64,000 nucleotides of DNA from Ruegeria arenilitoris (GTDB lineage: Bacteria; Pseudomonadota; Alphaproteobacteria; Rhodobacterales; Rhodobacteraceae), in NCBI RefSeq assembly GCF_013031355.1, contig NZ_WPZO01000002.1, positions 372,001 through 436,000 of the forward strand, in the 5' to 3' direction. Within the stretch, counting starts at the first letter, position 1; the number at the start of each line of letters is the position of its first letter. Below the pieces are notes generated by a model that had not been told where the DNA came from, did no database searches, and was given only the letters and a program-made list of their open reading frames with translations. The translations under genes were made by a program, and so were the position numbers. Shown here one piece after another: positions 1 to 64,000 of the stretch.

Positions 1-1
1 T

Positions 2-1192
2 TCCGAGGCGTTGCCAGCCGAGTGGGACCAGTCCGAAGACCTCGAATTCGAGGACGGCCATTCCGTCGTCGCGGGCGGCAATTGGGCCGTCAACGAGGTT
101 TCGGTCTCTGTCGGTTGGGTTGACGCGCCCAATATCGTGGTCGGCGGAAACTCGGTGAACCTGACCGTGGTTAGCCAGGTCGCCGTTGTTGTGGATGTCG
201 ATGAAGGTGAAGAAGGCGTCCAGAGCGAAACGCATGTGGTGCAGGCGTCCGAGATCAATTCTGAATCGCATGTTGCGCCCTGGTTGGAAGACAATGTCGC
301 AGAAGAAGGCGAGGAAGGCGAGGAGGCCGAAGACCCCCTCGTCGTGATCGACTGGATCAGTGGCGATCTGCTGGTAACGAACTTCATCAAGCAAGTTATC
401 GACGCCACGGATATCGACCAGATTTCTGCCGAAATCACGGCATCGTCCACTGCGTATACGTTGGGTGACAACATCCTGACCAACGTGACCGACATCCTTC
501 AGCTCGGCTCTTTCTATGACTTGATCATCATCGGCGGTGACATGATCTCGATCGATGTCGTGAACCAGACCATCGTGTTGATGGACAGTGATGTGGTTCA
601 CGGTGCAAGCCCGACCGATGCAGAAGACAACCTGGTGATGAACAAGGTCTCACTGAAGGCCGAGGGTGAAGATACCCACGAAGCGTTGAGCCAGAACATG
701 GCCAGTACAATCGAAATGCAGGAAGTCGATTCCGATGCGCTCGAGGATGCTCTGCTGAACGATCCCATGTATGCCGGAACCGAACTGGTCCGGGTGCTCA
801 AGATCGAAGGCGACCTGTTGCAGGTCAACGTGATCGAACAGGTGACCTTGCTGCAGGATGACGACGACGTTTATATCGACAACCCGGGCGGGCAAGAGGT
901 TTCAGCCTTGGGTGCCGGCAACGCTCTTTTGAACTCGGCCAATGTGACCAAGATGGGTGTCGACTCTGTCGTTATGGCTCAGGAAGAAGAGTATTCTGAA
1001 GTGATGTTGCATCAGGCAAGCTTGATCGACAGCCCGGAAGAAGAAAACAGCGAACTGGCCAACGAAGCGATTGCGATCCTGATGGAAGAGGTCGATGCGG
1101 CAGGCGATGCTGAAAACCAGTCCGGCGCGTCTACTCTGACCTCCTCTGAGATGGCTGCCATCGACGACGGCCTACAAACTATGCTAGCGTAG
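2..1192 (+). CDS. Acidic repeat protein upstream of a type I secretion system (5' end outside window)
   Basis: The frame is open from the first bases of the window, so the true start lies upstream and this is the C-terminal ~396 residues. The protein is strongly acidic, with Glu-rich stretches (EEGEEGEEAEDP). A loose motif recurs, roughly G(D/N)xLxxNxVxQxxxxxDxD: SGDLLVTNFIKQ, GGDMISIDVVNQ and EGDLLQVNVIEQ. No signal peptide can be judged because the N-terminus is missing. It ends 37 bp before a type I secretion ATPase and HlyD adaptor on the same strand, so a role as a type I secretion substrate or accessory is likely. That is inferred from position and composition; I recognise no enzymatic domain. 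Confidence 0.7.
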   Translation, partial: SEALPAEWDQSEDLEFEDGHSVVAGGNWAVNEVSVSVGWVDAPNIVVGGNSVNLTVVSQVAVVVDVDEGEEGVQSETHVVQASEINSESHVAPWLEDNVAEEGEEGEEAEDPLVVIDWISGDLLVTNFIKQVIDATDIDQISAEITASSTAYTLGDNILTNVTDILQLGSFYDLIIIGGDMISIDVVNQTIVLMDSDVVHGASPTDAEDNLVMNKVSLKAEGEDTHEALSQNMASTIEMQEVDSDALEDALLNDPMYAGTELVRVLKIEGDLLQVNVIEQVTLLQDDDDVYIDNPGGQEVSALGAGNALLNSANVTKMGVDSVVMAQEEEYSEVMLHQASLIDSPEEENSELANEAIAILMEEVDAAGDAENQSGASTLTSSEMAAIDDGLQTMLA

Positions 1193-1229
1193 TAACCCTG
1201 TTTGTTACGAGTGACCTGAAAGTTTTAAC

Positions 1230-3464
1230 ATGTCGATTGTTTTTCCGTCGCGCCCGAGTCGATACGCCAGCCCATTGGATCGTAACGGCGGCGGCGTTTC
1301 TAAGCCGCCAAGCGCGGGCCAGTCTGATAAGAAACCAAAGAAAACACCCGGATTACGACTTAGCGAAGATTTACGCATCGGTGATCCGCAAGACGGTAAA
1401 CGGGAGGCAGTCGCCGAAAGCGATGCGAGCGCCGAAAATACCGTGAAAGCAAAACCTGCTCATCACCAAGCGAAAGTGGAACCGCACCTGCGCGCCGGAC
1501 CTCCCCCCCGGCGCAAGCAGCCGCAGCCTGCCGAAGACAGTGACCAACAGGGCAGCGGTGCTGGGGTGGCCGACGCAGAGAGCCCCGATCCAGAACCCGT
1601 CAATAAGACGAGCGACCGTATACCCCCCGCGTCGCGCTCGAATGGCGGTGATCGCATGGGCACCACTATCGAGGCCAAGGCGAACGAACCATTGCTGCGC
1701 AGCAATTCAGGTGGCGGCGATGGGAATGGGCCACCCCAAACATTCCACAAACGCACCCCGCCAGAGGACTTTCGCAAGACACTGCGTACCTCGTTGCGGG
1801 CAATCTATCGCAATCTGGCCTTTGTGCTGGTCCTGACTTGTGCGACGAACATCCTGATCCTGGCGATCCCGATCTATCTGTTCCAGATCAGTGACCGTGT
1901 TCTGACCAGCCGGTCGCTGGATACGCTGATCATGCTGACGGCTATTGTCGCCGGGGCGGTGATTTTCCAATCGGCCTTCGACGCGGTACGACGGTTCATG
2001 CTGATGCGAACCGCGGTCGAAGTGGCCGCCCGTCTTGGCGCTCCGATCCTCAGTGCGGCGGCCCATGCCTCGCTGCATGGCAGCGGACGTGAATATCAAA
2101 CACTGGGCGACCTTCAACAAGTGCGCGGATTTCTGACGTCGGGCACGTTGATATCCTTCCTTGATGTGCCCTTCGCCCCCTTGTTCATCTTGATGATCTC
2201 TCTGGTGCATCCGCAGCTTGGGATGATCGTGATCGTCACGGCCCTGCTGTTGATGACGATCGCATTCATCAACCAGCGCATGACCGCCAAGCCCTTCGCC
2301 GAGGCGAACAAGGCGCAATCCATGGCCAACCTGCATCTGGATTCGATGTCGCGAAACAGTCAGATCATCAACGCTCTGGCTATGATCCCCGAGGCCGTGC
2401 GCATATGGGGCCGCGACACCGCGCAATCGCTAACATGGCAGGTCCGCGCGCAGGACCGGAACGTGATCTTTGCCGCCATTTCCCGCGCGGTGCGTCTGCT
2501 GACGCAGATCACCATTCTGGGCTGGGGCGCGTTTCTGGCGCTGCAGGGTGAGATCACCGGCGGCATGGTTATTGCCGCGTCGATCATTGCCGGTCGGGCC
2601 TTTGCGCCGATCGAAGGCTCGATCGAAGGGTGGAACAGCTTCCTGCTGACCCGCGCTGCCTATGGCCGGATCAATCAATTGCTGTCTAATTCAGCGCTGC
2701 AATTCGAAAAGCTGCGCCTGCCGCGCCCCGAAGGCCGACTGGACGTGGAGCGCCTGCTTTACGTGCCCGGCGGCACCAAGCGCGTCGTCCTGAACGGGAT
2801 CAGTTTCTCGCTGAATCCGGGTGAGACGCTGGCCATCATCGGCAATTCCGGTGCGGGTAAAACCACGCTCGGTAAAACGCTGGTCGGGTCGATCCTTCCG
2901 ACATCTGGCAGTGTGCGTCTTGACCTTATGGATATCCGCAACTGGGACCCGCGTCAGTTTGGCGAAAGCATCGGGTACCTGCCGCAGGATGTGCAACTGT
3001 TCCCCGGCACCATCAAGGACAATATCGGCCGGATGCGTTCGGACGCGACGGATGAGCAGATACACGACGCTGCCGTTCTGGCCGATGTGCATAACATGAT
3101 CGCGACGCTGCCGCAGGGCTATGAAACCGTGGTGGCCGCAGACGGCTCACCGCTGTCTGGCGGTCAGAAACAGCGCATCGCGCTGGCACGGGCCTTCTTC
3201 GGCAATCCACGCATGGTGGTGCTGGACGAGCCGAACTCGAACCTGGACGTGGCCGGCGACAAGGCGCTGGCGCGGGCCATCGAACAGGCCAAGGAAAGCA
3301 AAATCACTGTGGTGGTGATCACCCAGAAGCCAACTCTGCTGAACGTGGTCGACAAGATCATGCTGCTGACGGATGGCCGGGTGGCGCTGTTTGGCCACCG
3401 CGAACAGGTTCTGCAACAACTGAACGGGCCGCGTAACAATGCGCCCGGCATTCAGAAGCAGTAA
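1230..3464 (+). CDS. Type I secretion system permease/ATPase (ABC exporter)
   Basis: Inner-membrane ABC exporter of a type I secretion system, driving one-step export of unfolded substrates. The first ~190 residues are hydrophilic and rich in Pro, Lys, Ser and Gly, probably disordered and longer than usual for the family. A six-helix transmembrane domain follows (about 190-460, beginning RAIYRNLAFVLVLTC). The ATPase domain has Walker A GNSGAGKTT near 537, signature LSGGQKQR near 641 and Walker B MVVLDEP near 665. No C39 peptidase domain is visible. The HlyD adaptor starts 11 bp downstream, so the two are surely co-transcribed. The outer-membrane TolC partner is not in the window. Confidence 0.95.
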   Translation: MSIVFPSRPSRYASPLDRNGGGVSKPPSAGQSDKKPKKTPGLRLSEDLRIGDPQDGKREAVAESDASAENTVKAKPAHHQAKVEPHLRAGPPPRRKQPQPAEDSDQQGSGAGVADAESPDPEPVNKTSDRIPPASRSNGGDRMGTTIEAKANEPLLRSNSGGGDGNGPPQTFHKRTPPEDFRKTLRTSLRAIYRNLAFVLVLTCATNILILAIPIYLFQISDRVLTSRSLDTLIMLTAIVAGAVIFQSAFDAVRRFMLMRTAVEVAARLGAPILSAAAHASLHGSGREYQTLGDLQQVRGFLTSGTLISFLDVPFAPLFILMISLVHPQLGMIVIVTALLLMTIAFINQRMTAKPFAEANKAQSMANLHLDSMSRNSQIINALAMIPEAVRIWGRDTAQSLTWQVRAQDRNVIFAAISRAVRLLTQITILGWGAFLALQGEITGGMVIAASIIAGRAFAPIEGSIEGWNSFLLTRAAYGRINQLLSNSALQFEKLRLPRPEGRLDVERLLYVPGGTKRVVLNGISFSLNPGETLAIIGNSGAGKTTLGKTLVGSILPTSGSVRLDLMDIRNWDPRQFGESIGYLPQDVQLFPGTIKDNIGRMRSDATDEQIHDAAVLADVHNMIATLPQGYETVVAADGSPLSGGQKQRIALARAFFGNPRMVVLDEPNSNLDVAGDKALARAIEQAKESKITVVVITQKPTLLNVVDKIMLLTDGRVALFGHREQVLQQLNGPRNNAPGIQKQ

Positions 3465-3475
3465 GGGGGTGCGAT

Positions 3476-4828
3476 ATGAATGAACTGGTACCCGTGAACA
3501 ACGATCCCAATGATCCGACGGTCTGGTATGCCGAAGTTCCGCGCTCGATCAATCGTCTGATCGTTATCGGATTTGTTCTGCTGGTCGCCTGCTTTGGGGG
3601 CTTTGGTGTCTGGTCTTTCCGTGCACCTCTGGCGGCGGCGGTGATCGCACAGGGCAGCTTTGTCGCCACTGGCCGCAACAAGATTGTGCAACACTTGGAA
3701 GGCGGCATCATTCAGGAAATTCAGGTGGTCGAAGGCCAGTCCGTCAAAGCCGGGCAAGTGATGATGACGCTGGACCAAACCTCGGCAGAAGCGAACGAAC
3801 GTGAATTGTTCATCCGCAAAATCCGACTGCAGGCCATGTCCGAGCGTCTGAATGCGGAATATGGTGAAGAACAACGGCTGGAGTTTTCCCCGGATCTGAT
3901 CGCCGCCTCGGACGATACCGAGGTGATGAGCATCCTTGACGGGCAGAAAATTACATTCGACCTGTCCCGCAAGACCTTGCTGAACGATATTGCTTTGCTC
4001 GAACGCAACATGGAAGCTCTGCGCATTCGCTCAAGTGGGTTTGAGGCGCAGCTTGACAGCATGACGCGACGGTCGGAAATCCTTCAGGAAGAGTTCGACA
4101 CCAAACAGGCGCTGTTCGAAAAAGGGCTTGTGCGCAAGGGTGAACTGAACACCATTCGCCGGGTTCAAGCCGAAGCCGAAGGCCAGCACGCGCGGCTACA
4201 GGCTGAGGCGGCTGAAATCAGCCAGATGCTGCTGAAATACGAAGAACAGATTTCCCGTACCCGGGCAGCCTATCGTGAGGCTGCGTTGGATGAACTGGGT
4301 GTGATCGAAGCCGATCTGGAAAGTGTCCGCGAAAAAGCCCGCCAGGCGCGCAGCGTTCTGGACCGCGCAGTTGTGCGGGCTCCGGTGACTGGTACCGTAG
4401 TGCGGCTGCACTATCACACGCCGGGCGGGGTGATCGAAACCGGTGAACCCATTGCCGAGATCCTGCCAGCCGACGCCCCCCTGATCATCGAGGCGCAGAT
4501 CCCGCGCACCGAGATCGACAGCGTGGTTACCGGACAGGACGCCACGGTGCGGTTGGTCGCTCTAAACCAGCGGACGACGCCGGTGTTGCAAGGCCAAGTG
4601 TTCTATCTGTCGGCGGACTCAGTGATCGAGGATTCCACTGGCGCGCCGCAAGAGGTCTATCTGGCTCGCATCTCGCTGGAACCGGAAGAAATTGAGCGCG
4701 TACGGGGCTTTATCCCGACACCGGGTATGCCCGCCGAGATCATGATCCAGACCGAAGAGCGCACTTTCGCGGCCTATATCGCGAAACCTGTGACAGACAG
4801 CATGTCGCGTGCCTTCCGCGAACAGTAA
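3476..4828 (+). CDS. HlyD-family periplasmic adaptor of type I secretion
   Basis: Membrane-fusion protein of 450 residues linking the preceding ABC exporter to an outer-membrane channel. A short cytoplasmic N-terminus is followed by one transmembrane helix (about 25-46, LIVIGFVLLVACFGGFGVW). Next come the first half of a lipoyl/barrel-sandwich domain (GNK-like GRNKIVQHLEGGII), a long charged coiled coil (about 100-290), and the returning lipoyl half with VRAPVTGTVVRL. A C-terminal beta-barrel region ends PGMPAEIMIQTEERTFAAYI, typical of HlyD/PrtE/LapC-type adaptors. The length is normal. It is the second gene of the secretion operon; about 75 bp separate it from the next gene. Confidence 0.95.
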   Translation: MNELVPVNNDPNDPTVWYAEVPRSINRLIVIGFVLLVACFGGFGVWSFRAPLAAAVIAQGSFVATGRNKIVQHLEGGIIQEIQVVEGQSVKAGQVMMTLDQTSAEANERELFIRKIRLQAMSERLNAEYGEEQRLEFSPDLIAASDDTEVMSILDGQKITFDLSRKTLLNDIALLERNMEALRIRSSGFEAQLDSMTRRSEILQEEFDTKQALFEKGLVRKGELNTIRRVQAEAEGQHARLQAEAAEISQMLLKYEEQISRTRAAYREAALDELGVIEADLESVREKARQARSVLDRAVVRAPVTGTVVRLHYHTPGGVIETGEPIAEILPADAPLIIEAQIPRTEIDSVVTGQDATVRLVALNQRTTPVLQGQVFYLSADSVIEDSTGAPQEVYLARISLEPEEIERVRGFIPTPGMPAEIMIQTEERTFAAYIAKPVTDSMSRAFREQ

Positions 4829-4876
4829 CGGGCTGGCCGCAGGGCCGGTCTGCCCCTTCCACGCATTGCGTGTTAC

Positions 4877-4898
4877 CCTCCGGTGAAATCACCGGAGG
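4877..4898. promoter_or_regulatory. Perfect inverted repeat covering the rhodanese ribosome binding site
   Basis: Arms of 10 bp (CCTCCGGTGA and TCACCGGAGG) around a central AA. The right arm contains the GGAGG that serves as the Shine-Dalgarno for the ATG at 4906. In RNA the hairpin would hide the ribosome binding site; in DNA the symmetric sequence could be an operator. Which one applies cannot be decided from sequence. Confidence 0.55.
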
Positions 4899-4905
4899 AT
4901 TGCCT

Positions 4906-5280
4906 ATGGCCCTGACAGTTCAAGACATGATGGAGGCCGCAAATGCTGTGGTCGATCGTATCGACACCGGTACAGCGAAAAAACTGCTGGGGCAGGGCGG
5001 TTTGCTGCTGGACGTGCGGGATGCCGTCGAGTTGCAGCAGGCAGGGCGGGCCAGCGGTGCCCATCATATCCCGCGCGGCATGTTGGAATTTCGCGCTGAT
5101 GAGAGTTTGCAATCCCATGACCCGGAACTTCGGAAAGACCGCCCGATTGTCCTGTATTGCGCGGCCGGTGGTCGCGCCGCGTTGGCAGGCAAGCTGCTGA
5201 AGGACATGGGGTACCAGCGGGTCTACAACCTCGGCGGTTTGCCCGATTGGGTCAATGGCGGGGGTGAGGTCACAGCCTGA
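4906..5280 (+). CDS. Single-domain rhodanese-like protein
   Basis: Small cytoplasmic sulfurtransferase-type protein of 124 residues, one rhodanese domain with a short helical N-terminus. The active-site loop CAAGGRAALAGKLL carries the catalytic Cys, and LLDVRDAVELQQAG is the typical CH2A-like segment (DVR...E). Rhodaneses carry sulfane sulfur as a Cys persulfide; the acceptor here is unknown. The start at 4906 is preferred over an upstream in-frame TTG because GGAGG lies 7 bp before it. An inverted repeat covers that site. The convergent hydrolase gene ends almost directly behind its stop. Confidence 0.9.
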   Translation: MALTVQDMMEAANAVVDRIDTGTAKKLLGQGGLLLDVRDAVELQQAGRASGAHHIPRGMLEFRADESLQSHDPELRKDRPIVLYCAAGGRAALAGKLLKDMGYQRVYNLGGLPDWVNGGGEVTA

Positions 5281-5284
5281 AAGA

Positions 5285-6043
5285 TCAGGCGTTCAGAAAC
5301 GCCCGGACGGCGGCCTCGAACTCGCGCGGTTTTTCGGCGTGCAGCCAATGGCCCGCGCCGGGAATCTTGGCGAACTTGGCAGCCGGAAACAGCGCGCGGA
5401 TCAGATTGCGATATTCGGGCAGCACATACTCGGAATCTCCGCCTGACAGGAACAGGGCCGGGCCGTCCCACGACCCGTCTTGTTCCGGAAAGCCCATGAT
5501 CTTGAGCATCTCAGCCGCCAGAACATCAAGGTTCAGCAGCCAGCGTTTTCCCTTGATATCAAGAGATTGCGTGAAAAAGCTTTGAAGCGCGGGTTCAACG
5601 CCCTGATCGGCCAGTTGCTGTGCCGCGTCCGAGCGCCGCTCGATCGCCGAGAAATCGACGGCGCGCATCGCTTCGATGAATTGGATCTGGCTGTGCGTGT
5701 AGGTCACCGGCGCGATATCGGCGACCACCAATTTCCGCACCAGATGCCCATGTTGCAGGGCCAGCGTCATCGCCGCCTTGCCGCCCATCGAATGGCCCAC
5801 CACGTCGGCTTCGCCGCCGAAATGTTCGATCACCTCGGCCAGATCATTGGCCAATTCCGGATAGCTGTGCTGATCGGTCCACATGCTGTAGGCGTGGTTG
5901 CGCATATCGACGGCCACAACCTGCCGCTCATCCGCCAGACGTCGGGCGATCACCCCCCAGTTCCGGGCCGAGCCATAAAGCCCGTGCGCAATCAGCAAAG
6001 GAGGGTTCGCGGTCGGTTCGCCATGTATGATCGTGTTCAGCAT
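5285..6043 (-). CDS. Alpha/beta-fold hydrolase (YbfF-like esterase family)
   Basis: Protein of 252 residues with the alpha/beta-hydrolase fold. Visible elements are the oxyanion-hole HG (LLIAHGLYGSARNW), the nucleophile elbow GHSMGG, and the catalytic His in GAGHWLHAEKP. The cap region is short, as in YbfF-type acyl-CoA/ester hydrolases. The Met at 6043 (MLNTIIHGEP) matches the family N-terminus better than the Met 14 codons upstream. The natural substrate cannot be told from sequence. It is transcribed towards the rhodanese gene and back-to-back with the small membrane protein at 6135. Confidence 0.88.
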   Translation of the reverse strand: MLNTIIHGEPTANPPLLIAHGLYGSARNWGVIARRLADERQVVAVDMRNHAYSMWTDQHSYPELANDLAEVIEHFGGEADVVGHSMGGKAAMTLALQHGHLVRKLVVADIAPVTYTHSQIQFIEAMRAVDFSAIERRSDAAQQLADQGVEPALQSFFTQSLDIKGKRWLLNLDVLAAEMLKIMGFPEQDGSWDGPALFLSGGDSEYVLPEYRNLIRALFPAAKFAKIPGAGHWLHAEKPREFEAAVRAFLNA

Positions 6044-6134
6044 GAGGCTGTGATACCCGTCGCGATCAGAAACAACCAGCCCCATTGTCGCCTTCGTCTA
6101 TGGGGGTTAAGTTGGCAGCTTCGGAGGCCCCGTC

Positions 6135-6509
6135 ATGTCGGAAAATACGGATATCCAAAGCCAGATTGCGCAAACGGTTCAGCTGTTGCGCAAGAAACTG
6201 GGGGTGAAGGACAAGACGCTGGCGGACTCGATCCGCAAGGCGAAACGGCTGCTGCCCCGCCGGATTTACAAGCAGGCGCTGATGCTGGCGAATGCCGAGC
6301 AAATGGCGGCACATCCCAAGCTGCGGCTGGTGCTGGATACTCCGAAACTCGCGCGCGCGTCCGAAGAGGTTCAGGCGCATCTAAGCGGTATCAACCGAGC
6401 CGACCAGCGTCTGGGGTGGTTTCTGGGGATGCTGGGCGGGTTGGCGTTCAACCTGCTGGCTTTGTTGGCTCTGCTGATCATTTTCCTGCGGTGGCAGGGG
6501 TTTATCTGA
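6135..6509 (+). CDS. Conserved-looking hypothetical protein with a C-terminal membrane helix
   Basis: Protein of 124 residues that I do not recognise. The first ~95 residues are basic and helical (LRKKLGVKDKTLADSIRKAKRLLPRRIYKQA). A single hydrophobic segment at about 95-120 (MLGGLAFNLLALLALLIIFL) should anchor it in the inner membrane with the N-terminus in the cytoplasm. It is divergent from the hydrolase and convergent with the glyA terminator. Base composition matches neighbouring housekeeping genes, so it is likely a native core gene. Confidence 0.75.
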   Translation: MSENTDIQSQIAQTVQLLRKKLGVKDKTLADSIRKAKRLLPRRIYKQALMLANAEQMAAHPKLRLVLDTPKLARASEEVQAHLSGINRADQRLGWFLGMLGGLAFNLLALLALLIIFLRWQGFI

Positions 6510-6516
6510 TACGTCC

Positions 6517-6546
6517 CCAAAAAAGAACGGCGCCCATCAGGCGCCG
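6517..6546 (-). terminator. Rho-independent terminator of the serine-cycle operon
   Basis: On the minus strand a 7-bp GC stem (CGGCGCC/GGCGCCG) with a 5-nt loop is followed directly by TTCTTTTTT. It lies 26 bp beyond the glyA stop codon and should end the five-gene operon coming from 12274. Confidence 0.9.
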
Positions 6547-6571
6547 CTCAGGTCTTTGATTTTAAACCTGA

Positions 6572-7867
6572 TTACAGGTTGGGATAGATCGGGAATTTAG
6601 CGCAGAGGTCTGCGACCTCGGCTTTGACCTTGGCTTCGACTTCGCCGTTGCCGTCCTCGCCATTGGCGGCCAGGCCGTCGACCACTTCGATGATCCAGTC
6701 GGCGATCTGGCGGAATTCGGTCTCGCCGAACCCACGGGTGGTGCCGGCGGGCGAGCCCAGGCGGATGCCCGACGTGATGGTCGGTTTTTCCGGGTCAAAC
6801 GGAACGCCGTTCTTGTTGCAGGTGATATGCGCGCGGCCCAGAGCCTTTTCGGTGGCGTTGCCCTTGACGCCTTTGGGGCGCAGGTCGACCAGCACCACGT
6901 GGGTATCTGTGCCGTGGGTCACGGTATCCAGACCGCCCTTGATCAGCTGATCCGACAGCGCCTGCGAGTTCACCACGACCTGCTTGATGTAGTCCTTGAA
7001 GGCCGGCTGCAGTGCCTCGCCAAAGGCCACGGCCTTGGCTGCGATCACGTGCATCAGCGGGCCGCCCTGAATGCCGGGGAAGATGGCCGAGTTCACTTTC
7101 TTGGCGATCACCTCGTCATTGGTCAGGATCATGCCGCCGCGCGGGCCGCGCAGGGTCTTGTGGGTGGTGGTGGTCGCAACATGGGCGTGCGGGAAAGGCG
7201 AGGGGTGCTCACCCGCCGCAACCAGACCGGCGAAATGCGCCATGTCCACGTGCAGATAGGCGCCAACCATGTCCGCAATCTCGCGCATGCGGGCAAAGTC
7301 GATCTGACGCGGAATGGCCGAACCGCCTGCGATGATCAGCTTGGGGTTATGCTCTTTCGCCAGCGCCTCGACCTGATCGTAGTCCAGCATGTTGTCTTCT
7401 TTGCGCACACCATACTGGACGGCCTTGAACCACTTGCCCGACTGGTTGGGCGCGGCGCCGTGGGTCAGGTGACCGCCTGCGTCCAGGCTCATGCCCAGAA
7501 TGGTGTCGCCGGGCTGGATCAGCGCCTGGAACACGCCCTGGTTGGCCTGAGAGCCTGAGTTCGGTTGGACATTGGCGAACTCGCAGCCAAACAGCTGCTT
7601 GGCGCGGTCGATGGCGAGGTTCTCGGCGATGTCGACGAACTGGCAGCCGCCATAGTAGCGACGGCCGGGATAGCCCTCGGCGTATTTGTTGGTCATCACC
7701 GAGCCCTGCGCCTCCATCACGGCGGCAGAGACGATGTTCTCGGACGCGATCAGCTCGATCTCGTCGCGCTGGCGGCCCAGCTCGGATGTGATCGAGCCAA
7801 AAAGCTCAGGATCACGGTCCGAAAGGGACTGGGTGAAAAAACCGTCGGTACGGTGCGGGGCGTTCAC
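6572..7867 (-). CDS. glyA: Serine hydroxymethyltransferase
   Basis: PLP enzyme interconverting serine and glycine with transfer of a C1 unit to tetrahydrofolate. It has full family length (431 residues) and high visible conservation: [10 protein letters not shown] near the N-terminus, [10 protein letters not shown], the PLP-lysine motif [14 protein letters not shown], and the C-terminal [10 protein letters not shown] segment. It is the last gene of the minus-strand operon with hydroxypyruvate reductase and malate thiokinase genes and is followed by a terminator. In a serine cycle it makes serine from glycine and methylene-H4F. About 80 bp separate it from the upstream gene, so it could also have its own promoter. 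Confidence 0.97.
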
Positions 7868-7949
7868 GGGGCAAATCTCCTGTAGAAGAGGGGCCGATGC
7901 CGCCGTTTAGGCCGCATCGGTGGTCTTTGACTGGCGCTTGGGTGGGTTT

Positions 7950-8921
7950 TCAGATCACCCGGTCGCGCGGTTCGAGGCCTTGGAAAAAGTCGCTGAGGTT
8001 ATCCAGAACGCGGAACCCCATCGCTTCGCGGGCCTCGCGCGTTGCACTGCCCAGATGCGGCAGCATCACGAGGTTGTCGCATTGCAGAAGGCCCGGATTG
8101 ATACGCGGTTCACCGTCGAACACGTCCAGCGCGGCCCCTCCGATCATGTCGAAGGACAGGGACTGAATGAGAGCCCGTTCGTCGATGACCTCGCCGCGTG
8201 CCGTGTTGATCAGGAACGCATCGGGTTTCATCAGGTCCAGCCTGCGAGCGTTGATCATATGACGGTTTGCGGCACCCCCGGGGCAGTGCAGCGAGACAAA
8301 ATCGCATTGCGGCAACAGCTCATCAACCGTGTCCACTTGCGTCGCGTTGCACTTGGCCAGGATGTCCGGCGCAATCGGGCTGCGGTTATAGACAAGGATC
8401 TCCATACCGAACCCGTGATGGGCGCGGCGGGCCATTTCCTGCCCGATGCGGCCATAGCCGATGATGCCCAGCGTCTTGCCGCTGACCTTGGTGCCGATCA
8501 GATGCGTTGGACGCCAGCCGGTCCAGTTGCCAGCGCGCAATTCACGCTCACCTTCACCGGCGCGGCGGGCCACCATCAGCAGTAGCGTCATGGCGATATC
8601 GGCGGTGCATTCGGACAGTACGTCGGGCGTGTTCGTCACGGTCATGCCCAGCCCACGTGCCGAGGGCTCGCAGATGTGGCTGTAGCCGACGCCGTAGTTG
8701 GCGAGAATCTTTGTCTGCGCGCCGGGCACATCCATTGCTTCGGCGTTCAGCGTATCGGTGACGGTGGGCAGCACCGCATCATAAGATTTTAGTGCTTGCC
8801 GGATTTCGGCCGGGGACATTGGTTTGTCCCCGGTGTTCAGCACGGTGTTATAGTTCTCGGCCAGCTGCGCCTCGACGGCGGCAGGCCAACGACGGGTAAC
8901 AAGAACCGAGGGTTTGACCAT
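7950..8921 (-). CDS. D-2-hydroxyacid dehydrogenase, probable hydroxypyruvate/glyoxylate reductase
   Basis: NAD(P)-dependent reductase of 323 residues in the D-isomer 2-hydroxyacid dehydrogenase family. It shows the Rossmann motif GIIGYGRIGQ, the substrate Arg in NTARGEVIDE, the Glu in DVFDGEP and the catalytic His in LPHLGSAT. In the serine cycle this step reduces hydroxypyruvate to D-glycerate, and the position between mtkB and glyA fits that role well. The ATG at 8921 overlaps the mtkB stop by one base, showing translational coupling. A GTG one codon earlier is an alternative. Specificity for hydroxypyruvate over glyoxylate is inferred from context. Confidence 0.9.
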   Translation of the reverse strand: MVKPSVLVTRRWPAAVEAQLAENYNTVLNTGDKPMSPAEIRQALKSYDAVLPTVTDTLNAEAMDVPGAQTKILANYGVGYSHICEPSARGLGMTVTNTPDVLSECTADIAMTLLLMVARRAGEGERELRAGNWTGWRPTHLIGTKVSGKTLGIIGYGRIGQEMARRAHHGFGMEILVYNRSPIAPDILAKCNATQVDTVDELLPQCDFVSLHCPGGAANRHMINARRLDLMKPDAFLINTARGEVIDERALIQSLSFDMIGGAALDVFDGEPRINPGLLQCDNLVMLPHLGSATREAREAMGFRVLDNLSDFFQGLEPRDRVI

Positions 8922-9808
8922 CACGCGGCCTCCATCACACGGGCGATCGTTTCACCGATCACGGCAGGGTTTTCGGCCACGGTTACACCGGCGGCGGACA
9001 GGATCTCGACCTTTTCGCTGGCGCTTTCGCCAAAGGCCGAGATGATCGCGCCCGCATGGCCCATGGTGCGGCCCTTGGGTGCGGTCAGACCAGCTACATA
9101 GGCCACAACCGGTTTGGTGATGTGGTCGCGGATGTATTCGGCTGCTTCGGCCTCCTGCGGGCCGCCTATTTCACCGATCATGGCGATGACGTGAGTATCC
9201 TCGTCCTCTTCGAACCGCTGCAGGATGTCCTTGAAGGACGAGCCGTTGATCGGGTCGCCGCCGATGCCGACACTGGTCGATACACCAATCCCACGCTCTT
9301 TCAACTGTGCTGCGGCTTCATAGCCCAGCGTGCCGGACCGGCCGATGATGCCTACGTGGCCGGGCAGGTATATGTGACCCGGCATGATCCCCAGCAGAGC
9401 TTTGCCGGGCGAGATCGTGCCCGCGCAGTTCGGCCCGGTCAGCACCATGCGCTTTTCCTTGGGATAGCGGTACATGTATCGCTTCACCCGGATCATGTCC
9501 TGTGCCGGGATACCGTCGGTGATGCAGACGCAATAGCGGATACCCGCATCTGCGGCTTCCATGATCGAGTCCGCAGCAAATGGTGGTGGCACAAAGACAA
9601 GGCTGGCATCCGCACCGGTTGCTTCGACGGCTTGCTTGACGGTGTCAAAGACCGGAACACCTTCGACGGTTTCTCCGCCCTTGCCGGGCACTACGCCGCC
9701 CACAACGTTGGTGCCGTAGTTCAGCATGTCCTTGGTGTGGAACCGCGCCATACGGCCGGTGATACCTTGTACGATGACACGCGAGTCACGATCGAGAAGA
9801 ATGCTCAT
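8921..9808 (-). CDS. mtkB: Malate-CoA ligase (malate thiokinase) alpha subunit
   Basis: Protein of 295 residues of the succinyl-CoA synthetase alpha family, forming malyl-CoA from malate, CoA and ATP together with MtkA. Seen here: CoA-binding VQGITGRMARFHTKDM, VGGVVPGKGGETVEGVPVF, GPNCAGTISPGKALLGIMPG and the phosphohistidine site MGHAGAIIS. From memory the sequence follows methylotroph MtkB more closely than SucD (for example ITDGIPAQDMIRVKRY). The start at 9808 (MSILLD) is chosen over an upstream Met because it begins like the family and overlaps the mtkA stop by one base (TAATG). Confidence 0.92.
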   Translation of the reverse strand: MSILLDRDSRVIVQGITGRMARFHTKDMLNYGTNVVGGVVPGKGGETVEGVPVFDTVKQAVEATGADASLVFVPPPFAADSIMEAADAGIRYCVCITDGIPAQDMIRVKRYMYRYPKEKRMVLTGPNCAGTISPGKALLGIMPGHIYLPGHVGIIGRSGTLGYEAAAQLKERGIGVSTSVGIGGDPINGSSFKDILQRFEEDEDTHVIAMIGEIGGPQEAEAAEYIRDHITKPVVAYVAGLTAPKGRTMGHAGAIISAFGESASEKVEILSAAGVTVAENPAVIGETIARVMEAA

Positions 9809-11004
9809 TACACAGCCCTCATCTTGGTGCCTTGAGTAAGGTCGTTTTTCCATGCGCCCACGGCGCGTTCTGCGGCTTCCATAAGTGTGGTGGCGCGAAT
9901 GATCGGCAGGCCGGATTTGGCAAGGATCTTCTGACCTTCTTCCACATTGGTCCCGGCCAGGCGCACGACCACAGGGATATCGAGCTCCAGTTCCTTCAGC
10001 GCCTGCACGACCCCTTCAGCCACCCAGTCACAGCGGTTGATACCGGCGAAGATGTTGACAAGGATCGCCTGCACGTTGTCGTCGGACAAAACCAACCGGA
10101 AAGCTTTGGCCACACGTTCCGGTGAAGCGCCGCCACCGATATCGAGGAAGTTGGCGGGCTCGCCCCCAGCCAGCTTGATCGTGTCCATCGTTGCCATCGC
10201 CAGACCGGCACCGTTGACGATACAGCCGATATTGCCGTCCAGACCTACATAAGACAGGCCACGATCCGCCGCGCGGCTTTCGCGCGGGTCTTCCTGGCTC
10301 TTGTCGCGCAACTCGGCGATCTGCGGGTGACGGAACAGGGCATTGTCGTCAAAGCTCATCTTGGCGTCCAGCGCCAGAACGCGGTCGTCCCCGGTGATGA
10401 CCAGCGGGTTGATCTCGACCATGGTGGCGTCCAGATCGCTGAAGGCGGCGTAGCAGCCCTGCAGCGTGCGCACCATGTGTTGCACCAGCTTCGGTTCCAG
10501 CCCCAGTTTGAATGCGATTTCGCGCGCCTGGAATTCCTGCAAGCCAACAGCGGGTTCAACAATGGACCGTACGATGCTGTCTGGACGCTCAGCCGAGATT
10601 TCCTCGATCTCCATCCCGCCCTCGGACGAGGCCACGATCATCACCCGCTGGCTGGACCGGTCGAGCACAAACCCAAGATAGATCTCGCGGTCAATTGGCA
10701 CGGCGGATTCGACATAGACACGGTAGATGCCTTTGCCTTCCGGGCCAGTCTGATGTGTGACCAGCTTGCGACCGAACAGATCGTCACAGGCTTCGTAGAT
10801 CTCGTGCTCGGTGTTGCACAGCTTGACTCCTCCGGCCTTGCCGCGCCCGCCTGCGTGGACCTGCGCCTTGACGATCCATTTGTCGCCGCCCAGCTCACGC
10901 GCCCGATAGGCCGCCTGTTCCGGGCTGTAGGCCAACGCGCCCGAGGGCACATCGACACCGAAATTCGAAAGAAGCTCTTTCGCTTGATATTCATGGATAT
11001 CCAT
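9808..11004 (-). CDS. mtkA: Malate-CoA ligase (malate thiokinase) beta subunit
   Basis: ATP-grasp subunit of 398 residues pairing with MtkB. Characteristic segments are [12 protein letters not shown] at the N-terminus, [42 protein letters not shown] (split across the metal/nucleotide site), [11 protein letters not shown] and [25 protein letters not shown] is a segment I associate with MtkA rather than SucC. The start at 11004 is preferred over the Met two codons earlier because GGGAGG then sits 7 bp away instead of overlapping. Malyl-CoA lyase, which would cleave the product to acetyl-CoA and glyoxylate, is not in this window. Confidence 0.92.
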
Positions 11005-11032
11005 CTGCATTCCTCCCGTTCATGCAGTGTGA

Positions 11033-12274
11033 TTAAGCGGCGATCGACGTGCCGTAGCGGCTTTCCAGCAAGGCTTCGATCGAGTCTTGGTCAACCTCTC
11101 CTCCCAGTTCACGCAGGGCCTCGGCGAACAGGCGAACGATCCGGCTGACGGCCTGTCGGTTCAGCTGGTTCAGGATTCCGATGCGGACCTGCACCGGCGC
11201 GCTGAGCGTGGGCCAGATGCCAAACCCGCGGGCGCGGCAGTTCTGCACCAGTTCCATCTCACGGCCCGCCAGTTCCGGCGGCAGATTCAGTACGATGAGA
11301 CTGGGCATATCCGAAGTCACTTCGCACCCCATCTCGATCACCGCGTCGCGCAAGACCTTTTCGTGGGTCCGGTAGGACATCGAGCGCTTTGCCAGACCCT
11401 CTTGCAGGGTCAGACGCAGGGATTCGTGGAAAGCAGCGACCGCGTATCCGGAATGGGTGCGGTGATAGGTGCCTTTTTCCACGTCCTGACCATCGACGAT
11501 ACCCCAGTGGCGGGCCTCGAAAATCGGGTTGTGAACATAGGTGTAGGCACCGGTTGACTTCAGGGTTTCGATATAGGCGTCCGTGAAACTGACGGGCGCA
11601 TAGGTCAGCGGCAGGCAGCATAGGCCTTTTTGCGGGCACGAGGCCCAACCGGCAATGCCGGGGAAGTCATCAATCGAGAAGTCATCGACGCCCAGCGACG
11701 AGACCGCATCAATCAGACCCATCGCGCCATGACGCTCACAGGCGTCCGAGAACCCGCGCAGGTCGTTGATACGGCCCGAACCGGTTTCCCAATGCGCCAT
11801 GAAGGCCCATTTCGGCTGATGCTCTGACAGAGAGGCGTCGACCAGCTCACCCGTCACTGGCTGGCCATGCGGAACTTCGATCACGGTGACGCTGGCGGCC
11901 TGTGGGTCCAGCGGGTTGGCGGCGTGCTCTTCAGGTGTCGCAGCCTTGATCCGCAGAGTCAGCGCATCAATGCCCGAGAAGGTGCCATTGGTGAAGGCAA
12001 CCACCTTGTCGCCGGGCATCACGGCCGAGAACATGGTGTCCAGCGCGCTCCAACCGGTGCCGGCCACGGCGAAGGTATAGGCGTTTTCGGTGCCCCAGAT
12101 CTTGCGCAGCATATGCTTGCACTCGACCATGCCGCGCAGGACGTCGCCCTGCATGTGGTCTGCGACGCCTGCTTTGGCAAAGGCGTTCAGAACACGGGCG
12201 TCAGTGTTGCCCGGCCCCGGACCCGCGGCAAGCGTTTCGGGAATTTCGAGCGGTGGGAAAATTTGAAAGGTCAT
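11033..12274 (-). CDS. Class V PLP aminotransferase, probable serine-glyoxylate aminotransferase of the operon
   Basis: Fold-type I PLP enzyme of 413 residues. PGPGNTDARVLNAF resembles the class V N-terminal PGPTN motif, AGTGWSALDTMF binds the cofactor phosphate region, and CPQKGLCCLPL holds the PLP lysine (usual form SQKGL). As first gene of an operon with mtkA, mtkB, a hydroxyacid dehydrogenase and glyA, the natural role is serine:glyoxylate transamination giving hydroxypyruvate and glycine. The sequence is clearly divergent from classical methylotroph Sga, so another amino donor (for example alanine or aspartate) is possible. A divergent response regulator lies upstream with palindromic sites between. 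Confidence 0.85.
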   Translation of the reverse strand: MTFQIFPPLEIPETLAAGPGPGNTDARVLNAFAKAGVADHMQGDVLRGMVECKHMLRKIWGTENAYTFAVAGTGWSALDTMFSAVMPGDKVVAFTNGTFSGIDALTLRIKAATPEEHAANPLDPQAASVTVIEVPHGQPVTGELVDASLSEHQPKWAFMAHWETGSGRINDLRGFSDACERHGAMGLIDAVSSLGVDDFSIDDFPGIAGWASCPQKGLCCLPLTYAPVSFTDAYIETLKSTGAYTYVHNPIFEARHWGIVDGQDVEKGTYHRTHSGYAVAAFHESLRLTLQEGLAKRSMSYRTHEKVLRDAVIEMGCEVTSDMPSLIVLNLPPELAGREMELVQNCRARGFGIWPTLSAPVQVRIGILNQLNRQAVSRIVRLFAEALRELGGEVDQDSIEALLESRYGTSIAA

Positions 12275-12403
12275 CGTCAGACATCCTTGGCGGTTATTCG
12301 GGCCCTGCGGCCTGTTGTGTTACGTTGCCGAACAGAAAACGCGGACTTGCCCTGTAACGCAACGTAACTTACTACTGTTTTAGGATGTCTAAATGGATGG
12401 GGG

Positions 12404-12425
12404 TTTACCTACCCATTTAGGTAAA
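12404..12425. promoter_or_regulatory. Inverted repeat in the divergent serine-cycle promoter region (site 1)
   Basis: Arms TTTACCT and AGGTAAA separated by ACCCATTT. The core ACCTACCCATTT is nearly repeated in the second site at 12451-12467, and TAAATGG at 12389-12395 is an extra half-site in opposite orientation. It lies between the operon start (12274) and the response regulator (12494), so it is a candidate operator for that regulator. Confidence 0.5.
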
Positions 12426-12451
12426 AATACCAAAGTATACCGATTTTCCAC

Positions 12452-12467
12452 CTACCCAAATGGGTAG
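12452..12467. promoter_or_regulatory. Inverted repeat in the divergent serine-cycle promoter region (site 2)
   Basis: CTACCCAAATGGGTAG, with 7-bp arms and an AA centre, 26 bp before the response regulator start. It shares ACCTACCCA with site 1. Autoregulation and operon control by the same protein is the simplest reading. Confidence 0.5.
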
Positions 12468-12493
12468 TAATTGGCAAAAACAGGGTGAATGAG

Positions 12494-13123
12494 ATGTCTG
12501 CTACCGCTAACGGTCCGATCGATGTCATGCTTGCGGACAGCAACCCGCTGGTCTTGTCTGCCATGTCCGAAATCTTCGAGCGCGACCCGCGATTCTCATT
12601 GGTGGCGACCTCGGCCACGGCCGAAGGGTTTCTGGGAACAGTGATGCGGGTGCCTGTTCAGGTGGGCGTGGTGGACTGGAACCTTCCGGTGCTGGGGGCG
12701 GCGAAACTGATCGAAGTGCTGCGCGAACAGGCCAACGCCCCGCGCTTTGTTGTCTACGGGGAAACGACCGGTGAAATCCCGCGCTTGGCGATGCAGGCCG
12801 GGGCCGCTGGCTTTGCCGCCCGGTCCGGCGAGGTGGAAGGCCTGCTGGAAACCTGCGCCGATGTGGCAGCGGGGAAGATGGTGTTCCCGTTCATCGACGT
12901 CCGCAAAATGCAGCAGGACCCGATCCAAAATCTGTCCCGTAAAGAACGCGCCATCCTTGAAGCGCTGGCACAGGGCATGTCGAACCGGGACTTGTCGAAG
13001 GAACTGCAGATTTCGACCAACACCGTCAAATTTCACCTTTCCAATATCTACGAGAAACTGGCGGTGAAAAACCGGGCCCAGGCCATTGCCTATTTTTATT
13101 CGTCGCAGTTGTCCGGAAGCTAA
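12494..13123 (+). CDS. LuxR/NarL-type response regulator, probable regulator of the serine-cycle operon
   Basis: Protein of 209 residues with an N-terminal receiver domain and a C-terminal LuxR-type helix-turn-helix. The receiver begins DVMLADSNPLVLSAM; the predicted phospho-acceptor is Asp in VGVVDWNLP. The acidic pair at the start of the domain is reduced to a single Asp and the switch region is weak, so it may act without phosphorylation. The HTH is canonical: LSRKERAILEALAQGMSNRDLSKEL then STNTVKFHLSNIYEKL. No histidine kinase lies nearby. The ATG at 12494 is favoured over the in-frame GTG at 12485. It faces the operon divergently. Confidence 0.88.
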   Translation: MSATANGPIDVMLADSNPLVLSAMSEIFERDPRFSLVATSATAEGFLGTVMRVPVQVGVVDWNLPVLGAAKLIEVLREQANAPRFVVYGETTGEIPRLAMQAGAAGFAARSGEVEGLLETCADVAAGKMVFPFIDVRKMQQDPIQNLSRKERAILEALAQGMSNRDLSKELQISTNTVKFHLSNIYEKLAVKNRAQAIAYFYSSQLSGS

Positions 13124-13328
13124 CTTGCAGGCTGACACTGCGCTGCTTTGGTAGCCTTGCGGAACAGCGCGGCCGTCACCGCTGTTCCACCCGCGCCCGA
13201 CCCTGACCCCGCAGCGACGGCGGCAGACCGTCTGATGCCGGAAATGCGAAAGATTGCATCCCGTCCGCCAATGACAATGGTTGCCAAAGAACCGCGCCTT
13301 GCGCCGTGCCAACTGACAGGGTCGACCC

Positions 13329-13557
13329 ATGATCCAGAATAATCCCGCCCTGATCGACGCCATCCGCGACCGGTTCGCCTCTGTGCCGCATGAAAGGTAT
13401 CCGCACTCACACGCGCAAGGTCGATCACTATTCGGGCAACGCGCTAACGCCGCGGGGCCTACCGGACTGTATCCGCATTTCATTCTGTCGCTACAATACT
13501 GAACAGGAAATCACCCGCCTTCTGGTTGCGATCAAGATGCTTGGAGACTGTGGCTAA
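13329..13557 (+). pseudogene. Remnant of a class V aminotransferase (N- and C-terminal ends fused by deletion)
   Basis: The first part reads MIQNNPALIDAIRDRFASVP, like the beginning of a NifS/CsdA-type class V aminotransferase. A second frame beginning near 13390 reads KGIRTHTRKVDHYSGNAL then CIRISFCRYNTEQEITRLL, which matches the typical C-terminus (RISFGPYNTEEEIDRLL in relatives). The whole middle, including the PLP lysine, is absent and the two parts are out of frame. It is therefore a deletion remnant and not functional. Confidence 0.6.
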
Positions 13558-13680
13558 GCAAGCTGTTCGTTTTGAGATTTTGAGTTTGAGAACAGCACAG
13601 ATCTTGCAAGAAACCTAACCTGTAGGTGAATTTGAGTTGAAGGTTTTACATAACACACATACTGCGATGTCCGCAGTTTG

Positions 13681-13998
13681 TTACGGCGGCGCCGAACATC
13701 CATAGGTTGCGAAATCGCGCAGGACCGGCACATAGTCTGTTCCATCCCGGCCAACCTCCAGCGACCAGGTCCTGACCGTGGTCGAGAAGTGCAACTCAAC
13801 CGTGTCCCCGGGGCGGTAGGTATATCGATCAGTATAGCCCCAGATCTCCAGCACCCGGTCATCTCTGGCAGGGCCGGTATAGTAGTGATCCAGAATGTGA
13901 CGTGCGCGGAGTAATCGCCGAGCCCGCGCCTTCTTGTTCTGGGTCAATAACAGTGTTCGTACTGCCACTCCGCTGATTTGTCCTTTTCTCGCTCTCAC
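13681..13998 (-). pseudogene. Fragment resembling the N-terminus of an N,N-dimethylformamidase-type large subunit
   Basis: An open frame of up to 105 residues. RVLEIWGYTDRYTYRPGDTVELHFS and DGTDYVPVLRDFATYG (shown here as separate pieces) resemble the first beta-rich segment of dimethylformamidase beta-subunit-like proteins, which normally continue for several hundred residues. Here the frame stops soon after, at CSAPP. The first ~30 residues are arginine-rich and probably not part of the original protein. I regard it as a truncated remnant; the family assignment is from memory of motifs and is moderate at best. Confidence 0.4.
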
Positions 13999-14089
13999 AC
14001 GGCATCGCGCGCATCATTTGAAGGTCCCTGAACATATCTGCCGGCTGATTAATCGAAAGCTGGTTCTCCGCCAATTCACTTTCTTTCAA

Positions 14090-14107
14090 GCGACATCGCG
14101 ATGTCGC
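14090..14107. promoter_or_regulatory. 18-bp perfect palindrome upstream of the MFS transporter
   Basis: GCGACATCGCGATGTCGC reads the same on both strands and ends 43 bp before the MFS start codon. Position and symmetry suggest an operator for a dimeric repressor, but no candidate regulator gene adjoins it. Confidence 0.5.
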
Positions 14108-14150
14108 GGGAAGGTTATACTTGCGCAACTCCCCGCGATAGCCGCTGGGT

Positions 14151-15404
14151 ATGCTACGCGCTTTGAACGAAAACTGGGCTTTGTTTCTTGGCATGCTCAT
14201 GCTGATGGTCGCCAACGGCCTCTTGGCGACTTTGTTGACAATTCGTGGGGCGAGCCTCGGGTTCAGCGACTTCACCATATCGATCATGCAGGCCAGCTAT
14301 CCGCTCGGCGCGCTTGCGGGCACGGCACTGGCCCCAAGGTTGGTAGAAAACGTCGGTCATATTCGGGCGTTTTCTGCACTCGCGTCCCTAGTTTCAATCG
14401 CTGCGATTGTTCACCTTTTGACCAGCGATTCTGTCAGCTGGAGCGTAATGAGGTTTCTCGGAGGGTTTTGCTATCCGGGCCTATACGTGATTACCGAAAG
14501 TTGGCTGAACGCAAAGTCCGACAACAGCATTCGTGCACAGGTCTTGTCGCTCTATTTCATTATTCAGCTTGCTGGCCCCGCCTTGGGAACAGCGCTTGTC
14601 GGGTTTCCTGACCCAACAGGCAACCTGTTGTTTGGTGTCGTCTCAATACTGATCTCACTTTCAATTGTGCCGCTCTTGTTGTCCGGCAACAAAGCACCGG
14701 ACTACACCGCCCCAGAACGAATGCCTGTTACCCGGTTGTATAAGGTCTCGCCCGTTGCAGTGATTGGCATCGTCATCGTTAGTATCGGTGTTTCTGCATC
14801 CTACATCACGCTGCCGCTTTATGCTTTGCAGCAAGGATTTACGGCAGCGCAGGCATCGGGCGCGCTTGTTGCGGCGTTGATTGCCGGTGCCGCCGTTCAA
14901 TACCCGGTTGGTTGGATTTCCGATCATACCGACAGACGCTACGTGATCATCGGCCTGGGGGGAGTGGCTGCTGTGGCCAGCCTCTGGATGGCCATCGACA
15001 CTTCGACATCGAATATTGTTTACGGATTTGTTCTGGTCGCGATCGGACTTTACCCTGCCTATTCCATCCTGACAGCCCATGCGAACGACCAGCTGAAACT
15101 GTCTCAGATCGTACCCGCCAGCGGCACAATGGTGTTGCTGCTGAATATTGGCTTGCTGATGGGGACGATACTAGGTCCAAACTCAATCACTCTGCATGGG
15201 GGCAGGGGGCTGCAGTTTCTTTTGGCCGGTGTTGGTATTTCCGTTGCAGTGGTTGCCCTCATCCGACGCTATCAGGTCGAGGCGCCCGCGGAGACCGGAG
15301 AGGTGCAAGTTGTGGGGTTCATCGGCACCGGGCAACCGGGTGTTCTGCAAGCCGAAAGCTGGGTTCAGGAAGAAGATGCAATTCAACAAGATGGAGAGGC
15401 CTAG
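14151..15404 (+). CDS. MFS transporter (YcaD-like family)
   Basis: Inner-membrane protein of 417 residues with about 12 hydrophobic segments in two halves. Family signs include the N-terminal MLMLMVANGLLATLLTIRG, the FLGGFCYPGLYVITESWLN segment typical of YcaD-like members, and a loop-8/9 motif GWISDHTDRR. The substrate is unknown. The C-terminal ~45 residues are hydrophilic and acidic. It stands alone between two gene remnants and has a palindrome upstream, so it was probably retained while its neighbours were lost. Confidence 0.88.
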   Translation: MLRALNENWALFLGMLMLMVANGLLATLLTIRGASLGFSDFTISIMQASYPLGALAGTALAPRLVENVGHIRAFSALASLVSIAAIVHLLTSDSVSWSVMRFLGGFCYPGLYVITESWLNAKSDNSIRAQVLSLYFIIQLAGPALGTALVGFPDPTGNLLFGVVSILISLSIVPLLLSGNKAPDYTAPERMPVTRLYKVSPVAVIGIVIVSIGVSASYITLPLYALQQGFTAAQASGALVAALIAGAAVQYPVGWISDHTDRRYVIIGLGGVAAVASLWMAIDTSTSNIVYGFVLVAIGLYPAYSILTAHANDQLKLSQIVPASGTMVLLLNIGLLMGTILGPNSITLHGGRGLQFLLAGVGISVAVVALIRRYQVEAPAETGEVQVVGFIGTGQPGVLQAESWVQEEDAIQQDGEA

Positions 15405-15469
15405 ACCTCCAGTTCTGGGCGCATTCAACGGCGCGGTTGGTCTGCAATTCACTTAACAGGGAGGCACGG

Positions 15470-15622
15470 ATGAAAAAAGTTAGCTTCACCCAGATGAAAG
15501 ACTGCAGCAAAGAGGATTACGAGTTCCTGACTGCACAGGCCGTGGATGATGCCCGTCACACTGCTGGACGGTTGGTCTGTCTGGCATCAGCAACTGTGGG
15601 CCTGATTAGCGGATTTGCATAA
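15470..15622 (+). pseudogene. N-terminal remnant of an HD-domain phosphohydrolase
   Basis: The first ~25 residues, MKKVSFTQMKDCSKEDYEFL onward, resemble the conserved start of a roseobacter HD-domain protein of ~200 residues. After AGRL the sequence leaves that pattern and stops (LVCLASATVGLISGFA), before any HD motif. A good GGGAGG-like site precedes the ATG, so a 50-residue peptide might still be made. I judge it a truncated gene. Confidence 0.5.
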
Positions 15623-15940
15623 AGGATGGTATCTGGCTCATCTGAATCGTCAAGGAGTGAAGTTGAGAAGGAAAGCTGGAACCAACAAGCGGACGGTCGA
15701 TCGGGTTGTCAAAGACATCCGCCGAAAGACGCGCAAAGGCCGCCGGTGAGCAGCCTCATCTGACTGGGTAAAGCCATGTTGCGAAGCTTTAGTCGAAGAA
15801 GCTGCAACAGAACCACAGTTGTTGACTGCCTTGCGTAAAAATGTGCTGCTTATCCGTGGGGAATCAACAATAGCAACAACTTAAAGGCGCCATTGTAAAC
15901 TCGTCTCTTAGCTCAGGAACCCATCTCTAACCTCTGCTTT
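15623..15940. other. Intergenic stretch with a possible short gene remnant
   Basis: No complete gene is seen. At about 15631-15750 the plus strand encodes a basic tail, GVKLRRKAGTNKRTVDRVV followed by KDIRRKTRKGRR and a stop, with an HTH-like look. It may be the end of a lost transposase or integrase, but I cannot assign it. The remainder is AT-richer and featureless. Confidence 0.3.
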
Positions 15941-16585
15941 TTAAGCCGAGCGTTGAAACTGTTCCCTGACGGGCCTCAATTGACCAAGGGCCAAATTTAT
16001 CCAAAGCTTGGACAGTTCTCTGGAAACCCCGGCTCTACTGGCGACGCGATTGCAATCTTCCGCAGAATAAGGCCAAAGTCCCACTGATACTTGTTCGCGA
16101 CCTTGCCCTTCCGACCCTAAGAGCATCGGTGAAGAGCCAATCATACGATATATTCGGATCATTCTCGCGTCGAATACACCGGCAATATGAGTGAGGCCGA
16201 ATTTTTCCATCAACTCTCCACCGGCTAGCATTATGGCTCCTGCTGTGCGCGGACTTGCTGTACGCGACAGGCAGAAACGGGTTACTTCCCAAATACGAGG
16301 ATCTCGCACTGGAGAACCGCCGGTAAGGTGCCCAAATACATCATTTATCATCACTGGACCTGTCGTTGGCAGAACTCTCATCGATCCGCCGTGGCTGCCA
16401 TCTGGCTCTTGCCAGATTACATATAGAGGGTTCAGTTCGTCGTATTGATCTCTCTCCTCCCCCAAAGAATTTACTTGGACATCCCACCCCAGCCTAGTTT
16501 TGAATTGATCCGCTCTGTCCTTGAACATCCCTTCAGACAGCAATGAAAATTTTGGTAATTCGTCCCCGTAAACATACCTGAGCAT
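15941..16585 (-). CDS. Acyl-homoserine-lactone synthase, LuxI family (orphan)
   Basis: Makes an N-acyl-homoserine lactone signal from S-adenosylmethionine and an acyl carrier. The protein has 214 residues and the invariant LuxI positions are in place: R24, F28, W34, then ERDQYD with D46 and D49, R70 in SMRVLP, F84, and WEVTRF with E100 and R103. The ATG at 16585 is chosen because AGGAGG lies 8 bp upstream. No LuxR-type autoinducer receptor adjoins it, so it is an orphan synthase in this window. The gene is AT-richer than the core genes and lies in a region of decayed sequence, consistent with transfer. Confidence 0.92.
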   Translation of the reverse strand: MLRYVYGDELPKFSLLSEGMFKDRADQFKTRLGWDVQVNSLGEERDQYDELNPLYVIWQEPDGSHGGSMRVLPTTGPVMINDVFGHLTGGSPVRDPRIWEVTRFCLSRTASPRTAGAIMLAGGELMEKFGLTHIAGVFDARMIRIYRMIGSSPMLLGSEGQGREQVSVGLWPYSAEDCNRVASRAGVSRELSKLWINLALGQLRPVREQFQRSA

Positions 16586-16984
16586 CAAACTCACCTCCTG
16601 ATTCTGCGATGGAAACAAGTGGTGATGGAATGTGGTTAATTGTTCGTCTTTATCCCGAGAGTCTGATAAGGTCTCGTTTACCTTTAATGAATGAAAAGAG
16701 CATCACAGGCGATACTAATTCACTAACCATCGCGCCAACGTGACACGCAAGAAAATTCGACACCCTTATCTGTTTCAAGATATGAGCTTCAAAAAAATTA
16801 AGCGTATTGAGCAAGGTTTGGAAACAAATCTTGTGTGCATATCCGATTGAATGCAAGAAATCATACATATTGTGGCAGCTTCACACGTAATACATAGGGA
16901 TGACTGTAATTTACTGGACAATTTACCACTCGTTAACGGAATCGGTTCAATTTAGGCGCAAATGTGGAGATGAGGAGTTTGGTG
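16586..16984. other. AT-rich upstream region of luxI, no gene seen
   Basis: About 400 bp between luxI (leftward) and a small ORF (rightward). It presumably carries both promoters. I searched by eye for a dyad resembling a lux box and found none convincing. Confidence 0.4.
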
Positions 16985-17170
16985 ATGGATGAGAATTTCT
17001 TGCAACGGGTCACCGACATCGAGCTAAGGCTCGAGGCGGAGGGGATGTTTCTCACTGCTCAAGCGATAAGGCAGGTTGTCAATACGTATGTTGTGGACCA
17101 ATCTCGAGGCATAGAGAAGGTGAGGCATAGAAAAGCGCCAGAAGTGTGGACTAATTTAACCGAGCATTAA
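16985..17170 (+). CDS. Small hypothetical protein
   Basis: Predicted product of 61 residues (MDENFLQRVTDIELRLEAEG...), largely helical and charged, with no membrane segment. The GAGGAG at 16970 gives acceptable spacing to the ATG at 16985. It is followed 42 bp later by another small ORF on the same strand, and the two could be an operon. I do not recognise a family. It lies divergent from luxI, so a link to quorum sensing is possible but unsupported. Confidence 0.5.
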   Translation: MDENFLQRVTDIELRLEAEGMFLTAQAIRQVVNTYVVDQSRGIEKVRHRKAPEVWTNLTEH

Positions 17171-17212
17171 CCAGGTCACGCTGAAGTTGGTAAAAACAAC
17201 TTGAGGTGTTTC

Positions 17213-17422
17213 ATGAAAAACAACCATTGGTTCGTCGCAGCAGTATCAGAAATGGTTAATGACGCAAAGCTGAACAATCACCATAATGTACTGCATGGTT
17301 TGCGCACTGCACTTTCAGTTTTTTGCGATGAAGCTGGCTTAACAGAAGAAGAAAAAAGCCTTGTCAACGACCTAATTCGAGAAAGTACAAAAAAAACCAG
17401 AGAGCTGACTGTCTCAAAATAG
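17213..17422 (+). CDS. Small hypothetical protein
   Basis: Predicted product of 69 residues: MKNNHWFVAAVSEMVNDAKL, a central region with HNVLHGLRTALSVFCDEAGL, and a basic end. It looks like a compact helical bundle with one Cys. GAGGTG lies 4 bp before the ATG. It is the second ORF of a pair divergent from luxI. No homologue comes to mind. Confidence 0.5.
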   Translation: MKNNHWFVAAVSEMVNDAKLNNHHNVLHGLRTALSVFCDEAGLTEEEKSLVNDLIRESTKKTRELTVSK

Positions 17423-17628
17423 GAACTAGGAGATTATTGAATCCAACCGAATCGAGGCAAGAGGCTTTAATTCTTTTCGAGAGGCTCAAAACTTTGGAAT
17501 GCGGTTAAAATCAATTTTTCGAAAGCTATGTCAGAAGGTTTCGTAGCGAGAGGAGATTCTATCATATCAAGTAAATATACTTATTTATGAATAACATCGG
17601 GTCGTTCGGAATAACGTATGAAGCGTCT

Positions 17629-18111
17629 TTATGCGCACCGTGTGTCAGTGCCAATACTGCTCTCAATGGCTAATTGCACCTTCTTAAATACGTCAATTAT
17701 ACCTATTGCAATAACCCAAAATTCATTGAAGTCAAGTCTGACTCCGGCTTGGAAGTCTCCTCTGTTAAATGAGGAGATTAGGCGGAAAAGGACTACGGCT
17801 CTTTGCTTTTCTTCGAACGGATTTTCGAATTCACGCTGGTCCAGAATGATTGCAACTTCCTCAGCTATTCTCACCGAAATTTGGGTCAGCTTATCAGTGC
17901 TTTGAGGGGCGACAAGGATTTCCGTCAACACCCTCATTGCAATGACATCGAAGAAGTTTGGGACTGCTACAGTTCTACCGCAACCAAAGTGCAACTGAAC
18001 TCCGAAGTGCGGCCGCAAAATTTCCCAAGCAGTCTCAACCTCTCTAAGTGGCTTCGACAGCACTGGAGTGATGTCTTGGATATCAAAAGGAGTTGTTGTG
18101 GGGCAGAACAA
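17629..18111 (-). CDS. Hypothetical protein in the AT-rich region
   Basis: Open frame of up to 160 residues, starting with TTG or at an internal ATG near residue 59 (MRVLTEILVAP). It has helical, soluble character, with LTQISVRIAEEVAIILDQREFENPFEEKQ (in pieces) and FNRGDFQAGVRLDFNEFWV. A competing plus-strand frame overlaps but looks less protein-like. There is no recognisable domain. It could be a genuine accessory gene or a fragment; the uncertain start lowers confidence. Confidence 0.4.
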   Translation of the reverse strand: MFCPTTTPFDIQDITPVLSKPLREVETAWEILRPHFGVQLHFGCGRTVAVPNFFDVIAMRVLTEILVAPQSTDKLTQISVRIAEEVAIILDQREFENPFEEKQRAVVLFRLISSFNRGDFQAGVRLDFNEFWVIAIGIIDVFKKVQLAIESSIGTDTRCA

Positions 18112-18479
18112 ATAACCGACCTTTCGTTAAAGACAATCATAAAATGGAGGTAAAAAAATAACGTTGAATTAACATGCTATCGAGTTTTTCTATATCTTGC
18201 TTCGCCGGTAGGCGACCTTCTTGACTGACATCTCGGGGAATCGGTTAGTTTCAAGTTTAGGCTCAGCGCCTGTTGATTTCCCCGTTATTTTGCGGAACAT
18301 GATCTGTGAAACGAGTGGTGCCATCTGTGATCTCTATCGACTTGCTGATGCCCTATCGCTGCGCTTTGGCCCCAATTGCGCTAAGCCTCATGGCAAACCG
18401 TGGGTCAACGATCAGTGCGTCCTGAGCGAGACAATAGTCCATAAACTGCCATGGTTTACGTTGGCGTGATGTTACTGTT
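18112..18479. other. Region without an intact gene; decayed minus-strand coding sequence possible
   Basis: The minus strand can be read as PWQFMDYCLAQDALIVDPRF and, after a stop, ISKSIEITDGTTRFTDHV, which looks protein-like but is interrupted. I cannot name the source. Nothing else is seen. Confidence 0.3.
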
Positions 18480-18985
18480 AAGAATGGTACGCACAAAACG
18501 CTTCACGATCCCTGGAAGTGATGGAGCGAGAAAGGTGTCTTAGCTCGGGTCGTGACTGGCCTGTCGGCGGAATACGCGAGAAGAAAACCGTTAAGCTTGA
18601 TGCGCCCCACGTTTAGGTACCCCGAACTGCGATCAGCATGGGCGTCAAATAAAGGCGGTGCTAACGCCAGATTGGGCTGACTACTGCGGATTAAGTGCGA
18701 TGCTGCGTGCCTCCACGACAACTGGGTCCGCTTGACCGAAGCTCTCTGCCGGTGAGGCGGGTGGCTCGATCTGTTCGCAAAGGACTGTACAGCGGCCCGC
18801 TGAAGGACGAAGGGCAACTAGGAAACTGCAGAAGACAGCTACGAAGTAAGACAAACGCCGGGACAAATGGCGCAATCGGTTTCGGCAGACTCAAGTCCCC
18901 GAAACGTCTCACAACCCGATGCGCTAGATGCTCAAAGGTCTTTCTCCTAGCCGCTGTACTCAATGCGATGGTCATCTATTAGCAG
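18480..18985 (+). pseudogene. Remnant of an IS5-family (IS427-like) transposase
   Basis: Pieces of an IS5-type transposase can be read on the plus strand in shifting frames. GLSAEYAR then EKKTVKLDAPHV near 18560-18615 recall the catalytic EKTVMLDATYLKAHRTA block. RTAISMGVK and NKGGAN follow. Near the end, GFGRLKSPKRLTTRCARCSKVFLLAA recalls the usual FGRLKDWRRVATRYDRCPKVFLSAI C-terminus. Stops, frameshifts and an internal deletion make it inactive. Ends of the element and target duplications could not be made out. Confidence 0.6.
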
Positions 18986-19179
18986 AGAATCCCGCGCCAA
19001 GGTACTGTTCCCACTTTAGCCGAGTCGATCCCGCCTGTGTCGAAAAATACTAAAAAGTGCAAAGAATTATAGATTATTATCAGACAAGTTCTTTGTGTTG
19101 TTTCTTTGAAAAATCAGACTTTATCTCACAATGTAACTTTGGAGTGTTTTTTTCGGGTTGGTATAATTGTGGGGGTGAA

Positions 19180-21558
19180 ATGGTCAGCTATAGCTACGAG
19201 TTAACGCCTGGCGCAGTTTCAGAAACCGTCAGCGAGAACCATTTTGGCGCGAATTTTCGAGGCATGTTTCCAAATATCGGAGAAGCCTTTGATATGCTGG
19301 GTGTCACTCATTTGCGTTACCCCTCGGGTAGTGCCCAAAAGGAAGATATTACAAATCTGATTGATGGCCAGTTAAACGAAAATCTGACTGAGTTTCTGAA
19401 TTGGGTTTCTGAAAGAGGTACTACGTTCACTTTGAGTATTCCCGTTGGAGAAAAATTAGTGAACCAGTCAGAAATGACGGAATTTGTCAAGGCGGTGTAT
19501 GAACAACTGGGGCCAAACGGCGATCTTTTGACCACAATAGAAATTAGCAACGAGTATTGGAGTTTTCAAGAAGCGTCCGAGTACGGAAGAGATGCAGCAC
19601 TGGCGACAGAGTATCTCGCAAATGCATACGGCGCATACAATGCTGAAAACCCTATCGCTGATTATGACCCAAAAATCTTGGTGCAAACAGCGCCGCCGTG
19701 GCATGTTGGTCCAGATAGCACGATGGACCAAAAAAACAAGGAGATCATTGAGCATTTTGATGCCAACAAAGATTTGTCGGATGGATTTCAGCCAACCGTC
19801 GCGAGTGAAGCGGTGGATGGAGTAGTTTCCCACTATTATTTCTATGAAAGCTACGGAGAGGATAATACTTTCTCTGACGGTTACTATGAAAACCGGGAAA
19901 TCGGGTCACGACCTGATATGTGGTACAAGTATTTTGAACAAGAATTAGACTATCACGTTACCGAATGGAATGTTCAGAATGCCAATATTACTCAGCAAGG
20001 TCTGAAGGCGGCGTCGGTAATTCTTGAGATGTTCGAGACCATGTTGGAATCTGGTGTAGACGCAGCGGAAATATGGTCGGTTCTGAATAGAAACTACAAT
20101 TCATTTGCTGGTGGCATTACTGAGGCCAGCCGGGTTCATCGTTCACCTGCTGGTCAGGTTTTTTCCTGGATGAGGGAAAGCTTGGTTAACGAGGATGGGG
20201 TTGGACTCTCTCTGATGGATTTGGGTGGGCTGCCTGACAATCACCGCCCTATTGAAATAAACGCTTTTACCGGGGAAGGGAAAACTGTTCTTTACGCTTC
20301 CAACAGAACGGAAGAGTTCGGTGTGTCAGTTGATCTAGACTTGGACCAATTGGTGGAAGGAAGACACTTCATATCTGTTCGCCAACTCGGAATCCTCGAC
20401 GGGAGTTCAGACGGTTTGAGTGATCGGGCTGAATACGACGAGAATGGCAATTTGGTTCCCAACTCTCGTAATAAGCTCCGAGTCATCGATGAAGCTGAAA
20501 GGCTATCTTTGGAAGCGAAGTTCCAAAACTTGTTCGCTTTGGGGGTGATTAGCTCCAGGAAAATATCTTCCTACGAAGAAGGCACTTACCGAACATACCT
20601 TCCGCCGCCGTCCACCATTCTCTTAAAGCCCGGATACACCCCTGAAACGGCGACAAGTCTTGACCACTATTATTTTGCTGGTGAGACCGACGTTACCGTA
20701 GATGTCGAAGAACTTTTATTTGGTGACGCTGGTGCCGTGGCTATTGAGCTGGATCCTTATGAGGTCGTGGAGATCACTTTAACCCCCTATGACCAAGTTG
20801 CTGGATCTAAGATAGGTGACACTCTGATGGGATCGGATTCCCATGAGGAAATTCTGGGTGATGATGGAAATGACTATATCGAAGGTGGCGGCGGAGCTGA
20901 CTATATTTCGGGAGGTAACGGAAGTGATATTCTGATTGCAGGAGTAAGCGATACAATTGGTGACGTTCTTTTGGGTGGGACTGGCAACGATATTGTAAAC
21001 GGCGGCCTGGGGGCAGATGAAATATTCGGTGGTGAAGGTGATGACCGGTTGCTTGGTGGCGACGGCGAAGACGAAATTCTTGGGGAAAACGGTGACGACT
21101 ACGTGGATGGTGGTACTGATGACGACCGAATAGATGGTGGTGCTGGCCAAGATGTACTAGTGGGCGGTCAAGGCAACGATCACATCAAAGGGGGCGCGGG
21201 TGATGATGTGTTGTCCGGGGGGATGGGTGACGACGCCCTTTCGGGCGGGGATGGCGCTGACATTTTGGAAGGCGGTGCTGGTGACGATGTCCTCGATGGA
21301 GGATGGGGTGATGATTTGCTAATCGGTGGCGAAGGGGCAGACGTTTTTGTTTTTCGACCGGGCCAGGGCCTTGATAGCGCCTACGACTTCGAACACGGTG
21401 TGGATGTTGTTCAGATCAATGTGACGAGCGCGAATTTCGAGGACTTAACGCTAACTGAACACGGCAACGACACTCTTGTCGAACTGGATGATGTTCCTAT
21501 TGCAATTTTAGGAGTGTCGCCAGAGGCCCTTGTTGCTGATGATTTTCAGTTCGTCTAA
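19180..21558 (+). CDS. RTX protein with an N-terminal glycoside-hydrolase-like (clan GH-A type) domain
   Basis: Protein of 792 residues. Residues ~10-400 look like a TIM-barrel glycosidase: LRYPSG near 45, EISNEYW at 121-127 (N124-E125 fitting the Asn-Glu acid/base pair), and HVTEWNVQN at 259-267 (E262 as candidate nucleophile). The layout resembles arabinofuranosidase/GH39-like enzymes. A beta-rich region follows. About 555-720 carries a block of RTX nonapeptides such as GGAGDDVLSGG and GGEGDDRLLGG, which bind calcium. No N-terminal signal peptide is present, as expected for type I secretion. The ATG at 19180 follows GGGGGTGAA; 41 upstream codons are AT-rich and not protein-like. Substrate is unknown. 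Confidence 0.8.
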   Translation: MVSYSYELTPGAVSETVSENHFGANFRGMFPNIGEAFDMLGVTHLRYPSGSAQKEDITNLIDGQLNENLTEFLNWVSERGTTFTLSIPVGEKLVNQSEMTEFVKAVYEQLGPNGDLLTTIEISNEYWSFQEASEYGRDAALATEYLANAYGAYNAENPIADYDPKILVQTAPPWHVGPDSTMDQKNKEIIEHFDANKDLSDGFQPTVASEAVDGVVSHYYFYESYGEDNTFSDGYYENREIGSRPDMWYKYFEQELDYHVTEWNVQNANITQQGLKAASVILEMFETMLESGVDAAEIWSVLNRNYNSFAGGITEASRVHRSPAGQVFSWMRESLVNEDGVGLSLMDLGGLPDNHRPIEINAFTGEGKTVLYASNRTEEFGVSVDLDLDQLVEGRHFISVRQLGILDGSSDGLSDRAEYDENGNLVPNSRNKLRVIDEAERLSLEAKFQNLFALGVISSRKISSYEEGTYRTYLPPPSTILLKPGYTPETATSLDHYYFAGETDVTVDVEELLFGDAGAVAIELDPYEVVEITLTPYDQVAGSKIGDTLMGSDSHEEILGDDGNDYIEGGGGADYISGGNGSDILIAGVSDTIGDVLLGGTGNDIVNGGLGADEIFGGEGDDRLLGGDGEDEILGENGDDYVDGGTDDDRIDGGAGQDVLVGGQGNDHIKGGAGDDVLSGGMGDDALSGGDGADILEGGAGDDVLDGGWGDDLLIGGEGADVFVFRPGQGLDSAYDFEHGVDVVQINVTSANFEDLTLTEHGNDTLVELDDVPIAILGVSPEALVADDFQFV

Positions 21559-21775
21559 TTGAGGTCAAAATTAGCGCAAAAGTCAGTAGGTACTTCCTGG
21601 CGGGAATTTGCTTTTCGTTTGAGTGTATTGTGCGTTGCTAGCAGTTCAAGGAAAACCCGTAAATTTCTAAGTAAATGACGCTCTAAGATCCCAGCCCATG
21701 CAGCAAGTTTATCTCGCCGTTAATTATTTTGCGCGACCGTATTTGCAGAAGTGATGCGGTTAGGAAGGTGATTTC

Positions 21776-23818
21776 ATGATTGAATTTGAAAGGACGTTGA
21801 CGACCGGATTCGATTTTTTTGATCGCGGAATTCGCGATCTGGTTTCAATTGAGTTTGGAGTGGAAACTTATCTATACAGTACTTCTGGTTCTGGCGGCGG
21901 GTTGGTGGCTTGGCAATTAAACAGCGAAGGTGTTCCCACTTTCATGGATTCTCAAGTATTTGATTCAAATATTTCATTGGATGGCGGTTTGACGATAGAA
22001 GTTGCAGACTTAGTCAATGAAAATCTACTTGTTCTGGATATTAGTTCGTCGGGATCAATGTTTGGATATAGCTTAAAGCCGACTGGGGAGATCGGTGATC
22101 CACACCAGTTTCAACTGCCGACAGAAGGTGGAGGATTCACTTTGTTGACTAGTTACTCCGTTGGCAACACGGAGTATTTCGTCGCTGCGACAGAAGGTGG
22201 AAGCCAAATTTCTACGTTTCGTATCGAAGAAACTGGTACCTTTGTAGAGCTGGATACTGAAATAGGACGACCGGCTTTTTTGGAGACCGTTGAAGTGGCC
22301 TCCAATACGTTGGTCCTGTCCGCAGATTTATCAACGCACTCAGTGGTTACCTATCAGGTCGACACTGAGCCAGGGGAGCTGATCAAAGTAGACAATTCTG
22401 ATGCGATTTCGCACTTGGCGTTGAATACTCCAAGCGCAATGGAAGTTATCCAGGCGCACGGTAGTTCTTGGGTGCTTGTTGCGGGATCGGGCAGCAATTC
22501 GATTTCTGTGATGGAACTGGGTTCAGATGGAAGTCTAATACCAACAGATCATGTGCTGGATAGCGACGGCACGAAATTTAATTCAATTCAAGATATCGCA
22601 GTCACCACCTTTGGTGACCAAGTTTTTGTTTTCGCTGGTGGGGATGACACCGGAATAAGTCTATTTGCCTTGGTACCCGGTGGCCAGTTGGTGCACTTGG
22701 AAACGACAGAAGGTACTGAGCAAAACGGATTGGGAAGCGTCGAAACTCTCTCCGCTGTCCAGGTCGGCAATGAGCTGCAAGTGTTCGCGGCCAATCAGCA
22801 AATGGACGGAATTTCACAATTCTCCCTGTCGCTGGACAAGTTGGGAAGTGTAATAGAAGGCGACAGTATACAATCGGGCACAAACGGCGATGACATTCTT
22901 GTTGGCGTGGGTGGTTCAACGCTTCGCGCAGAAAGTGGAAACGACATACTTGTCGCCGGGAGTGGAACAACGGTCATGACGGGTGGCCAGGGGGCTGACA
23001 CTTTCGTTGTGCAAAATGGGAGTAGGACTACCATCATCACTGATTTTGAGGTGGGAGTCGACAGGTTGGACATGTCTGATTTCGGGCAGTTGCGTTTTCC
23101 AAACCAGTTGGATTTCATACGTACTGATGACGGGGCAAAAATTAACTTTCGTGGTCAAGCAATAGTGTTACAAAGCGCAGACGGCGGATCTCTTTCGCAA
23201 ACTGACGTGGTCGGAGACTTCTTTGACGCACCCACTCGCTTGCCGAATGGTCCAAACGAGAACTTCTCCAATTCAAAAAGTTCTTCCGGAGTAAATGGAT
23301 TGGTGACAGTTAGCACTGTTGGGGACAATCCTGGAATTAGGGATGCGGAAGTTCACTTCATTCAAGAAGGAAATGATCCCATTGTTGTGCAAGCTGATGC
23401 CCAAGGTAGGTTTGATCTAGACCTGCCTGCTGGCTCGCAGGTGGGTCAAATTGAAATCATAAAAACCTACTCGACTAATAGCCAAGAAATCAACGCACTC
23501 GACGCCCTACAAGTGCTACGCATGTCTGTCGGTTTAGAGCCAACTTGGGGGATTGCTCAACCAGAAAACTTTATCGCTGCAGATATCAACAGGGACGGGT
23601 TAGTTAACGCTTGGGATGCACTAGACATTCTGCGTGCCTCAGTGGGGTTGCCAATAGAAAATGATGCGGAATGGATATTCTTAGATTCCAATACCGATAT
23701 TTCAGGGGTAACAGCCGACGCAACGCACTATGATCCTAAAATTTCAGTAGTTGCGTTGAATGGGGATTTTTCAATTGAAGCAACTTCAATCCTATTGGGA
23801 AACATAGAACAGCTATAA
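21776..23818 (+). CDS. Secreted beta-propeller/RTX protein with a C-terminal dockerin-like domain
   Basis: Protein of 680 residues without a signal peptide. Residues ~15-365 show repeating beta-strand blocks like a lactonase-type propeller (for example VLVAGSGSNSISVMELGSDG and VFVFAGGDDTGISLF). A short RTX-like block follows at ~370-430 (GTNGDDILVG, TGGQGADTF). A CARDB/Ig-like segment precedes two dockerin type I-like repeats at ~568-625. The second has a full calcium loop D603-N605-D607-G608-N611-D614 (INRDGLVNAWDALDILRASV); the first (INALDALQVLRMSVG) has lost its loop. It follows the RTX glycosidase-like gene by 217 bp on the same strand. No cohesin is seen. Confidence 0.75.
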   Translation: MIEFERTLTTGFDFFDRGIRDLVSIEFGVETYLYSTSGSGGGLVAWQLNSEGVPTFMDSQVFDSNISLDGGLTIEVADLVNENLLVLDISSSGSMFGYSLKPTGEIGDPHQFQLPTEGGGFTLLTSYSVGNTEYFVAATEGGSQISTFRIEETGTFVELDTEIGRPAFLETVEVASNTLVLSADLSTHSVVTYQVDTEPGELIKVDNSDAISHLALNTPSAMEVIQAHGSSWVLVAGSGSNSISVMELGSDGSLIPTDHVLDSDGTKFNSIQDIAVTTFGDQVFVFAGGDDTGISLFALVPGGQLVHLETTEGTEQNGLGSVETLSAVQVGNELQVFAANQQMDGISQFSLSLDKLGSVIEGDSIQSGTNGDDILVGVGGSTLRAESGNDILVAGSGTTVMTGGQGADTFVVQNGSRTTIITDFEVGVDRLDMSDFGQLRFPNQLDFIRTDDGAKINFRGQAIVLQSADGGSLSQTDVVGDFFDAPTRLPNGPNENFSNSKSSSGVNGLVTVSTVGDNPGIRDAEVHFIQEGNDPIVVQADAQGRFDLDLPAGSQVGQIEIIKTYSTNSQEINALDALQVLRMSVGLEPTWGIAQPENFIAADINRDGLVNAWDALDILRASVGLPIENDAEWIFLDSNTDISGVTADATHYDPKISVVALNGDFSIEATSILLGNIEQL

Positions 23819-24055
23819 TTTAACGGGAAATCCCCGAACTTTGTGCATGTGAAGCCTATTGGATTGAACGAGTTCGCTCTCTGTATGGACATCTCTAAAA
23901 GAAGGTGAAAATACTCCTTGCAGCAAACGGGCCGCCCTTGCAGTTCAAATGTCAGCATTCTGCGTTTTCCGGCAGTCTTGGTGAAGCGCAGAATCGGAAG
24001 TACTGGGCTTTCTTGGGATTTTGGCTGCAGCGTCGATGAATGAGCGCCATTTATA

Positions 24056-24136
24056 TTGGGTCAGAAATGCTTGACGTTTGGGTCAGAAATGCTTGACGTG
24101 ATTGACCGATTTATTGAGGTTTTGGTCGTCAATTGA
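24056..24136 (+). repeat. 81-bp repeat, copy 1 (contains a perfect 22-bp tandem duplication)
   Basis: It begins TTGGGTCAGAAATGCTTGAC; this 22-bp unit is duplicated exactly (24056-24077 and 24078-24099). The 81-bp segment recurs at 29402-29482 with about 80 percent identity and no gaps. Differences cluster at third codon positions of a frame reading LDVIDRFIEVLVVN-stop, so it may be the tail of a once-coding element. The rest of 23819-24466 holds no gene that I can see. Confidence 0.6.
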
Positions 24137-24466
24137 GTCAAAGATCAGTGACATTCCACAGTATCCTGATGAATGTCACACGAACCTGATCCAGCCGTCA
24201 CAGTTGGACCAGAAAAGCGGTTGACGTTCGACATTGGAAGGCGCTCCAGTTCAAAGTATTTCTACGTAACCTAATTCGGCGACGGGCTACTGGACAGCTG
24301 CCCGCACTTGAATTCAGTGTCACTTTATTGGAGTAAACCAAACCTCCCGCAAAGTGGAGAATTTGCTTCGTACGCAGTCAAGAAGTGCGCATTCTGCTGT
24401 TAGGTAGTTCCGCTAGATGATCTGTTTCGCTAGGATTGGAGTAGAGGCAACAGGCAGGTCAATGTG

Positions 24467-24769
24467 ATGCGCAGTGCGATCTTCTTACCCTTAGCAGCAT
24501 TTTTCCTAGGTGCCATTATCGAAGCTGAATCCGCAGCGGCGGCTTCTCTAGGTCGATACGAGGTTTTTGGCGTTGAAAATGGAGACATGCTGAAACTGCG
24601 TGCAGGACCTGGAACAGGTTTCAACGTGATCGTAGGTCTTCCAAATGGAACCGCTTTGCGAGTTCATAGCTGTGAGCAGACCGGTGGCACCCGTTGGTGT
24701 CGCGTGTCCCTGCAGCGCGCGCGAGGGCTAAAGGGCTATGTCTCCTGGGCATACTTGCGAAAAATCTGA
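24467..24769 (+). CDS. Exported bacterial SH3-domain protein
   Basis: Product of 100 residues. A signal peptide is visible at the N-terminus (MRSAIFLPLAAFFLGAIIEA, cleavage probably after SAAAA). The mature part is a single SH3b domain: LKLRAGPGTGFNVIVGLPNG, then CEQTGGTRWCRVSL and GYVSWAYLRKI. The two Cys could form a periplasmic disulfide. Such domains usually bind cell-wall or protein ligands in the envelope. It stands alone in the accessory region with no operon partner, starting at ATG 24467 directly after a GTG. Confidence 0.82.
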   Translation: MRSAIFLPLAAFFLGAIIEAESAAAASLGRYEVFGVENGDMLKLRAGPGTGFNVIVGLPNGTALRVHSCEQTGGTRWCRVSLQRARGLKGYVSWAYLRKI

Positions 24770-25012
24770 TTCAATAGTTGTTAGCGCAGTCGTTTTGACG
24801 ACGCCTGGGAATTCCGATGGGAAAATTCGTTTCAGCTCGGTTGACGCTCGCCCATATAGAGATTTAGTCAGGTTCTGAGCCACGAAGAGCCCATAGAGGT
24901 GCATTCGATAGGGTTGCGGCGTATACAGCAAAGAGCAGATACTTGTTTGGAGCCGCCAGATGTCTGGGGCACGCAACAAAGTTACTGTTTTAAAACTAAA
25001 ATTCGTTGTCCA

Positions 25013-25435
25013 CTAGCTCGACTGGTCGAAGGAGAGCTTAGCTTCTAACCCAGTGCCCAGAGTGACTGCTAGGCCAAAGCGCCGCCGCCTCACGTCCTCC
25101 GCGTAAGGATCGGTGGTCTCAACCTCTTCAAATACGTCAGGATCGTCCCGCTGCACTGTCGAAATCGCCTCGGGCGGGAGGTCAAAGCACTCAGTTTTCG
25201 TATGCGAAGACAAAGGTCCCGATCTAAAAAGCACTTTCGAGACAAGGTGCGTGATGCCCTGAGCAATCGCAGTTTTCTTGTCGTGTTATTCGGGCGTGGT
25301 CATAATCACTTTGAGGCCAAGCGAGTTTCGGAGGACTCCCATGTCTAAAAGGTAGTTGAATGGGCTGTGCGCCTTTGATCATGCTGAGGCGTCGGGATAT
25401 TCGGCCCGTTTGGCGACGCAGTCGACAATGATCAT
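25013..25435 (-). pseudogene. Decayed gene of unknown family with two in-frame stops
   Basis: A continuous frame of ~140 codons starts MIIVDCVAKRAEYPDASA, meets a stop, continues FNYLLDMGVLRNSLGLKVI..TTPE, meets a second stop, then runs through TECFDLPPEAISTVQRDDPD and AVTLGTGLEAKLSFDQSS to its end. The protein-like character persists through both stops, so this is a recently inactivated gene. I do not recognise the family. It lies 44 bp behind the pyruvyltransferase on the same strand and may have been the last member of that operon. Confidence 0.5.
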
Positions 25436-25478
25436 TTGTTCTCTTGCTCCTGACAGGGTTCGACATTTGACGAAGCCA

Positions 25479-26519
25479 TTATTCTTGCAGTAGGCCCTCT
25501 GCTATCGACAACGCTTCGCACGATGTAGAGGCACGTGAAGCAAGTTTATTCCCGTGCCACGTGTCCAGGTACCCAAATATCTTACCATAGGAGTTGTCCA
25601 TCACTACGTGACGCTTGCCCATCAAACTACATAAAATATGGCCATGCAGGCGATCTGTTACGACTACCTGACCCGACCCAAGCAGTTCAATTCCGCGTTG
25701 TAAATTGGATCGGCTCCAATTCCAAAAAGCGTTGTCAACGAGACGCATAAGAAAAGCAGATGAGTAAGGTGCTGACTCTGCGATTTTGGGTGCCGTTTCA
25801 ATTAGTAATTGCGATCGTTCTTCATGCGCCCAGTCCGCAACCTGCAGAATGCTTCCCTGTTCTTGCTGGCCAAACAAGTCCGCTTTTCTTTCCCGATCAT
25901 CACGGGTCAAAGCCAGGATCGGGACAGAAGGTTTTCGTTTTGCCGCGAGAGGGCCCAGTGCGTAAGCCAGATCAGGACAAAGGACGGAAGTACAATCAAA
26001 GTTCCTCCGGGCAAATTCCAGGCTGGCTGTGTCGCGGACCAACAAGGTGAAATCAGGATGTTCTGCAATAGCCGCCTGTGTCTCTTTAACCGCCTCTCCG
26101 TTTTCATCTGAGAAGTGTATAGACTGAGGCAATTGCACGACTTTGTAGTCGCGAAATAACCTGAGTGTATTTGCACGGTGGCTACTATACCACTCCCACA
26201 TATCTCCAAAATTGCCTCCGCCCAACAGAAAAATTGTCCCAACAGGCATGAATTCCCGCAACCTTGTCGGGTAAATCAATGTCCTTGAAACAAAACGTGG
26301 CCTTCGACCGAAGTGGTTCCTGAGCAGTTTGTTCGTACCAAGCCAAATTGCGTTGTCCCCTACATTGGCATGCGCAGGGAAATCGAGTAGCGCCCAATTG
26401 GGCGACGGTTCGCTGCCAAGGACATCATCCAATGCAGTTTCGATGCGTTGCAAGGGCGAGCTGAGGTGAAACGCCGTACTTTCTACCCCGAACTTTTTCT
26501 TGTTCTTTATCACGTTCAT
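25479..26519 (-). CDS. Polysaccharide pyruvyl transferase family protein
   Basis: Protein of 346 residues resembling CsaB/EpsI-type pyruvyltransferases, which add ketal-pyruvate to sugars of exopolysaccharides or cell-wall polymers. Recognisable parts are NVGDNAIWLGTNKLLR near the N-terminus, IFLLGGGNFGDMW, and VVTDRLHGHILCSLMGKRHVV near the end with the conserved RLHGH. The start at 26519 (MNVIKNKKKF) avoids an unlikely 22-residue prefix. It is the last intact gene of the minus-strand cluster with two SET proteins and a QueC-like protein. No glycosyltransferases adjoin, so its acceptor is unknown. Confidence 0.85.
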   Translation of the reverse strand: MNVIKNKKKFGVESTAFHLSSPLQRIETALDDVLGSEPSPNWALLDFPAHANVGDNAIWLGTNKLLRNHFGRRPRFVSRTLIYPTRLREFMPVGTIFLLGGGNFGDMWEWYSSHRANTLRLFRDYKVVQLPQSIHFSDENGEAVKETQAAIAEHPDFTLLVRDTASLEFARRNFDCTSVLCPDLAYALGPLAAKRKPSVPILALTRDDRERKADLFGQQEQGSILQVADWAHEERSQLLIETAPKIAESAPYSSAFLMRLVDNAFWNWSRSNLQRGIELLGSGQVVVTDRLHGHILCSLMGKRHVVMDNSYGKIFGYLDTWHGNKLASRASTSCEALSIAEGLLQE

Positions 26520-26631
26520 GGCAAGACGCACGCTTTCTGCAACCCAAACTCCAGTCCTCCACCAGATCACAAAAACCATCTGCACGAATGGTTACGCTGT
26601 GAAAGCGGTAGGATCCGAAAACCTCAATCCC

Positions 26632-27276
26632 TCAGCGTAATGGCCACTTACTTTCAGCGAGAGCATCCCACCGCGCGCGTAATCGCCTTGCAAAAGAAGA
26701 CGGGCGATTGTGGTTGGGACATTGCTCTTGCGTGGCGCCCATTAGCGCCTGTTCAGGCGTAGGGAAGTTCAGCGCAACAGACGACAAGGGCTGTGGGACG
26801 TTGTTCATAAGTTCCAGAGCATCGAATACTTTCGGTTGAAGGTCGAGCCATCTTTGTTCTTTATCCCGAGGGTCGATAATATTCCGGCATTTTGGTGATC
26901 CGCAGCCACACTCAAACTCCGCCCCGACATTGTATGTGGCATAATCCGACGTGATCTGCTCGCCCGCATGGATATCCCTAATGGCGATTTCGCAGTCGTA
27001 GTCACGGACCAGACATGAGGTTGGGTCACAGCTGTGGTTTTGATATCGGCCGTTGTCCCAATTCAATATGTAGAGGTCCTGATCATTTCGGTAGGCGTAC
27101 TTCAAAAAGTCGTTGTAGAGGACTTCTGGGAGGCTCTCGGTGCTTTGGGGTGTCAGCACGATGTCCAGCGCGTCTCGGCACCAAGTTATTGTACCTTTTG
27201 AGATATCGGCAGTTGCTACAATTCCCGAGCCAGTGGCGTCGTTGATTGCGACCAGCTTTGTATCGGGATGTATCAC
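26632..27276 (-). CDS. SET-domain protein (putative lysine methyltransferase), second of two in the cluster
   Basis: Product of 214 residues. The SET core is complete in outline: the N-terminal GSGIVATADISKGT segment, NHSC at 80-83, GEQITSDYATY at 105-114 and a post-SET-like zinc cluster C123-G-C125...C130 (CGCGSPKCR). SET enzymes transfer methyl groups from SAM to protein lysines; they are uncommon in bacteria. The C-terminal ~70 residues are not recognisable. It sits 70 bp behind the PP-loop gene and ~110 bp before the pyruvyltransferase. The target is unknown; a substrate encoded in the cluster is an attractive but untested idea. Confidence 0.82.
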   Translation of the reverse strand: MIHPDTKLVAINDATGSGIVATADISKGTITWCRDALDIVLTPQSTESLPEVLYNDFLKYAYRNDQDLYILNWDNGRYQNHSCDPTSCLVRDYDCEIAIRDIHAGEQITSDYATYNVGAEFECGCGSPKCRNIIDPRDKEQRWLDLQPKVFDALELMNNVPQPLSSVALNFPTPEQALMGATQEQCPNHNRPSSFARRLRARWDALAESKWPLR

Positions 27277-27346
27277 GTGGCTGCTCTCTTACGTTAGTTT
27301 GTGGCGTGCTCGGACAGCCGAACAAGACATTGGGTTTGTGTCGTTG

Positions 27347-28534
27347 TCAGGATATAAGTTCTCGGACGGCAGACCGAAAATACCTTAACGATCGTGCGAG
27401 AGAACCATCTGATTTGTACATTGTCGGCATAAAGGGACTGACCTGTTCCTTGATATCCTGAACCCACGGTTCAGAGCAATTTTGCTCGTCTGCAAAATCA
27501 ATCAAAGGCAGCAGATCACCCATAGTCCCATCGTTGATTTTAAGACGGTTGATCATGCGGCGCTCGAACTTGGTCTTAAAGCAAATAAGTTCATCCTGAC
27601 CAGCGGCCCTGAGAGCCAAACGCGTTTGAATGCACTTATCGCATTCTCCGCAGTTCTCCGAGCGAACTTTTCCTTCCCAGCAAAACTGCGCCAGACCCAG
27701 CATTTGACGCCATTCTTCTGCCAAATAGGCAATTTTCTGGGGGCGTGAATATCCTGCACCGTCGTGAATAATCTCCAATTCGTCGCCCGATAACAGATAG
27801 TCAGTTGCCGGGCTGGACCCCCATGCATGCGGTACGAAACTGACGTAGTTATAGGGGTCCGAACTGGCGATTACCCCCGCGTAATTGTCGTGTGCAAAAA
27901 GATGCAAGATCCCGGCAAGCGCGGCACCATGGCTATGTTCCCAATTAGACGGCAAACTGTCACGGAGCGATGTTTTGACGACAAGCAACTCGACGCCGGC
28001 TGCATCGGTTATTTTCTCGACACGTTTGCGAAGTATGTCGAAGTCTTTTTGATTGGACTGAGGTATGTCGAAACCGTGAACCAGAACGGCCGACCTAGGC
28101 GTTCCATCATTTGCAGAATTGATAGGGCTCTGAGGTCTTTGCAGGGTGAAAATCGAATCCACCCCGCCTGAAAACGTCTGGATCACACCACGGTTTTCTG
28201 TCTCTCGTGCGGTATCATCGGATCTGGCGATGCCTTCTGGCTCGATCTCTACCATCTGATACCACGTTGGGTAGTGACAATGCCAAGCTTCCTGAAAAGC
28301 AACGATATTGCGATAGAGCTTTTCGCTTATGACGCCGTTTATTTTCAGCCGTTTACAGTGCTGCATAGCGTGGAAAACAACCAGGCACAGCGGGCCATCC
28401 AACGTAAGAGGATCTGACCTGGGAGCGCTTAATTCGGTTTGCACGCGAATGTTGCCGCCATTGTCATCATGAAGGATGATGGTTTGTCGGTCCAAGGACG
28501 GCGCGTCTTCGACCTCCAATGTTAAAGTCGTCAT
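27347..28534 (-). CDS. QueC-like PP-loop ATPase with a zinc-type Cys cluster
   Basis: Product of 395 residues. The PP-loop motif FSGGVDS lies at 121-127, and a C-terminal cluster C285-x9-C295-x2-C298-x2-C301 (NCGECDKC) resembles the zinc site of QueC (C-x8-C-x2-C-x2-C). The first ~115 residues are a beta-rich extra domain absent from QueC (~230 residues). QueC converts carboxy-deazaguanine to preQ0; related proteins act outside queuosine synthesis, for example in defence loci where a QueC-like enzyme modifies a protein. Here it is flanked on both sides by SET-domain genes on the same strand, with no queuosine genes nearby. Confidence 0.8.
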   Translation of the reverse strand: MTTLTLEVEDAPSLDRQTIILHDDNGGNIRVQTELSAPRSDPLTLDGPLCLVVFHAMQHCKRLKINGVISEKLYRNIVAFQEAWHCHYPTWYQMVEIEPEGIARSDDTARETENRGVIQTFSGGVDSIFTLQRPQSPINSANDGTPRSAVLVHGFDIPQSNQKDFDILRKRVEKITDAAGVELLVVKTSLRDSLPSNWEHSHGAALAGILHLFAHDNYAGVIASSDPYNYVSFVPHAWGSSPATDYLLSGDELEIIHDGAGYSRPQKIAYLAEEWRQMLGLAQFCWEGKVRSENCGECDKCIQTRLALRAAGQDELICFKTKFERRMINRLKINDGTMGDLLPLIDFADEQNCSEPWVQDIKEQVSPFMPTMYKSDGSLARSLRYFRSAVRELIS

Positions 28535-28609
28535 TCCTATTCCAGATCAGGTTTTGGCAGAGCTCGGAGGCGATCTTCTGGCTACTTAGCACGATCCTTA
28601 GAGACATTT

Positions 28610-29206
28610 CTATCTATCGGGTGATTTGGAAAGCTCGGCCTGAATATACTGTGGCAACACATTCAGGCGGGTGTATCTTTCCAGCATCTCTTCCGGGACC
28701 GTCAGCACATTGCCAATTGTCTGCCTGCAATTCGCGGAATGACACTGACAGTCCATGCTCCAGTCCTCGGCGGCCACGTCGGAACTGACAGTTGTGGAAT
28801 AGTCGAAGGTCACCTCTTCCCCTGCACGAATATCGCGAATGGCAACCAGCTCATTCTGCCCTCTTATCCCGGCGTTTGGGGAGCAGCTGTGATTAATAGC
28901 CAAAGACTGGGCATCCAGATCAATGTACAGATCTGCATCAATTTGCAGTGGGTCGTCCGGAGACAGTTGACCGCTCAAAATCCGGCTAAGGACCTCTTCA
29001 AAGCTTAGCACCTCGCCGCTCATGCGCCTAATGAGCTGGCCTTCTGGGATGTCAGACGTCGCGAACGAACCCTGCCTATCTATATCGGATTTTCCCACGG
29101 ATAATGTTGGCGCATCTTCGGGCGGAAAAGTGCGAGTTTCGTTGGCACCTTGTCGACGTCCGAATGTTCTTAGAATTCTATTTTTGAGGGAGTTCAACAA
29201 TTCCAC
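28610..29206 (-). CDS. SET-domain protein (putative lysine methyltransferase), first of two in the cluster
   Basis: Product of ~198 residues if it starts at the GTG 29206, which has AGAGGA 5 bp upstream. The frame can be extended to a GTG at 29236 with no good ribosome site. SET features: GSFATSDIPEGQ, NHSC near 105, GEEVTFDYST near 130-138 and the zinc-type C153-x-C155-x4-C160 (CQCHSANCR). It shares the SET/post-SET plan with the gene at 26632, but the two are too different outside the motifs to be a recent duplication. It is first in the four-gene minus-strand cluster, 75 bp before the QueC-like gene. Confidence 0.8.
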   Translation of the reverse strand: MELLNSLKNRILRTFGRRQGANETRTFPPEDAPTLSVGKSDIDRQGSFATSDIPEGQLIRRMSGEVLSFEEVLSRILSGQLSPDDPLQIDADLYIDLDAQSLAINHSCSPNAGIRGQNELVAIRDIRAGEEVTFDYSTTVSSDVAAEDWSMDCQCHSANCRQTIGNVLTVPEEMLERYTRLNVLPQYIQAELSKSPDR

Positions 29207-29401
29207 GAGGATCCTCTTCGCGGTTTGGGATGCCACTGGGGCAGTACCCTACAAGCATACCGGTAGCAACCGTGCCGTTTTTGATCCAGAAGGTCGGGCG
29301 TGATGTTGAAAACGTGCTTTCTACCCGCCTTTCAACCCCGGTTCGTGCGCTTACTTGGCCAGGCGTCAAAAGCACAGCAACATTACTCCGGCGTTGGAGC
29401 A

Positions 29402-29482
29402 TTGGGTCAGAAATGCTGGATGTTTGCGTCAGATTTGATTGACGTGATCGATCAACTTGTCGAGGTTTTGGCTGTCGATTGA
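29402..29482 (+). repeat. 81-bp repeat, copy 2
   Basis: Second copy of the segment at 24056-24136, same length, about 80 percent identical, ending LIDVIDQLVEVLAVD-stop in the conserved frame. The two copies flank the SET/QueC-like/pyruvyltransferase cluster and the SH3 gene in the same orientation. The rest of 29207-30061 shows no convincing gene. Confidence 0.6.
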
Positions 29483-30061
29483 TTCAAGTAATATTGGCGT
29501 TCCACATATCCTTGTAAGGCTGCACATAGTTCTGCCACCAGCGACCGAGCCTGGCCGTTTTCGCACTACTTCCCTCATCCAGCATCCAAACCAATTTCAT
29601 TGGTCCTGACTTCCTTTTGGAAAAACCAGGGCTGATTTGCAGATCAGACGCCGAAGGCGCCCGTTCCTGCTGATCTGCCACGCGACGAACGGGGAGGGGG
29701 CGAGGCAATGCTATTCGACAATATTCGCGCGGTCCGCAGGCGCAGCTGGGGACACGGTTTTATCTAACAGGGTTGCGCGAGGGGGAAGGCAGCGTCTTAC
29801 CACTTGCGGCCAGGGGCGTTTGGCTCGTCCAAATACCGCTAGCTCACGAAACAAAAGCGGTGAAGCAGGCTATACCGTCACCATATGTCGACAAGTCAAC
29901 TTCATAAGATGAAATTAAAGGGCGGGAAGCTGAAGTTCGCTGCGTTCATAAATAACCCAACACGGTGCCTGCAGAGCTGCCATTGGCCTGGATCGCGGAT
30001 GAGCTCTCTTGTCGGTAACAAGTCCGCGCAACGAAAACTCTGCGGACCCCTGTCTATTCAC

Positions 30062-32158
30062 TTACCAATCAATCGCGGACGCACCAATAGTCTCGATGAG
30101 CGGTGCCAAATGTCGCTCGTATTTGCGCCATTTCTCCTTTGATGAGGCATACAATGGTTGGCGTACTTGCTGAACACTTGCGGTCCTAACTCGGCGCTTT
30201 CCTTTGTAAAAGGCAAGGCAGTTTTCATCCCATTCAAGACCGCAATACGCTATCAATTCCCGGGCTTCGAACTCAATGTCATCGACCAGATTTTCATAGT
30301 GAACGGTGTGAAAACTGCCTTCGGGCAGCACGTTCTTCCAATGCTGCATCACTCGCACATAGGCGTTGAAATAGCGCCCCAATTCAACCTGGTCATAGCT
30401 GTGAAGTTGGCTGCGCTGGAACACACGCGTAAAACAGGACAGGCAGGTGTCCAATGGATTGCGCGCGATATGGACGATCCGGGCGTTGGGCATGACGGCA
30501 TGAATGAGGCCAACCATCAGGAAGTTGGCGGGCATCTTGTCTACGATATGCGGCGAGCCGGGTGCATGTGCATCTAACCGCTGAACATATCGCTGGACGC
30601 GTTTGGTGAGCTCTTGGTCCGACAAGCCCTCGATCAAACTGCCCGTTTTCTTGTTCCCGCCGCGCAACTGGTCCGCAAAGAGCTTGTGCAAATAGCTTAA
30701 TTCACCGGCGCCAAAAACGTCCGGGTGGCTGGCAAGGATCGCTTCGGTCAAGGTTGTTCCTGAGCGGGGCATCCCGACCACAAAGATGGGTTGGCGGCTG
30801 TCCACGGCGCTTTTACGCAGCCTGTCGATCAGGCTTGGTGTAAAGCGAGCGATAAGGTCGTTTGCTGTTTCTTCGATCTCGTCCGCGTCGAAATCAATGA
30901 TACTGCGCTTGATCGCAGCACCTTTTGCGAAATGCTCGAATGCGTCGTCATAGTGCTTGAGGTCTTCATAGCACTTGCCCAACGCATAGTGGTACGAAAC
31001 CGATTGTTCCGGAAGCATAGTCTCAGCGTCGGGCAAAGCTGCGACCAAGCCCCGGAATTCGGCGCTGTCTTCTGTCACCTTATCCAGCTTGACCAGAGCA
31101 ATTTGGGCGTTCAAGCGCGCTGAGTCTTTCTCGGCTGCTTCTTTGAACCAGTTTCGGGCCGCGTCGAAATTACCCTTTTCCATTTCCAGATAACCCAACG
31201 CCATAATAACCGCCGTGAAGTCGGGTTTGAGCTCAAGTGCTTTCTGGTAATTGGCAAAGCCAGCCTCAATATCCCCAAGATGCGATTTACACAGGGCTAT
31301 GTAATGATAGGCGGGGGCATGTTCGGGGTCCAGCCGCTGCGCTTTTTCGGCTTCCAGCAGCGCCAGTTCGTGCAGGTTCTTCTCTGTCAGAACCTGCGCT
31401 AGCCCGACATAGGCTTCGGGTTTTTTCTCATCGGTGGCGATGGAATTGCGGAATTGTCGTTCGGCCTCATCCCATTCGCAGTACAGGGCATGCAGGCGGC
31501 CCCGGTTGCGATGCAGCTCGGCTGAAACATAGGGTTTTCCAAGGTAATCGTCCGCAAGGGTCCGGGCCTCGTCAAAGGCCTCGGTTTCGATCAGCACGGA
31601 TATAAGGTTGTTGACGGGTTCCATGCTATCGGGCCGCACACTTATGGCTTGGCGGTAGAAGGAAATCGCTCCTGCCAGATCTTCATTGTCCCGCGCAATC
31701 GACCCAAGGTTGTTTAACGCGGCGGTCAATTCGGGGGCAAGTGCCAACGCCCTTTTTTGAGAAGCCTCAGCTTCTGTCAGGTCTCCGGAGTCGTAATAGG
31801 CCAGCCCGAGATTGGAATGCGCGCTGGCATTCCCTGGCGCCAGTTGTACTGCCCGTTTGCCTGCCTTCAGGGCTTCGTCTACCTTGCCGTTTGCGCGCAA
31901 AACCTCTGTGAAGTTTGCAAGGAATCCGGCATTGTCAGGATGCAACCGGGTGGCCTCGCGCATCGCGCTTTCGGCAGGGCCGGTTTGGCCGGTTTGGAAC
32001 GCAATGACGCCAAGAAGCTGGTGGGCGGGCGCGTATGTTGGGGCGGCCTTAAGTATTTGATTCAGAATGTTAACTGCGCGCTTCAACTCTCCCGCCTCGA
32101 AAGCCTTGGCACCGTGGCTGTAGGCTTCGCTGACGGAAAGCGTTTGGTTCGTTGACAT
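30062..32158 (-). CDS. TPR protein with C-terminal sulfotransferase domain
   Basis: Product of 698 residues. Residues ~10-430 are tandem tetratricopeptide repeats (for example NASAHSNLGLAYYDSGDLTEAE and APAYHYIALCKSHLGDIEAG). The C-terminal ~240 residues form a PAPS-dependent sulfotransferase domain with the 5'-phosphosulfate loop FVVGMPRSGTTLTEA near 455-470 and the 3'-phosphate region IVHIARNPLDTCLSC. TPR-sulfotransferases of this type are common in marine alphaproteobacteria and probably sulfate a protein or polysaccharide; the acceptor is unknown. It is divergent from the autotransporter at 32386, with a 227-bp shared promoter region. Confidence 0.9.
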   Translation of the reverse strand: MSTNQTLSVSEAYSHGAKAFEAGELKRAVNILNQILKAAPTYAPAHQLLGVIAFQTGQTGPAESAMREATRLHPDNAGFLANFTEVLRANGKVDEALKAGKRAVQLAPGNASAHSNLGLAYYDSGDLTEAEASQKRALALAPELTAALNNLGSIARDNEDLAGAISFYRQAISVRPDSMEPVNNLISVLIETEAFDEARTLADDYLGKPYVSAELHRNRGRLHALYCEWDEAERQFRNSIATDEKKPEAYVGLAQVLTEKNLHELALLEAEKAQRLDPEHAPAYHYIALCKSHLGDIEAGFANYQKALELKPDFTAVIMALGYLEMEKGNFDAARNWFKEAAEKDSARLNAQIALVKLDKVTEDSAEFRGLVAALPDAETMLPEQSVSYHYALGKCYEDLKHYDDAFEHFAKGAAIKRSIIDFDADEIEETANDLIARFTPSLIDRLRKSAVDSRQPIFVVGMPRSGTTLTEAILASHPDVFGAGELSYLHKLFADQLRGGNKKTGSLIEGLSDQELTKRVQRYVQRLDAHAPGSPHIVDKMPANFLMVGLIHAVMPNARIVHIARNPLDTCLSCFTRVFQRSQLHSYDQVELGRYFNAYVRVMQHWKNVLPEGSFHTVHYENLVDDIEFEARELIAYCGLEWDENCLAFYKGKRRVRTASVQQVRQPLYASSKEKWRKYERHLAPLIETIGASAIDW

Positions 32159-32385
32159 TCGAATATCTCCGGTTTTGCAGATGAGGATTTCCGGTCTGGA
32201 GCGCCGTCAAATTGCCACATTGTGTTGCAGATTTTCTACGATTTTCCAACAGCTATTAATCCTTCGACGCAATGTACAATTGACCAATTGCGTATCGAAT
32301 CCCGGTTGATTAACCAAACGTTAACGAAGCCGCACGTGGCAAAGCAGCGAGCTTCGGAAAAATGTAAGTTACGATGGGACGGTAC

Positions 32386-35262
32386 ATGTCAAATAGTAAG
32401 GCGGGGGTTGTGACCCCCATGATTCGTGGTGGGCGACTTTTCAAGTGGAAAGGGAAAATCGTCAGCGCCGCGCCAGCTGCATTGCTTGCGCAGGTTTCAA
32501 TGATTGCGCTGGCGACCGGGGTTGCTCAGGCGGACACAATCTCAACGGTTTTGACCACGCCGCAAGTGACGTCAACCGATGAGGATCATGAAATTACGTC
32601 AACCGGCGCGGTTGAGATCACATCCTCAACGCAAGCCGCTCTGACAATTGCTACGGACTACTCAAGCACGGCTACCAATAACGGGACCATCTCGGTCACG
32701 GCTACAGACACCGATACAGCAACGGGCCTTCTGTTGGATGGAACGTTGTCGGAAACAGGTCAGTTGGTAAACAACGGCACCATTTCCCTGGATATCACGG
32801 GTTCCGATCCGCAGGACATTTACGCTCTCCAGGTTAATGGTGACGTCGACGGGTTGATCCAAAACAACGGGACTATTGAAGTTGACGTGTTGTCGACCGA
32901 TGGCGACATCGAGGCTTGGGGTATCTTCGTCGACGGAAATGTTTCCGAAACAGGCGCAATCATCAACACGGGCACTATCAAGGTCGACGGGCTGATCACC
33001 TACGGCAGCACCGCATCGCTCTATGGCATTGCAGTCGATGGGGATGTAGCGGGATTGATCAGTAACTCTGGCACTATTGACGTCCAGTCCCGATCATTCG
33101 CCGACGACTATGCCTATGCATGGGGCATTTATGTCGAAGACGATCTGGAGGAAACCGGCCAGATTGTGAACTCGGGCTCGATCAATACAGTGGCTATTTC
33201 CACCAGTGACAGTACTGCGTCGGCTATCGGGATCGAAGTTGACGGCGATGCAGCCGGTGTGATCAGCAATTCAGGCACAATCGATGCATTTGCTTCCGCG
33301 CCATCGACTTATGAAGCGATCGCCTATGGCGTCTTGGTTGACCGCGATCTGTCAGGGCAGGTCAAAAACAGCGGTACGATCAATGTGACCGCGATAGCGG
33401 TTGAGTCCGACGCCTCTGCTTACGGCGTGTACATTGATGATGACATGCTGGAAGGCGCGACAGTGTCCAACAGCGGTACGATAACCGCGTATGCCAGCGC
33501 CGATACTGATGACGAAGCCAATGCGGGTGGTTTTTATCTGGAGGATTTGGTCGAAGGGACAGTTTTGAACTCGGGTACAATCACCGGTACCGCCCTTTCG
33601 CTGAACACTGCTGACGACGCAACGGCCACCGGCATCTATATTGGTGATGACGTTTCGGGCACGGTCACCAACTCGGGCACGATGACGCTCCTGGCGGAAG
33701 CAGCCGAGGATTCTGCAACCGCATCCGGGTTTTACCTGACTGATAATCTGAGTGGCAGCATCACGAACTCGGGTAGCGTGACGGCAACTGCAATTTCGCG
33801 GGACACCGAGGCCGAAGCCTATGGTGTGTATGTGGATGAGATTGCCACAGGAGATATCACAAACTCCGGCAGCATTACCGTTTCCGCCCAAGGTGGGATG
33901 GATACGGATAGCTCGTCTCCAGACCAGTCAACGGCAATCGGTGTATATGCCTATGACATGCAAGGAACCTTCTCGAACACGGGCCTGATTTCCGCTCATG
34001 CAACAGGCAGCTCGGGCACTCGCGCAGCTGGTATCCAGTTCGACAATTTCGACGGCACGATCAACGGGCTGGGCACCATCAAGGTTTCGGGGAATGACGA
34101 GGTCTATGCCGTATTTCTGGGCAGCGGTACCGGGACATTGAACGCCAGTACTGAAGACGATGTCGAAGGTCTGATCCGGGTCAACGAACACAACGTGTCG
34201 CTTGACGCCAAGGGTGACAGTGCAGTGTTCCATTTCGAGGATGCCGCGCCGGGCGTAGGTGTCTTTACCACTACGGTTTCCGATGAAGATTCTACCTGGT
34301 TCGTTCAGGACGAAGGTGGTGCGGCGCCGGTCTATGCTGCAGTTAACCGGGACGACATTGCGGTTTCAGCCGATGTGGTGGCCTTTTATGGCAGTGTTGT
34401 GGGCAGCAGTGGCAACGCGCTGAACTACAATCAGTCGCCGCAGGTGGCACAGGGCGCGGTTGTCGCTGGTTTGCGGCCTTTTGCGGCGGTCGATCTTCAG
34501 CGCCGCGATTTCGAATCCGATGCTGGCGTCAAAACTGACGTGACACTGTACGGCGGCAGCGCCGGTTTTGCAGGGCAATTGGACAACGGTCTTGCGATGG
34601 CTCTGAGCATGGGTGTGTTCTCGTCCGATGGTGACACTGGCACAACCGACTTCGACACCACCGGTTTCTACCTCGACGCCGCCTTTGGACGGCAGTTCGG
34701 TGCGTACACGGTTGAAGGCGGAATTGGTTACGGTTGGCTTTCGACAGACCGAACACGTCAGATCACAGGCAGCTCGGATGCCCAAGCCGAATATGACAGC
34801 CGACTTATTACGGCCAATGTCGCGGTCAAACGCGCATTCGATGTCAGCGGCACTGTCGGACTGTTCGGGTTTGCGGATGCCAGATACACCAACCAAAAGG
34901 ATGACGGCTACACCGAGACCGGCTCAAGCGCGAATGCGACCGTTGGAGATGTCACCACCGAGGTATTCGAAGGTCGCTTGGGCGTCGAAGCCGTGGCAGA
35001 GCTTGCCGACGGTGGGTTTTTGACCGGAGAGGTAAGCGGTGTTGTACGTCGTGATGTCGGTGATTCCGACGCCGATGTGACCGTCTTCTCGACGACCGAG
35101 TCTCTGATCTTTGCGTCGAATGACTTCACTGGTGGAAGTCTGGCAGTTGGTTACGAGAAGGACGTCGTCCAGAATATGCTTTTGGAAGTCAGCGTAGAAC
35201 AGGAGATCGGAGGCAACGCCCAAGGTCCGTTCGCACGTATCGGTCTTCAGTGGTCATTCTGA
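32386..35262 (+). CDS. Autotransporter (type V secretion) with NSGTI-repeat passenger
   Basis: Surface protein of 958 residues. The long signal region contains RGGRLFKWKGKIVSAAP followed by a hydrophobic stretch ending AQA; this RGGRLxKWKGKxxSxAP block is shared with the autotransporters at 47699 and 63571. The passenger (~70-640) is a repetitive beta-helix with units of ~35-45 residues built around NSGTI (for example VISNSGTIDAFASA). The C-terminal ~270 residues form the beta-barrel translocator, ending in aromatic LQWSF. The ATG at 32386 is favoured over 32374. A role in adhesion or biofilm is likely by family, not proven. No LuxR-type partner gene adjoins this copy. Confidence 0.88.
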   Translation: MSNSKAGVVTPMIRGGRLFKWKGKIVSAAPAALLAQVSMIALATGVAQADTISTVLTTPQVTSTDEDHEITSTGAVEITSSTQAALTIATDYSSTATNNGTISVTATDTDTATGLLLDGTLSETGQLVNNGTISLDITGSDPQDIYALQVNGDVDGLIQNNGTIEVDVLSTDGDIEAWGIFVDGNVSETGAIINTGTIKVDGLITYGSTASLYGIAVDGDVAGLISNSGTIDVQSRSFADDYAYAWGIYVEDDLEETGQIVNSGSINTVAISTSDSTASAIGIEVDGDAAGVISNSGTIDAFASAPSTYEAIAYGVLVDRDLSGQVKNSGTINVTAIAVESDASAYGVYIDDDMLEGATVSNSGTITAYASADTDDEANAGGFYLEDLVEGTVLNSGTITGTALSLNTADDATATGIYIGDDVSGTVTNSGTMTLLAEAAEDSATASGFYLTDNLSGSITNSGSVTATAISRDTEAEAYGVYVDEIATGDITNSGSITVSAQGGMDTDSSSPDQSTAIGVYAYDMQGTFSNTGLISAHATGSSGTRAAGIQFDNFDGTINGLGTIKVSGNDEVYAVFLGSGTGTLNASTEDDVEGLIRVNEHNVSLDAKGDSAVFHFEDAAPGVGVFTTTVSDEDSTWFVQDEGGAAPVYAAVNRDDIAVSADVVAFYGSVVGSSGNALNYNQSPQVAQGAVVAGLRPFAAVDLQRRDFESDAGVKTDVTLYGGSAGFAGQLDNGLAMALSMGVFSSDGDTGTTDFDTTGFYLDAAFGRQFGAYTVEGGIGYGWLSTDRTRQITGSSDAQAEYDSRLITANVAVKRAFDVSGTVGLFGFADARYTNQKDDGYTETGSSANATVGDVTTEVFEGRLGVEAVAELADGGFLTGEVSGVVRRDVGDSDADVTVFSTTESLIFASNDFTGGSLAVGYEKDVVQNMLLEVSVEQEIGGNAQGPFARIGLQWSF

Positions 35263-35274
35263 TCCTAAAAAACC

Positions 35275-35300
35275 CTGCGGCGCCACTTCTGGCGCCGCAG
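35275..35300. terminator. Strong hairpin behind the autotransporter
   Basis: CTGCGGCGCC and GGCGCCGCAG form a 10-bp GC stem around ACTTCT, 13 bp past the autotransporter stop. On the minus strand it is followed by GGGTTTTTT, so as an intrinsic terminator it would act on leftward transcription. On the plus strand there is no T-run and it could only protect the mRNA end. The following ~520 bp to 35828 hold no gene that I can see. Confidence 0.65.
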
Positions 35301-35828
35301 AACCACGGCCGCAAACTGGAATTGAGCGCGTTCCGACTCTCTGCTGACCAGTTAGACAGTCTTTGATTGTCCCCAGAAACTGCGTTGCCACGATGGGAGC
35401 CGACGCCCAATGTCGAAATGGTAGCTTTGAGCTCGAAACAGACGTTCTCTGCGTACGGTGTCAACGGCTGCCTTCTGGTGGATTGAAGTGATGGTTCGTT
35501 TGCTCCGCAGATGTGGGGCCCACTCAACCTGCGGTCGGTACACATTTCACCCGTTCAGCGATGTTCGCGCCTCGTTGTGACTTGCGTGTCCACTCAATGG
35601 TTGTTTTGCACGCTGCCCAAAAGCGGATCCGGAATAACCAGTTGCTCAAGGTCAGAAATAGGCAACTTCGCCGTATTTTGCATACGCAGTTATTGTTGAC
35701 GGCCGCGCTCGCCGAATGGCGGCTCCCTAGCCATCTCAGAGTCAAACCAAATCGACAGCGATCCGCGCTGCTTCAACGCTGTGTTATACGCAGGCCAGTT
35801 CCTGGTATTGTATTCAGAAGAGCCCCAA

Positions 35829-36764
35829 CTACTTATTTCGCTCGGATATCTCTCTGGATTCAAACAGTGAATCCTCGACGTGATTTGTACAACAATTCTG
35901 CAGCCAGTCTGAAAAGGTTTTTGCGGCAGGTTTCCTGATCGCTTTTTTTGGCAGTGCGACTGCGTACCAGACACATCTGATCTTACGGGTGTCCATTTGA
36001 ACAAGGGTGCCATTGAGCATCTCTTTTTCACAAAGGACGTCATCGGCCAAAATGATACCCTCGCCATCCAAGGCGGCGTCAATAGCTAGAGATAAGTCGG
36101 AATAGAGGCGTCCCTGCTGCCAACGGCTACTACCGGGTTCATGTGTAAGATACCATTGATGCCAAACTTCATGGCCGTTGTCATGGATGAGTGGCACTTC
36201 ATTCCAATTCACGTAACCGTCTTCACCAAACAATTGGTCACGAACACCTGGAGCGCAGGCCGGGTATCCATCGATTGGAAACAGGCGGTGCACTTGTGCC
36301 CCGGTCGTTGGCAATCGCGTCTCGAAGTGAATGACTAAATCGGCGTGACCCTCGCCCAGTTGAGGCGGTTGCCACGCGGGGCGCAAGTCCACATTGATCT
36401 TTGGATGTTCCAAACAGAATTCGGTGATCCGTTTCCTGAGCCATTGTGAGGCCAATGCAGGCTCTGCACTAACGATCACGGTGTCTTTTTGAGTGGAGCG
36501 CAAAAGATCACTACAAGCATCCGTCAGGGTCTGCATCCCGCTCGAAATGCGGGGCAGCAAGGCCCGCCCGTCATCGCTTAGCGTGATACGATTACCCGTA
36601 CGAATGAACAATTTTGTGCCAAACCAGTCTTCCAGTGTTTTCACGTGTTGACTGATGACGGAGTGGCTGACGTTCAGTTCTTCCGCGGCCTTGGAAATAC
36701 TTTGATGTCGCGCTGCCGCCTCAAATGCACGAAGCGCGTTCAGATGGCGGAGGGATGAGTTCAT
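35829..36764 (-). CDS. LysR-type transcriptional regulator (GcvA-like)
   Basis: Product of 311 residues. The N-terminal winged HTH is clear (LNALRAFEAAARHQSISKAA, then VSHSVISQHVKTLEDWFGTKLF), followed by a periplasmic-binding-like effector domain with the GcvA-type LRPAWQPPQ region. It is divergent from a truncated ABC ATPase and the isochorismatase-fold hydrolase, which it may once have regulated. A small dyad CTGATTATCAG at 36807-36817 lies in the intergenic region and fits a LysR site. The effector is unknown. Confidence 0.9.
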   Translation of the reverse strand: MNSSLRHLNALRAFEAAARHQSISKAAEELNVSHSVISQHVKTLEDWFGTKLFIRTGNRITLSDDGRALLPRISSGMQTLTDACSDLLRSTQKDTVIVSAEPALASQWLRKRITEFCLEHPKINVDLRPAWQPPQLGEGHADLVIHFETRLPTTGAQVHRLFPIDGYPACAPGVRDQLFGEDGYVNWNEVPLIHDNGHEVWHQWYLTHEPGSSRWQQGRLYSDLSLAIDAALDGEGIILADDVLCEKEMLNGTLVQMDTRKIRCVWYAVALPKKAIRKPAAKTFSDWLQNCCTNHVEDSLFESREISERNK

Positions 36765-36872
36765 GCCGCGAGCGTATCCAAAACCGACGCTGAGGGCCAG
36801 TTATTCCTGATTATCAGAAAACGGCTAATTCGCTACCCATTGAATAACTTACGAGAGCCGACAGGAGGCCGT

Positions 36873-37103
36873 ATGCCATATTTGCAGGCCCCCAAACCCG
36901 ATCACTCGCTAATGGTGAGTGACCTCCACAAATTTTATGGAACCGTCGAAGTCCTGAATGGGTGCCCCGGTGGTTTGGCAAACCGAAAATGCTCAACAGA
37001 ACCCGGTTCCGACGTGATTTTTGTCCCGCAACCAATACAAAACCCTCCAACCCGACGAAAGAGTATTTCATGGCTGAAACCAGAGCGAAAAAGCACGATT
37101 TGA
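36873..37103 (+). pseudogene. Truncated N-terminus of an amino-acid-type ABC transporter ATPase
   Basis: After AGGAGG at 36863 the frame starts MPYLQAPKPDHSLMVSDLHK and continues FYGTVEVLNG, the standard beginning of polar-amino-acid ABC ATPases before the Walker A loop. From ~36960 the sequence (CPGGLANRKCSTEPGSDV) no longer fits and no Walker motif follows. The deletion joins this remnant directly to the leader of the downstream hydrolase gene. Together with the retained LysR gene it suggests a lost uptake operon. Confidence 0.65.
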
Positions 37104-37708
37104 TCGAGGGGCGTGCTGCCCTGCTCGTCATAGATATTCAGAAATCCACCTTTGCTCCCCTGTCGAATGATGAAAGGGCAATTGCTCATATGCCGGGCTA
37201 CGCCGACCGTATGGCGCGCACCAAGGTGGTGATCGACAAAGCCCGCGAGGTGGGTCTTCCCGTTATCTTCGTACAGGAAATCCACCGCTCCGATCTGGTG
37301 GATATGGGGCGGGAAACAGACGGAGACGAACAGATTCACTGTCTGGAGAACAATCCGCTGACAGATCTGGCAGTAGATGAGTTGGGCATCCGGCCGGACG
37401 ACTACAGAATCCAGAAGCGCCGTTACTCAGCGTTTTATGGCACGGACCTGGAAATATTGCTGCGAGGGCTAAAGGTAAATACCCTTATTCTGACTGGCGG
37501 TCTCACTGATGTTTGCGTGCACTACACGTTTGTCGACGGGCATCAGGGTGACTATTTCTGCCGGGTAATCGAAGACTGCGTTGCGGGATCGAGCCTTGAG
37601 GCGCATCAGGCTTCGTTGAAGGCCATGGAGTATCTCCAACACGGCGCGATCCGCTCCATAGATGCGGTTCTCAGCGCAATGGAAGCTCATGCGCAACGTC
37701 ATGCTTAA
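37070..37708 (+). CDS. Isochorismatase-family cysteine hydrolase
   Basis: Product of 212 residues with the isochorismatase/nicotinamidase fold. The catalytic triad is visible: Asp in ALLVIDIQKS, Lys in IQKRRYSAF and Cys in GGLTDVCVHYT, preceded by the usual cis-peptide region. The family cleaves amide, carbamoyl or enol-ether bonds in small molecules such as nicotinamide, N-carbamoylsarcosine or biuret. The gene has a weak ribosome site (no AGGAGG) because the upstream remnant runs into it. Its stop overlaps the start of a transporter remnant. Confidence 0.88.
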   Translation: MAETRAKKHDLIEGRAALLVIDIQKSTFAPLSNDERAIAHMPGYADRMARTKVVIDKAREVGLPVIFVQEIHRSDLVDMGRETDGDEQIHCLENNPLTDLAVDELGIRPDDYRIQKRRYSAFYGTDLEILLRGLKVNTLILTGGLTDVCVHYTFVDGHQGDYFCRVIEDCVAGSSLEAHQASLKAMEYLQHGAIRSIDAVLSAMEAHAQRHA

Positions 37709-38057
37709 ACAACACAACAGCGCGGTGGCGGGTCTTGCACTCGCGGCCTCGGCGTTTCTCAGCTTCACAGGCAATTTCGCGGCATCGGTGGTGGAAAAGG
37801 CCAAGCTTTGGCAGTTTCAGGTGTGCCGAACGATGTTCGCGCAGACGATGTTGTTGGTGGCAAGCGCGATGGTTAGGCGGCCCCAGCGCCCAGCCATTCA
37901 TCATGGCATAAAGTGCTGCAATGCGGCTTCAACGATCCGGCCACTCGCCGCGCCCGCTAGACCTATGTGTTTCTCGAGGTCAGTCCTGCGGACGGAGCCG
38001 GTTTCGGTAATACTTGAACAAATGGCCTATTTTTCGGGGCTTCGATTGGCGCACTGA
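37701..38057 (+). pseudogene. Probable truncated EamA/DMT-type transporter
   Basis: The ATG at 37701 overlaps the hydrolase stop. The first ~65 residues, including AGLALAASAFLSFTGNFAAS and LWQFQVCRTMFAQTMLLVAS then MVRRPQRP, look like helices 1-2 of a DMT-superfamily exporter. After ~37890 the sequence turns Cys/Arg-rich and non-membrane-like until the stop, so most of the protein is lost. The overlap suggests an original hydrolase-transporter operon. The assignment rests on pattern only. Confidence 0.4.
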
Positions 38058-38059
38058 CA

Positions 38060-38938
38060 TCAAATCGACATCAGCCACTTTTTGAAAATTCTCACGGTGA
38101 CCCGCTCTTGGTCGCCGGGTCGACAGACGAAGTAGAGCCCACGATCCAATGGAACACTGCTTTCATCAAGGCGGATCAGCCGACCAAGTTCCAAATCTCT
38201 TGCCGCCAGCAGATGTCGCGCCAGCGCTACGCCTTGTCCGTCAATTGCGGCCTCCAAGAGCACGGCACTGTCCACATATTTGATGCTCTGCGAATTGATC
38301 CGATCAGCACTCAACCCAACTTGCGCGGCCCAGCTTTCCCATCCGACGTTGAAGGCATCGTGCAATAAGGGGAGATCCGCAATGTCTGTGGCGCGCATTG
38401 GCAGCTGTGTTCTCTCAACAAGGGAAGGCGCGGCCACGACGACCAACTCCTCTTGTCTTATTTGCTCATGATAAAGCCCGTCCCAACCCGGTTTCCCAAA
38501 ACGCAGGGCCACGTCGACCTCGGACGCATCAAAATCTGCAAAGGCATCATTTGTGTCGAGCAACAAAGCGATACCCGGATGTTCTTTCTGGAAAGAACTG
38601 AGTAGCGGCACAAGCCATTTGAGCGCCAGCGATGTGGACAATGACACTGTAATCGATTGGCGGTGATGTAAGCGCTTCACCTCCGCTACACCCAACTGTA
38701 GTGCCGAAAATGCCCCGCGCGTTGATTGATGCAGGCGCTCCCCGGCTTTGGTCAATTCGACGCCATTGGGGCGGCGATGAAAGAGTGTCGCCCCAAGATG
38801 CACTTCCAGCAACTTGATTTGCCGACTGACTGCTCCGTGGGTGACGTTCAGCACATCCGCGGCCTTAGTCAGGCTGGAGTGGTTTGCAGTTTCGTCAAAG
38901 GCCTGAAGGGCGCGAAGGTGTCTGAGGTTTTCTGCCAT
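38060..38938 (-). CDS. LysR-type transcriptional regulator (GcvA-like)
   Basis: Product of 292 residues: HTH with LRALQAFDETANHSSLTKAA and VTHGAVSRQIKLLEVHLGATLF, then a substrate-binding-like domain containing STSLALKWLVPLLSSFQKEH, typical of the GcvA subgroup. It is divergent from the SDR gene at 39057. The intervening ~118 bp contain an 18/19-bp direct repeat that is a candidate binding site. The effector is unknown; control of the SDR gene is the usual arrangement and likely here. Confidence 0.92.
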   Translation of the reverse strand: MAENLRHLRALQAFDETANHSSLTKAADVLNVTHGAVSRQIKLLEVHLGATLFHRRPNGVELTKAGERLHQSTRGAFSALQLGVAEVKRLHHRQSITVSLSTSLALKWLVPLLSSFQKEHPGIALLLDTNDAFADFDASEVDVALRFGKPGWDGLYHEQIRQEELVVVAAPSLVERTQLPMRATDIADLPLLHDAFNVGWESWAAQVGLSADRINSQSIKYVDSAVLLEAAIDGQGVALARHLLAARDLELGRLIRLDESSVPLDRGLYFVCRPGDQERVTVRIFKKWLMSI

Positions 38939-38941
38939 GTG

Positions 38942-39034
38942 AGAAAACCTAACAGCTATGCTCCAAAAACTCGATAGGTGCCCTCAATTCTTCGGGCTTA
39001 CACTGACTCGAAATCAGAAAACCTCACAAGCTAT
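38942..39034. promoter_or_regulatory. Pair of direct repeats in the LysR/SDR divergent promoter
   Basis: AGAAAACCTAACAGCTAT at 38942-38959 recurs as AGAAAACCTCACAAGCTAT at 39016-39034, 74 bp apart start to start. The first copy abuts the LysR start codon and the second lies ~22 bp before the SDR start, so both promoters are covered. Candidate regulator-binding or mRNA-leader elements. Confidence 0.5.
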
Positions 39035-39056
39035 CTGCCTGAAGAAAGGAAACACC

Positions 39057-39806
39057 ATGCCCGAGGTCAAGGTCGCACTCATGACAGGAACAGGACAGGG
39101 CATCGGCCGGGGTTGCGCCATTGAAATGGCTAAGGCTGGCTACAAGGTCTCGCTAATGTCCCCGTCCAATCGCTCGGTCGAACTCGCAGAGGAGCTTGGA
39201 GGCATCGGCCGCCGCGGCTCTGTGCTGGACGTCGATGATTTGCAAGCGATGATTGACGACACCATAAGCAAATACGGGCGGATTGATGCCATCGTCAGCA
39301 ATATGGGGCACGGCGGAACAGTGCCGGAGGCCATCAAGACAGTTGGGTTCGATCCTGACTTTGACGGGCCGTTATTGGAGCTCAGTGACGAATTGTGGCA
39401 CGAAAGTCTGGACATGTATGTGCTGAACGTTGTGAAGATTGCCCGTATCGTCACGCCAATTCTGATCGAACAAGGCGGGGGGGCTTTCGTCAACATCTCG
39501 TCCATGAATGCAATCGAGCCACGTGCACCATATCCCATGAGCATGCTGCGCGGCGCTCTGCACAGTTTCTCCAAGCTTTTTGGGGATCGCTATGCGCGGC
39601 ACAACATTCGCATGAACAACCTGCTCCCTGGGTTCTGCGAGAATGTGAACCTGTCCGAACAGGCCCGTCGGGAAATTCCTGCTCAGCGGCCAGCAACTTT
39701 CGAGGAAATTGGACAAGCTTGCGTGTTTCTCGCCAGCGATGGAGCCCGATATATCAACGGGCAGAGTATTCTGTCCGACGGCGGAATGAACCGCGCGGTA
39801 CGATAG
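39057..39806 (+). CDS. Atypical SDR-family oxidoreductase lacking the YxxxK motif
   Basis: Product of 249 residues with the Rossmann glycine motif TGTGQGIGRG and the structural NMGHGG (usual NNAG). The catalytic Ser is in NISSMNAIEP. Where YxxxK is expected the sequence reads YPMSMLRGALHSFSKLF: no Lys at the normal spacing, with an Arg two residues further on. This pattern fits a divergent SDR subgroup, and normal proton-relay chemistry is doubtful. ATG 39057 follows AAAGGA. Regulated probably by the divergent LysR gene. An ectoine-synthase-like remnant follows directly. Confidence 0.85.
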   Translation: MPEVKVALMTGTGQGIGRGCAIEMAKAGYKVSLMSPSNRSVELAEELGGIGRRGSVLDVDDLQAMIDDTISKYGRIDAIVSNMGHGGTVPEAIKTVGFDPDFDGPLLELSDELWHESLDMYVLNVVKIARIVTPILIEQGGGAFVNISSMNAIEPRAPYPMSMLRGALHSFSKLFGDRYARHNIRMNNLLPGFCENVNLSEQARREIPAQRPATFEEIGQACVFLASDGARYINGQSILSDGGMNRAVR

Positions 39807-39823
39807 AAACGAGGCGGTGAAGA

Positions 39824-40022
39824 ATGATTGTTACGGCGTTCAAGGGTATCCTTTGCACGGATCGGGACGTCTCTGGCCTGGAGTCGAAAAGCGGCAGGTT
39901 GCTGCCTGCCTCTGATGGAATGGGGGTTTCGATTACGGATACGATCATCAAAAAGGGTGTGGAGCTACTGTATTGAGGGCAAGGTAATACCTGAGCAACC
40001 CAACCATTCATTCGGCGCGTAG
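39824..40022 (+). pseudogene. Remnant resembling ectoine synthase (EctC-like) N-terminus
   Basis: The frame from 39824 reads MIVTAFKGILCTDRDVSG, then RLLPASDGMGVSITDTIIKK, and stops at 39976. EctC-type proteins begin MIV...GTDRDV...W.S.RLLLADDGMGFS.HDT. After a frameshift the overlapping frame gives YCIEGKVIPEQ, matching the EctC segment YCIEGEGE. About ten residues between the two blocks are missing and the rest of the cupin is absent. It is a truncated, frameshifted gene behind the SDR. 40023-40387 holds no other gene I can support. Confidence 0.5.
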
Positions 40023-40387
40023 CAATGGGTAACAAGGGCTCATTGCAGACCTCGGATGCGCTGCAGCAGCAGGCCGAAAAACCAACCTCTTTCAGATAAG
40101 GACAGCCCAGAGCCGACCATGGGCATAGTCTTTGATCATTGCAGTCGCAGTCCGGACATTCACCGCGCAAGAAAATTCATCAGGTGAGCCGAGACACAAA
40201 GTTACCGTTAGCTATTTGTGAATTGATGTCAGAATGGATCAAAAGCCATCCTAGGAAGCGTGAAACGACGCATCTGTCAGCAATTGAAGTTGCAAAGCGC
40301 GAAGAGAGCATTGTCGAGCTATAGGGTTGAATGACAAGCTAGAGAGCGCCCTGTTGCTATGATTATCGGGTCAAAAAGGTGGCAAAT

Positions 40388-40421
40388 CCCGGCACGCAAT
40401 TCTGATTGGCTGCGTGCCGGG
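40388..40421 (-). terminator. Hairpin ending the TRAP/agmatinase operon
   Basis: CCCGGCACGCA and TGCGTGCCGGG form a perfect 11-bp stem 42 bp past the agmatinase stop. On the minus strand CCTTTTT follows after ~9 nt, so termination is likely although the T-run is not adjacent. Confidence 0.65.
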
Positions 40422-40462
40422 GTATCAGGACATCCGAGATGATGAATGCCTGGGGAGGGAAG

Positions 40463-41428
40463 TCACTTTCTGTTGTGAAAGATAAATCCGATGAAGTTCA
40501 GCAGCAGCTGGGCGGCCAGAATCTGTGTGCTCTCGGTCGGGTCATAGGCCGGGGCGACCTCGACCAGATCGATGCCCACCACGTCGCCGCGCTTGGTCAG
40601 GCCCTGAACGATTTCCAGCACATCGTAATACTGGAATCCGCCGTGACTGGGCGTGCCGGTGCCGGGCGCGATCGAAGGGCAGAAGGCGTCGATGTCGATA
40701 GTCACATAGTAACGCGCGCCTTCGGGGATGCGGTTTAGAACGCCATCTGCTCCCAGCTTGCGCACCTGTCGCACAGACAGAATGTCCGATCCGCGTGCGC
40801 GTGCATCGTCATATCCTTCTTTCGCAGTCGAGGACACGTTGCGGATTCCCAGCTGGGTCATGCCCGAGACATAGTCTTTCTCGATGGCGCGCCGCATAGG
40901 GTTGCCGTGGCCCACGGTGACGCCTTTGCGCTCATCTACGAAATCCAAATGCGCGTCGATCTGGATCACATGGATCGGGCCGTTCTTGGCGCAATCCTCG
41001 GCATAGGCGTTGATGCAGGGGATGTTGACCGAATGATCGCCACCGATGGTGACGGGGATGGCACCGGCATCGAGGATCTTTTTGACCCCGTATTCGATGT
41101 TGGCGTGGCTTTCTTCGGTTTTGGTATGGATGATATCCGCGTCCCCGATGTCGACGATGCGTACGTCGCTGCCCAGATAGGTTGCGTCGTCCTCGTGATC
41201 GTAGGCACCCGCATGACCAAAGCTGAACAGGGTCGAGGCCTCGCGCACCGAACGCGGGCCAAACCGCGCGCCCGGGCGGTACTGGCAGCCGAAATCGAAC
41301 GGTGCGCCGAGGATCGCCACGTCTGCGTCGATCTCGTCCCAGTTCTCGACATAGGGTTTCTTGCCAAAGGTCGAGATGCCGACAAAGGGCAGGTTCAGAC
41401 GACCAGCTTCATAACCATGTCCCGACAT
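40463..41428 (-). CDS. Agmatinase-family ureohydrolase
   Basis: Manganese enzyme of 321 residues that removes urea from a guanidino compound. Metal-binding motifs are intact: GGDHSV, DAHLDFVD and IDIDAFCPSIAPGTGTPSHGG. The sequence fits the agmatinase/guanidinobutyrase branch, and the exact substrate cannot be fixed. It is the last gene of a minus-strand operon with a TRAP transporter, 22 bp behind the large permease gene and with a GGAGAA ribosome site. The context implies uptake of the guanidino substrate (for example agmatine, guanidinobutyrate or guanidinopropionate) and hydrolysis inside the cell, probably for nitrogen. Confidence 0.9.
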   Translation of the reverse strand: MSGHGYEAGRLNLPFVGISTFGKKPYVENWDEIDADVAILGAPFDFGCQYRPGARFGPRSVREASTLFSFGHAGAYDHEDDATYLGSDVRIVDIGDADIIHTKTEESHANIEYGVKKILDAGAIPVTIGGDHSVNIPCINAYAEDCAKNGPIHVIQIDAHLDFVDERKGVTVGHGNPMRRAIEKDYVSGMTQLGIRNVSSTAKEGYDDARARGSDILSVRQVRKLGADGVLNRIPEGARYYVTIDIDAFCPSIAPGTGTPSHGGFQYYDVLEIVQGLTKRGDVVGIDLVEVAPAYDPTESTQILAAQLLLNFIGFIFHNRK

Positions 41429-41450
41429 GATTTTCTCCGTTTCTTAGGGT

Positions 41451-42731
41451 TTATCGGTAAGCCAGTTCCGGCAGGAACAGGGCGATTTGTGGGAATGCCA
41501 TCAGCAGCCCGGTCACGATCAGCAGGATGATCAGGAAGGGCGGTACCCCGCGCACGACTTCGACAAAGGGCCGCCGGAAAACCGCGATGGCGGTGAACAG
41601 ATTGCAGCCGAAGGGTGGGGTTGCGGCGCCGATGGCGACTTGCAGCGTGATCAGAACGCCGACCAGAACCGGGTCTAGCCCGCTGGCCTTGATCATGGGC
41701 GCAAAGATCGGAACTAGGATCAGGATGACCACAATCGAGTCCACGAACATGCAGCCCACAAAGAAGGCTACGTTGATCGCCAGCAACACCATCAGCGGAC
41801 TGGCGCTTTCCAGACCCAGCGCTGCAATGATGGTTTGCGGCACCTGCGCAAAACTGAGCGTCCAGCTGAAAGCCGCTCCTGCCGCGATCAGGATAAACAC
41901 GACCGAGGTGATGGCTCCGGTGGACAGGGCGATGTCGAACAGGTCTTTCACCTTGATCGAGCGGAAGATCGCGACCTCAAGGATGACCGCATAAAGCACA
42001 CAGATCGCGGCTGCTTCGGTCGGGGAAAAGACGCCCCCATAAATGCCGCCCACGATGATGGCCGGGAAACCCATTGGCCACAGCGCCTTGCGCAGGGCGG
42101 TAAAGCGCTGCCCCCATCCTTCACGCGGCAGCACGGGGATGTCGTGGCGATAGGCGTAGACCATGCAATAGGCCGAGAACAGGACGACAATCAGCAGCCC
42201 CGGCAGGATGCCCGCGATGAACAGTTGTGAGATCGAAGTGCCCGAAACAACGCCATAGATGATCATGCCGATGGAGGGCGGGATCAGATAGGCCAGGTCC
42301 GCAGCGTTCACGATCAGACCGATCGAGAAACTGTCGCTATAGCCCGATTTCAGCATCCGGGGTCGCATGGCCCCACCAATGGCCACCACGGTCGCCTGGG
42401 TCGAGCCACACACCGCACCAAACAGCGCACAGGCTGAAGTAACCGAGATGGCCAGACCACCTTTGATGTGACCCATGAAACTCATCACAAGGTCGATCAA
42501 CCGGTTTGCCGAATGTCCGCGTGTGATGATGTCAGCGGCCAGAATGAACATCGGCACTGCAATCAGCGCGGCTGGTTTAACACCCCCGATCATCTGTTGG
42601 ATCAGGATCTGCATGTTCATCGTGGGGAAATAGACAAGGAACCCCAATACCGCTGCCGAAATCAGCGGCATTTTCATCGGAAACCCTGCCAGCAGCAGGA
42701 TGATCATGACGGCTAGCATCAACTCGGTCAT
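41451..42731 (-). CDS. dctM: TRAP transporter large permease (DctM)
   Basis: Inner-membrane protein of 426 residues with ~12 hydrophobic segments. It has the DctM signature regions: the N-terminal MIILLLAGFPMKMPL, GSTQATVVAIGGAMRPRM in the middle, and IRxATPPFG-like IGAATPPFGCNLF near the C-terminus. It catalyses sodium-coupled transport with substrate delivered by DctP. The start overlaps the dctQ stop by one base (TAATG). Specificity is set by the binding protein; the agmatinase-family gene behind it suggests a guanidino compound. Confidence 0.94.
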   Translation of the reverse strand: MTELMLAVMIILLLAGFPMKMPLISAAVLGFLVYFPTMNMQILIQQMIGGVKPAALIAVPMFILAADIITRGHSANRLIDLVMSFMGHIKGGLAISVTSACALFGAVCGSTQATVVAIGGAMRPRMLKSGYSDSFSIGLIVNAADLAYLIPPSIGMIIYGVVSGTSISQLFIAGILPGLLIVVLFSAYCMVYAYRHDIPVLPREGWGQRFTALRKALWPMGFPAIIVGGIYGGVFSPTEAAAICVLYAVILEVAIFRSIKVKDLFDIALSTGAITSVVFILIAAGAAFSWTLSFAQVPQTIIAALGLESASPLMVLLAINVAFFVGCMFVDSIVVILILVPIFAPMIKASGLDPVLVGVLITLQVAIGAATPPFGCNLFTAIAVFRRPFVEVVRGVPPFLIILLIVTGLLMAFPQIALFLPELAYR

Positions 42732-43333
42732 TATTCTGCCTCCGCGGAGTCTTCGAATTTCTTGATGGCTGCTGCTGTTTCGGGATCTTCGTAACTGTCG
42801 ACTTCGAGATACGAGACATAGACCTCTTCCTCGGCGAAGTTCAAGTTACGGATCGCGGTCAACAGATATTGAAATGAAGCCAGCGCCAGGCCGACCACGA
42901 CCCAGACATAGGTCAGGTACAGCGGCAGCTGCAGCGCCGGGGTGATGCGCCCTCGGGCGGCGACTTTTTGAACGTATTCCAGCGCGTACCAGGCCAATAC
43001 CGCCATGACGACGGCTGTTGTAGCGGCAATAACGACCATCAGGGCCTTGCGCATCTTGATCGGCAGCGCGTCATAGATCGCTGACATTCGGATATGGATG
43101 CCCTTGCGAGTGGCATAGCCCAGCCCCATGAAGGTGACGATGACGATCAGGAACTCGTTCAGTTCCTCGGAAAAATAGATGGACTGGCTTAACACGTACC
43201 GCCCAAAGACATTGGCGATCGTGTTTACGGCCATCAGGATGATCCCCCAGCCCAGGATCCAGACTTCGATCCGTCCGATGACAGCATCGATCTTTCCCAA
43301 GAAGCCGAAAGGAGTGGCAGTACCGTTTTCCAT
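42731..43333 (-). CDS. dctQ: TRAP transporter small permease (DctQ)
   Basis: Product of 200 residues with four transmembrane helices, the standard DctQ plan, including GRYVLSQSIYFSEELNEFL and MGLGYATRKGIHIRM. The C-terminus is acidic and cytoplasmic. The ATG at 43333 has GGGGGG 5 bp upstream and is preferred over an in-frame Met 11 codons earlier. Middle gene of the transporter operon: binding protein upstream, large permease overlapping downstream. Confidence 0.92.
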   Translation of the reverse strand: MENGTATPFGFLGKIDAVIGRIEVWILGWGIILMAVNTIANVFGRYVLSQSIYFSEELNEFLIVIVTFMGLGYATRKGIHIRMSAIYDALPIKMRKALMVVIAATTAVVMAVLAWYALEYVQKVAARGRITPALQLPLYLTYVWVVVGLALASFQYLLTAIRNLNFAEEEVYVSYLEVDSYEDPETAAAIKKFEDSAEAE

Positions 43334-43404
43334 GGTGTCCCCCCTTTTTGAAAGCCTCACGCGCAAGACGCGTGAGGAAGTTTTACGTGAGTGGTTGGGA
43401 GGGA

Positions 43405-44421
43405 TCAGTTACCCGACAGTTCCGCCTGCAGCGCGTCCAGCAGCTCTTGCCCACGAGGGCCAACGGTTTCGACATAGGTCGCCGAAGTGCCGGTGCTGCG
43501 CTCGCGGAACGCGTCGCGCTCTTCTTCGTTCAGGACGACCAGACCGATGTCAGGCTTGGCTTCCTTGATGATGTCCAACCGCTGTTGGTTGAAGTCGGTG
43601 ACAACGCCGTCGATGAAGCCGGTCATGTCGGCCATGGTATCATGCACCAGCTGCTGACGGTCGGGGCTGAGGGTCTCGAACCAGTCGGAACCGGCAACAA
43701 CTGTGGTGACAAGCTCCTGCTCGCCGGCCCAGATCAGGTGGCTGGTGACTTCGTAGAACTTCATCTCTTCGATGGTCGGGATCGGGTTGACCTGACCGTC
43801 GATGGCACCCAGCTGCAATGCGCCGAACACTTCGCCAAACGGCAGCGGGGTCGGGCTGGCACCCATGTTGTTGTAGGTTTCCACCAAAATTGGCGAGACC
43901 ATGACGCGCATTTTGAAGTTGTCGAAATCTTCGGGGGTGCGGATTTCACGGTTGGTGGTCCAGACCTGGGGGCCTTCGGAATACATGGTCAGAACTTCCA
44001 GACCACGCTTGCGGAAATCCTCGTTCAGCGGTCCATAGATGGTTTCCGAGCTGCTCAGGATGTTCGAGATCGCCGCCGGGTCGGAAGGCAGCAGGTAGGG
44101 CAGCAGGAAGACCTGGCTTTCCGGTACAACGGTGCCCAAGTTGCCGATCGAGACGTTGGTGAGCTGGATAACGCCATCGGCGGCCTGTTCGACCGTTTCG
44201 GTGGGTGTCCCTAGCGTGCCCATCGGATAAACGGTGACGGTCACTTCGCCGTCCGTGGCCGCCTCGATGCGCGATTTGAACTCTTGCGCGTAGGCGTCCA
44301 TGATCGAGCCCGGAATTTCTTCGATGGCGAATTTCCAATCCTCGGCCAGAGCGGCGAGTGGTGCCAGCCCCAACAGCGCAACGGCTGCGGTTGTCTTCAT
44401 TGTGTTGAAAGAGAATGTCAC
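43405..44421 (-). CDS. dctP: TRAP transporter substrate-binding protein (DctP)
   Basis: Periplasmic binding protein of 338 residues that captures the substrate. The signal peptide is MTFSFNTMKTTAAVALLGLA with cleavage near LAALA. The mature part has DctP motifs: FKSRIEAATDGEVTVTVYP, GLEVLTMYSEGPQVWTTNREIRTPEDF (in pieces) and the selectivity Arg in FKMRVMVSPI. The GTG at 44421 is chosen because GGGAGG sits 8 bp upstream; the ATG at 44400 has no such site. Upstream in-frame codons run into the divergent promoter. First gene of the transporter/agmatinase operon, facing a LysR gene. Confidence 0.92.
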   Translation of the reverse strand: MTFSFNTMKTTAAVALLGLAPLAALAEDWKFAIEEIPGSIMDAYAQEFKSRIEAATDGEVTVTVYPMGTLGTPTETVEQAADGVIQLTNVSIGNLGTVVPESQVFLLPYLLPSDPAAISNILSSSETIYGPLNEDFRKRGLEVLTMYSEGPQVWTTNREIRTPEDFDNFKMRVMVSPILVETYNNMGASPTPLPFGEVFGALQLGAIDGQVNPIPTIEEMKFYEVTSHLIWAGEQELVTTVVAGSDWFETLSPDRQQLVHDTMADMTGFIDGVVTDFNQQRLDIIKEAKPDIGLVVLNEEERDAFRERSTGTSATYVETVGPRGQELLDALQAELSGN

Positions 44422-44510
44422 GCGAATGTCCTCCCATTTCGCTAAGTCGTCACTTCTGGGAAGGATCACATCATGAGTTGTTTCATGAAAAAATACTATT
44501 TTAGCAATGT

Positions 44511-44538
44511 TCACATAAAAAATATTCGTGTAATGTGA
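44511..44538. promoter_or_regulatory. Inverted repeat in the dctP/LysR divergent promoter
   Basis: TCACAT and ATGTGA separated by 16 bp in an AT-rich stretch between dctP and the LysR gene. It is a weak dyad but well placed to be a regulator site. A further TCATGA pair lies at 44471-44488. Confidence 0.35.
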
Positions 44539-44555
44539 TTGGGGAGGATTGATCT

Positions 44556-45455
44556 TTGAAACTGCTGAGAAATACGCTTCTTGAAACATTTGTGGCCGTC
44601 GTTGATTGCGGCGGCTTCACGGATGCACAATTTGCGTTGGGTATCACGCAATCCGCCATCAGCATCCGAATCCGCGACCTGGAAGCGGCGCTTGGCTACC
44701 GCGTGTGTGAGCGGGGACGCGGTGGCTTTCGCCTTACGGAGCGCGGAGAGATAGCCTATGCCAAGGCAAGAGATATCCTGCGCAACGCACGCGATTTCGA
44801 CGCAGAACTTCTGGAACTTCGGGACGTCACGACTGGTGATCTGCGGATTGGTGTCGTGGATGCCGTCAACACACTTTCCGATCTGAATTTTGGGAAGTCG
44901 CTAAAACAGTTCCTGAACCGGCCAAACGACGTTCGTTTGGAAATCGTTGTCGCCTCGCCGACAGAACTGACACAACGGTTGATCACCGGCGAATTGCATG
45001 TCGCGATTGCGCCGTTCCGAAATCAGGTTGCCGATCTGACCTACACCAAATTGTGCCAGGAAGAGCACAGGCTCTATTGCGGCCGCGACCACCCGTTATT
45101 CGCTTTGCCCAATGACAAGATCGATCTCGACGTCATCTCGGGGTATCAGATATGTCAACGTTCCTACAGCATGCTGGTATCACCAGAGCTTCAATCCACT
45201 GATCCGAAGGCCGTCGTGGCAAACATGGAAGCTATGGCGACGCTTATTGAAACCGGGCACTACCTTGGGCCACTGCCGGTCCACTTCGTGGAAAGCAGAT
45301 CGCAGAGTGGGAGACTTCGGGAACTGGCTCCGGACAGGCTGCACTGGACCTCCACTTTTTACCTTGCGACCCGCACAACAAACCTGCACAGGCGGGCTGT
45401 CGAGCTGTTTGTTGAGGATGTGCTTGAGTCCTGCGGGGCGCGCACTGGACTATGA
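44556..45455 (+). CDS. LysR-type regulator, probable controller of the TRAP/agmatinase operon
   Basis: Product of 299 residues. The HTH reads LLETFVAVVDCGGFTDAQFAL and TQSAISIRIRDLEAALGYRV, and the effector domain begins DLRIGVVDAVNTLSDLNF. The start is TTG at 44556: GGGGAGGA lies 7 bp upstream and no ATG is available nearby. Divergent from dctP with ~134 bp between, the classic LysR arrangement, so sensing the guanidino substrate or its product is likely. It is not closely similar to the other LysR genes in the window. Confidence 0.9.
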   Translation: MKLLRNTLLETFVAVVDCGGFTDAQFALGITQSAISIRIRDLEAALGYRVCERGRGGFRLTERGEIAYAKARDILRNARDFDAELLELRDVTTGDLRIGVVDAVNTLSDLNFGKSLKQFLNRPNDVRLEIVVASPTELTQRLITGELHVAIAPFRNQVADLTYTKLCQEEHRLYCGRDHPLFALPNDKIDLDVISGYQICQRSYSMLVSPELQSTDPKAVVANMEAMATLIETGHYLGPLPVHFVESRSQSGRLRELAPDRLHWTSTFYLATRTTNLHRRAVELFVEDVLESCGARTGL

Positions 45456-46012
45456 AATAGCTGATATCAGGAGGTGATCTTTAAGTGCCATCGATTGGCG
45501 TCAGTTTCGAGGTGTTTTACTGCCATTAAAAATACGTCGCAGTATTCGGTGACTTGGGTTCATTGCTGGTATCGGAGCAAGCGCAACATCTTGTCGGCAA
45601 ATCCGTCTCGCTCAGATAAGAACGGCCCAAAGTTGCCGTCCAAAGCCTTCGAGCCTTCTGTATTGCAGCTTTCCCAGACCAGTCATTCGCGTACGGCGAT
45701 GCTTTCTTTCAAAGTGTGAATAACAGATATGTGCGGAACCAATTTGGCACTTGCGCGCAGAATTTCCGCAAAACTGTCAGAAACGAAGCGTCATTCGGCC
45801 GGAGCCGTACAGCTTCGCACATCGCTTTCACCGTAAGTTCAGGCTGCCGGGTCGGAAACGCAATCAACCCGGCATCTGATGAAAATGTGCGTGGCCAGGT
45901 GCCGCCCGGACGATCTCAGAAAATAGCGTCTAGGCAGGTTGCAATTTCCCATTCTGAAAGGGCGACATGCCAATAAGAAAGGCGTCGTCAATTGGTTTTT
46001 GTTTGACGTGCG
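45456..46012. other. Intergenic stretch without an intact gene
   Basis: The minus strand from about 45890 to 45716 reads GLIAFPTRQPELTVKAMCEA then VRLRPNDASFLTVL, a protein-like tail of a helical (TPR-like) protein that lacks a start; I treat it as a remnant of unknown origin. A CAGATAAGaACgGCCCA segment near 45614 resembles one near 40097 and may be a dispersed intergenic repeat. Confidence 0.3.
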
Positions 46013-47359
46013 TCATGTCATGTTTTCGGGGGAAGGCGAGGGGCGTGCTCGCCTGTTGCGATTGCGAAACCTGAGATACCGACCACCCAGCCATTTTATC
46101 AACCTTTTGATCCCGATCCCGGACCGGAATTCAAACTCTTCGTTCTGGAATTGCCGGTTTTCAACACCATAGTGTTTCAATCCCTTCTTGAGTGCCTCCT
46201 GAAGGGAACGCGGCCCGCAGAAAGAAACTTTGGCTCGCGAAAGACCAGGCCCAACTGCATTAGAAATCATTTCTGCGCTGATGCGTTGGCCTTCACCCGA
46301 AGCGACAATATGCAGTGTAAGATTTGGCCTGCAGGCAGCCAGCTTTTCGATCTCACTTAAGTGCGGCGCTACCGTTCTCGACTTGATACAATAAAACAGG
46401 TCGACCGGTTCGCTTTCTGCTTTCAGGTTCTCGGCCCAGACAAGGAATGGCGTGATCCCAATCCCTCCCGCAATCCAAACCTCAGGACCTTTACCGGCAT
46501 AGCGAAACTTTCCAAAGGGACCTGCGACACGTACCCGCTGGCCTATTCTCAAAACCTTATCCAGAGTTGACGTGAAATCCCCAAGCGCCTTCACTGTCAC
46601 GCACACTGTGCCGTCATAATCAATTTTCGAGAAACTGAACGGATGAGGTTCATTTATTCCGGCGCCGGTGAAGCGCAGGACTCCAAATTGCCCAGGTAAT
46701 GGGCGTATCCCTTTACCTTTTGGTGCAAGTGTAATGGCCAATGCTCCGCCGGTGGTTTCAAGCTTTGCGATTTTATAGCGATAAGATGGGCGCAGTCTGT
46801 GCGGCAGCAACATCCACAGATAGGCGACTATTCCGGCCACACAGAACGACCCCGTATACAGCCCTGCAGGATCGGTCATCGCAAAGGGTTTGGTGATCAG
46901 GAAAAAATGCAAAGCGCCAACCGCAAACAGGGCACCCATTGCTTTATGTGACCACTTCCACAGATGATAAGGAATAAAAGTCGCCACTGATATGAGAACC
47001 AGTAGCAGTAGGCCATACAAACTGATTTCGCCGAGGGATTCAGCAAAGTCATTCAATGCGGTTTCACGACCCAGCCCGCGCATTTCAGCGCCTATCGTAT
47101 CGTGCATCAGGACCGCCCCCATTGCCACGATGCCTGTCCATTTATGGAGGATGTAGACACGGTCCAAGCCACCGAACAGATGCTCGATACCCGGCAGGCG
47201 TGTGGACAGCATCTGGCTCCATGCCATTAGAATAAGCGCGGCAAGCCCCAGATACTGGGAAAACAACGCGGCTTGGTCAGTGATACCTGGCAGGGAAAAG
47301 AGCTGATATGCCGGGACAAGCACCGTTGCTGCGATCAGAATGAGGCCGATTGGGTTCAT
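46013..47359 (-). CDS. Ferric-reductase-like membrane flavocytochrome (FRD/FNR type)
   Basis: Product of 448 residues. The N-terminal half has about six hydrophobic helices with paired His in DRVYILHKWTGIVAMGAVLMH and the HLWKWSHKAMG/GALHFFL region, the usual haem ligands. The C-terminal half is an FAD/NAD(P)H reductase: PLPGQFGVLRF, PHPFSFSK for FAD and GGIGITPFLVW for the nucleotide. It moves electrons from cytosolic NAD(P)H across the membrane, for example to ferric iron or oxygen. The start at 47359 (MNPIGLILIA) drops an unlikely 17-residue prefix. A C-terminal basic tail (RFRNRNRRARPSP) is unusual. Confidence 0.88.
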   Translation of the reverse strand: MNPIGLILIAATVLVPAYQLFSLPGITDQAALFSQYLGLAALILMAWSQMLSTRLPGIEHLFGGLDRVYILHKWTGIVAMGAVLMHDTIGAEMRGLGRETALNDFAESLGEISLYGLLLLVLISVATFIPYHLWKWSHKAMGALFAVGALHFFLITKPFAMTDPAGLYTGSFCVAGIVAYLWMLLPHRLRPSYRYKIAKLETTGGALAITLAPKGKGIRPLPGQFGVLRFTGAGINEPHPFSFSKIDYDGTVCVTVKALGDFTSTLDKVLRIGQRVRVAGPFGKFRYAGKGPEVWIAGGIGITPFLVWAENLKAESEPVDLFYCIKSRTVAPHLSEIEKLAACRPNLTLHIVASGEGQRISAEMISNAVGPGLSRAKVSFCGPRSLQEALKKGLKHYGVENRQFQNEEFEFRSGIGIKRLIKWLGGRYLRFRNRNRRARPSPSPENMT

Positions 47360-47553
47360 GACTGGTTCTTTTCTGAGAATGGGTTCATCGTTGCCGGGAA
47401 GCTGCAACACCCGACAAAATTGGCCGATCAGCAGACTTCAAGCGTCATAGGCCAAAGGTTTAGGCACATCACGTTGCGAAAATTGACCTAAACTGGCCGA
47501 GCCCATGTCAGTCGCGTCACTTTGCCTGATATTGAAGCTCTCGAAGAGAGATT

Positions 47554-47619
47554 GTGGACCACCCGTGTGAATGGCTTGGGTGGTCCACAGAGATAGCAGT
47601 TTTGGTGGACCGCTATCTC
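47554..47619. repeat. Two adjacent hairpins sharing a GGTGGACC element
   Basis: Hairpin 1 has an 11-bp stem, GTGGACCACCC (47554-47564) with GGGTGGTCCAC (47578-47588). Hairpin 2 has an 8-bp stem, GAGATAGC (47590-47597) with GCTATCTC (47612-47619), and its loop carries GGTGGACC, which could pair with hairpin 1 instead. No T-run follows in either direction. It lies between the autotransporter stop and the flavocytochrome start and could be an attenuator or 3'-end structure. Confidence 0.55.
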
Positions 47620-47698
47620 AAGGCCACACTCAAAGGGGTCGGGGTGGCCAAATAGAACTGTTTGTTTTGGGTGACTCAAACATGTGCGTATCTCCTAT

Positions 47699-50600
47699 TC
47701 AGAACTTCCATTCGTAGGACGCCCAGAGGGCCTGGGTTGATACGTCAGCCCCAAGGGTTGATCTCGCTTCAAGGTGAAGGATTCCCCCATGATGGAAGGG
47801 TTTCTCGAAGTTTAGCCCCACCTCGCCAAAGGTGTCGGTCCCCCCTCCGCCTGAGGCGAGAGCAAGTGTGTTGCCAAATATGGTTACATCCACGACCGAC
47901 GGCGCATCCGCGTCCCTGCGAACAGCATCCAGAGATGCCGACAGGCGCCCGCCAAGCATGGAAGTTGCGTATGCACCACCGATCCGGGTTTCATTGAAGG
48001 TGACGGTTCGATCCCCCACTGTTGCATTGGCGGTCCCACCCGTTTCGGTGTAGCCGTCCAGGTTTTGCTCTCCGTACAGAAAGCTTGCCCTAGGGGTCAG
48101 GATCGCGCCGTTTTTCAAGGCAAGATCCCGCTCTGCCGCGACCAAGGCTGTTATCATGTCGCTGGAATAGTCAGCCTCCGACGTAACATTGCCGCTGGAG
48201 TGGGTCTCATCATTGTCCAGGTCACCGTATCCCAAGCCAAAGCTCAGATCGGCAAATCCGAAGTTTTGTGCGACGATGCCGCTGATAAACACACCCGAAG
48301 TATCAAAGGACGAAGTGCCAAAGGTTCCGTCATTCTTGAAATAGCTGGCTCCAAACCCGTATCGCAGCCCGGTTCCAAGATCGCGGGTTACACCTGCACT
48401 GACACTCCACAAGTTTGACGAAAGTGCCGAAGAGCTGCCGCCTGCTGTTCCGTCGCTTTTGCTGCCACTAACCAAAAAGTATGGCCGGAACCCTTCGATT
48501 GGGCCGCTTCCGCGCGTGCTGAGTACCACCCGGTCGCGGCTGGCAGTGCCAACATCGGCGCGGTCCAACTGGCGTGCGAGATTGTACGACAGACCCGCAA
48601 TCTCGAACGTTTGGTTTGTGTTGGGTTGCAGCTCGGTGGCGTCGAACGATGCATAAACGGGCGCCGCGCCCCCTTCATTATCAACAAACCAACCTTGAGA
48701 GGCTGAGGACACAGACGTCGTGAACACACCGTTGGCCGTGTCATCGTCCTGGAAACGATAGACAACTCGTCCACCAACATTGCTCAGATTGACGTCGTGA
48801 TCGCTGACCCGGATGGTGCCGTCAATATCTGCGGTGGATTCGACATTCAGCGTGCCACCGCCGTCGCCCAGAAACACCGCATAACTCTTGCCGGATGAAG
48901 CGGCCGAGACGTCACCCGTCACATTGACTGTTCCCTGGGCGCTACCCACAAAAATGCCATAAGCTTCCGTATCCGTGCCCCCGCTGGCAGAGACCGAGAT
49001 CGAGCCGCTATGGCTCAGAACGCCACCTGTGGACAATGCGGCCGTTGTAATGCCGTGCGCGCGGACAAGAGTGTCACCTTGGGCCGAAACCGATATCGCT
49101 CCGGCGTTCGATACAGTCTTGCCGATCTGGTCAAAGGACATCCCCACGGCAGCAACGGTTGAAACATTTTGGCCTGCTGCGGAAACCTGCAGGGTGCCAG
49201 AGTTTAAGACGTCCCCACTATCACGAACGTTTGCACCGGTAATCCCGGCCGCAAAGGCTGTAGAACCCTGATCCGCCACCACGCTGACAGAGATGTTGCC
49301 GCTGTTGGACAGCTTGCCGCCGACGTGAGAGAACCGCAGACCCAAGGCGGAGGCGTTCAAACCTGAGGCCGAGGCCGCTATCGCGCCCGAATTCTCGAAC
49401 ACACCGGAACCGCCCATCGGATCTTCGTTGATGTTATCCACGTAAATCCCGGTGGCTACAGCGCGTTGGAAGGGAAAAGGCGCGCCCGAGCTGGCTGTTG
49501 CCGCACTTGCGACAATACTTCCGGAATTTGAAAAACGGCCGTCGATGGCGCCGAGATTAATCCCGCTCGCTCTCGCGGTGCCGGTTCCTGAGGCTATTGC
49601 CGAAATATCCCCGGAATTATCGACTGAACCTTGAATATCATCCAAACTCAGCCCTTCTGCACCTGCAAATGCCGCCTGAGCGGATACAGAGACTACGCCC
49701 GAGTTGCTGAACGTGCCGCTAACATCGATAACATTGATCCCATCCACGTAGGCAGAGCTTGTGCCGACGGCCTGGGCTGTAATTGCACCACTGTTATTGA
49801 AGGACCCATCGACGTTTCCCCTTACTTCAATTCCCTCGACATACGCAAAGGATCCTCCTCCTGCCGCGGCCGTTACTGTCCCGCTGTTGGTTATTGATCC
49901 ATCAACGGCACCTGTCAGAATGCCGGTTGCGGTGGCGGAACTGGTGTCGACCGCCTGGGCTATGATCTGACCACTGTTTTCCAGCGTGCCCGCTACACGG
50001 CCCAAAATCCTGATCCCTTCGGCGCCCGCTCCTGATCCTTGCCCCTCAGCGATGGCAGTGATCGTGCCGGTATTGGTCATAGTCCCAGTTGCCGCAATGG
50101 AACCTGCACGGAGTCCTTCGGCTGAGCCGGTGGACCCATGACTGGCGACCGTGATGTTTCCGCTATTGGAAAACGTCCCTTGTACCGTCGAAGACCGAAT
50201 GCCAATGGCTTCGATGCTAGAACCGTTATCCACCTGGATGGTGATTGAGCCCGAATTGCTCAGAGCACCGTATATTTCGCCAACGTCAATTCCGTATGCG
50301 GACGCATGGTCGGCGGCGCTTAGTTGAATGGCGATGCTTCCAGAGTTTTGCAGAGTCCCGTTCAATCTTCCGGTATGGATGCCTGTCGCACTACCCGATC
50401 CGGTGGCGTTTGCTGTCAGTGTGATCGCGCCGGTATTGACCAAAGCGTTGTCGACGTTCCCCGCGTCGATGCCGTATACGCTGGCACGTCTTCCCCGTCC
50501 CGTCGCAGTGATATCGCCGTTGTTGGTCAATCCCCCCAAAATGGTACCTGTGGAGATTCCTGTCGCGCCGCCATTGTTGGAAACTCCGACAGGCCCGCCA

Positions 50601-52030
50601 GCGCTTAGTCCGACGCCGCTCGCCACGATGGCTCCGGTATTGGTGAGTTGGCCGCTGACATCGTTAACCTGGATGCCACGTGCGAAACCCGCGCCATTGC
50701 TCGCCCGGGCATCGGCGAAAATCGCCCCGCTGTTGAGCAGAGTACCCGAGACGTTGCTGGCCGCTATCCCTCTGGCCTGCGCTTGGCTGATACCGCCTGC
50801 GATAACATTGACGGGCGCAGAGTTCGATACATTGCCAGCAACATTGCCGAAGTCGAATCCGTCGGCATTTGCGGTTGTAGATGTAGCAAGTGCCTGAATA
50901 TTCACTGTGCCCGAATTGTCGAAATTCGCGCCGTCGCCCACGCCCCCGATATCGAACCCATCTGCAACAGCGTTTCCGCCGAAACCCCGCCCGGAAACCA
51001 TCCCCGAGTTGGTCAGTGTTCCGCTCAGGCCGGAGACTTTGACGACGTCATAGTCTGCTCTTCCGGTGTTACCCGCTGTCATCTCGACAGTAAGTGCGCC
51101 GCTGTTTTGCAGACGCCCGGAGAGGCTGTTTATCTCAATTGCGCCCCCGGTTGCCTGGTTTCCACCAGCTGCCAACACATTGATGGCCCCGGTACTGTTA
51201 AATTCCCCTGACAGACGATCAATTTCAACACCGGCCGCGCGGCCAATATTTGTTCCGGATGCAGATGCACTAATGGGGCCGGAGTTATCGACCGTTCCGT
51301 TGATTGTCACAAAGGACATGCCAAATCCGAAAGCCGACCCGCCAGAGCTTGAGACATCAATACCAATGCTGCCGCTGTTACTCGCAGCTCCGTTCACAAC
51401 GTCGGCCGTTAGTCCAATTGCAATAGCTCTGCTGCTGTTGTTGCCCCGAAGATCGATTGTCCCACTGTTGAACAGTGTGCCATCGAGTTGATTGACTAGA
51501 ATACCCACAGAGGTGCCGGAGGTCAGCGCTGAATTTGCGATACTGATAACGCCAGTGTTTTGTACCGAACCTGTCGTGTTCCCAGAGACATCTACTCCAA
51601 AGATCACTGCTGAGTCGCCGGATGAGGCACCCATCGTGATGGAGCCCGAGTTCAGAACAGCGCCTGACAAGTCACCATTGATGTCGACCGCTGCACGAGT
51701 CCTGACGTTCGCCTCTGGGGCTGTCAGTTGCCCGGCGTTCGTCACTGTGCTGGAATAATCCGCCACGTTGACCTGAACCAAGGCAGGCCCCGGCAAACGG
51801 TTGATGCTGATCGACCCGGTGTTCGAGATGGTGTGGTCTTCATCCACACTACTGATCAGCGGCGTGGTTCGTGCCCCATTGACAACCTCTGCCAGCGAGG
51901 ACCCTGCCGAGACGGCCAAAACCGAGGCGGAGCACAAGAACAGCGAGGGCGCAATGCTCGCCACTTTTCCCTTCCACTTGGTTAGACGTCCCCCGCGCGC
52001 GAACGCGTGTACCCTCTGCTCGACCTGCAT
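47699..52030 (-). CDS. Giant autotransporter with NSGTI/A-x-GI repeat passenger
   Basis: Product of 1443 residues. The N-terminal extension MQVEQRVHAFARGGRLTKWK leads into a hydrophobic signal segment ending near SSLAEV. The passenger (~60-1130) holds more than 25 units of ~34 residues, each with a strand NSGxI or NTGxI followed by AxGI(x)3-6 and GxxxNSG, a likely beta-helix. The C-terminal ~270 residues are the barrel, ending ASYEWKF. The paralogue at 63571 is near-identical through the signal region. A membrane LuxR-type regulator and a LytTR regulator lie upstream on the same strand. Expected role: surface adhesin or biofilm protein. Confidence 0.9.
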   Translation of the reverse strand: MQVEQRVHAFARGGRLTKWKGKVASIAPSLFLCSASVLAVSAGSSLAEVVNGARTTPLISSVDEDHTISNTGSISINRLPGPALVQVNVADYSSTVTNAGQLTAPEANVRTRAAVDINGDLSGAVLNSGSITMGASSGDSAVIFGVDVSGNTTGSVQNTGVISIANSALTSGTSVGILVNQLDGTLFNSGTIDLRGNNSSRAIAIGLTADVVNGAASNSGSIGIDVSSSGGSAFGFGMSFVTINGTVDNSGPISASASGTNIGRAAGVEIDRLSGEFNSTGAINVLAAGGNQATGGAIEINSLSGRLQNSGALTVEMTAGNTGRADYDVVKVSGLSGTLTNSGMVSGRGFGGNAVADGFDIGGVGDGANFDNSGTVNIQALATSTTANADGFDFGNVAGNVSNSAPVNVIAGGISQAQARGIAASNVSGTLLNSGAIFADARASNGAGFARGIQVNDVSGQLTNTGAIVASGVGLSAGGPVGVSNNGGATGISTGTILGGLTNNGDITATGRGRRASVYGIDAGNVDNALVNTGAITLTANATGSGSATGIHTGRLNGTLQNSGSIAIQLSAADHASAYGIDVGEIYGALSNSGSITIQVDNGSSIEAIGIRSSTVQGTFSNSGNITVASHGSTGSAEGLRAGSIAATGTMTNTGTITAIAEGQGSGAGAEGIRILGRVAGTLENSGQIIAQAVDTSSATATGILTGAVDGSITNSGTVTAAAGGGSFAYVEGIEVRGNVDGSFNNSGAITAQAVGTSSAYVDGINVIDVSGTFSNSGVVSVSAQAAFAGAEGLSLDDIQGSVDNSGDISAIASGTGTARASGINLGAIDGRFSNSGSIVASAATASSGAPFPFQRAVATGIYVDNINEDPMGGSGVFENSGAIAASASGLNASALGLRFSHVGGKLSNSGNISVSVVADQGSTAFAAGITGANVRDSGDVLNSGTLQVSAAGQNVSTVAAVGMSFDQIGKTVSNAGAISVSAQGDTLVRAHGITTAALSTGGVLSHSGSISVSASGGTDTEAYGIFVGSAQGTVNVTGDVSAASSGKSYAVFLGDGGGTLNVESTADIDGTIRVSDHDVNLSNVGGRVVYRFQDDDTANGVFTTSVSSASQGWFVDNEGGAAPVYASFDATELQPNTNQTFEIAGLSYNLARQLDRADVGTASRDRVVLSTRGSGPIEGFRPYFLVSGSKSDGTAGGSSSALSSNLWSVSAGVTRDLGTGLRYGFGASYFKNDGTFGTSSFDTSGVFISGIVAQNFGFADLSFGLGYGDLDNDETHSSGNVTSEADYSSDMITALVAAERDLALKNGAILTPRASFLYGEQNLDGYTETGGTANATVGDRTVTFNETRIGGAYATSMLGGRLSASLDAVRRDADAPSVVDVTIFGNTLALASGGGGTDTFGEVGLNFEKPFHHGGILHLEARSTLGADVSTQALWASYEWKF

Positions 52031-52186
52031 GTTTCCTGCCCCATCTGGCTAAAGATTTTGTTGTGCGCGAGCAGAGCTGGTTACCCTGCGTCACCCCTTC
52101 AATGCGCATTTGCTTGCACACTCAGCATTGGGCTTGAAGGGTCAAAAAGGGCGATAATGAGGCTGTTTAGGCAATATTGAACCTTG

Positions 52187-52213
52187 GTTTATGCGGCTTA
52201 CACCTTAGTTTAT
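52187..52213 (-). promoter_or_regulatory. ATAAAC direct repeats, 21 bp apart, upstream of the giant autotransporter
   Basis: On the minus strand ATAAACTAAGGTGTAA and ATAAACCAAGGTTCAA are spaced exactly 21 bp (two helical turns), ~160-185 bp before the autotransporter start. The same pair with the same spacing occurs at 63385-63411 before the paralogue. Further blocks are shared: TATCGC(C/T)CTTTT, GGGTGACGCA and the leader AGCCAGATGGGGCAG. The rest of 52031-52626 holds no gene. Confidence 0.6.
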
Positions 52214-52626
52214 CGCCAACGAAATTTCACAGATTTGAAACCATGAAATGCCGATGTACCAAGGCGTGTGCCTTGGAGTTTGCATCGACGAAACAGAGCC
52301 CCTTAGTCACCCGATTTAAGGTGCTGGCGGGAGAATGAATGGCCTGAAATCTCATTCGAAAACCCGGTGTAACCGGTTCAATGGTGTTTTGTCGTATGTT
52401 CAGGAAACAAGGGTAACCAACCGGGCTCTCATTAACCTACCGGACGAGGTCAAACACAGTGCCTCGGCCTTAACTTATTCAGATGGTCGTGAGGTTACCC
52501 GCATTGAGGAACAGGGTAAAAGTAGCAGAAAGGCACTGTGAAAAATCCTTTCACCGGGGCGCCTTGGAAACAGGGCCGGGGGCTAAGCGCCAGGCTGAAA
52601 CGAAGCCGCTCATACTTTCTTGGGGG

Positions 52627-53118
52627 TCAGTTTTGCTTTGATCCGTCGCCGGTAAGATCTTCCAAGAGAGCGCTGAAAAGCTGCGATTTGTTGGAGAATC
52701 CTGACTTCCTGTAGATAGAGTTTGTTTGTGCCTTCACAGTGCCTTCTTTCGCATCTCTGGCTTCGGCAATCTCTGCGGTGGAGCATCCTTTCAGAAGAAG
52801 TCGCGCTACATCCCTCTCGGCTCTGGTGAATGACCATTTGTCAAAGTAGCCCACCAATAGCTCCTCAAACGCTTCTGAGGCACGGCTCGCATTTCCCTCA
52901 AGTTTTATCACGTGGTGACCCATACGGAGCAACTCGACTCCAAGGGCTATGATCGAACCCAACAAACACAGCATGACGATAATTGCCCAGATGTGGTAAT
53001 CGTCCCAGTTGTGCACCCATGCCAATCCCATCGCTTCGCTAAACTCTTCCAGAAGCATCAGGAGCGCCGCGGCAAGTGATGCAAAGAATGATAGCGTCAG
53101 ACGTTCTTTGGAGGGCAT
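52627..53118 (-). CDS. Membrane-anchored LuxR-type HTH regulator
   Basis: Product of 163 residues with an unusual plan. Two transmembrane helices at ~7-27 (LTLSFFASLAAALLMLLEEF) and ~42-64 (IIVMLCLLGSIIALGVELL) are separated by a short loop, then comes a linker helix and a LuxR-type HTH (~100-160): TRAERDVARLLLKGCSTAEI, GTVKAQTNSIYRKSG. There is no receiver or autoinducer domain. The start MPSKERLTLS (53118) matches the paralogue at 62818 exactly in position, so an upstream in-frame extension of 38 codons is rejected. It lies 597 bp upstream of the autotransporter it probably controls. Confidence 0.88.
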   Translation of the reverse strand: MPSKERLTLSFFASLAAALLMLLEEFSEAMGLAWVHNWDDYHIWAIIVMLCLLGSIIALGVELLRMGHHVIKLEGNASRASEAFEELLVGYFDKWSFTRAERDVARLLLKGCSTAEIAEARDAKEGTVKAQTNSIYRKSGFSNKSQLFSALLEDLTGDGSKQN

Positions 53119-53283
53119 TTTGGTAAGTTCTTTCGAGTTGCCGGTGACTGTTACGCCGGTCGTTACTTCTGTTTGCGGTGTCGGGGCTGACCAGCTTTGC
53201 CATGTCGAAGGATGCGATTTCGAAAAATCCAAACTGACGGGTCTAAGCGGTGGGGCGATTTTTTGTTTCTGCCTGCCCGCAAT

Positions 53284-54138
53284 TCAGCATTGTGCTTTTT
53301 CGTTTCTTGTTGCGGGTCCCGTCTGATCGATGCTGAAAGACTGCGCCTTGCGCTGTTCAATGGTCTCTTTAACCTTGGACACCATCTTTCGGCTTATCGA
53401 ATACGCATTGCCGCTTGGGGTCACGACGTAGGGATTTCCATTTTTGTAGACCAATTCGTCTATTTGCTTTTTCGACAACCACCTCGATCGGTGGATTAGC
53501 AAACCGGCATCAGGGTCCAAGCTCTGAGTAGCGCTTTTCAGTGTCATTCGTATCAGCTGCGTGCCGTTTTCAGTTGTGACCGACACATACTGGTTCTGCG
53601 CTTCGATCATCAGCAACGGGCCGCGATTTGCCTCGTCGAGCTTCATCTGGATCGGACATTCCATTTGTCTTGGAGGACGCCGAAACAGGTATTTCAGCGG
53701 GTCGTATCCGAAACCCTTCACCGCCTGAGCCCTGAAGTGCAAAAATATGGCGTAGGTAACCACAGTCGAGACAAATGCAGAGGTAAGGTAATAAAGGACT
53801 GCGTGTCCAAGAGACGATCCGCCCGCCAGCAGGTGGGTCACAATGAAGGTCTTAAGGAATAGAATTATCAGATAGCTTCCCAACGTGGTCCAAAACACAC
53901 AAATGGAGTTGCGAATGGACCAGTAGAACAGGGTGGGCCCCGCGAAAAAATAAAACGCGTAGAATGCAATCACCCAAGCCAACACGTACAAAGCGTGTTG
54001 AACCTGGCTGATGTTCGGAACTGCATGTCCCCGCTCTACAATCACAAGAGCCAGAAAGACCACGGCGTAGGCTGAAATGAAGACTTTGTCTTTCATCAAG
54101 CCACGCAGCCAGACAGCAAGTTCAGCCTTTGTCAGCAA
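53284..54138 (-). CDS. Membrane-bound LytTR-type DNA-binding regulator
   Basis: Product of 284 residues. Four hydrophobic segments occupy ~17-165 (VFISAYAVVFLALVIV, LYVLAWVIAFYAFYFFAG, LGSYLIILFLKTFIV, LTSAFVSTVVTYAIFL), followed by a C-terminal LytTR domain (MIEAQNQYVSVTTENGTQLI, then IHRSRWLSKKQID). The start is TTG 54138, preceded by GGGGAG at 9 bp; the upstream frame (Cys/Trp-rich) does not look coding. It lies 165 bp upstream of the membrane LuxR-type gene on the same strand. Two membrane-tethered regulators next to one autotransporter suggest joint control by an envelope signal; this is inference. Confidence 0.8.
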   Translation of the reverse strand: MLTKAELAVWLRGLMKDKVFISAYAVVFLALVIVERGHAVPNISQVQHALYVLAWVIAFYAFYFFAGPTLFYWSIRNSICVFWTTLGSYLIILFLKTFIVTHLLAGGSSLGHAVLYYLTSAFVSTVVTYAIFLHFRAQAVKGFGYDPLKYLFRRPPRQMECPIQMKLDEANRGPLLMIEAQNQYVSVTTENGTQLIRMTLKSATQSLDPDAGLLIHRSRWLSKKQIDELVYKNGNPYVVTPSGNAYSISRKMVSKVKETIEQRKAQSFSIDQTGPATRNEKAQC

Positions 54139-54764
54139 CGAAATATGCTCCCCAGGAAACCAACACTTCGGACATTTCTGCTTGCTACCACTACCGGAAA
54201 GCTGACCGTCGGTGCGGCGCCAGTTCCAGATCCGACGCAAACAGGCTTTCGCCGGAGGTAATAGTACCGCAATCTGGTGCGGCCAGATAGCGATCGAATG
54301 GGTTCTGGGCATAGAGTCGCTGTTCAAACGCAGGCCTGACCCGATTAGCATGGCGCTTGAGCGCGAAAGTCATGAAGACCACCTCTATTCCCATAACGTC
54401 TTTCCGCTACAGGGTTACGATCCAACAAACGTCGAATTTGCCCGACACGCCGATTTTCCTCAGCAAGAAATCCCAAACCTGGAATTCCGTCCGGTGGAAC
54501 CATTTCCTCGAGGTCCACCCGATGCGGAACCTATAGCTGAATGCGCCTCATCAAAAACCGGCCAAAGTACGAGAAATCGCGCTTTGGTGCGAATAACTGG
54601 CGTTTTGGTGCGAGTAACGCGCGCGGACAGCTATGGCATAGGCTTGATGCAAACCCTGCTGATCTGGGCCCGAGTTCGCTGATATGGCATCACTGACCGA
54701 ACGATTGATGCGATTTCGCGGGCTCAACCCATCGCGCTGGGCGCCTGCGCGCTGCAAAGGGAAT
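54139..54764. other. Intergenic region with a 21-bp tandem repeat
   Basis: Two copies of a 21-bp unit lie at 54577-54597 and 54598-54618, sharing the core TTTGGTGCGAATAAC / TTTGGTGCGAGTAAC; a weaker third copy precedes them. Competing frames on both strands exist but none has a good start or domain. A minus-strand stretch (NPFDRYLAAPDCGTITSGES near 54300-54240) is protein-like and may be a remnant. Confidence 0.35.
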
Positions 54765-55679
54765 CTACGCCACCGGTTTTTCCCACGGTGGATGTGTGGC
54801 AATTTCGGCGATCAGGAAATCCATAAACACGCGAACCTTGGGCGACAGAACGTTTGATTTTGGATAGATAAGCCACAGAACGTTCTCTTCTGCGGCTTCA
54901 TAGTCGGGCAAGACATGCCTTAGCTTGCCTGATGCAAGCTCTTCGTGGACGCTCCAAAGCGAATTCATCGAGATACCGGCACCAGCGACGGTTGCGATCT
55001 TTTGGCTGAGGCCATCATCCATGATCAGCGGACACTTGGTTGCCCCCGGATCGAACGTCGCGGTAGCGCCACCCGCGGATTTCAGTGTGCGCGCGCGGAT
55101 ATGGCGGAATGCGATGAGTTTGTGGTTTGTCAGATCGTCCGGGGTTTCCGGTACGCCATGCTCGTCCAGATAGTGAGGTGCGGCGCATAAGATGCGTCTG
55201 TCATCCGCCAGCTTTCTCCCCTTGAGGCTGGTGTCGACCAGCGGCGCGTTCCGCAGTGCAAGATCATAGCTGCCCTCGATCAGGTCGAACTGGGTGTCCG
55301 ATAGACGCAGGTCCAGCGTAACTCCCGGCTGTTGATCCTGAAACTTCGCAAGGATTGGCGCGATGTATAGCTGGGCAAACGTGCTGGGTGCGGTAAAGCG
55401 AAGGGTACCGGTGGCTTGTGCCGCACCTTGTCCCAAAGCGGCTAAAGCGGTCTCTTCCTGTGCCAGAATCTCACGCGCGTAGGGCAGGAACTCGGCCCCT
55501 TCCACCGACAGGGAAACTTTGCGCGTCGAGCGATGAAGAAGTTCAACCCCCAGTTGGAGTTCCAGTTTGGCAAGCCGTGCACTGGATACAGACGGAACCA
55601 ACCCCAGTTCCCGTCCCGCGGCCGAGATGTTTAGCTTGTCCGCGGCAAGAACGAAAAGGCGAAGGGCTTGGGTATCCAT
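54765..55679 (-). CDS. LysR-type transcriptional regulator
   Basis: Product of 304 residues. HTH: LRLFVLAADKLNISAAGREL and VPSVSSARLAKLELQLGVELL; the effector domain starts TGTLRFTAPSTFAQLYIAPI. It belongs to the branch with short-chain aromatic/redox-responsive LysRs (similar layout to the gene at 60014). Divergent from the nitroreductase operon that starts at 55790. The 110-bp spacer has an imperfect dyad, ACCGAAAACTG with CAGTTTTATCGGT (55702-55735), as a likely binding site. It probably controls the five-gene redox cluster. Confidence 0.92.
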   Translation of the reverse strand: MDTQALRLFVLAADKLNISAAGRELGLVPSVSSARLAKLELQLGVELLHRSTRKVSLSVEGAEFLPYAREILAQEETALAALGQGAAQATGTLRFTAPSTFAQLYIAPILAKFQDQQPGVTLDLRLSDTQFDLIEGSYDLALRNAPLVDTSLKGRKLADDRRILCAAPHYLDEHGVPETPDDLTNHKLIAFRHIRARTLKSAGGATATFDPGATKCPLIMDDGLSQKIATVAGAGISMNSLWSVHEELASGKLRHVLPDYEAAEENVLWLIYPKSNVLSPKVRVFMDFLIAEIATHPPWEKPVA

Positions 55680-55789
55680 AGCTCAATTATAAGCAAAAAC
55701 CGAAAACTGAAACCCGTTTTCCCCAGTTTTATCGGTTTCTGCAAGTGTTATTTCGGGGTCAACGAAAGACACATCAGATGGAGTCACAA

Positions 55790-56485
55790 ATGTCCGTTCG
55801 TCCTAACGTCCAGTCACAGATCCTCGAAGCCTTCAATTTTCGGCACGCGACCAAGATCTTTGATCCCGAGAAGAAGATCAGCGATTCCGAATTCGAAACC
55901 ATTCTTGAGGCCGGGCGCCTGTCTCCAACTTCCTTTGGGCACGAGCCGTTCAAAGTCCTGATCATCCAGTCGCCCGAGATGCGCGAGCACTTTCGGGAAT
56001 TTTCCTGGGGCGCAAACGGAATGATGAACGGCAGCACGGGCCAATTGGGCACGGCGAGTCATTTCGGGATCATTCTTGCCAGCACCGCGGAAACCATGAC
56101 CGCAGGGTCCGAATATCTGCAGGACCACTACCGCACGGTGAAACAACTGCCTGATGATGTCATCGAGCTGTTCAACGGTGCCTACGGCAAATTTCAATCA
56201 ACGGACCACCGCGTCACCTCCGACCGTGAGATTGCGGATTGGTCCGGCAAGCAGGCCTATATCGTCCTGGCCAACATGATGACAGCGGCGGCCCTGATGG
56301 GGATCGACTCTTGCCCGATCGAGGGGTTTGACATGGAACTGACCACCGAGGCGCTTTCCATGCATTTCGATGTGGATACGACCAAGTGGAGACCGGCGGT
56401 CATGTTCGCGTTCGGACATCGGGCCAGCGATCCTCAATTCCCGAAGACCCGCCGCTCGATGGCCGAGACTGTGAGCTGGTTCTAA
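55790..56485 (+). CDS. Nitroreductase-family NAD(P)H flavin oxidoreductase
   Basis: Product of 231 residues, NfsB/YdgI-like FMN protein: FNFRHATKIFDPEKKIS at the start, ILEAGRLSPTSFGHEPFKVL for the FMN-phosphate region, and MTAAALMGIDSCPIEGFD near the C-terminus. The ATG at 55790 has GGAG 6 bp upstream and is preferred over 55778. First gene of a plus-strand operon (CmcJ-like, LLM enzyme, SDR and crotonase follow). The family reduces nitro, quinone or enone groups; its partner enzymes suggest a pathway substrate rather than general detoxification. Confidence 0.92.
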   Translation: MSVRPNVQSQILEAFNFRHATKIFDPEKKISDSEFETILEAGRLSPTSFGHEPFKVLIIQSPEMREHFREFSWGANGMMNGSTGQLGTASHFGIILASTAETMTAGSEYLQDHYRTVKQLPDDVIELFNGAYGKFQSTDHRVTSDREIADWSGKQAYIVLANMMTAAALMGIDSCPIEGFDMELTTEALSMHFDVDTTKWRPAVMFAFGHRASDPQFPKTRRSMAETVSWF

Positions 56486-56540
56486 GGCCGCCTCGAAAAG
56501 CGCAAAGGCTGCCCGATCAGGGTAGGGAAGGAGAAATCGG

Positions 56541-57317
56541 ATGCAAAGAACTGGTATCGTAAACTACCACGTCCACAAGCCGGAGCGGCAGGCGTTCGAG
56601 TTGGACGCCGGTGGAATTGTAGGCAATCTGATTTCGCCTGAACTGGCACCCACCAAAGTGCCTCTTACCGACATGCGCGGGTCGGCGCAGCCTTTACGCT
56701 TTGCGGAAGACGGGGTCGAGTTTGCTTTCGCCCCGAGTTCTTTGACCGCGTTTTCCGGTGATAGCTGGGCGCAGACCTATGATAAGGAGATCACGCGCCT
56801 GCTGACGGGCAAGTTGGCTGCCCGCGAGGTCGTGGTCTTTGATCATACGGTTCGGGTGGATGACCCGAAAGCGACACGCAAGCCAGCGCGCAATGTTCAC
56901 AGCGACTATAGCGAGAATGGCGCCAGACAACGTCTGATCGACTTGCTTGGTCCAGAGGCGGCCGCGGAATGGGAGCAAGGCCATTATGCGTTTGTCAATC
57001 TGTGGCGCCCGGTTCAACATGCAATCAATAGCGCGCCTCTGGGCTTTGTTCGCACAGCAAGCATTGACCCGGACGACTGGGTTTTGCTCGACCTGATCTA
57101 CCCGGACCGCAAAGGCCAGATCATGGGGCTTGTGGGCAATGAGAACCACGATTGGCTTTACCTGTCCAAGATGACGCCCGATGAGGTCGCGGTGTTCAAT
57201 ATCTATGACAATCAGGGACTGCCTTCGGTCGCGCATAGCGCGCTCGATATGGTCGAGGACCCGACGGTCACAACCCCGCGCAAAAGCATCGAGAGCCGCA
57301 CTTTGGTGCGCTACTGA
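56541..57317 (+). CDS. CmcJ/NvfI-type oxidoreductase (GA4-desaturase-like family)
   Basis: Product of 258 residues resembling the fungal/bacterial family that includes CmcJ, AsaB-like and GA4-desaturase proteins. Conserved blocks visible are PARNVHSDYSENGARQRL, FVNLWRPVQHAINSAPLGF, and NIYDNQGLPSVAHSALDM near the C-terminus. Several members act as oxygenases or C-S/C-N modifying enzymes, often in secondary metabolism; iron-ligand assignment is not certain. It sits between a nitroreductase and a flavin-dependent monooxygenase-like enzyme. Such a gene in a short bacterial redox operon is uncommon and hints at an unusual small-molecule substrate. Confidence 0.8.
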   Translation: MQRTGIVNYHVHKPERQAFELDAGGIVGNLISPELAPTKVPLTDMRGSAQPLRFAEDGVEFAFAPSSLTAFSGDSWAQTYDKEITRLLTGKLAAREVVVFDHTVRVDDPKATRKPARNVHSDYSENGARQRLIDLLGPEAAAEWEQGHYAFVNLWRPVQHAINSAPLGFVRTASIDPDDWVLLDLIYPDRKGQIMGLVGNENHDWLYLSKMTPDEVAVFNIYDNQGLPSVAHSALDMVEDPTVTTPRKSIESRTLVRY

Positions 57318-57330
57318 GCGAGGAGTCATC

Positions 57331-58296
57331 ATGTTGGATAAGAGCCAAAACCCGGCATTTGTCCCAATCAACAAGGCCTTCAACCAGGTGTTTCGCCCCA
57401 ATCGGCTGAGCATTGGACTCGTAATCCCGTTAGAAGCTTACGCGGTCGGCGCCGAACCGACTATGAAAGGTCACCTTGAAGCGGCTCAACTGGCCGAGCG
57501 GCTGGGGTTCTCGGCGCTTTGGCTGCGGGATGTGCCCTTCAACGTGCCCAGCTTTGGTGATGCGGGTCAGATCTTTGATCCCTTCGTCTATCTTGGTGCT
57601 CTGGCAACCGTGACGGATCGCATAGCGCTTGGGACAGCGAGCATCGTTTTGCCCCTGCGCCATCCGGCGCATGTCGCCAAGGCCGCGGCGTCGGCGGATG
57701 TGCTGTCCGGTGGACGGTTGCTATTGGGGGTCGCGTCCGGCGACCGGCCCGAAGAATACCCGGCTTTGAACCAAACCTATCCGGATCGCGGGGAACGGTT
57801 CCGTGACAGTGTCGGCTATATCAGCGCCGTTGGGGCGTCCTATCCCACACACGAAAGCAGGCAGGGCCATCTTTCCGGCAATATCGACCTGTTGCCGAAA
57901 CCCACGGGCGCGCGCTTGCCCCTGTTGATCACAGGAGGCAGCCAACAATCGCCCGACTGGATCGCCCAAAACGGAGACGGGTGGATGACCTATCCCCGGG
58001 ATGTGGCGTCGCAGGCGCGTGTCGTGTCAGATTATCGGGATCGACTGGCAAAGATGGGACAACCGGACAAACCGGTGATGCAATCGCTCTACGTCGATTT
58101 GCTTGAGGAGCCCGACGCCCCGGCGCGTCCGATCCACTTGGGTTTCCAATCAGGCACGACCTTCCTGCGCCGATACCTGCGCGACATCGAGGCCATGGGG
58201 GTGAACCACGTCGCCCTGAATCTGAGGTTTAACCAGACCTCCATCGAAACAACGCTCAAACGTCTGGCAGACGATCTTCTGTCCGACTTTTCATAG
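57331..58296 (+). CDS. Luciferase-like (LLM class) flavin-dependent oxidoreductase
   Basis: Product of 321 residues with the bacterial-luciferase TIM barrel: LSIGLVIPLEAYAVGAEPTM, LGFSALWLRDVPF, TDRIALGTASIVLPLRHPAH (flavin contact) and LSGGRLLLGVASGDRPEEY. It uses reduced flavin or F420 for monooxygenation or reduction; FMN is likelier here. The ATG at 57331 follows AGGAG at 5 bp, 13 bp after the previous stop. The nitroreductase-type gene two places upstream could supply reduced flavin, though that is inference. Confidence 0.9.
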   Translation: MLDKSQNPAFVPINKAFNQVFRPNRLSIGLVIPLEAYAVGAEPTMKGHLEAAQLAERLGFSALWLRDVPFNVPSFGDAGQIFDPFVYLGALATVTDRIALGTASIVLPLRHPAHVAKAAASADVLSGGRLLLGVASGDRPEEYPALNQTYPDRGERFRDSVGYISAVGASYPTHESRQGHLSGNIDLLPKPTGARLPLLITGGSQQSPDWIAQNGDGWMTYPRDVASQARVVSDYRDRLAKMGQPDKPVMQSLYVDLLEEPDAPARPIHLGFQSGTTFLRRYLRDIEAMGVNHVALNLRFNQTSIETTLKRLADDLLSDFS

Positions 58297-58308
58297 AAGG
58301 ACAATGAC

Positions 58309-59097
58309 ATGACCAAGACCATTCTTGTCACGGGTGCAACCGACGGTATCGGACTGCTTACGGCCAAAAAGCTTGCGGGTGATGGCCATCGAGTCCTATT
58401 GCATGGCCGCAACCCGTCAAAGCTGAAAGCCGCCCAAGAAGCCGTTGGAGGCCAGGCCGAGACATACAGTGCGGATCTCTCGGATATGTCAGCGGTGGTC
58501 GGGCTTGCTGCAGCTATCCGGGCCAAAAACGGTTCACTGGATGTATTGATAAACAACGCGGGTGTCTTGAAGGCACCGCAACCTGTGCTCGAAAACGGGC
58601 TTGATATCCGCTTTGTCGTCAACACGTTTTCGCCGTATCTGCTGACCGAGTTGCTGTTGCCAATCATGCCCGCAACCGGACGTGTCGTGAACCTGTCGTC
58701 GGCGGCTCAGGCACCGGTGGATATCGGTGCGATGCAGGGTGAAACACGTCTGTCCGATATGGGAGCGTATGCCCAAAGCAAACTGGCAATTACAATCTGG
58801 ACCCGTGAGTGGGCCAGGGAACTAGCCGGCGGGCCGGCTTTGATTGCCGTGAACCCGGGCTCGCTGCTTGCTTCAAAGATGGTCAAGGATGGCTTTGGCG
58901 TTGCGGGCAACGATCTCAACATCGGGGCAGATATCCTGATCGAAGCCGCGCTGGGCGATCACTTCTCAAATGCGTCAGGGCGTTATTTCGACAATGACAG
59001 TGGCGCGTTCGCCGACCCGCATCCCGCGGCGCTGAACACCGAGCACGCAACAGATGTGATGAGGACAATTCGCGCCATTACGCGCCAGCAAAGTTAA
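58309..59097 (+). CDS. SDR-family NAD(P)-dependent oxidoreductase
   Basis: Product of 262 residues with a normal classical-SDR core: TGATDGIGLLTAKKL, structural NNAG (INNAGVLKAPQ), catalytic Ser in VNLSSAAQAPVD and YAQSK (YxxxK intact). HGRNPSKLKAAQ after the second strand suggests NADP preference. Relatives resemble retinol-dehydrogenase-like and WW-domain-type reductases. Fourth gene of the redox operon, 12 bp after the LLM gene. It likely handles a carbonyl/alcohol step of the same pathway. Confidence 0.92.
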   Translation: MTKTILVTGATDGIGLLTAKKLAGDGHRVLLHGRNPSKLKAAQEAVGGQAETYSADLSDMSAVVGLAAAIRAKNGSLDVLINNAGVLKAPQPVLENGLDIRFVVNTFSPYLLTELLLPIMPATGRVVNLSSAAQAPVDIGAMQGETRLSDMGAYAQSKLAITIWTREWARELAGGPALIAVNPGSLLASKMVKDGFGVAGNDLNIGADILIEAALGDHFSNASGRYFDNDSGAFADPHPAALNTEHATDVMRTIRAITRQQS

Positions 59098-59168
59098 GCC
59101 GCGCTCCCCCAATCGTCTAACCCCACCCCTCGCATCAGCGATGCCGAGGGCCAAGAAAGGACTGTTCA

Positions 59169-60017
59169 ATGAAATATGAAAACTTCCAAACATTCGATGT
59201 GAAGGTCGAAAATGCGGTCGCCACGGTAACGTTCGATTTCGGGACGGTAAATGTTCAGGGCCAGGAGATGTTGGCGGACCTCAACAGCCTTGCCATGCGG
59301 CTGGAGCGGGACAGGGACACCAAGGTAGTGGTTTTCCAATCCGCAAACCCGGAGATTTGGGTTTGTCATTACGATACAGAGCTGCTCAAGGACATGTCGA
59401 CCGAGGCCGTTTCGCGCGAAGATGTCCAGTTGCTGGACCTGCAATCAGTCTGTGAACGCCTCAGCAAAGTCCCTCAGGCCACCATCGCCAAACTTGAAGG
59501 CTTTGCACGCGGCGGCGGGCATGAGCTGGCGCTTGCGCTGGATATGCGCTTTGCGGCCCGTGGGAAGTTCAAGTTCATGCAGATGGAGGTCGGCATGGGT
59601 ATCCTGCCCTGTGGCGGCGGCGCGTCACGGATGGCGCGTCAGACCGGTCTTGGGCGCGCGCTTGAAATCATTCTGAGTGCTCAGGACTATGATGCAGATG
59701 ATGCTGAACGCATGGGAACGATCAACAAGGCGTTGGAGCCAGATGAGATCGGCCCTTACGTCGATGCGCTGGCGAACCGCATCGCGCAATTCCCGGCTGA
59801 ATCGATAAATGCCTGCAAGCAAATGGTCTACGAATCCATCGATAAGCCCATTGCCGAAGCTCTGAAGGCAGAAGCCTATTGGCTTTATCAGGCGACAAGC
59901 AAAACACCTGCGGTCAACCGCTTCAGGATTGCCGACGAGCAGGGCTTGGAACACGACATCGAAAATCAGCGCAATTGGAATGAACTTGTCATGAAGGTGC
60001 AGGAGATCACTGGCTAA
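59169..60017 (+). CDS. Crotonase/enoyl-CoA hydratase family protein
   Basis: Product of 282 residues with the crotonase fold. FARGGGHELALALDMRFAA has the oxyanion-hole GGG and a Glu at the usual first acidic position. In the second segment (MQMEVGMGILPCGGGASRMAR) the normal catalytic Glu site is replaced by LPC, so simple hydration is doubtful. Other reactions of the superfamily (dehalogenation, decarboxylation, isomerisation) are possible. Last gene of the operon, 71 bp behind the SDR, with its 3' end overlapping the convergent LysR gene by 4 bp. Confidence 0.88.
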   Translation: MKYENFQTFDVKVENAVATVTFDFGTVNVQGQEMLADLNSLAMRLERDRDTKVVVFQSANPEIWVCHYDTELLKDMSTEAVSREDVQLLDLQSVCERLSKVPQATIAKLEGFARGGGHELALALDMRFAARGKFKFMQMEVGMGILPCGGGASRMARQTGLGRALEIILSAQDYDADDAERMGTINKALEPDEIGPYVDALANRIAQFPAESINACKQMVYESIDKPIAEALKAEAYWLYQATSKTPAVNRFRIADEQGLEHDIENQRNWNELVMKVQEITG

Positions 60018-60901
60018 GCGCAAAATTCCTCGACCAGAAAATCGAGAAACACGCGTACCTTTGAGACGACATAGCGCCGGGACGGATACACCGCATAAAG
60101 TGAGGTTTCATTTGGTGTCCAATGCTCTAACGCAGCACAAAGCCGGCCCGACGCAAGATCGTCCGCGACATACATGCGTGGAATAAGGCTCAGGCCAAAT
60201 CCAGCGCGCAGGGCATCGCGAACCGCAAGGCTGGAGGAGACCTTGTAGCGGCCGTTAACCGGAACGCTGACTGAACGGTTGGCGTTCCGAAAAGACCATT
60301 TCGCGGCATGGTCCGATAAGCTGAACTGGATGCAATTGTGCTGCGAAAGATCTTCGGGTCGTTCGGGCCGTCCATGCGCGTCGAAGTAAGACGGGGCTGC
60401 GCACAGCACATGTTCCATGATCATCAGTTTGCGCGCGATGAGACCTGAATCCTCAAGGCTGTCACTGCCGCGCAAGGCAATATCAAACCCTTCTTCGACC
60501 AGGTTAACCCGTCTGTCATCGAGATTCAGATCCAAAGACACCTCTGGATAGCGGTCCAGAAACTTTGGAATTGCGCCCGACAAACCAACAAGTGTGGCCG
60601 TCACCGGAGCGCTGACACGCAGTAAGCCGCTCGGCGTGCTCTGACCGGCTTGAAGGGTTCCGTCCGCCTCCTCGAGATCGTCCAGGATTTGAACGACGCG
60701 TTCGAAATACAACGATCCCGCTTCGGTCAGGCTCATTTTACGGGTGGTCCGGTTGATCAGGCGCGCCGAAAGATGCGTCTCCAACTCACTGACGTTCTTG
60801 CTGACCGCTGCAGGCGAAAGGCCAAGATGACGGGAAGCCGCTGCAAAGCTGCCGCGCTCTACGACGGTGCGAAATATATTGAGTGCTGTCATGTGATCCA
60901 T
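60014..60901 (-). CDS. LysR-type transcriptional regulator
   Basis: Product of 295 residues: HTH with LNIFRTVVERGSFAAASRHL and SPAAVSKNVSELETHLSARL, effector domain from LLRVSAPVTATLVGLSG. It belongs to the CrgA-type branch. Its 3' end overlaps the crotonase gene tail-to-tail and its start faces the nitroreductase at 61054. A perfect 19-bp dyad (60905-60923) lies directly before the start codon and fits a LysR T-N11-A site, suggesting autoregulation plus control of the 61054-62622 pair. Confidence 0.92.
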   Translation of the reverse strand: MDHMTALNIFRTVVERGSFAAASRHLGLSPAAVSKNVSELETHLSARLINRTTRKMSLTEAGSLYFERVVQILDDLEEADGTLQAGQSTPSGLLRVSAPVTATLVGLSGAIPKFLDRYPEVSLDLNLDDRRVNLVEEGFDIALRGSDSLEDSGLIARKLMIMEHVLCAAPSYFDAHGRPERPEDLSQHNCIQFSLSDHAAKWSFRNANRSVSVPVNGRYKVSSSLAVRDALRAGFGLSLIPRMYVADDLASGRLCAALEHWTPNETSLYAVYPSRRYVVSKVRVFLDFLVEEFCA

Positions 60902-60904
60902 GTT

Positions 60905-60923
60905 TATTCACTATCAGTGAATA
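60905..60923. promoter_or_regulatory. LysR-type operator candidate
   Basis: TATTCACTATCAGTGAATA has 8-bp arms around ATC and contains T-N11-A. It begins 4 bp from the LysR ATG (60901), so bound regulator would block its own promoter or leader. It is shared with the divergent nitroreductase promoter. Confidence 0.6.
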
Positions 60924-61053
60924 GTGTTGTTACCAATCGCTGAATTATCAACTCAGATACATGGGCCTACTTTTGCATGAGATCGGCGGATCGTCTCAAC
61001 CGCGCCCGTCATCCCGAACGAAGACCCAATGCAAACAAACACGAGAGCCTGAA

Positions 61054-61668
61054 ATGCGCCCTGAAAGAAACCCGGACTATCCGATTGACCCGCTTTTCCT
61101 GTCGCGCTGGTCGCCACGGTCCTTTGACGCCTCTGCGATGCCCGAGCCACATCTGCTCACCATTCTCGAAGCCGGTCGTTGGGCGCCGTCCGCATTCAAC
61201 GTTCAGCCGTGGCGGTTCCTCTACGCCATGCGCGACAGCACGCATTGGTCGGCCTTTGTTTCCCTGCTCGACCCGTTCAACCAGAATTGGGCCACCGACG
61301 CCTCGGCATTGGTTTTCCTGGTATCGGACACGGTAATGCCGGGTGACGAAAACCGACCCGACAAACCCTCTCGTTACAACAGTTTCGATGCAGGGGCGGC
61401 GTGGGTGCAGATTGCACTTCAGGCCGCGGCACTCGGCTACGCCGCGCATGCGATGGCAGGACTTTCCTTTGAACGGGTGCCACACGTGCTGGAGTTGCCG
61501 GATCGGTTCCAGATCGAAATAGGGATCGCGCTCGGGCGTCAGGCCGATGCAGCACGTTTGCCGGAAGACCTGAAAGCGCGCGAAGTGCCAAGCGGACGGA
61601 TGCCACTGGACCAGATTTCCTTTCCGGGGCCCTTTCCAAGCCGTTTCAACACAATTGCAGCCGAGTAG
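61054..61668 (+). CDS. Nitroreductase-family protein
   Basis: Product of 204 residues. FMN-binding segments: LSRWSPRSFDASAMPE, ILEAGRWAPSAFNVQPWRFL and a late GAAWVQIALQAAALGYAAHAM. The ATG at 61054 (MRPERNPDYP) starts where the family begins; the frame reaches back 31 codons without good coding character. It is only distantly like the nitroreductase at 55790, so not a recent copy. It forms a two-gene operon with the EamA-type exporter 10 bp downstream, opposite a LysR gene. The pairing suggests reduction of a foreign compound and efflux, which is inference. Confidence 0.9.
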   Translation: MRPERNPDYPIDPLFLSRWSPRSFDASAMPEPHLLTILEAGRWAPSAFNVQPWRFLYAMRDSTHWSAFVSLLDPFNQNWATDASALVFLVSDTVMPGDENRPDKPSRYNSFDAGAAWVQIALQAAALGYAAHAMAGLSFERVPHVLELPDRFQIEIGIALGRQADAARLPEDLKAREVPSGRMPLDQISFPGPFPSRFNTIAAE

Positions 61669-61677
61669 GAGTTCATA

Positions 61678-62622
61678 ATGCCGCTTCGACCGACCAATTC
61701 TGCCTCGGACCTGCCGGTTCATGGGTTAATGCTGACGGCGACTTTTCTGGTGGCCACATCGTTTCCGGTCGCGGCCGCGATAACGGGCGGCCTGGATAGC
61801 GTTGTGCTTACTTTGATACGCTTTGCTCTGGCGACCCTCTTATTTGCACCAATCGTGTTGTGGCGATACGGGCTGGTTATCCCCAAGGCATCCGATTTCT
61901 TGCGGTACGGCGTGCTCAGCATCCTGCTGGTCACGTTCTTCTGGTGCATGTTTACGGCCCTGCGCATGACCTCCCCCCTCAATACAGCGGCGATATTTGC
62001 GTTGAACCCCATTATCACGGCGACCCTGGCCGCAGTGCTTTTGCGTGAGAGGATGTCGTTGTCAGCACGTGTCGCATTGCCCATCGGGGCAATTGGAGCG
62101 ATCTGGGTCATTTTTCGGGGTGATCCCACAGCCTTTATGGCACTTGAGTTTGGCACAGGCGACATCGTGTTCCTTGCGGGTACATTCGCGCTTGCGGCCT
62201 ATGGCACGCTGGTAAAGGTCCTGCACCGGGGCGAGCCAATGGCCCAAATGACGTTCTGGATTCTCGCGACCGGATCAGTATGGCTGCTTTTGCTGTCTCT
62301 GCCAAAGCTCGGTAATGTCCAATGGTCTGCGATCCCTTTCGGCGTATTCGCCGGGATCGCCTACCTGTCGATTTTCACCACGATCGTGACATTCTTCGCC
62401 TTCCAATGGAGTACGACTAGGATCGGTCCGACCCGGGTTGCAGCTTATACGTTCCTGAACCCGGCGCTGGTCCTTGTCATCGGACTGGCATTCGGGGGCA
62501 CGCCGCCACCCTTGGCGACATGGCCCGGCGTGATGCTGGTGATCGTGGCGACGGTCGTTTTACAGTCAAACCTGCAGGCCGGAAGGCGCAAGCAGCGGTC
62601 AAAACCCTGCCCGACACCATAA
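61678..62622 (+). CDS. EamA/DMT-family transporter
   Basis: Inner-membrane protein of 314 residues with ten hydrophobic helices in two EamA repeats. Typical segments are FALNPIITATLAAVLLRERMS at the end of repeat one and FLNPALVLVIGLAFGG near the end of repeat two. The C-terminus is short and basic. Such proteins export or import metabolites and drugs; the substrate is unknown. Co-transcribed with the nitroreductase 10 bp upstream. About 195 bp of non-coding DNA separate it from the next gene. Confidence 0.92.
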   Translation: MPLRPTNSASDLPVHGLMLTATFLVATSFPVAAAITGGLDSVVLTLIRFALATLLFAPIVLWRYGLVIPKASDFLRYGVLSILLVTFFWCMFTALRMTSPLNTAAIFALNPIITATLAAVLLRERMSLSARVALPIGAIGAIWVIFRGDPTAFMALEFGTGDIVFLAGTFALAAYGTLVKVLHRGEPMAQMTFWILATGSVWLLLLSLPKLGNVQWSAIPFGVFAGIAYLSIFTTIVTFFAFQWSTTRIGPTRVAAYTFLNPALVLVIGLAFGGTPPPLATWPGVMLVIVATVVLQSNLQAGRRKQRSKPCPTP

Positions 62623-62817
62623 TTCTGAACACGGAACGCCACCTGAACCGGCGCACCGAAGGAACCGCAGACCTTCGAGCCGCGGAGGGTGCTCCCCTTC
62701 AATCGTTGCCTCTCTGCCGCGCAAATACGTGAACCCGCTTGAATGCCTTGACGAAGCTGCTGGTTTGATATGCATCGGACAAACACGAGCCACCTAAAAA
62801 AAGCAGCGAGACTATCT

Positions 62818-63306
62818 ATGCCTTCCAAGAAACGCCTGACCTTTTCTTTCTTTGCCTCACTCTTCTGTGCCTGCGTCATGTTGTTCGAAGACATTGGCGA
62901 AGCCATGGGAGTGGCCTGGATTGATGAATGGGACGATATTCACGTCTGGGAGGTTCTGATCATGTTGTCCCTGTTTGGTGCAATCATGGTGCTGGGCATC
63001 GAAGTTCTGAAAATGCGCCGGTATCAGGAGACGCTGGAGGACAAGGTTGCGCGCGCTTCGAGTGCGTTCGAGGATCTGTTGAACGCCTATTTCGAGAAAT
63101 GGTCCTTCTCGGATGCAGAGCGTGACGTGACCCGTCTTTTGATCAAGGGCTGTTCGACCGCCGAAATGGCCGAGATTCGTAACGCCAAGGAAGGCACCAT
63201 CAAGGCGCAGACCAACGCGATCTACAAAAAGTCGGGCTATGGTGGCAAAACGCAGCTGCTCAGCGCGCTTCTTGAGGACCTGACGGACGGCGGATCGGTC
63301 GCCTGA
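62818..63306 (+). CDS. Membrane-anchored LuxR-type HTH regulator (paralogue of 52627)
   Basis: Product of 162 residues colinear with the protein at 52627-53118. It starts MPSKKRLTFSFFAS, has two membrane helices (~7-26 and ~42-63), the shared EAMGxAW segment between them, and the HTH SDAERDVTRLLIKGCSTAEM with GTIKAQTNAIYKKSGY. Identity is high through the HTH and lower in the helices. No sensory domain other than the membrane part is present. The start is fixed by agreement with the paralogue; a 16-codon upstream extension is rejected. A terminator follows, so the autotransporter has its own promoter. Confidence 0.9.
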   Translation: MPSKKRLTFSFFASLFCACVMLFEDIGEAMGVAWIDEWDDIHVWEVLIMLSLFGAIMVLGIEVLKMRRYQETLEDKVARASSAFEDLLNAYFEKWSFSDAERDVTRLLIKGCSTAEMAEIRNAKEGTIKAQTNAIYKKSGYGGKTQLLSALLEDLTDGGSVA

Positions 63307-63324
63307 AGCCGACTGCACGCACAG

Positions 63325-63352
63325 GGCGCGGTGGTCAAACACCGCGCCTTTT
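63325..63352 (+). terminator. Rho-independent terminator of the membrane LuxR-type gene
   Basis: GGCGCGGTG and CACCGCGCC form a 9-bp stem around GTCAAA, followed by TTTT. It begins 18 bp past the stop codon and separates this gene from the autotransporter promoter. Confidence 0.85.
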
Positions 63353-63384
63353 CCCTAACCGGGGCCGGGAAGTCTCATAGTTGA

Positions 63385-63411
63385 ATAAACCCCTGACCGA
63401 ATTGCATAAAC
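63385..63411 (+). promoter_or_regulatory. ATAAAC direct repeats, 21 bp apart, upstream of the second autotransporter
   Basis: ATAAACCCCTGACC and ATAAACCAAAGTTC begin at 63385 and 63406, exactly 21 bp apart, ~160-185 bp before the start codon. Sequence of the downstream copy, spacing and distance match the site at 52187-52213. TATCGCTCTTTT, GGGTGACGCA and AGCCAGATGGGGCAG follow in the same order. Candidate binding site of the paired LuxR-type regulators. Confidence 0.6.
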
Positions 63412-63570
63412 CAAAGTTCTAAACCGTCGGTTTAGCCACATTTCCGCCTTCTATCGCTCTTTTAACCCCGTTCATGGGTGTGCCAACACATGGCGCATCG
63501 AGTGGGTGACGCAAGGGAAACAACCTTGCGGATCCGGGGAACGGAGACCAGCCAGATGGGGCAGAATTAC

Positions 63571-64000
63571 ATGCAGACCGAGCAAAGAGTTCGTGCGTTC
63601 GCGCGCGGGGGGCGTTTGACTAAGTGGAAAGGTAGAGTAGCGAGTATTGCGCCCTCGCTCTTGCTGGGCTCGGTGTCGTTAGTGGCCGTTTCGGCCGCCT
63701 CGGGACATGCCGAGGTGATCGATAGCGCGCGGACCACTCCGTTCGTCAGTGTTGTGGACGAAGACCTGAGCATCACGGGCACCGGATCGATCGATGTGAA
63801 CCCTCTTCCCGGGCCGGGTCTGGTTGTGTTCGCTCTTCCGGATTACACAAGCACCCTAACCAACGCCGGTCAGTTGTCCTCGGCAGAGGGGATCAACCGG
63901 ACACGTGCGGCGATCAACATCAGTACCGACCTGTCGGGAACAATCCTCAATTCGGGCACGATCACGATGGGCGCGTCAGCAGGTGACAGCGCCGACCTTC
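63571..64000 (+). CDS. Autotransporter paralogue, 5' part only (runs out of window)
   Basis: The first 143 residues are visible. MQTEQRVRAFARGGRLTKWK, the hydrophobic signal segment and RTTPFVSVVDEDLSITGTGS closely follow the protein at 47699-52030, as does the first passenger part (LPGPGLVVF, TNAGQLSSAEGINRTRAAIN, ILNSGTITMGASAGDSAD). The ATG at 63571 is used because the paralogue starts at the same place; an in-frame ATG at 63556 is out of frame in the paralogue. Preceded by a paralogous membrane LuxR-type gene, it is the second copy of a two-gene module. Confidence 0.88.
   Translation, partial: MQTEQRVRAFARGGRLTKWKGRVASIAPSLLLGSVSLVAVSAASGHAEVIDSARTTPFVSVVDEDLSITGTGSIDVNPLPGPGLVVFALPDYTSTLTNAGQLSSAEGINRTRAAINISTDLSGTILNSGTITMGASAGDSADL

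Follow-up and report, generated by a model that had tools for sequence, protein, structure and literature searches.

Among described systems, ipuR-upaE of uropathogenic E. coli combines a LuxR-type regulator and an autotransporter (AT) in one operon, and the available text of that report presents the role of IpuR in upaE control as unclear to its authors (PMC6083910). Membrane LuxR regulators are known from Eggerthella lenta, for which the accessible part of the source documents control of nearby genes by DadR, HcdR and CadR (PMC9734109). The 64-kb stretch of Ruegeria DNA analyzed here (the window) contains two pairs of a regulator and an AT. Since a candidate site of the regulator family lies ahead of both AT genes, these adhesins are probably controlled directly from the cell membrane. 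The two pairs are composed as follows:

52627..53118, minus strand: reg1, a predicted membrane protein of two helices and a LuxR-type HTH, 163 aa (ORF, PF00196, hydropathy)
47699..52030, minus strand: AT1, a predicted type Va autotransporter of 1443 aa with an RGGRLTKWKGK leader and a C-terminal F (ORF and homology)
62818..63306, plus strand: reg2, the reg1 paralogue, 162 aa (ORF, identity to reg1, AlphaFold2 model)
63571..64000 in the window, plus strand: AT2, the first part of an autotransporter of 1480 aa, which extends beyond the window to contig position 440013 (window coordinate 68013)

In each pair the regulator precedes the AT on the same strand, and the two pairs lie on opposite strands. 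The initial annotation had described them as paralogous pairs in the same order, which the identities bear out (61-63% between reg1 and reg2, 80% over the last 450 residues of AT1 and AT2). Several of its details required correction: the regulator-AT gap is 596 bp for reg1-AT1 versus 264 bp for reg2-AT2 rather than the same, the regulators are 9.7 kb and not ~11 kb apart, and ATs of 1443 and 1480 aa are not giant. Its term duplicated module, taken as a simple block duplication, was also ruled out, as identity among the regulators does not follow identity among the barrels: against the eight other AT-linked regulators compared, reg1 shows 51-63% identity, the AT1 and AT2 barrels are 80% identical, and the two measures show no significant correlation (Spearman 0.19, 36 pairs, p 0.28). 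A search of positions 45000-64000 for known structured RNAs gave no Rfam match at the gathering threshold.

Neither AT1 nor AT2 gave a direct Pfam match, including to PF03797; nonetheless, both are clearly homologous to ATs with such a match. The C-terminal 430 aa of AT1 share 32% identity (E 5e-47) with the AT at 32374-35262, itself matching PF03797, and the AT barrel profile weakly matched the EstA autotransporter 3kvn (E 6.7e-5). The RGGRLxKWKGK-type leader had been proposed as a mark of the module; ATs without a regulator, such as that at 32374-35262 of the window, carry it as well, so it is not specific and was discarded as a mark of regulation.

The domain plan of the regulators was largely as originally read, with two hydrophobic segments and a LuxR-type HTH in both reg1 and reg2 (hydropathy, PF00196), and neither a receiver nor an autoinducer domain was found in them. 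The HTH assignment differs in strength between the proteins, as reg1 scores 31.5 bits against PF00196 and exceeds the Pfam cut-off of 23.5, while reg2 (21.8 bits) and a third regulator, reg3 (22.5 bits), fall just below it. An AlphaFold2 model is consistent with this plan, and in the PDB the regulator profile matches GerE and VraR. With only two segments by hydropathy and in the model, these proteins do not belong to the class of LuxR regulators with 10-12 transmembrane helices. They combine a DNA-binding domain with at least one transmembrane region, here a predicted one, in a single protein, as defines transmembrane transcription regulators (TTRs). Membership of NCBIfam NF047608, the LIC13292 family, was rejected for reg1, reg2 and reg3, which score 46.7, 49.4 and 68.3 bits against a curated cut-off of 200.

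The regulator family comprises at least 3666 homologues, for which no function was found in the literature searched; a search for LIC13292 likewise found no paper. A set of 172 regulators was obtained from 189 profile hits by removing duplicates and entries shorter than 120 aa; a search of contigs gave 498 relatives, of which the best 80 were kept, and from one homology search all but the ten weakest matches (E 1e-9 and above) were retrieved. A PepSY or PepSY-like protein is encoded within two genes of 140 of the 172 regulators; for the OMP group the count is 13 of 14 and for the cytochrome b561 group 18 of 20. The PepSY-like label is weak for many of these neighbors: among 67 direct neighbors scanned, 16 match PepSY_2 and 12 match PepSY (E <= 0.05), and the neighbor profile matches a clear PepSY_2 protein with a probability of 82% (E 1e-5). 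The expectation that the regulator always neighbors an AT fails for the family at large, in which 162 of 172 members have no AT within two genes, and largely holds within the regulator's own clade, where nine of ten members adjoin an AT in either gene order, more than chance would produce. The AT-linked regulators form one clade (SH-aLRT 98 in a quick tree of 105 of the 172 rows), which compared with the wider family retains the HTH and has an altered loop. A more distant relative is encoded next to an RTX/cadherin adhesin of 3075 aa, where four half-sites are spaced 21-22 bp. Of five relatives whose plasmid neighbors were read, one (Leisingera) lies beside an adhesin, two lie in PepSY - cytochrome b operons and two have hypothetical or unrelated genes as neighbors.

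Operons of PepSY-type regulators carry the palindrome CATAAAC-N4-GTTTATG. At 12 or more of 14 positions and within 3.5 kb, it accompanies 74 of the 172 regulators, a count in which two regulators of one locus may score one site twice; 60 shuffled arms gave a mean of 1.7 and a maximum of 13. A matrix was built from 74 training sites, none of which comes from an AT locus, so that the AT loci served as a held-out test. In eight of nine modules the top-scoring site of the locus falls in the 400 bp ahead of the AT gene, and in the ninth the upstream site ranks third. Upstream scores of the linked ATs are 7.7-15.0 in eight of nine and 2.2 in the ninth, and all 17 unlinked related ATs examined, which are only part of those seen, score 1.0 or less, below all nine linked ones. 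The candidate operators in the window are:

52176..52193, minus strand: first candidate AT1 operator, CATAAACCAAGGTTCAAT, 145 bp ahead of the AT1 start codon (score 15.0, top of the 64-kb window)
52197..52214, minus strand: second candidate AT1 operator, GATAAACTAAGGTGTAAG, upstream of the first by 21 bp (score 14.5, window rank 2)
63385..63422, plus strand: candidate operator of AT2, an ATAAACC half-site at 63385 plus CATAAACCAAAGTTCTAA at 63405-63422 (score 7.9, window rank 3)

By themselves the matrix scores are not striking, as 31 shuffled windows in 200 attained 14.5 or more. The 4.9-Mb genome contains the exact core CATAAACCAARGT at two places, ahead of AT1 and AT2; with one mismatch it is no commoner than its reversed control (5 versus 6). 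The pattern TAAACNNNNGTTYA has five matches in this genome (AT1, the reg3 operon and three others) versus 15 for the reversed control, and thus alone proves nothing. A conserved core is present in all seven Ruegeria regulator-AT gaps. The AT2 operator contains the exact core and the exact tandem ATAAACY-N13-CATAAACY, which has six exact matches in 54 Ruegeria genomes, five of them AT promoters and one within a coding gene. Because tolerating one mismatch gave reversed-control matches in most genomes, only exact matches were used. The AT promoters share ancestry and are therefore not independent evidence. Half-sites are often repeated at 21 bp, with GTTTA pairs at this distance found 31 times in 88 segments and no more than 4 times in the control; on the sense strand the repeated arm is TAAAC in AT promoters and GTTTA in the wide family and Leisingera, and no 21-bp repeat was found in Cognatishimia and G337. 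Sites of at least 12 bits occur in 78 of 109 members of the PepSY-like group and in 1 of 10 AT-linked members (AT1). The cytochrome b561 group (2 of 20) and the others (2 of 19) have a weak site or none, so the site is not universal in the family.

The linkage, the clade, the conserved site and the domain plan can be read from the sequences themselves. The proposal of a one-component, membrane-tethered regulator tied to its adjacent adhesin gains support from the linkage, the AT clade and the candidate operator at linked ATs and not at the unlinked ATs examined. We consider it likely that each pair constitutes such a switch for a surface autotransporter, in which DNA binding, activation, topology and signal are predicted. 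The regulator would span the inner membrane twice, exposing a periplasmic loop of about 20 residues, and helix 2 would continue as a long helix into the cytoplasmic LuxR-type HTH. The HTH dimer may bind TAAAC-N4-GTTTA-type sites that lie some 100-170 bp ahead of the adhesin start codon, with extra half-sites often 21 bp, or two helical turns, away. AT transcription would most likely be activated when the loop or the membrane helices sense an envelope signal.

Proteins with a LuxR/NarL-type HTH are often activators, and no sigma-70 consensus promoter was found in either AT upstream region, which fits, weakly, with activator dependence; the regulator is probably an activator. Tandem operators can also serve repressors, yet on this balance a membrane-tethered repressor of the AT genes appears improbable. 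We regard as somewhat less probable again that the site belongs to another transcription factor, governing PepSY-type operons and these ATs, while the regulator acts elsewhere. In favor of that reading, the candidate site is missing or weak beside many family members, but it is also lacking from the unlinked ATs examined in this genus, and none of the ten AT-linked regulators has a PepSY-like neighbor, so the two site-bearing settings have the regulator in common and no PepSY gene. As for inverted repeats, the first module has 12 pairs, one of them a perfect 13-nt pair (52530-52542 / 52733-52745) that spans the end of reg1, and the second has none of 10 nt or more in 62600-63600, so that an invertible element is not supported there at that repeat length; the ipuS repeats of ipuR-upaE measure only 7 nt. 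The suggestion of alternative adhesins, each AT under a private switch and one expressed at a time, draws on that 13-nt repeat, on the divergence of reg1, including loss of Cys17 (kept by 90% of clade members and by 86% of the remaining regulators), and on an AT1 site closer than the AT2 site to that of the reg3 operon, but it is very unlikely and not supported, because both promoters share the same core, the recognition helices and HTH motifs of reg1 and reg2 are nearly identical, and no inverted repeat of 10 nt or more was found in 62600-63600.

The common sites suggest co-regulation of AT1 and AT2, and because the candidate sites at both ATs are related to that of the reg3 operon, cross-regulation within this genome is likely. 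The clade appears to derive from a Rhodobacteraceae family whose members are encoded beside periplasmic PepSY or PepSY-like proteins, in some cases together with cytochrome b561, and the adhesin-linked branch would have retained the DNA-reading helix and the site type while changing the sensory loop. More tentatively, and with some doubt, these small membrane-tethered LuxR regulators, a large family in Rhodobacteraceae that was first coupled to periplasmic PepSY-type proteins, may have been captured as switches for two unrelated kinds of surface adhesin (autotransporters and an RTX/cadherin adhesin). Their DNA site, with half-sites phased at 21 bp, would have been kept while the main change fell on the sensory loop, and the tether would hold the adhesin gene at the membrane through which its product is exported. 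In this proposal a single protein would link the cell envelope to the expression of adhesins in marine bacteria. The observations also offer a concrete candidate DNA site for a family of at least 3666 homologues, and suggest how a regulator family can be re-aimed by sensor change with its site retained.

The initial annotation knew of no described system with this exact plan. That statement stands for the two-helix LuxR regulator joined to an AT, for which the literature search found no publication, and is too broad for its parts, given the published ipuR-upaE operon (PMC6083910) and membrane-spanning LuxR regulators (PMC9734109). As here, a predicted LuxR-type regulator precedes an autotransporter in ipuR-upaE, within one operon; that operon is driven by an invertible promoter element, and IpuR is not described as a membrane protein in the available text (PMC6083910). 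The Eggerthella lenta regulators share membrane helices and a C-terminal LuxR-type HTH, but, according to the accessible part of the source, have 10-12 helices, belong to Coriobacteriia and control catabolic enzymes (PMC9734109). TTRs likewise unite a membrane region and a DNA-binding domain in a one-component protein; they form a general class, and the portion of the report available names neither PepSY nor the reg1/reg2 family (PMC10269533). NF047608 is the nearest named model and matches the long helix and HTH, with reg1, reg2 and reg3 at 47-68 bits against its cut-off of 200. The PepSY / cytochrome b561 / LuxR-HTH operons of Rhodobacteraceae share the regulator family itself and, in many PepSY-like cases (78/109), the palindrome, and differ in carrying PepSY-type proteins in place of the adhesin and another sensory loop.

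Paired regulators and autotransporters (ATs) of the window, which covers 372001-436000 of contig 12 in a 4.9-Mb genome of 31 contigs, form two modules, each predicted to combine a transmembrane one-component regulator carrying a LuxR-type HTH with the surface adhesin to which it is tied. The open reading frames bear out the initial annotation in placing the two pairs on opposite strands, while the equal spacing it described does not hold, the regulator-AT gap being 596 bp in module 1 and 264 bp in module 2.

Regulator-AT modules of the window
53118-52627, minus strand: reg1, regulator of module 1
52030-47699, minus strand: AT1, autotransporter of module 1, downstream of reg1
62818-63306, plus strand: reg2, regulator of module 2
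from 63571, plus strand, traced beyond the window to its stop: AT2, autotransporter of module 2

Sharing the strand of reg1 and separated from it by 165 bp on the upstream side is a LytTR protein with four hydrophobic segments (PF04397, 45.4 bits; 53284-54351, minus), a putative second membrane-tethered regulator. AT1 is followed by a ferric-reductase-like protein (PF01794; 46013-47410, minus), whose relative in Ruegeria EL01 shares 4 bp with the end of another family regulator (L045 4970-6954). A third and more distant regulator of this genome, reg3, has a PepSY_2 protein on one side and a beta-barrel protein of the outer membrane on the other.

reg1 and reg2 comprise 162-163 residues, ordered as helix 1 (~7-23), a short loop, helix 2 (~45-61), a long helix and the LuxR-type HTH. 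An AlphaFold2 model (69 sequences, mean pLDDT 80.9, pTM 0.57) shows helix 4-29, helix 38-95 and a domain of four helices (99-156), and positive charges preceding helix 1 and following helix 2 suggest that both ends are cytoplasmic. Against PDB sequences, reg2 alone gave no match at E 0.01; the family profile matched the HTH domains of GerE and VraR (E 4e-4 to 9e-4). A simple hydropathy scan detected two hydrophobic segments within the first 75 residues in 160 of 172 family members.

This family is broad, with a homologue in 78 of 196 genomes searched and at least 3666 proteins at E <= 1e-10 among 7998 scored candidates. Within two genes of 140 of the 172 unique regulators surveyed there is a PepSY or PepSY-like protein, every one of the 140 having such a neighbour on its own strand; the PepSY-like label is weak for many of these neighbours. 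Other neighbours are cytochrome b561 (20), the reg3-type outer-membrane barrel family (14) and ATs (10 regulators, of which one, L045_4970, is a different regulator merely close to the EL01 module). On annotated plasmids the order PepSY, cytochrome b, LuxR recurs (L286 5020-7080; L288 4932-6363). In Sulfitobacter SK025 a metal-sensing repressor lies near the plasmid-borne operon, as does a gene of the VIT family, which hints at a possible metal or redox input.

A single clade unites ten of the regulators (SH-aLRT 98 in a quick tree of 105 of the 172 rows): two from this genome, two from R. arenilitoris HKCCD9208, and one each from HKCCD8929-2, Ruegeria EL01, HKCCD8929, Cognatishimia SS12, G337 and G396. 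A same-strand AT adjoins nine of them; the tenth, in G396, is divergent to a 280-aa secreted-looking protein with no Pfam match. The order is regulator-AT in seven modules and AT-regulator in two. Flanks are mostly unlike; reg2 and one HKCCD9208 module have theirs in common, a ferric-reductase-like gene lies near both AT1 and the EL01 module, and a TPR-sulfotransferase near the HKCCD8929 and Cognatishimia modules. The regulator-AT association is real and more than chance. The module also decays in some strains: the EL01 AT frame (L045 7106-10881) is broken by a stop, and G029 retains an 87% identical barrel remnant (L157 8708-9166) beside a gene also found near the EL01 module, with no regulator match at E <= 1e-3, as if regulator and AT had been lost together as a unit.

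An opposite-strand TPR-sulfotransferase (PF13469) adjoins 13 of 17 fetched related ATs that lack a regulator (L146, L158-L172) and lies near two of nine regulator-linked ones; the window has such a pair at 30062-32158 (minus) and 32374-35262 (plus). Because it so often adjoins ATs, this protein may be a dedicated modifying enzyme for them; among the open-licence papers searched, none joining autotransporter, sulfotransferase and tetratricopeptide was found.

Alignment of seven Ruegeria regulator-AT gaps revealed a single well conserved block around CATAAACCAARGT, and a search of the loci with it revealed the full palindrome CATAAAC-N4-GTTTATG ahead of PepSY-type operons. Of 172 regulators, 74 have the palindrome, matched at 12 or more of 14 positions, no more than 3.5 kb away (60 shuffled arms: mean 1.7, maximum 13). 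Sites of at least 12 bits fall in 78/109 PepSY-like, 6/14 OMP, 2/20 cytochrome b561, 2/19 other and 1/10 AT loci, a descriptive count, as the matrix was built from the same sites; the AT group has mostly weaker ones. None of the 74 training sites comes from an AT locus. With this held-out matrix, the top-scoring site of eight of the nine module loci lies no more than 400 bp before the AT; in the ninth, the site there ranks third. The best upstream score is 7.7-15.0 in eight linked ATs and 2.2 in one, versus at most 1.0 in 17 unlinked ATs. In the window, ranks 1 and 2 precede AT1 and rank 3 precedes AT2; the score by itself is unremarkable, 14.5 being reached in 31 of 200 shuffled windows. The exact 13-mer core has two copies in the whole genome, before AT1 and AT2 (one mismatch allowed: 5, versus 6 in the reversed control). 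The 18-mer form, with at most one mismatch, has eight matches in 54 Ruegeria genomes (reversed control, 5): six before regulator-linked ATs, one (G007) with a related regulator on one side and a divergent oxidoreductase-like gene on the other, and one inside a gene (G038).

A TAAAC half-site repeats at 21 bp in the promoters of AT1, AT2 and the L044 and L045 modules, with variants of 22 bp in L047 and CAAAC in L046; the 21-bp repeat was not found in the Cognatishimia and G337 AT promoters. In the wide family, GTTTA-GTTTA pairs at 21 bp number 31 in 88 segments (next distance 2; shuffled control <=4), and TAAAC pairs peak at 47. The phasing is thus common to both, although the repeated arm differs, TAAAC in AT promoters and GTTTA in the wide family. 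On a Leisingera S132 plasmid, a regulator 45% identical to reg2 lies 118 bp after the gene for a 3075-aa protein whose repeats are of the bacterial Ig, cadherin-like and RTX types. Four GTTTAT half-sites, 21-22 bp apart, precede that gene (5195, 5217, 5238 and 5259 of L284; span 5195-5264), and the three best matrix matches of the 15.7-kb locus, low at 2.9-4.2, lie upstream of it. Although a single case, it ties the regulator to adhesins of a second type.

The DNA-reading part (K110, G111, R121, G126, T127, K138 and neighbours) is common to the AT clade and the rest of the family, whereas loop residues E24, E28, W34, D39, H42 and W44 are invariant in all ten clade members and not the usual residues in the other 162; the simplest reading is the same output under a new input, with DNA reading conserved and the sensory loop changed. 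The regulator could act on the candidate site by repression or activation; since no consensus promoter was found in either AT upstream region, repression is not preferred, and the site would more plausibly serve in activation of the AT. Because of the shared sites, cross-talk between reg1, reg2 and reg3 would be expected. The candidate site is the main gain and renders the switch idea directly testable.

The earlier statement that no such system had been described survives in part: among open-licence papers, we found no description of the two-helix family, of the site or of a connection with adhesins, but a LuxR-type regulator and an AT in one operon are already known from ipuR-upaE (PMC6083910). 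Transmembrane regulators in general are widespread (PMC10269533), and the membrane LuxR-type regulators of E. lenta have 10-12 helices (PMC9734109), whereas the regulators here have two.
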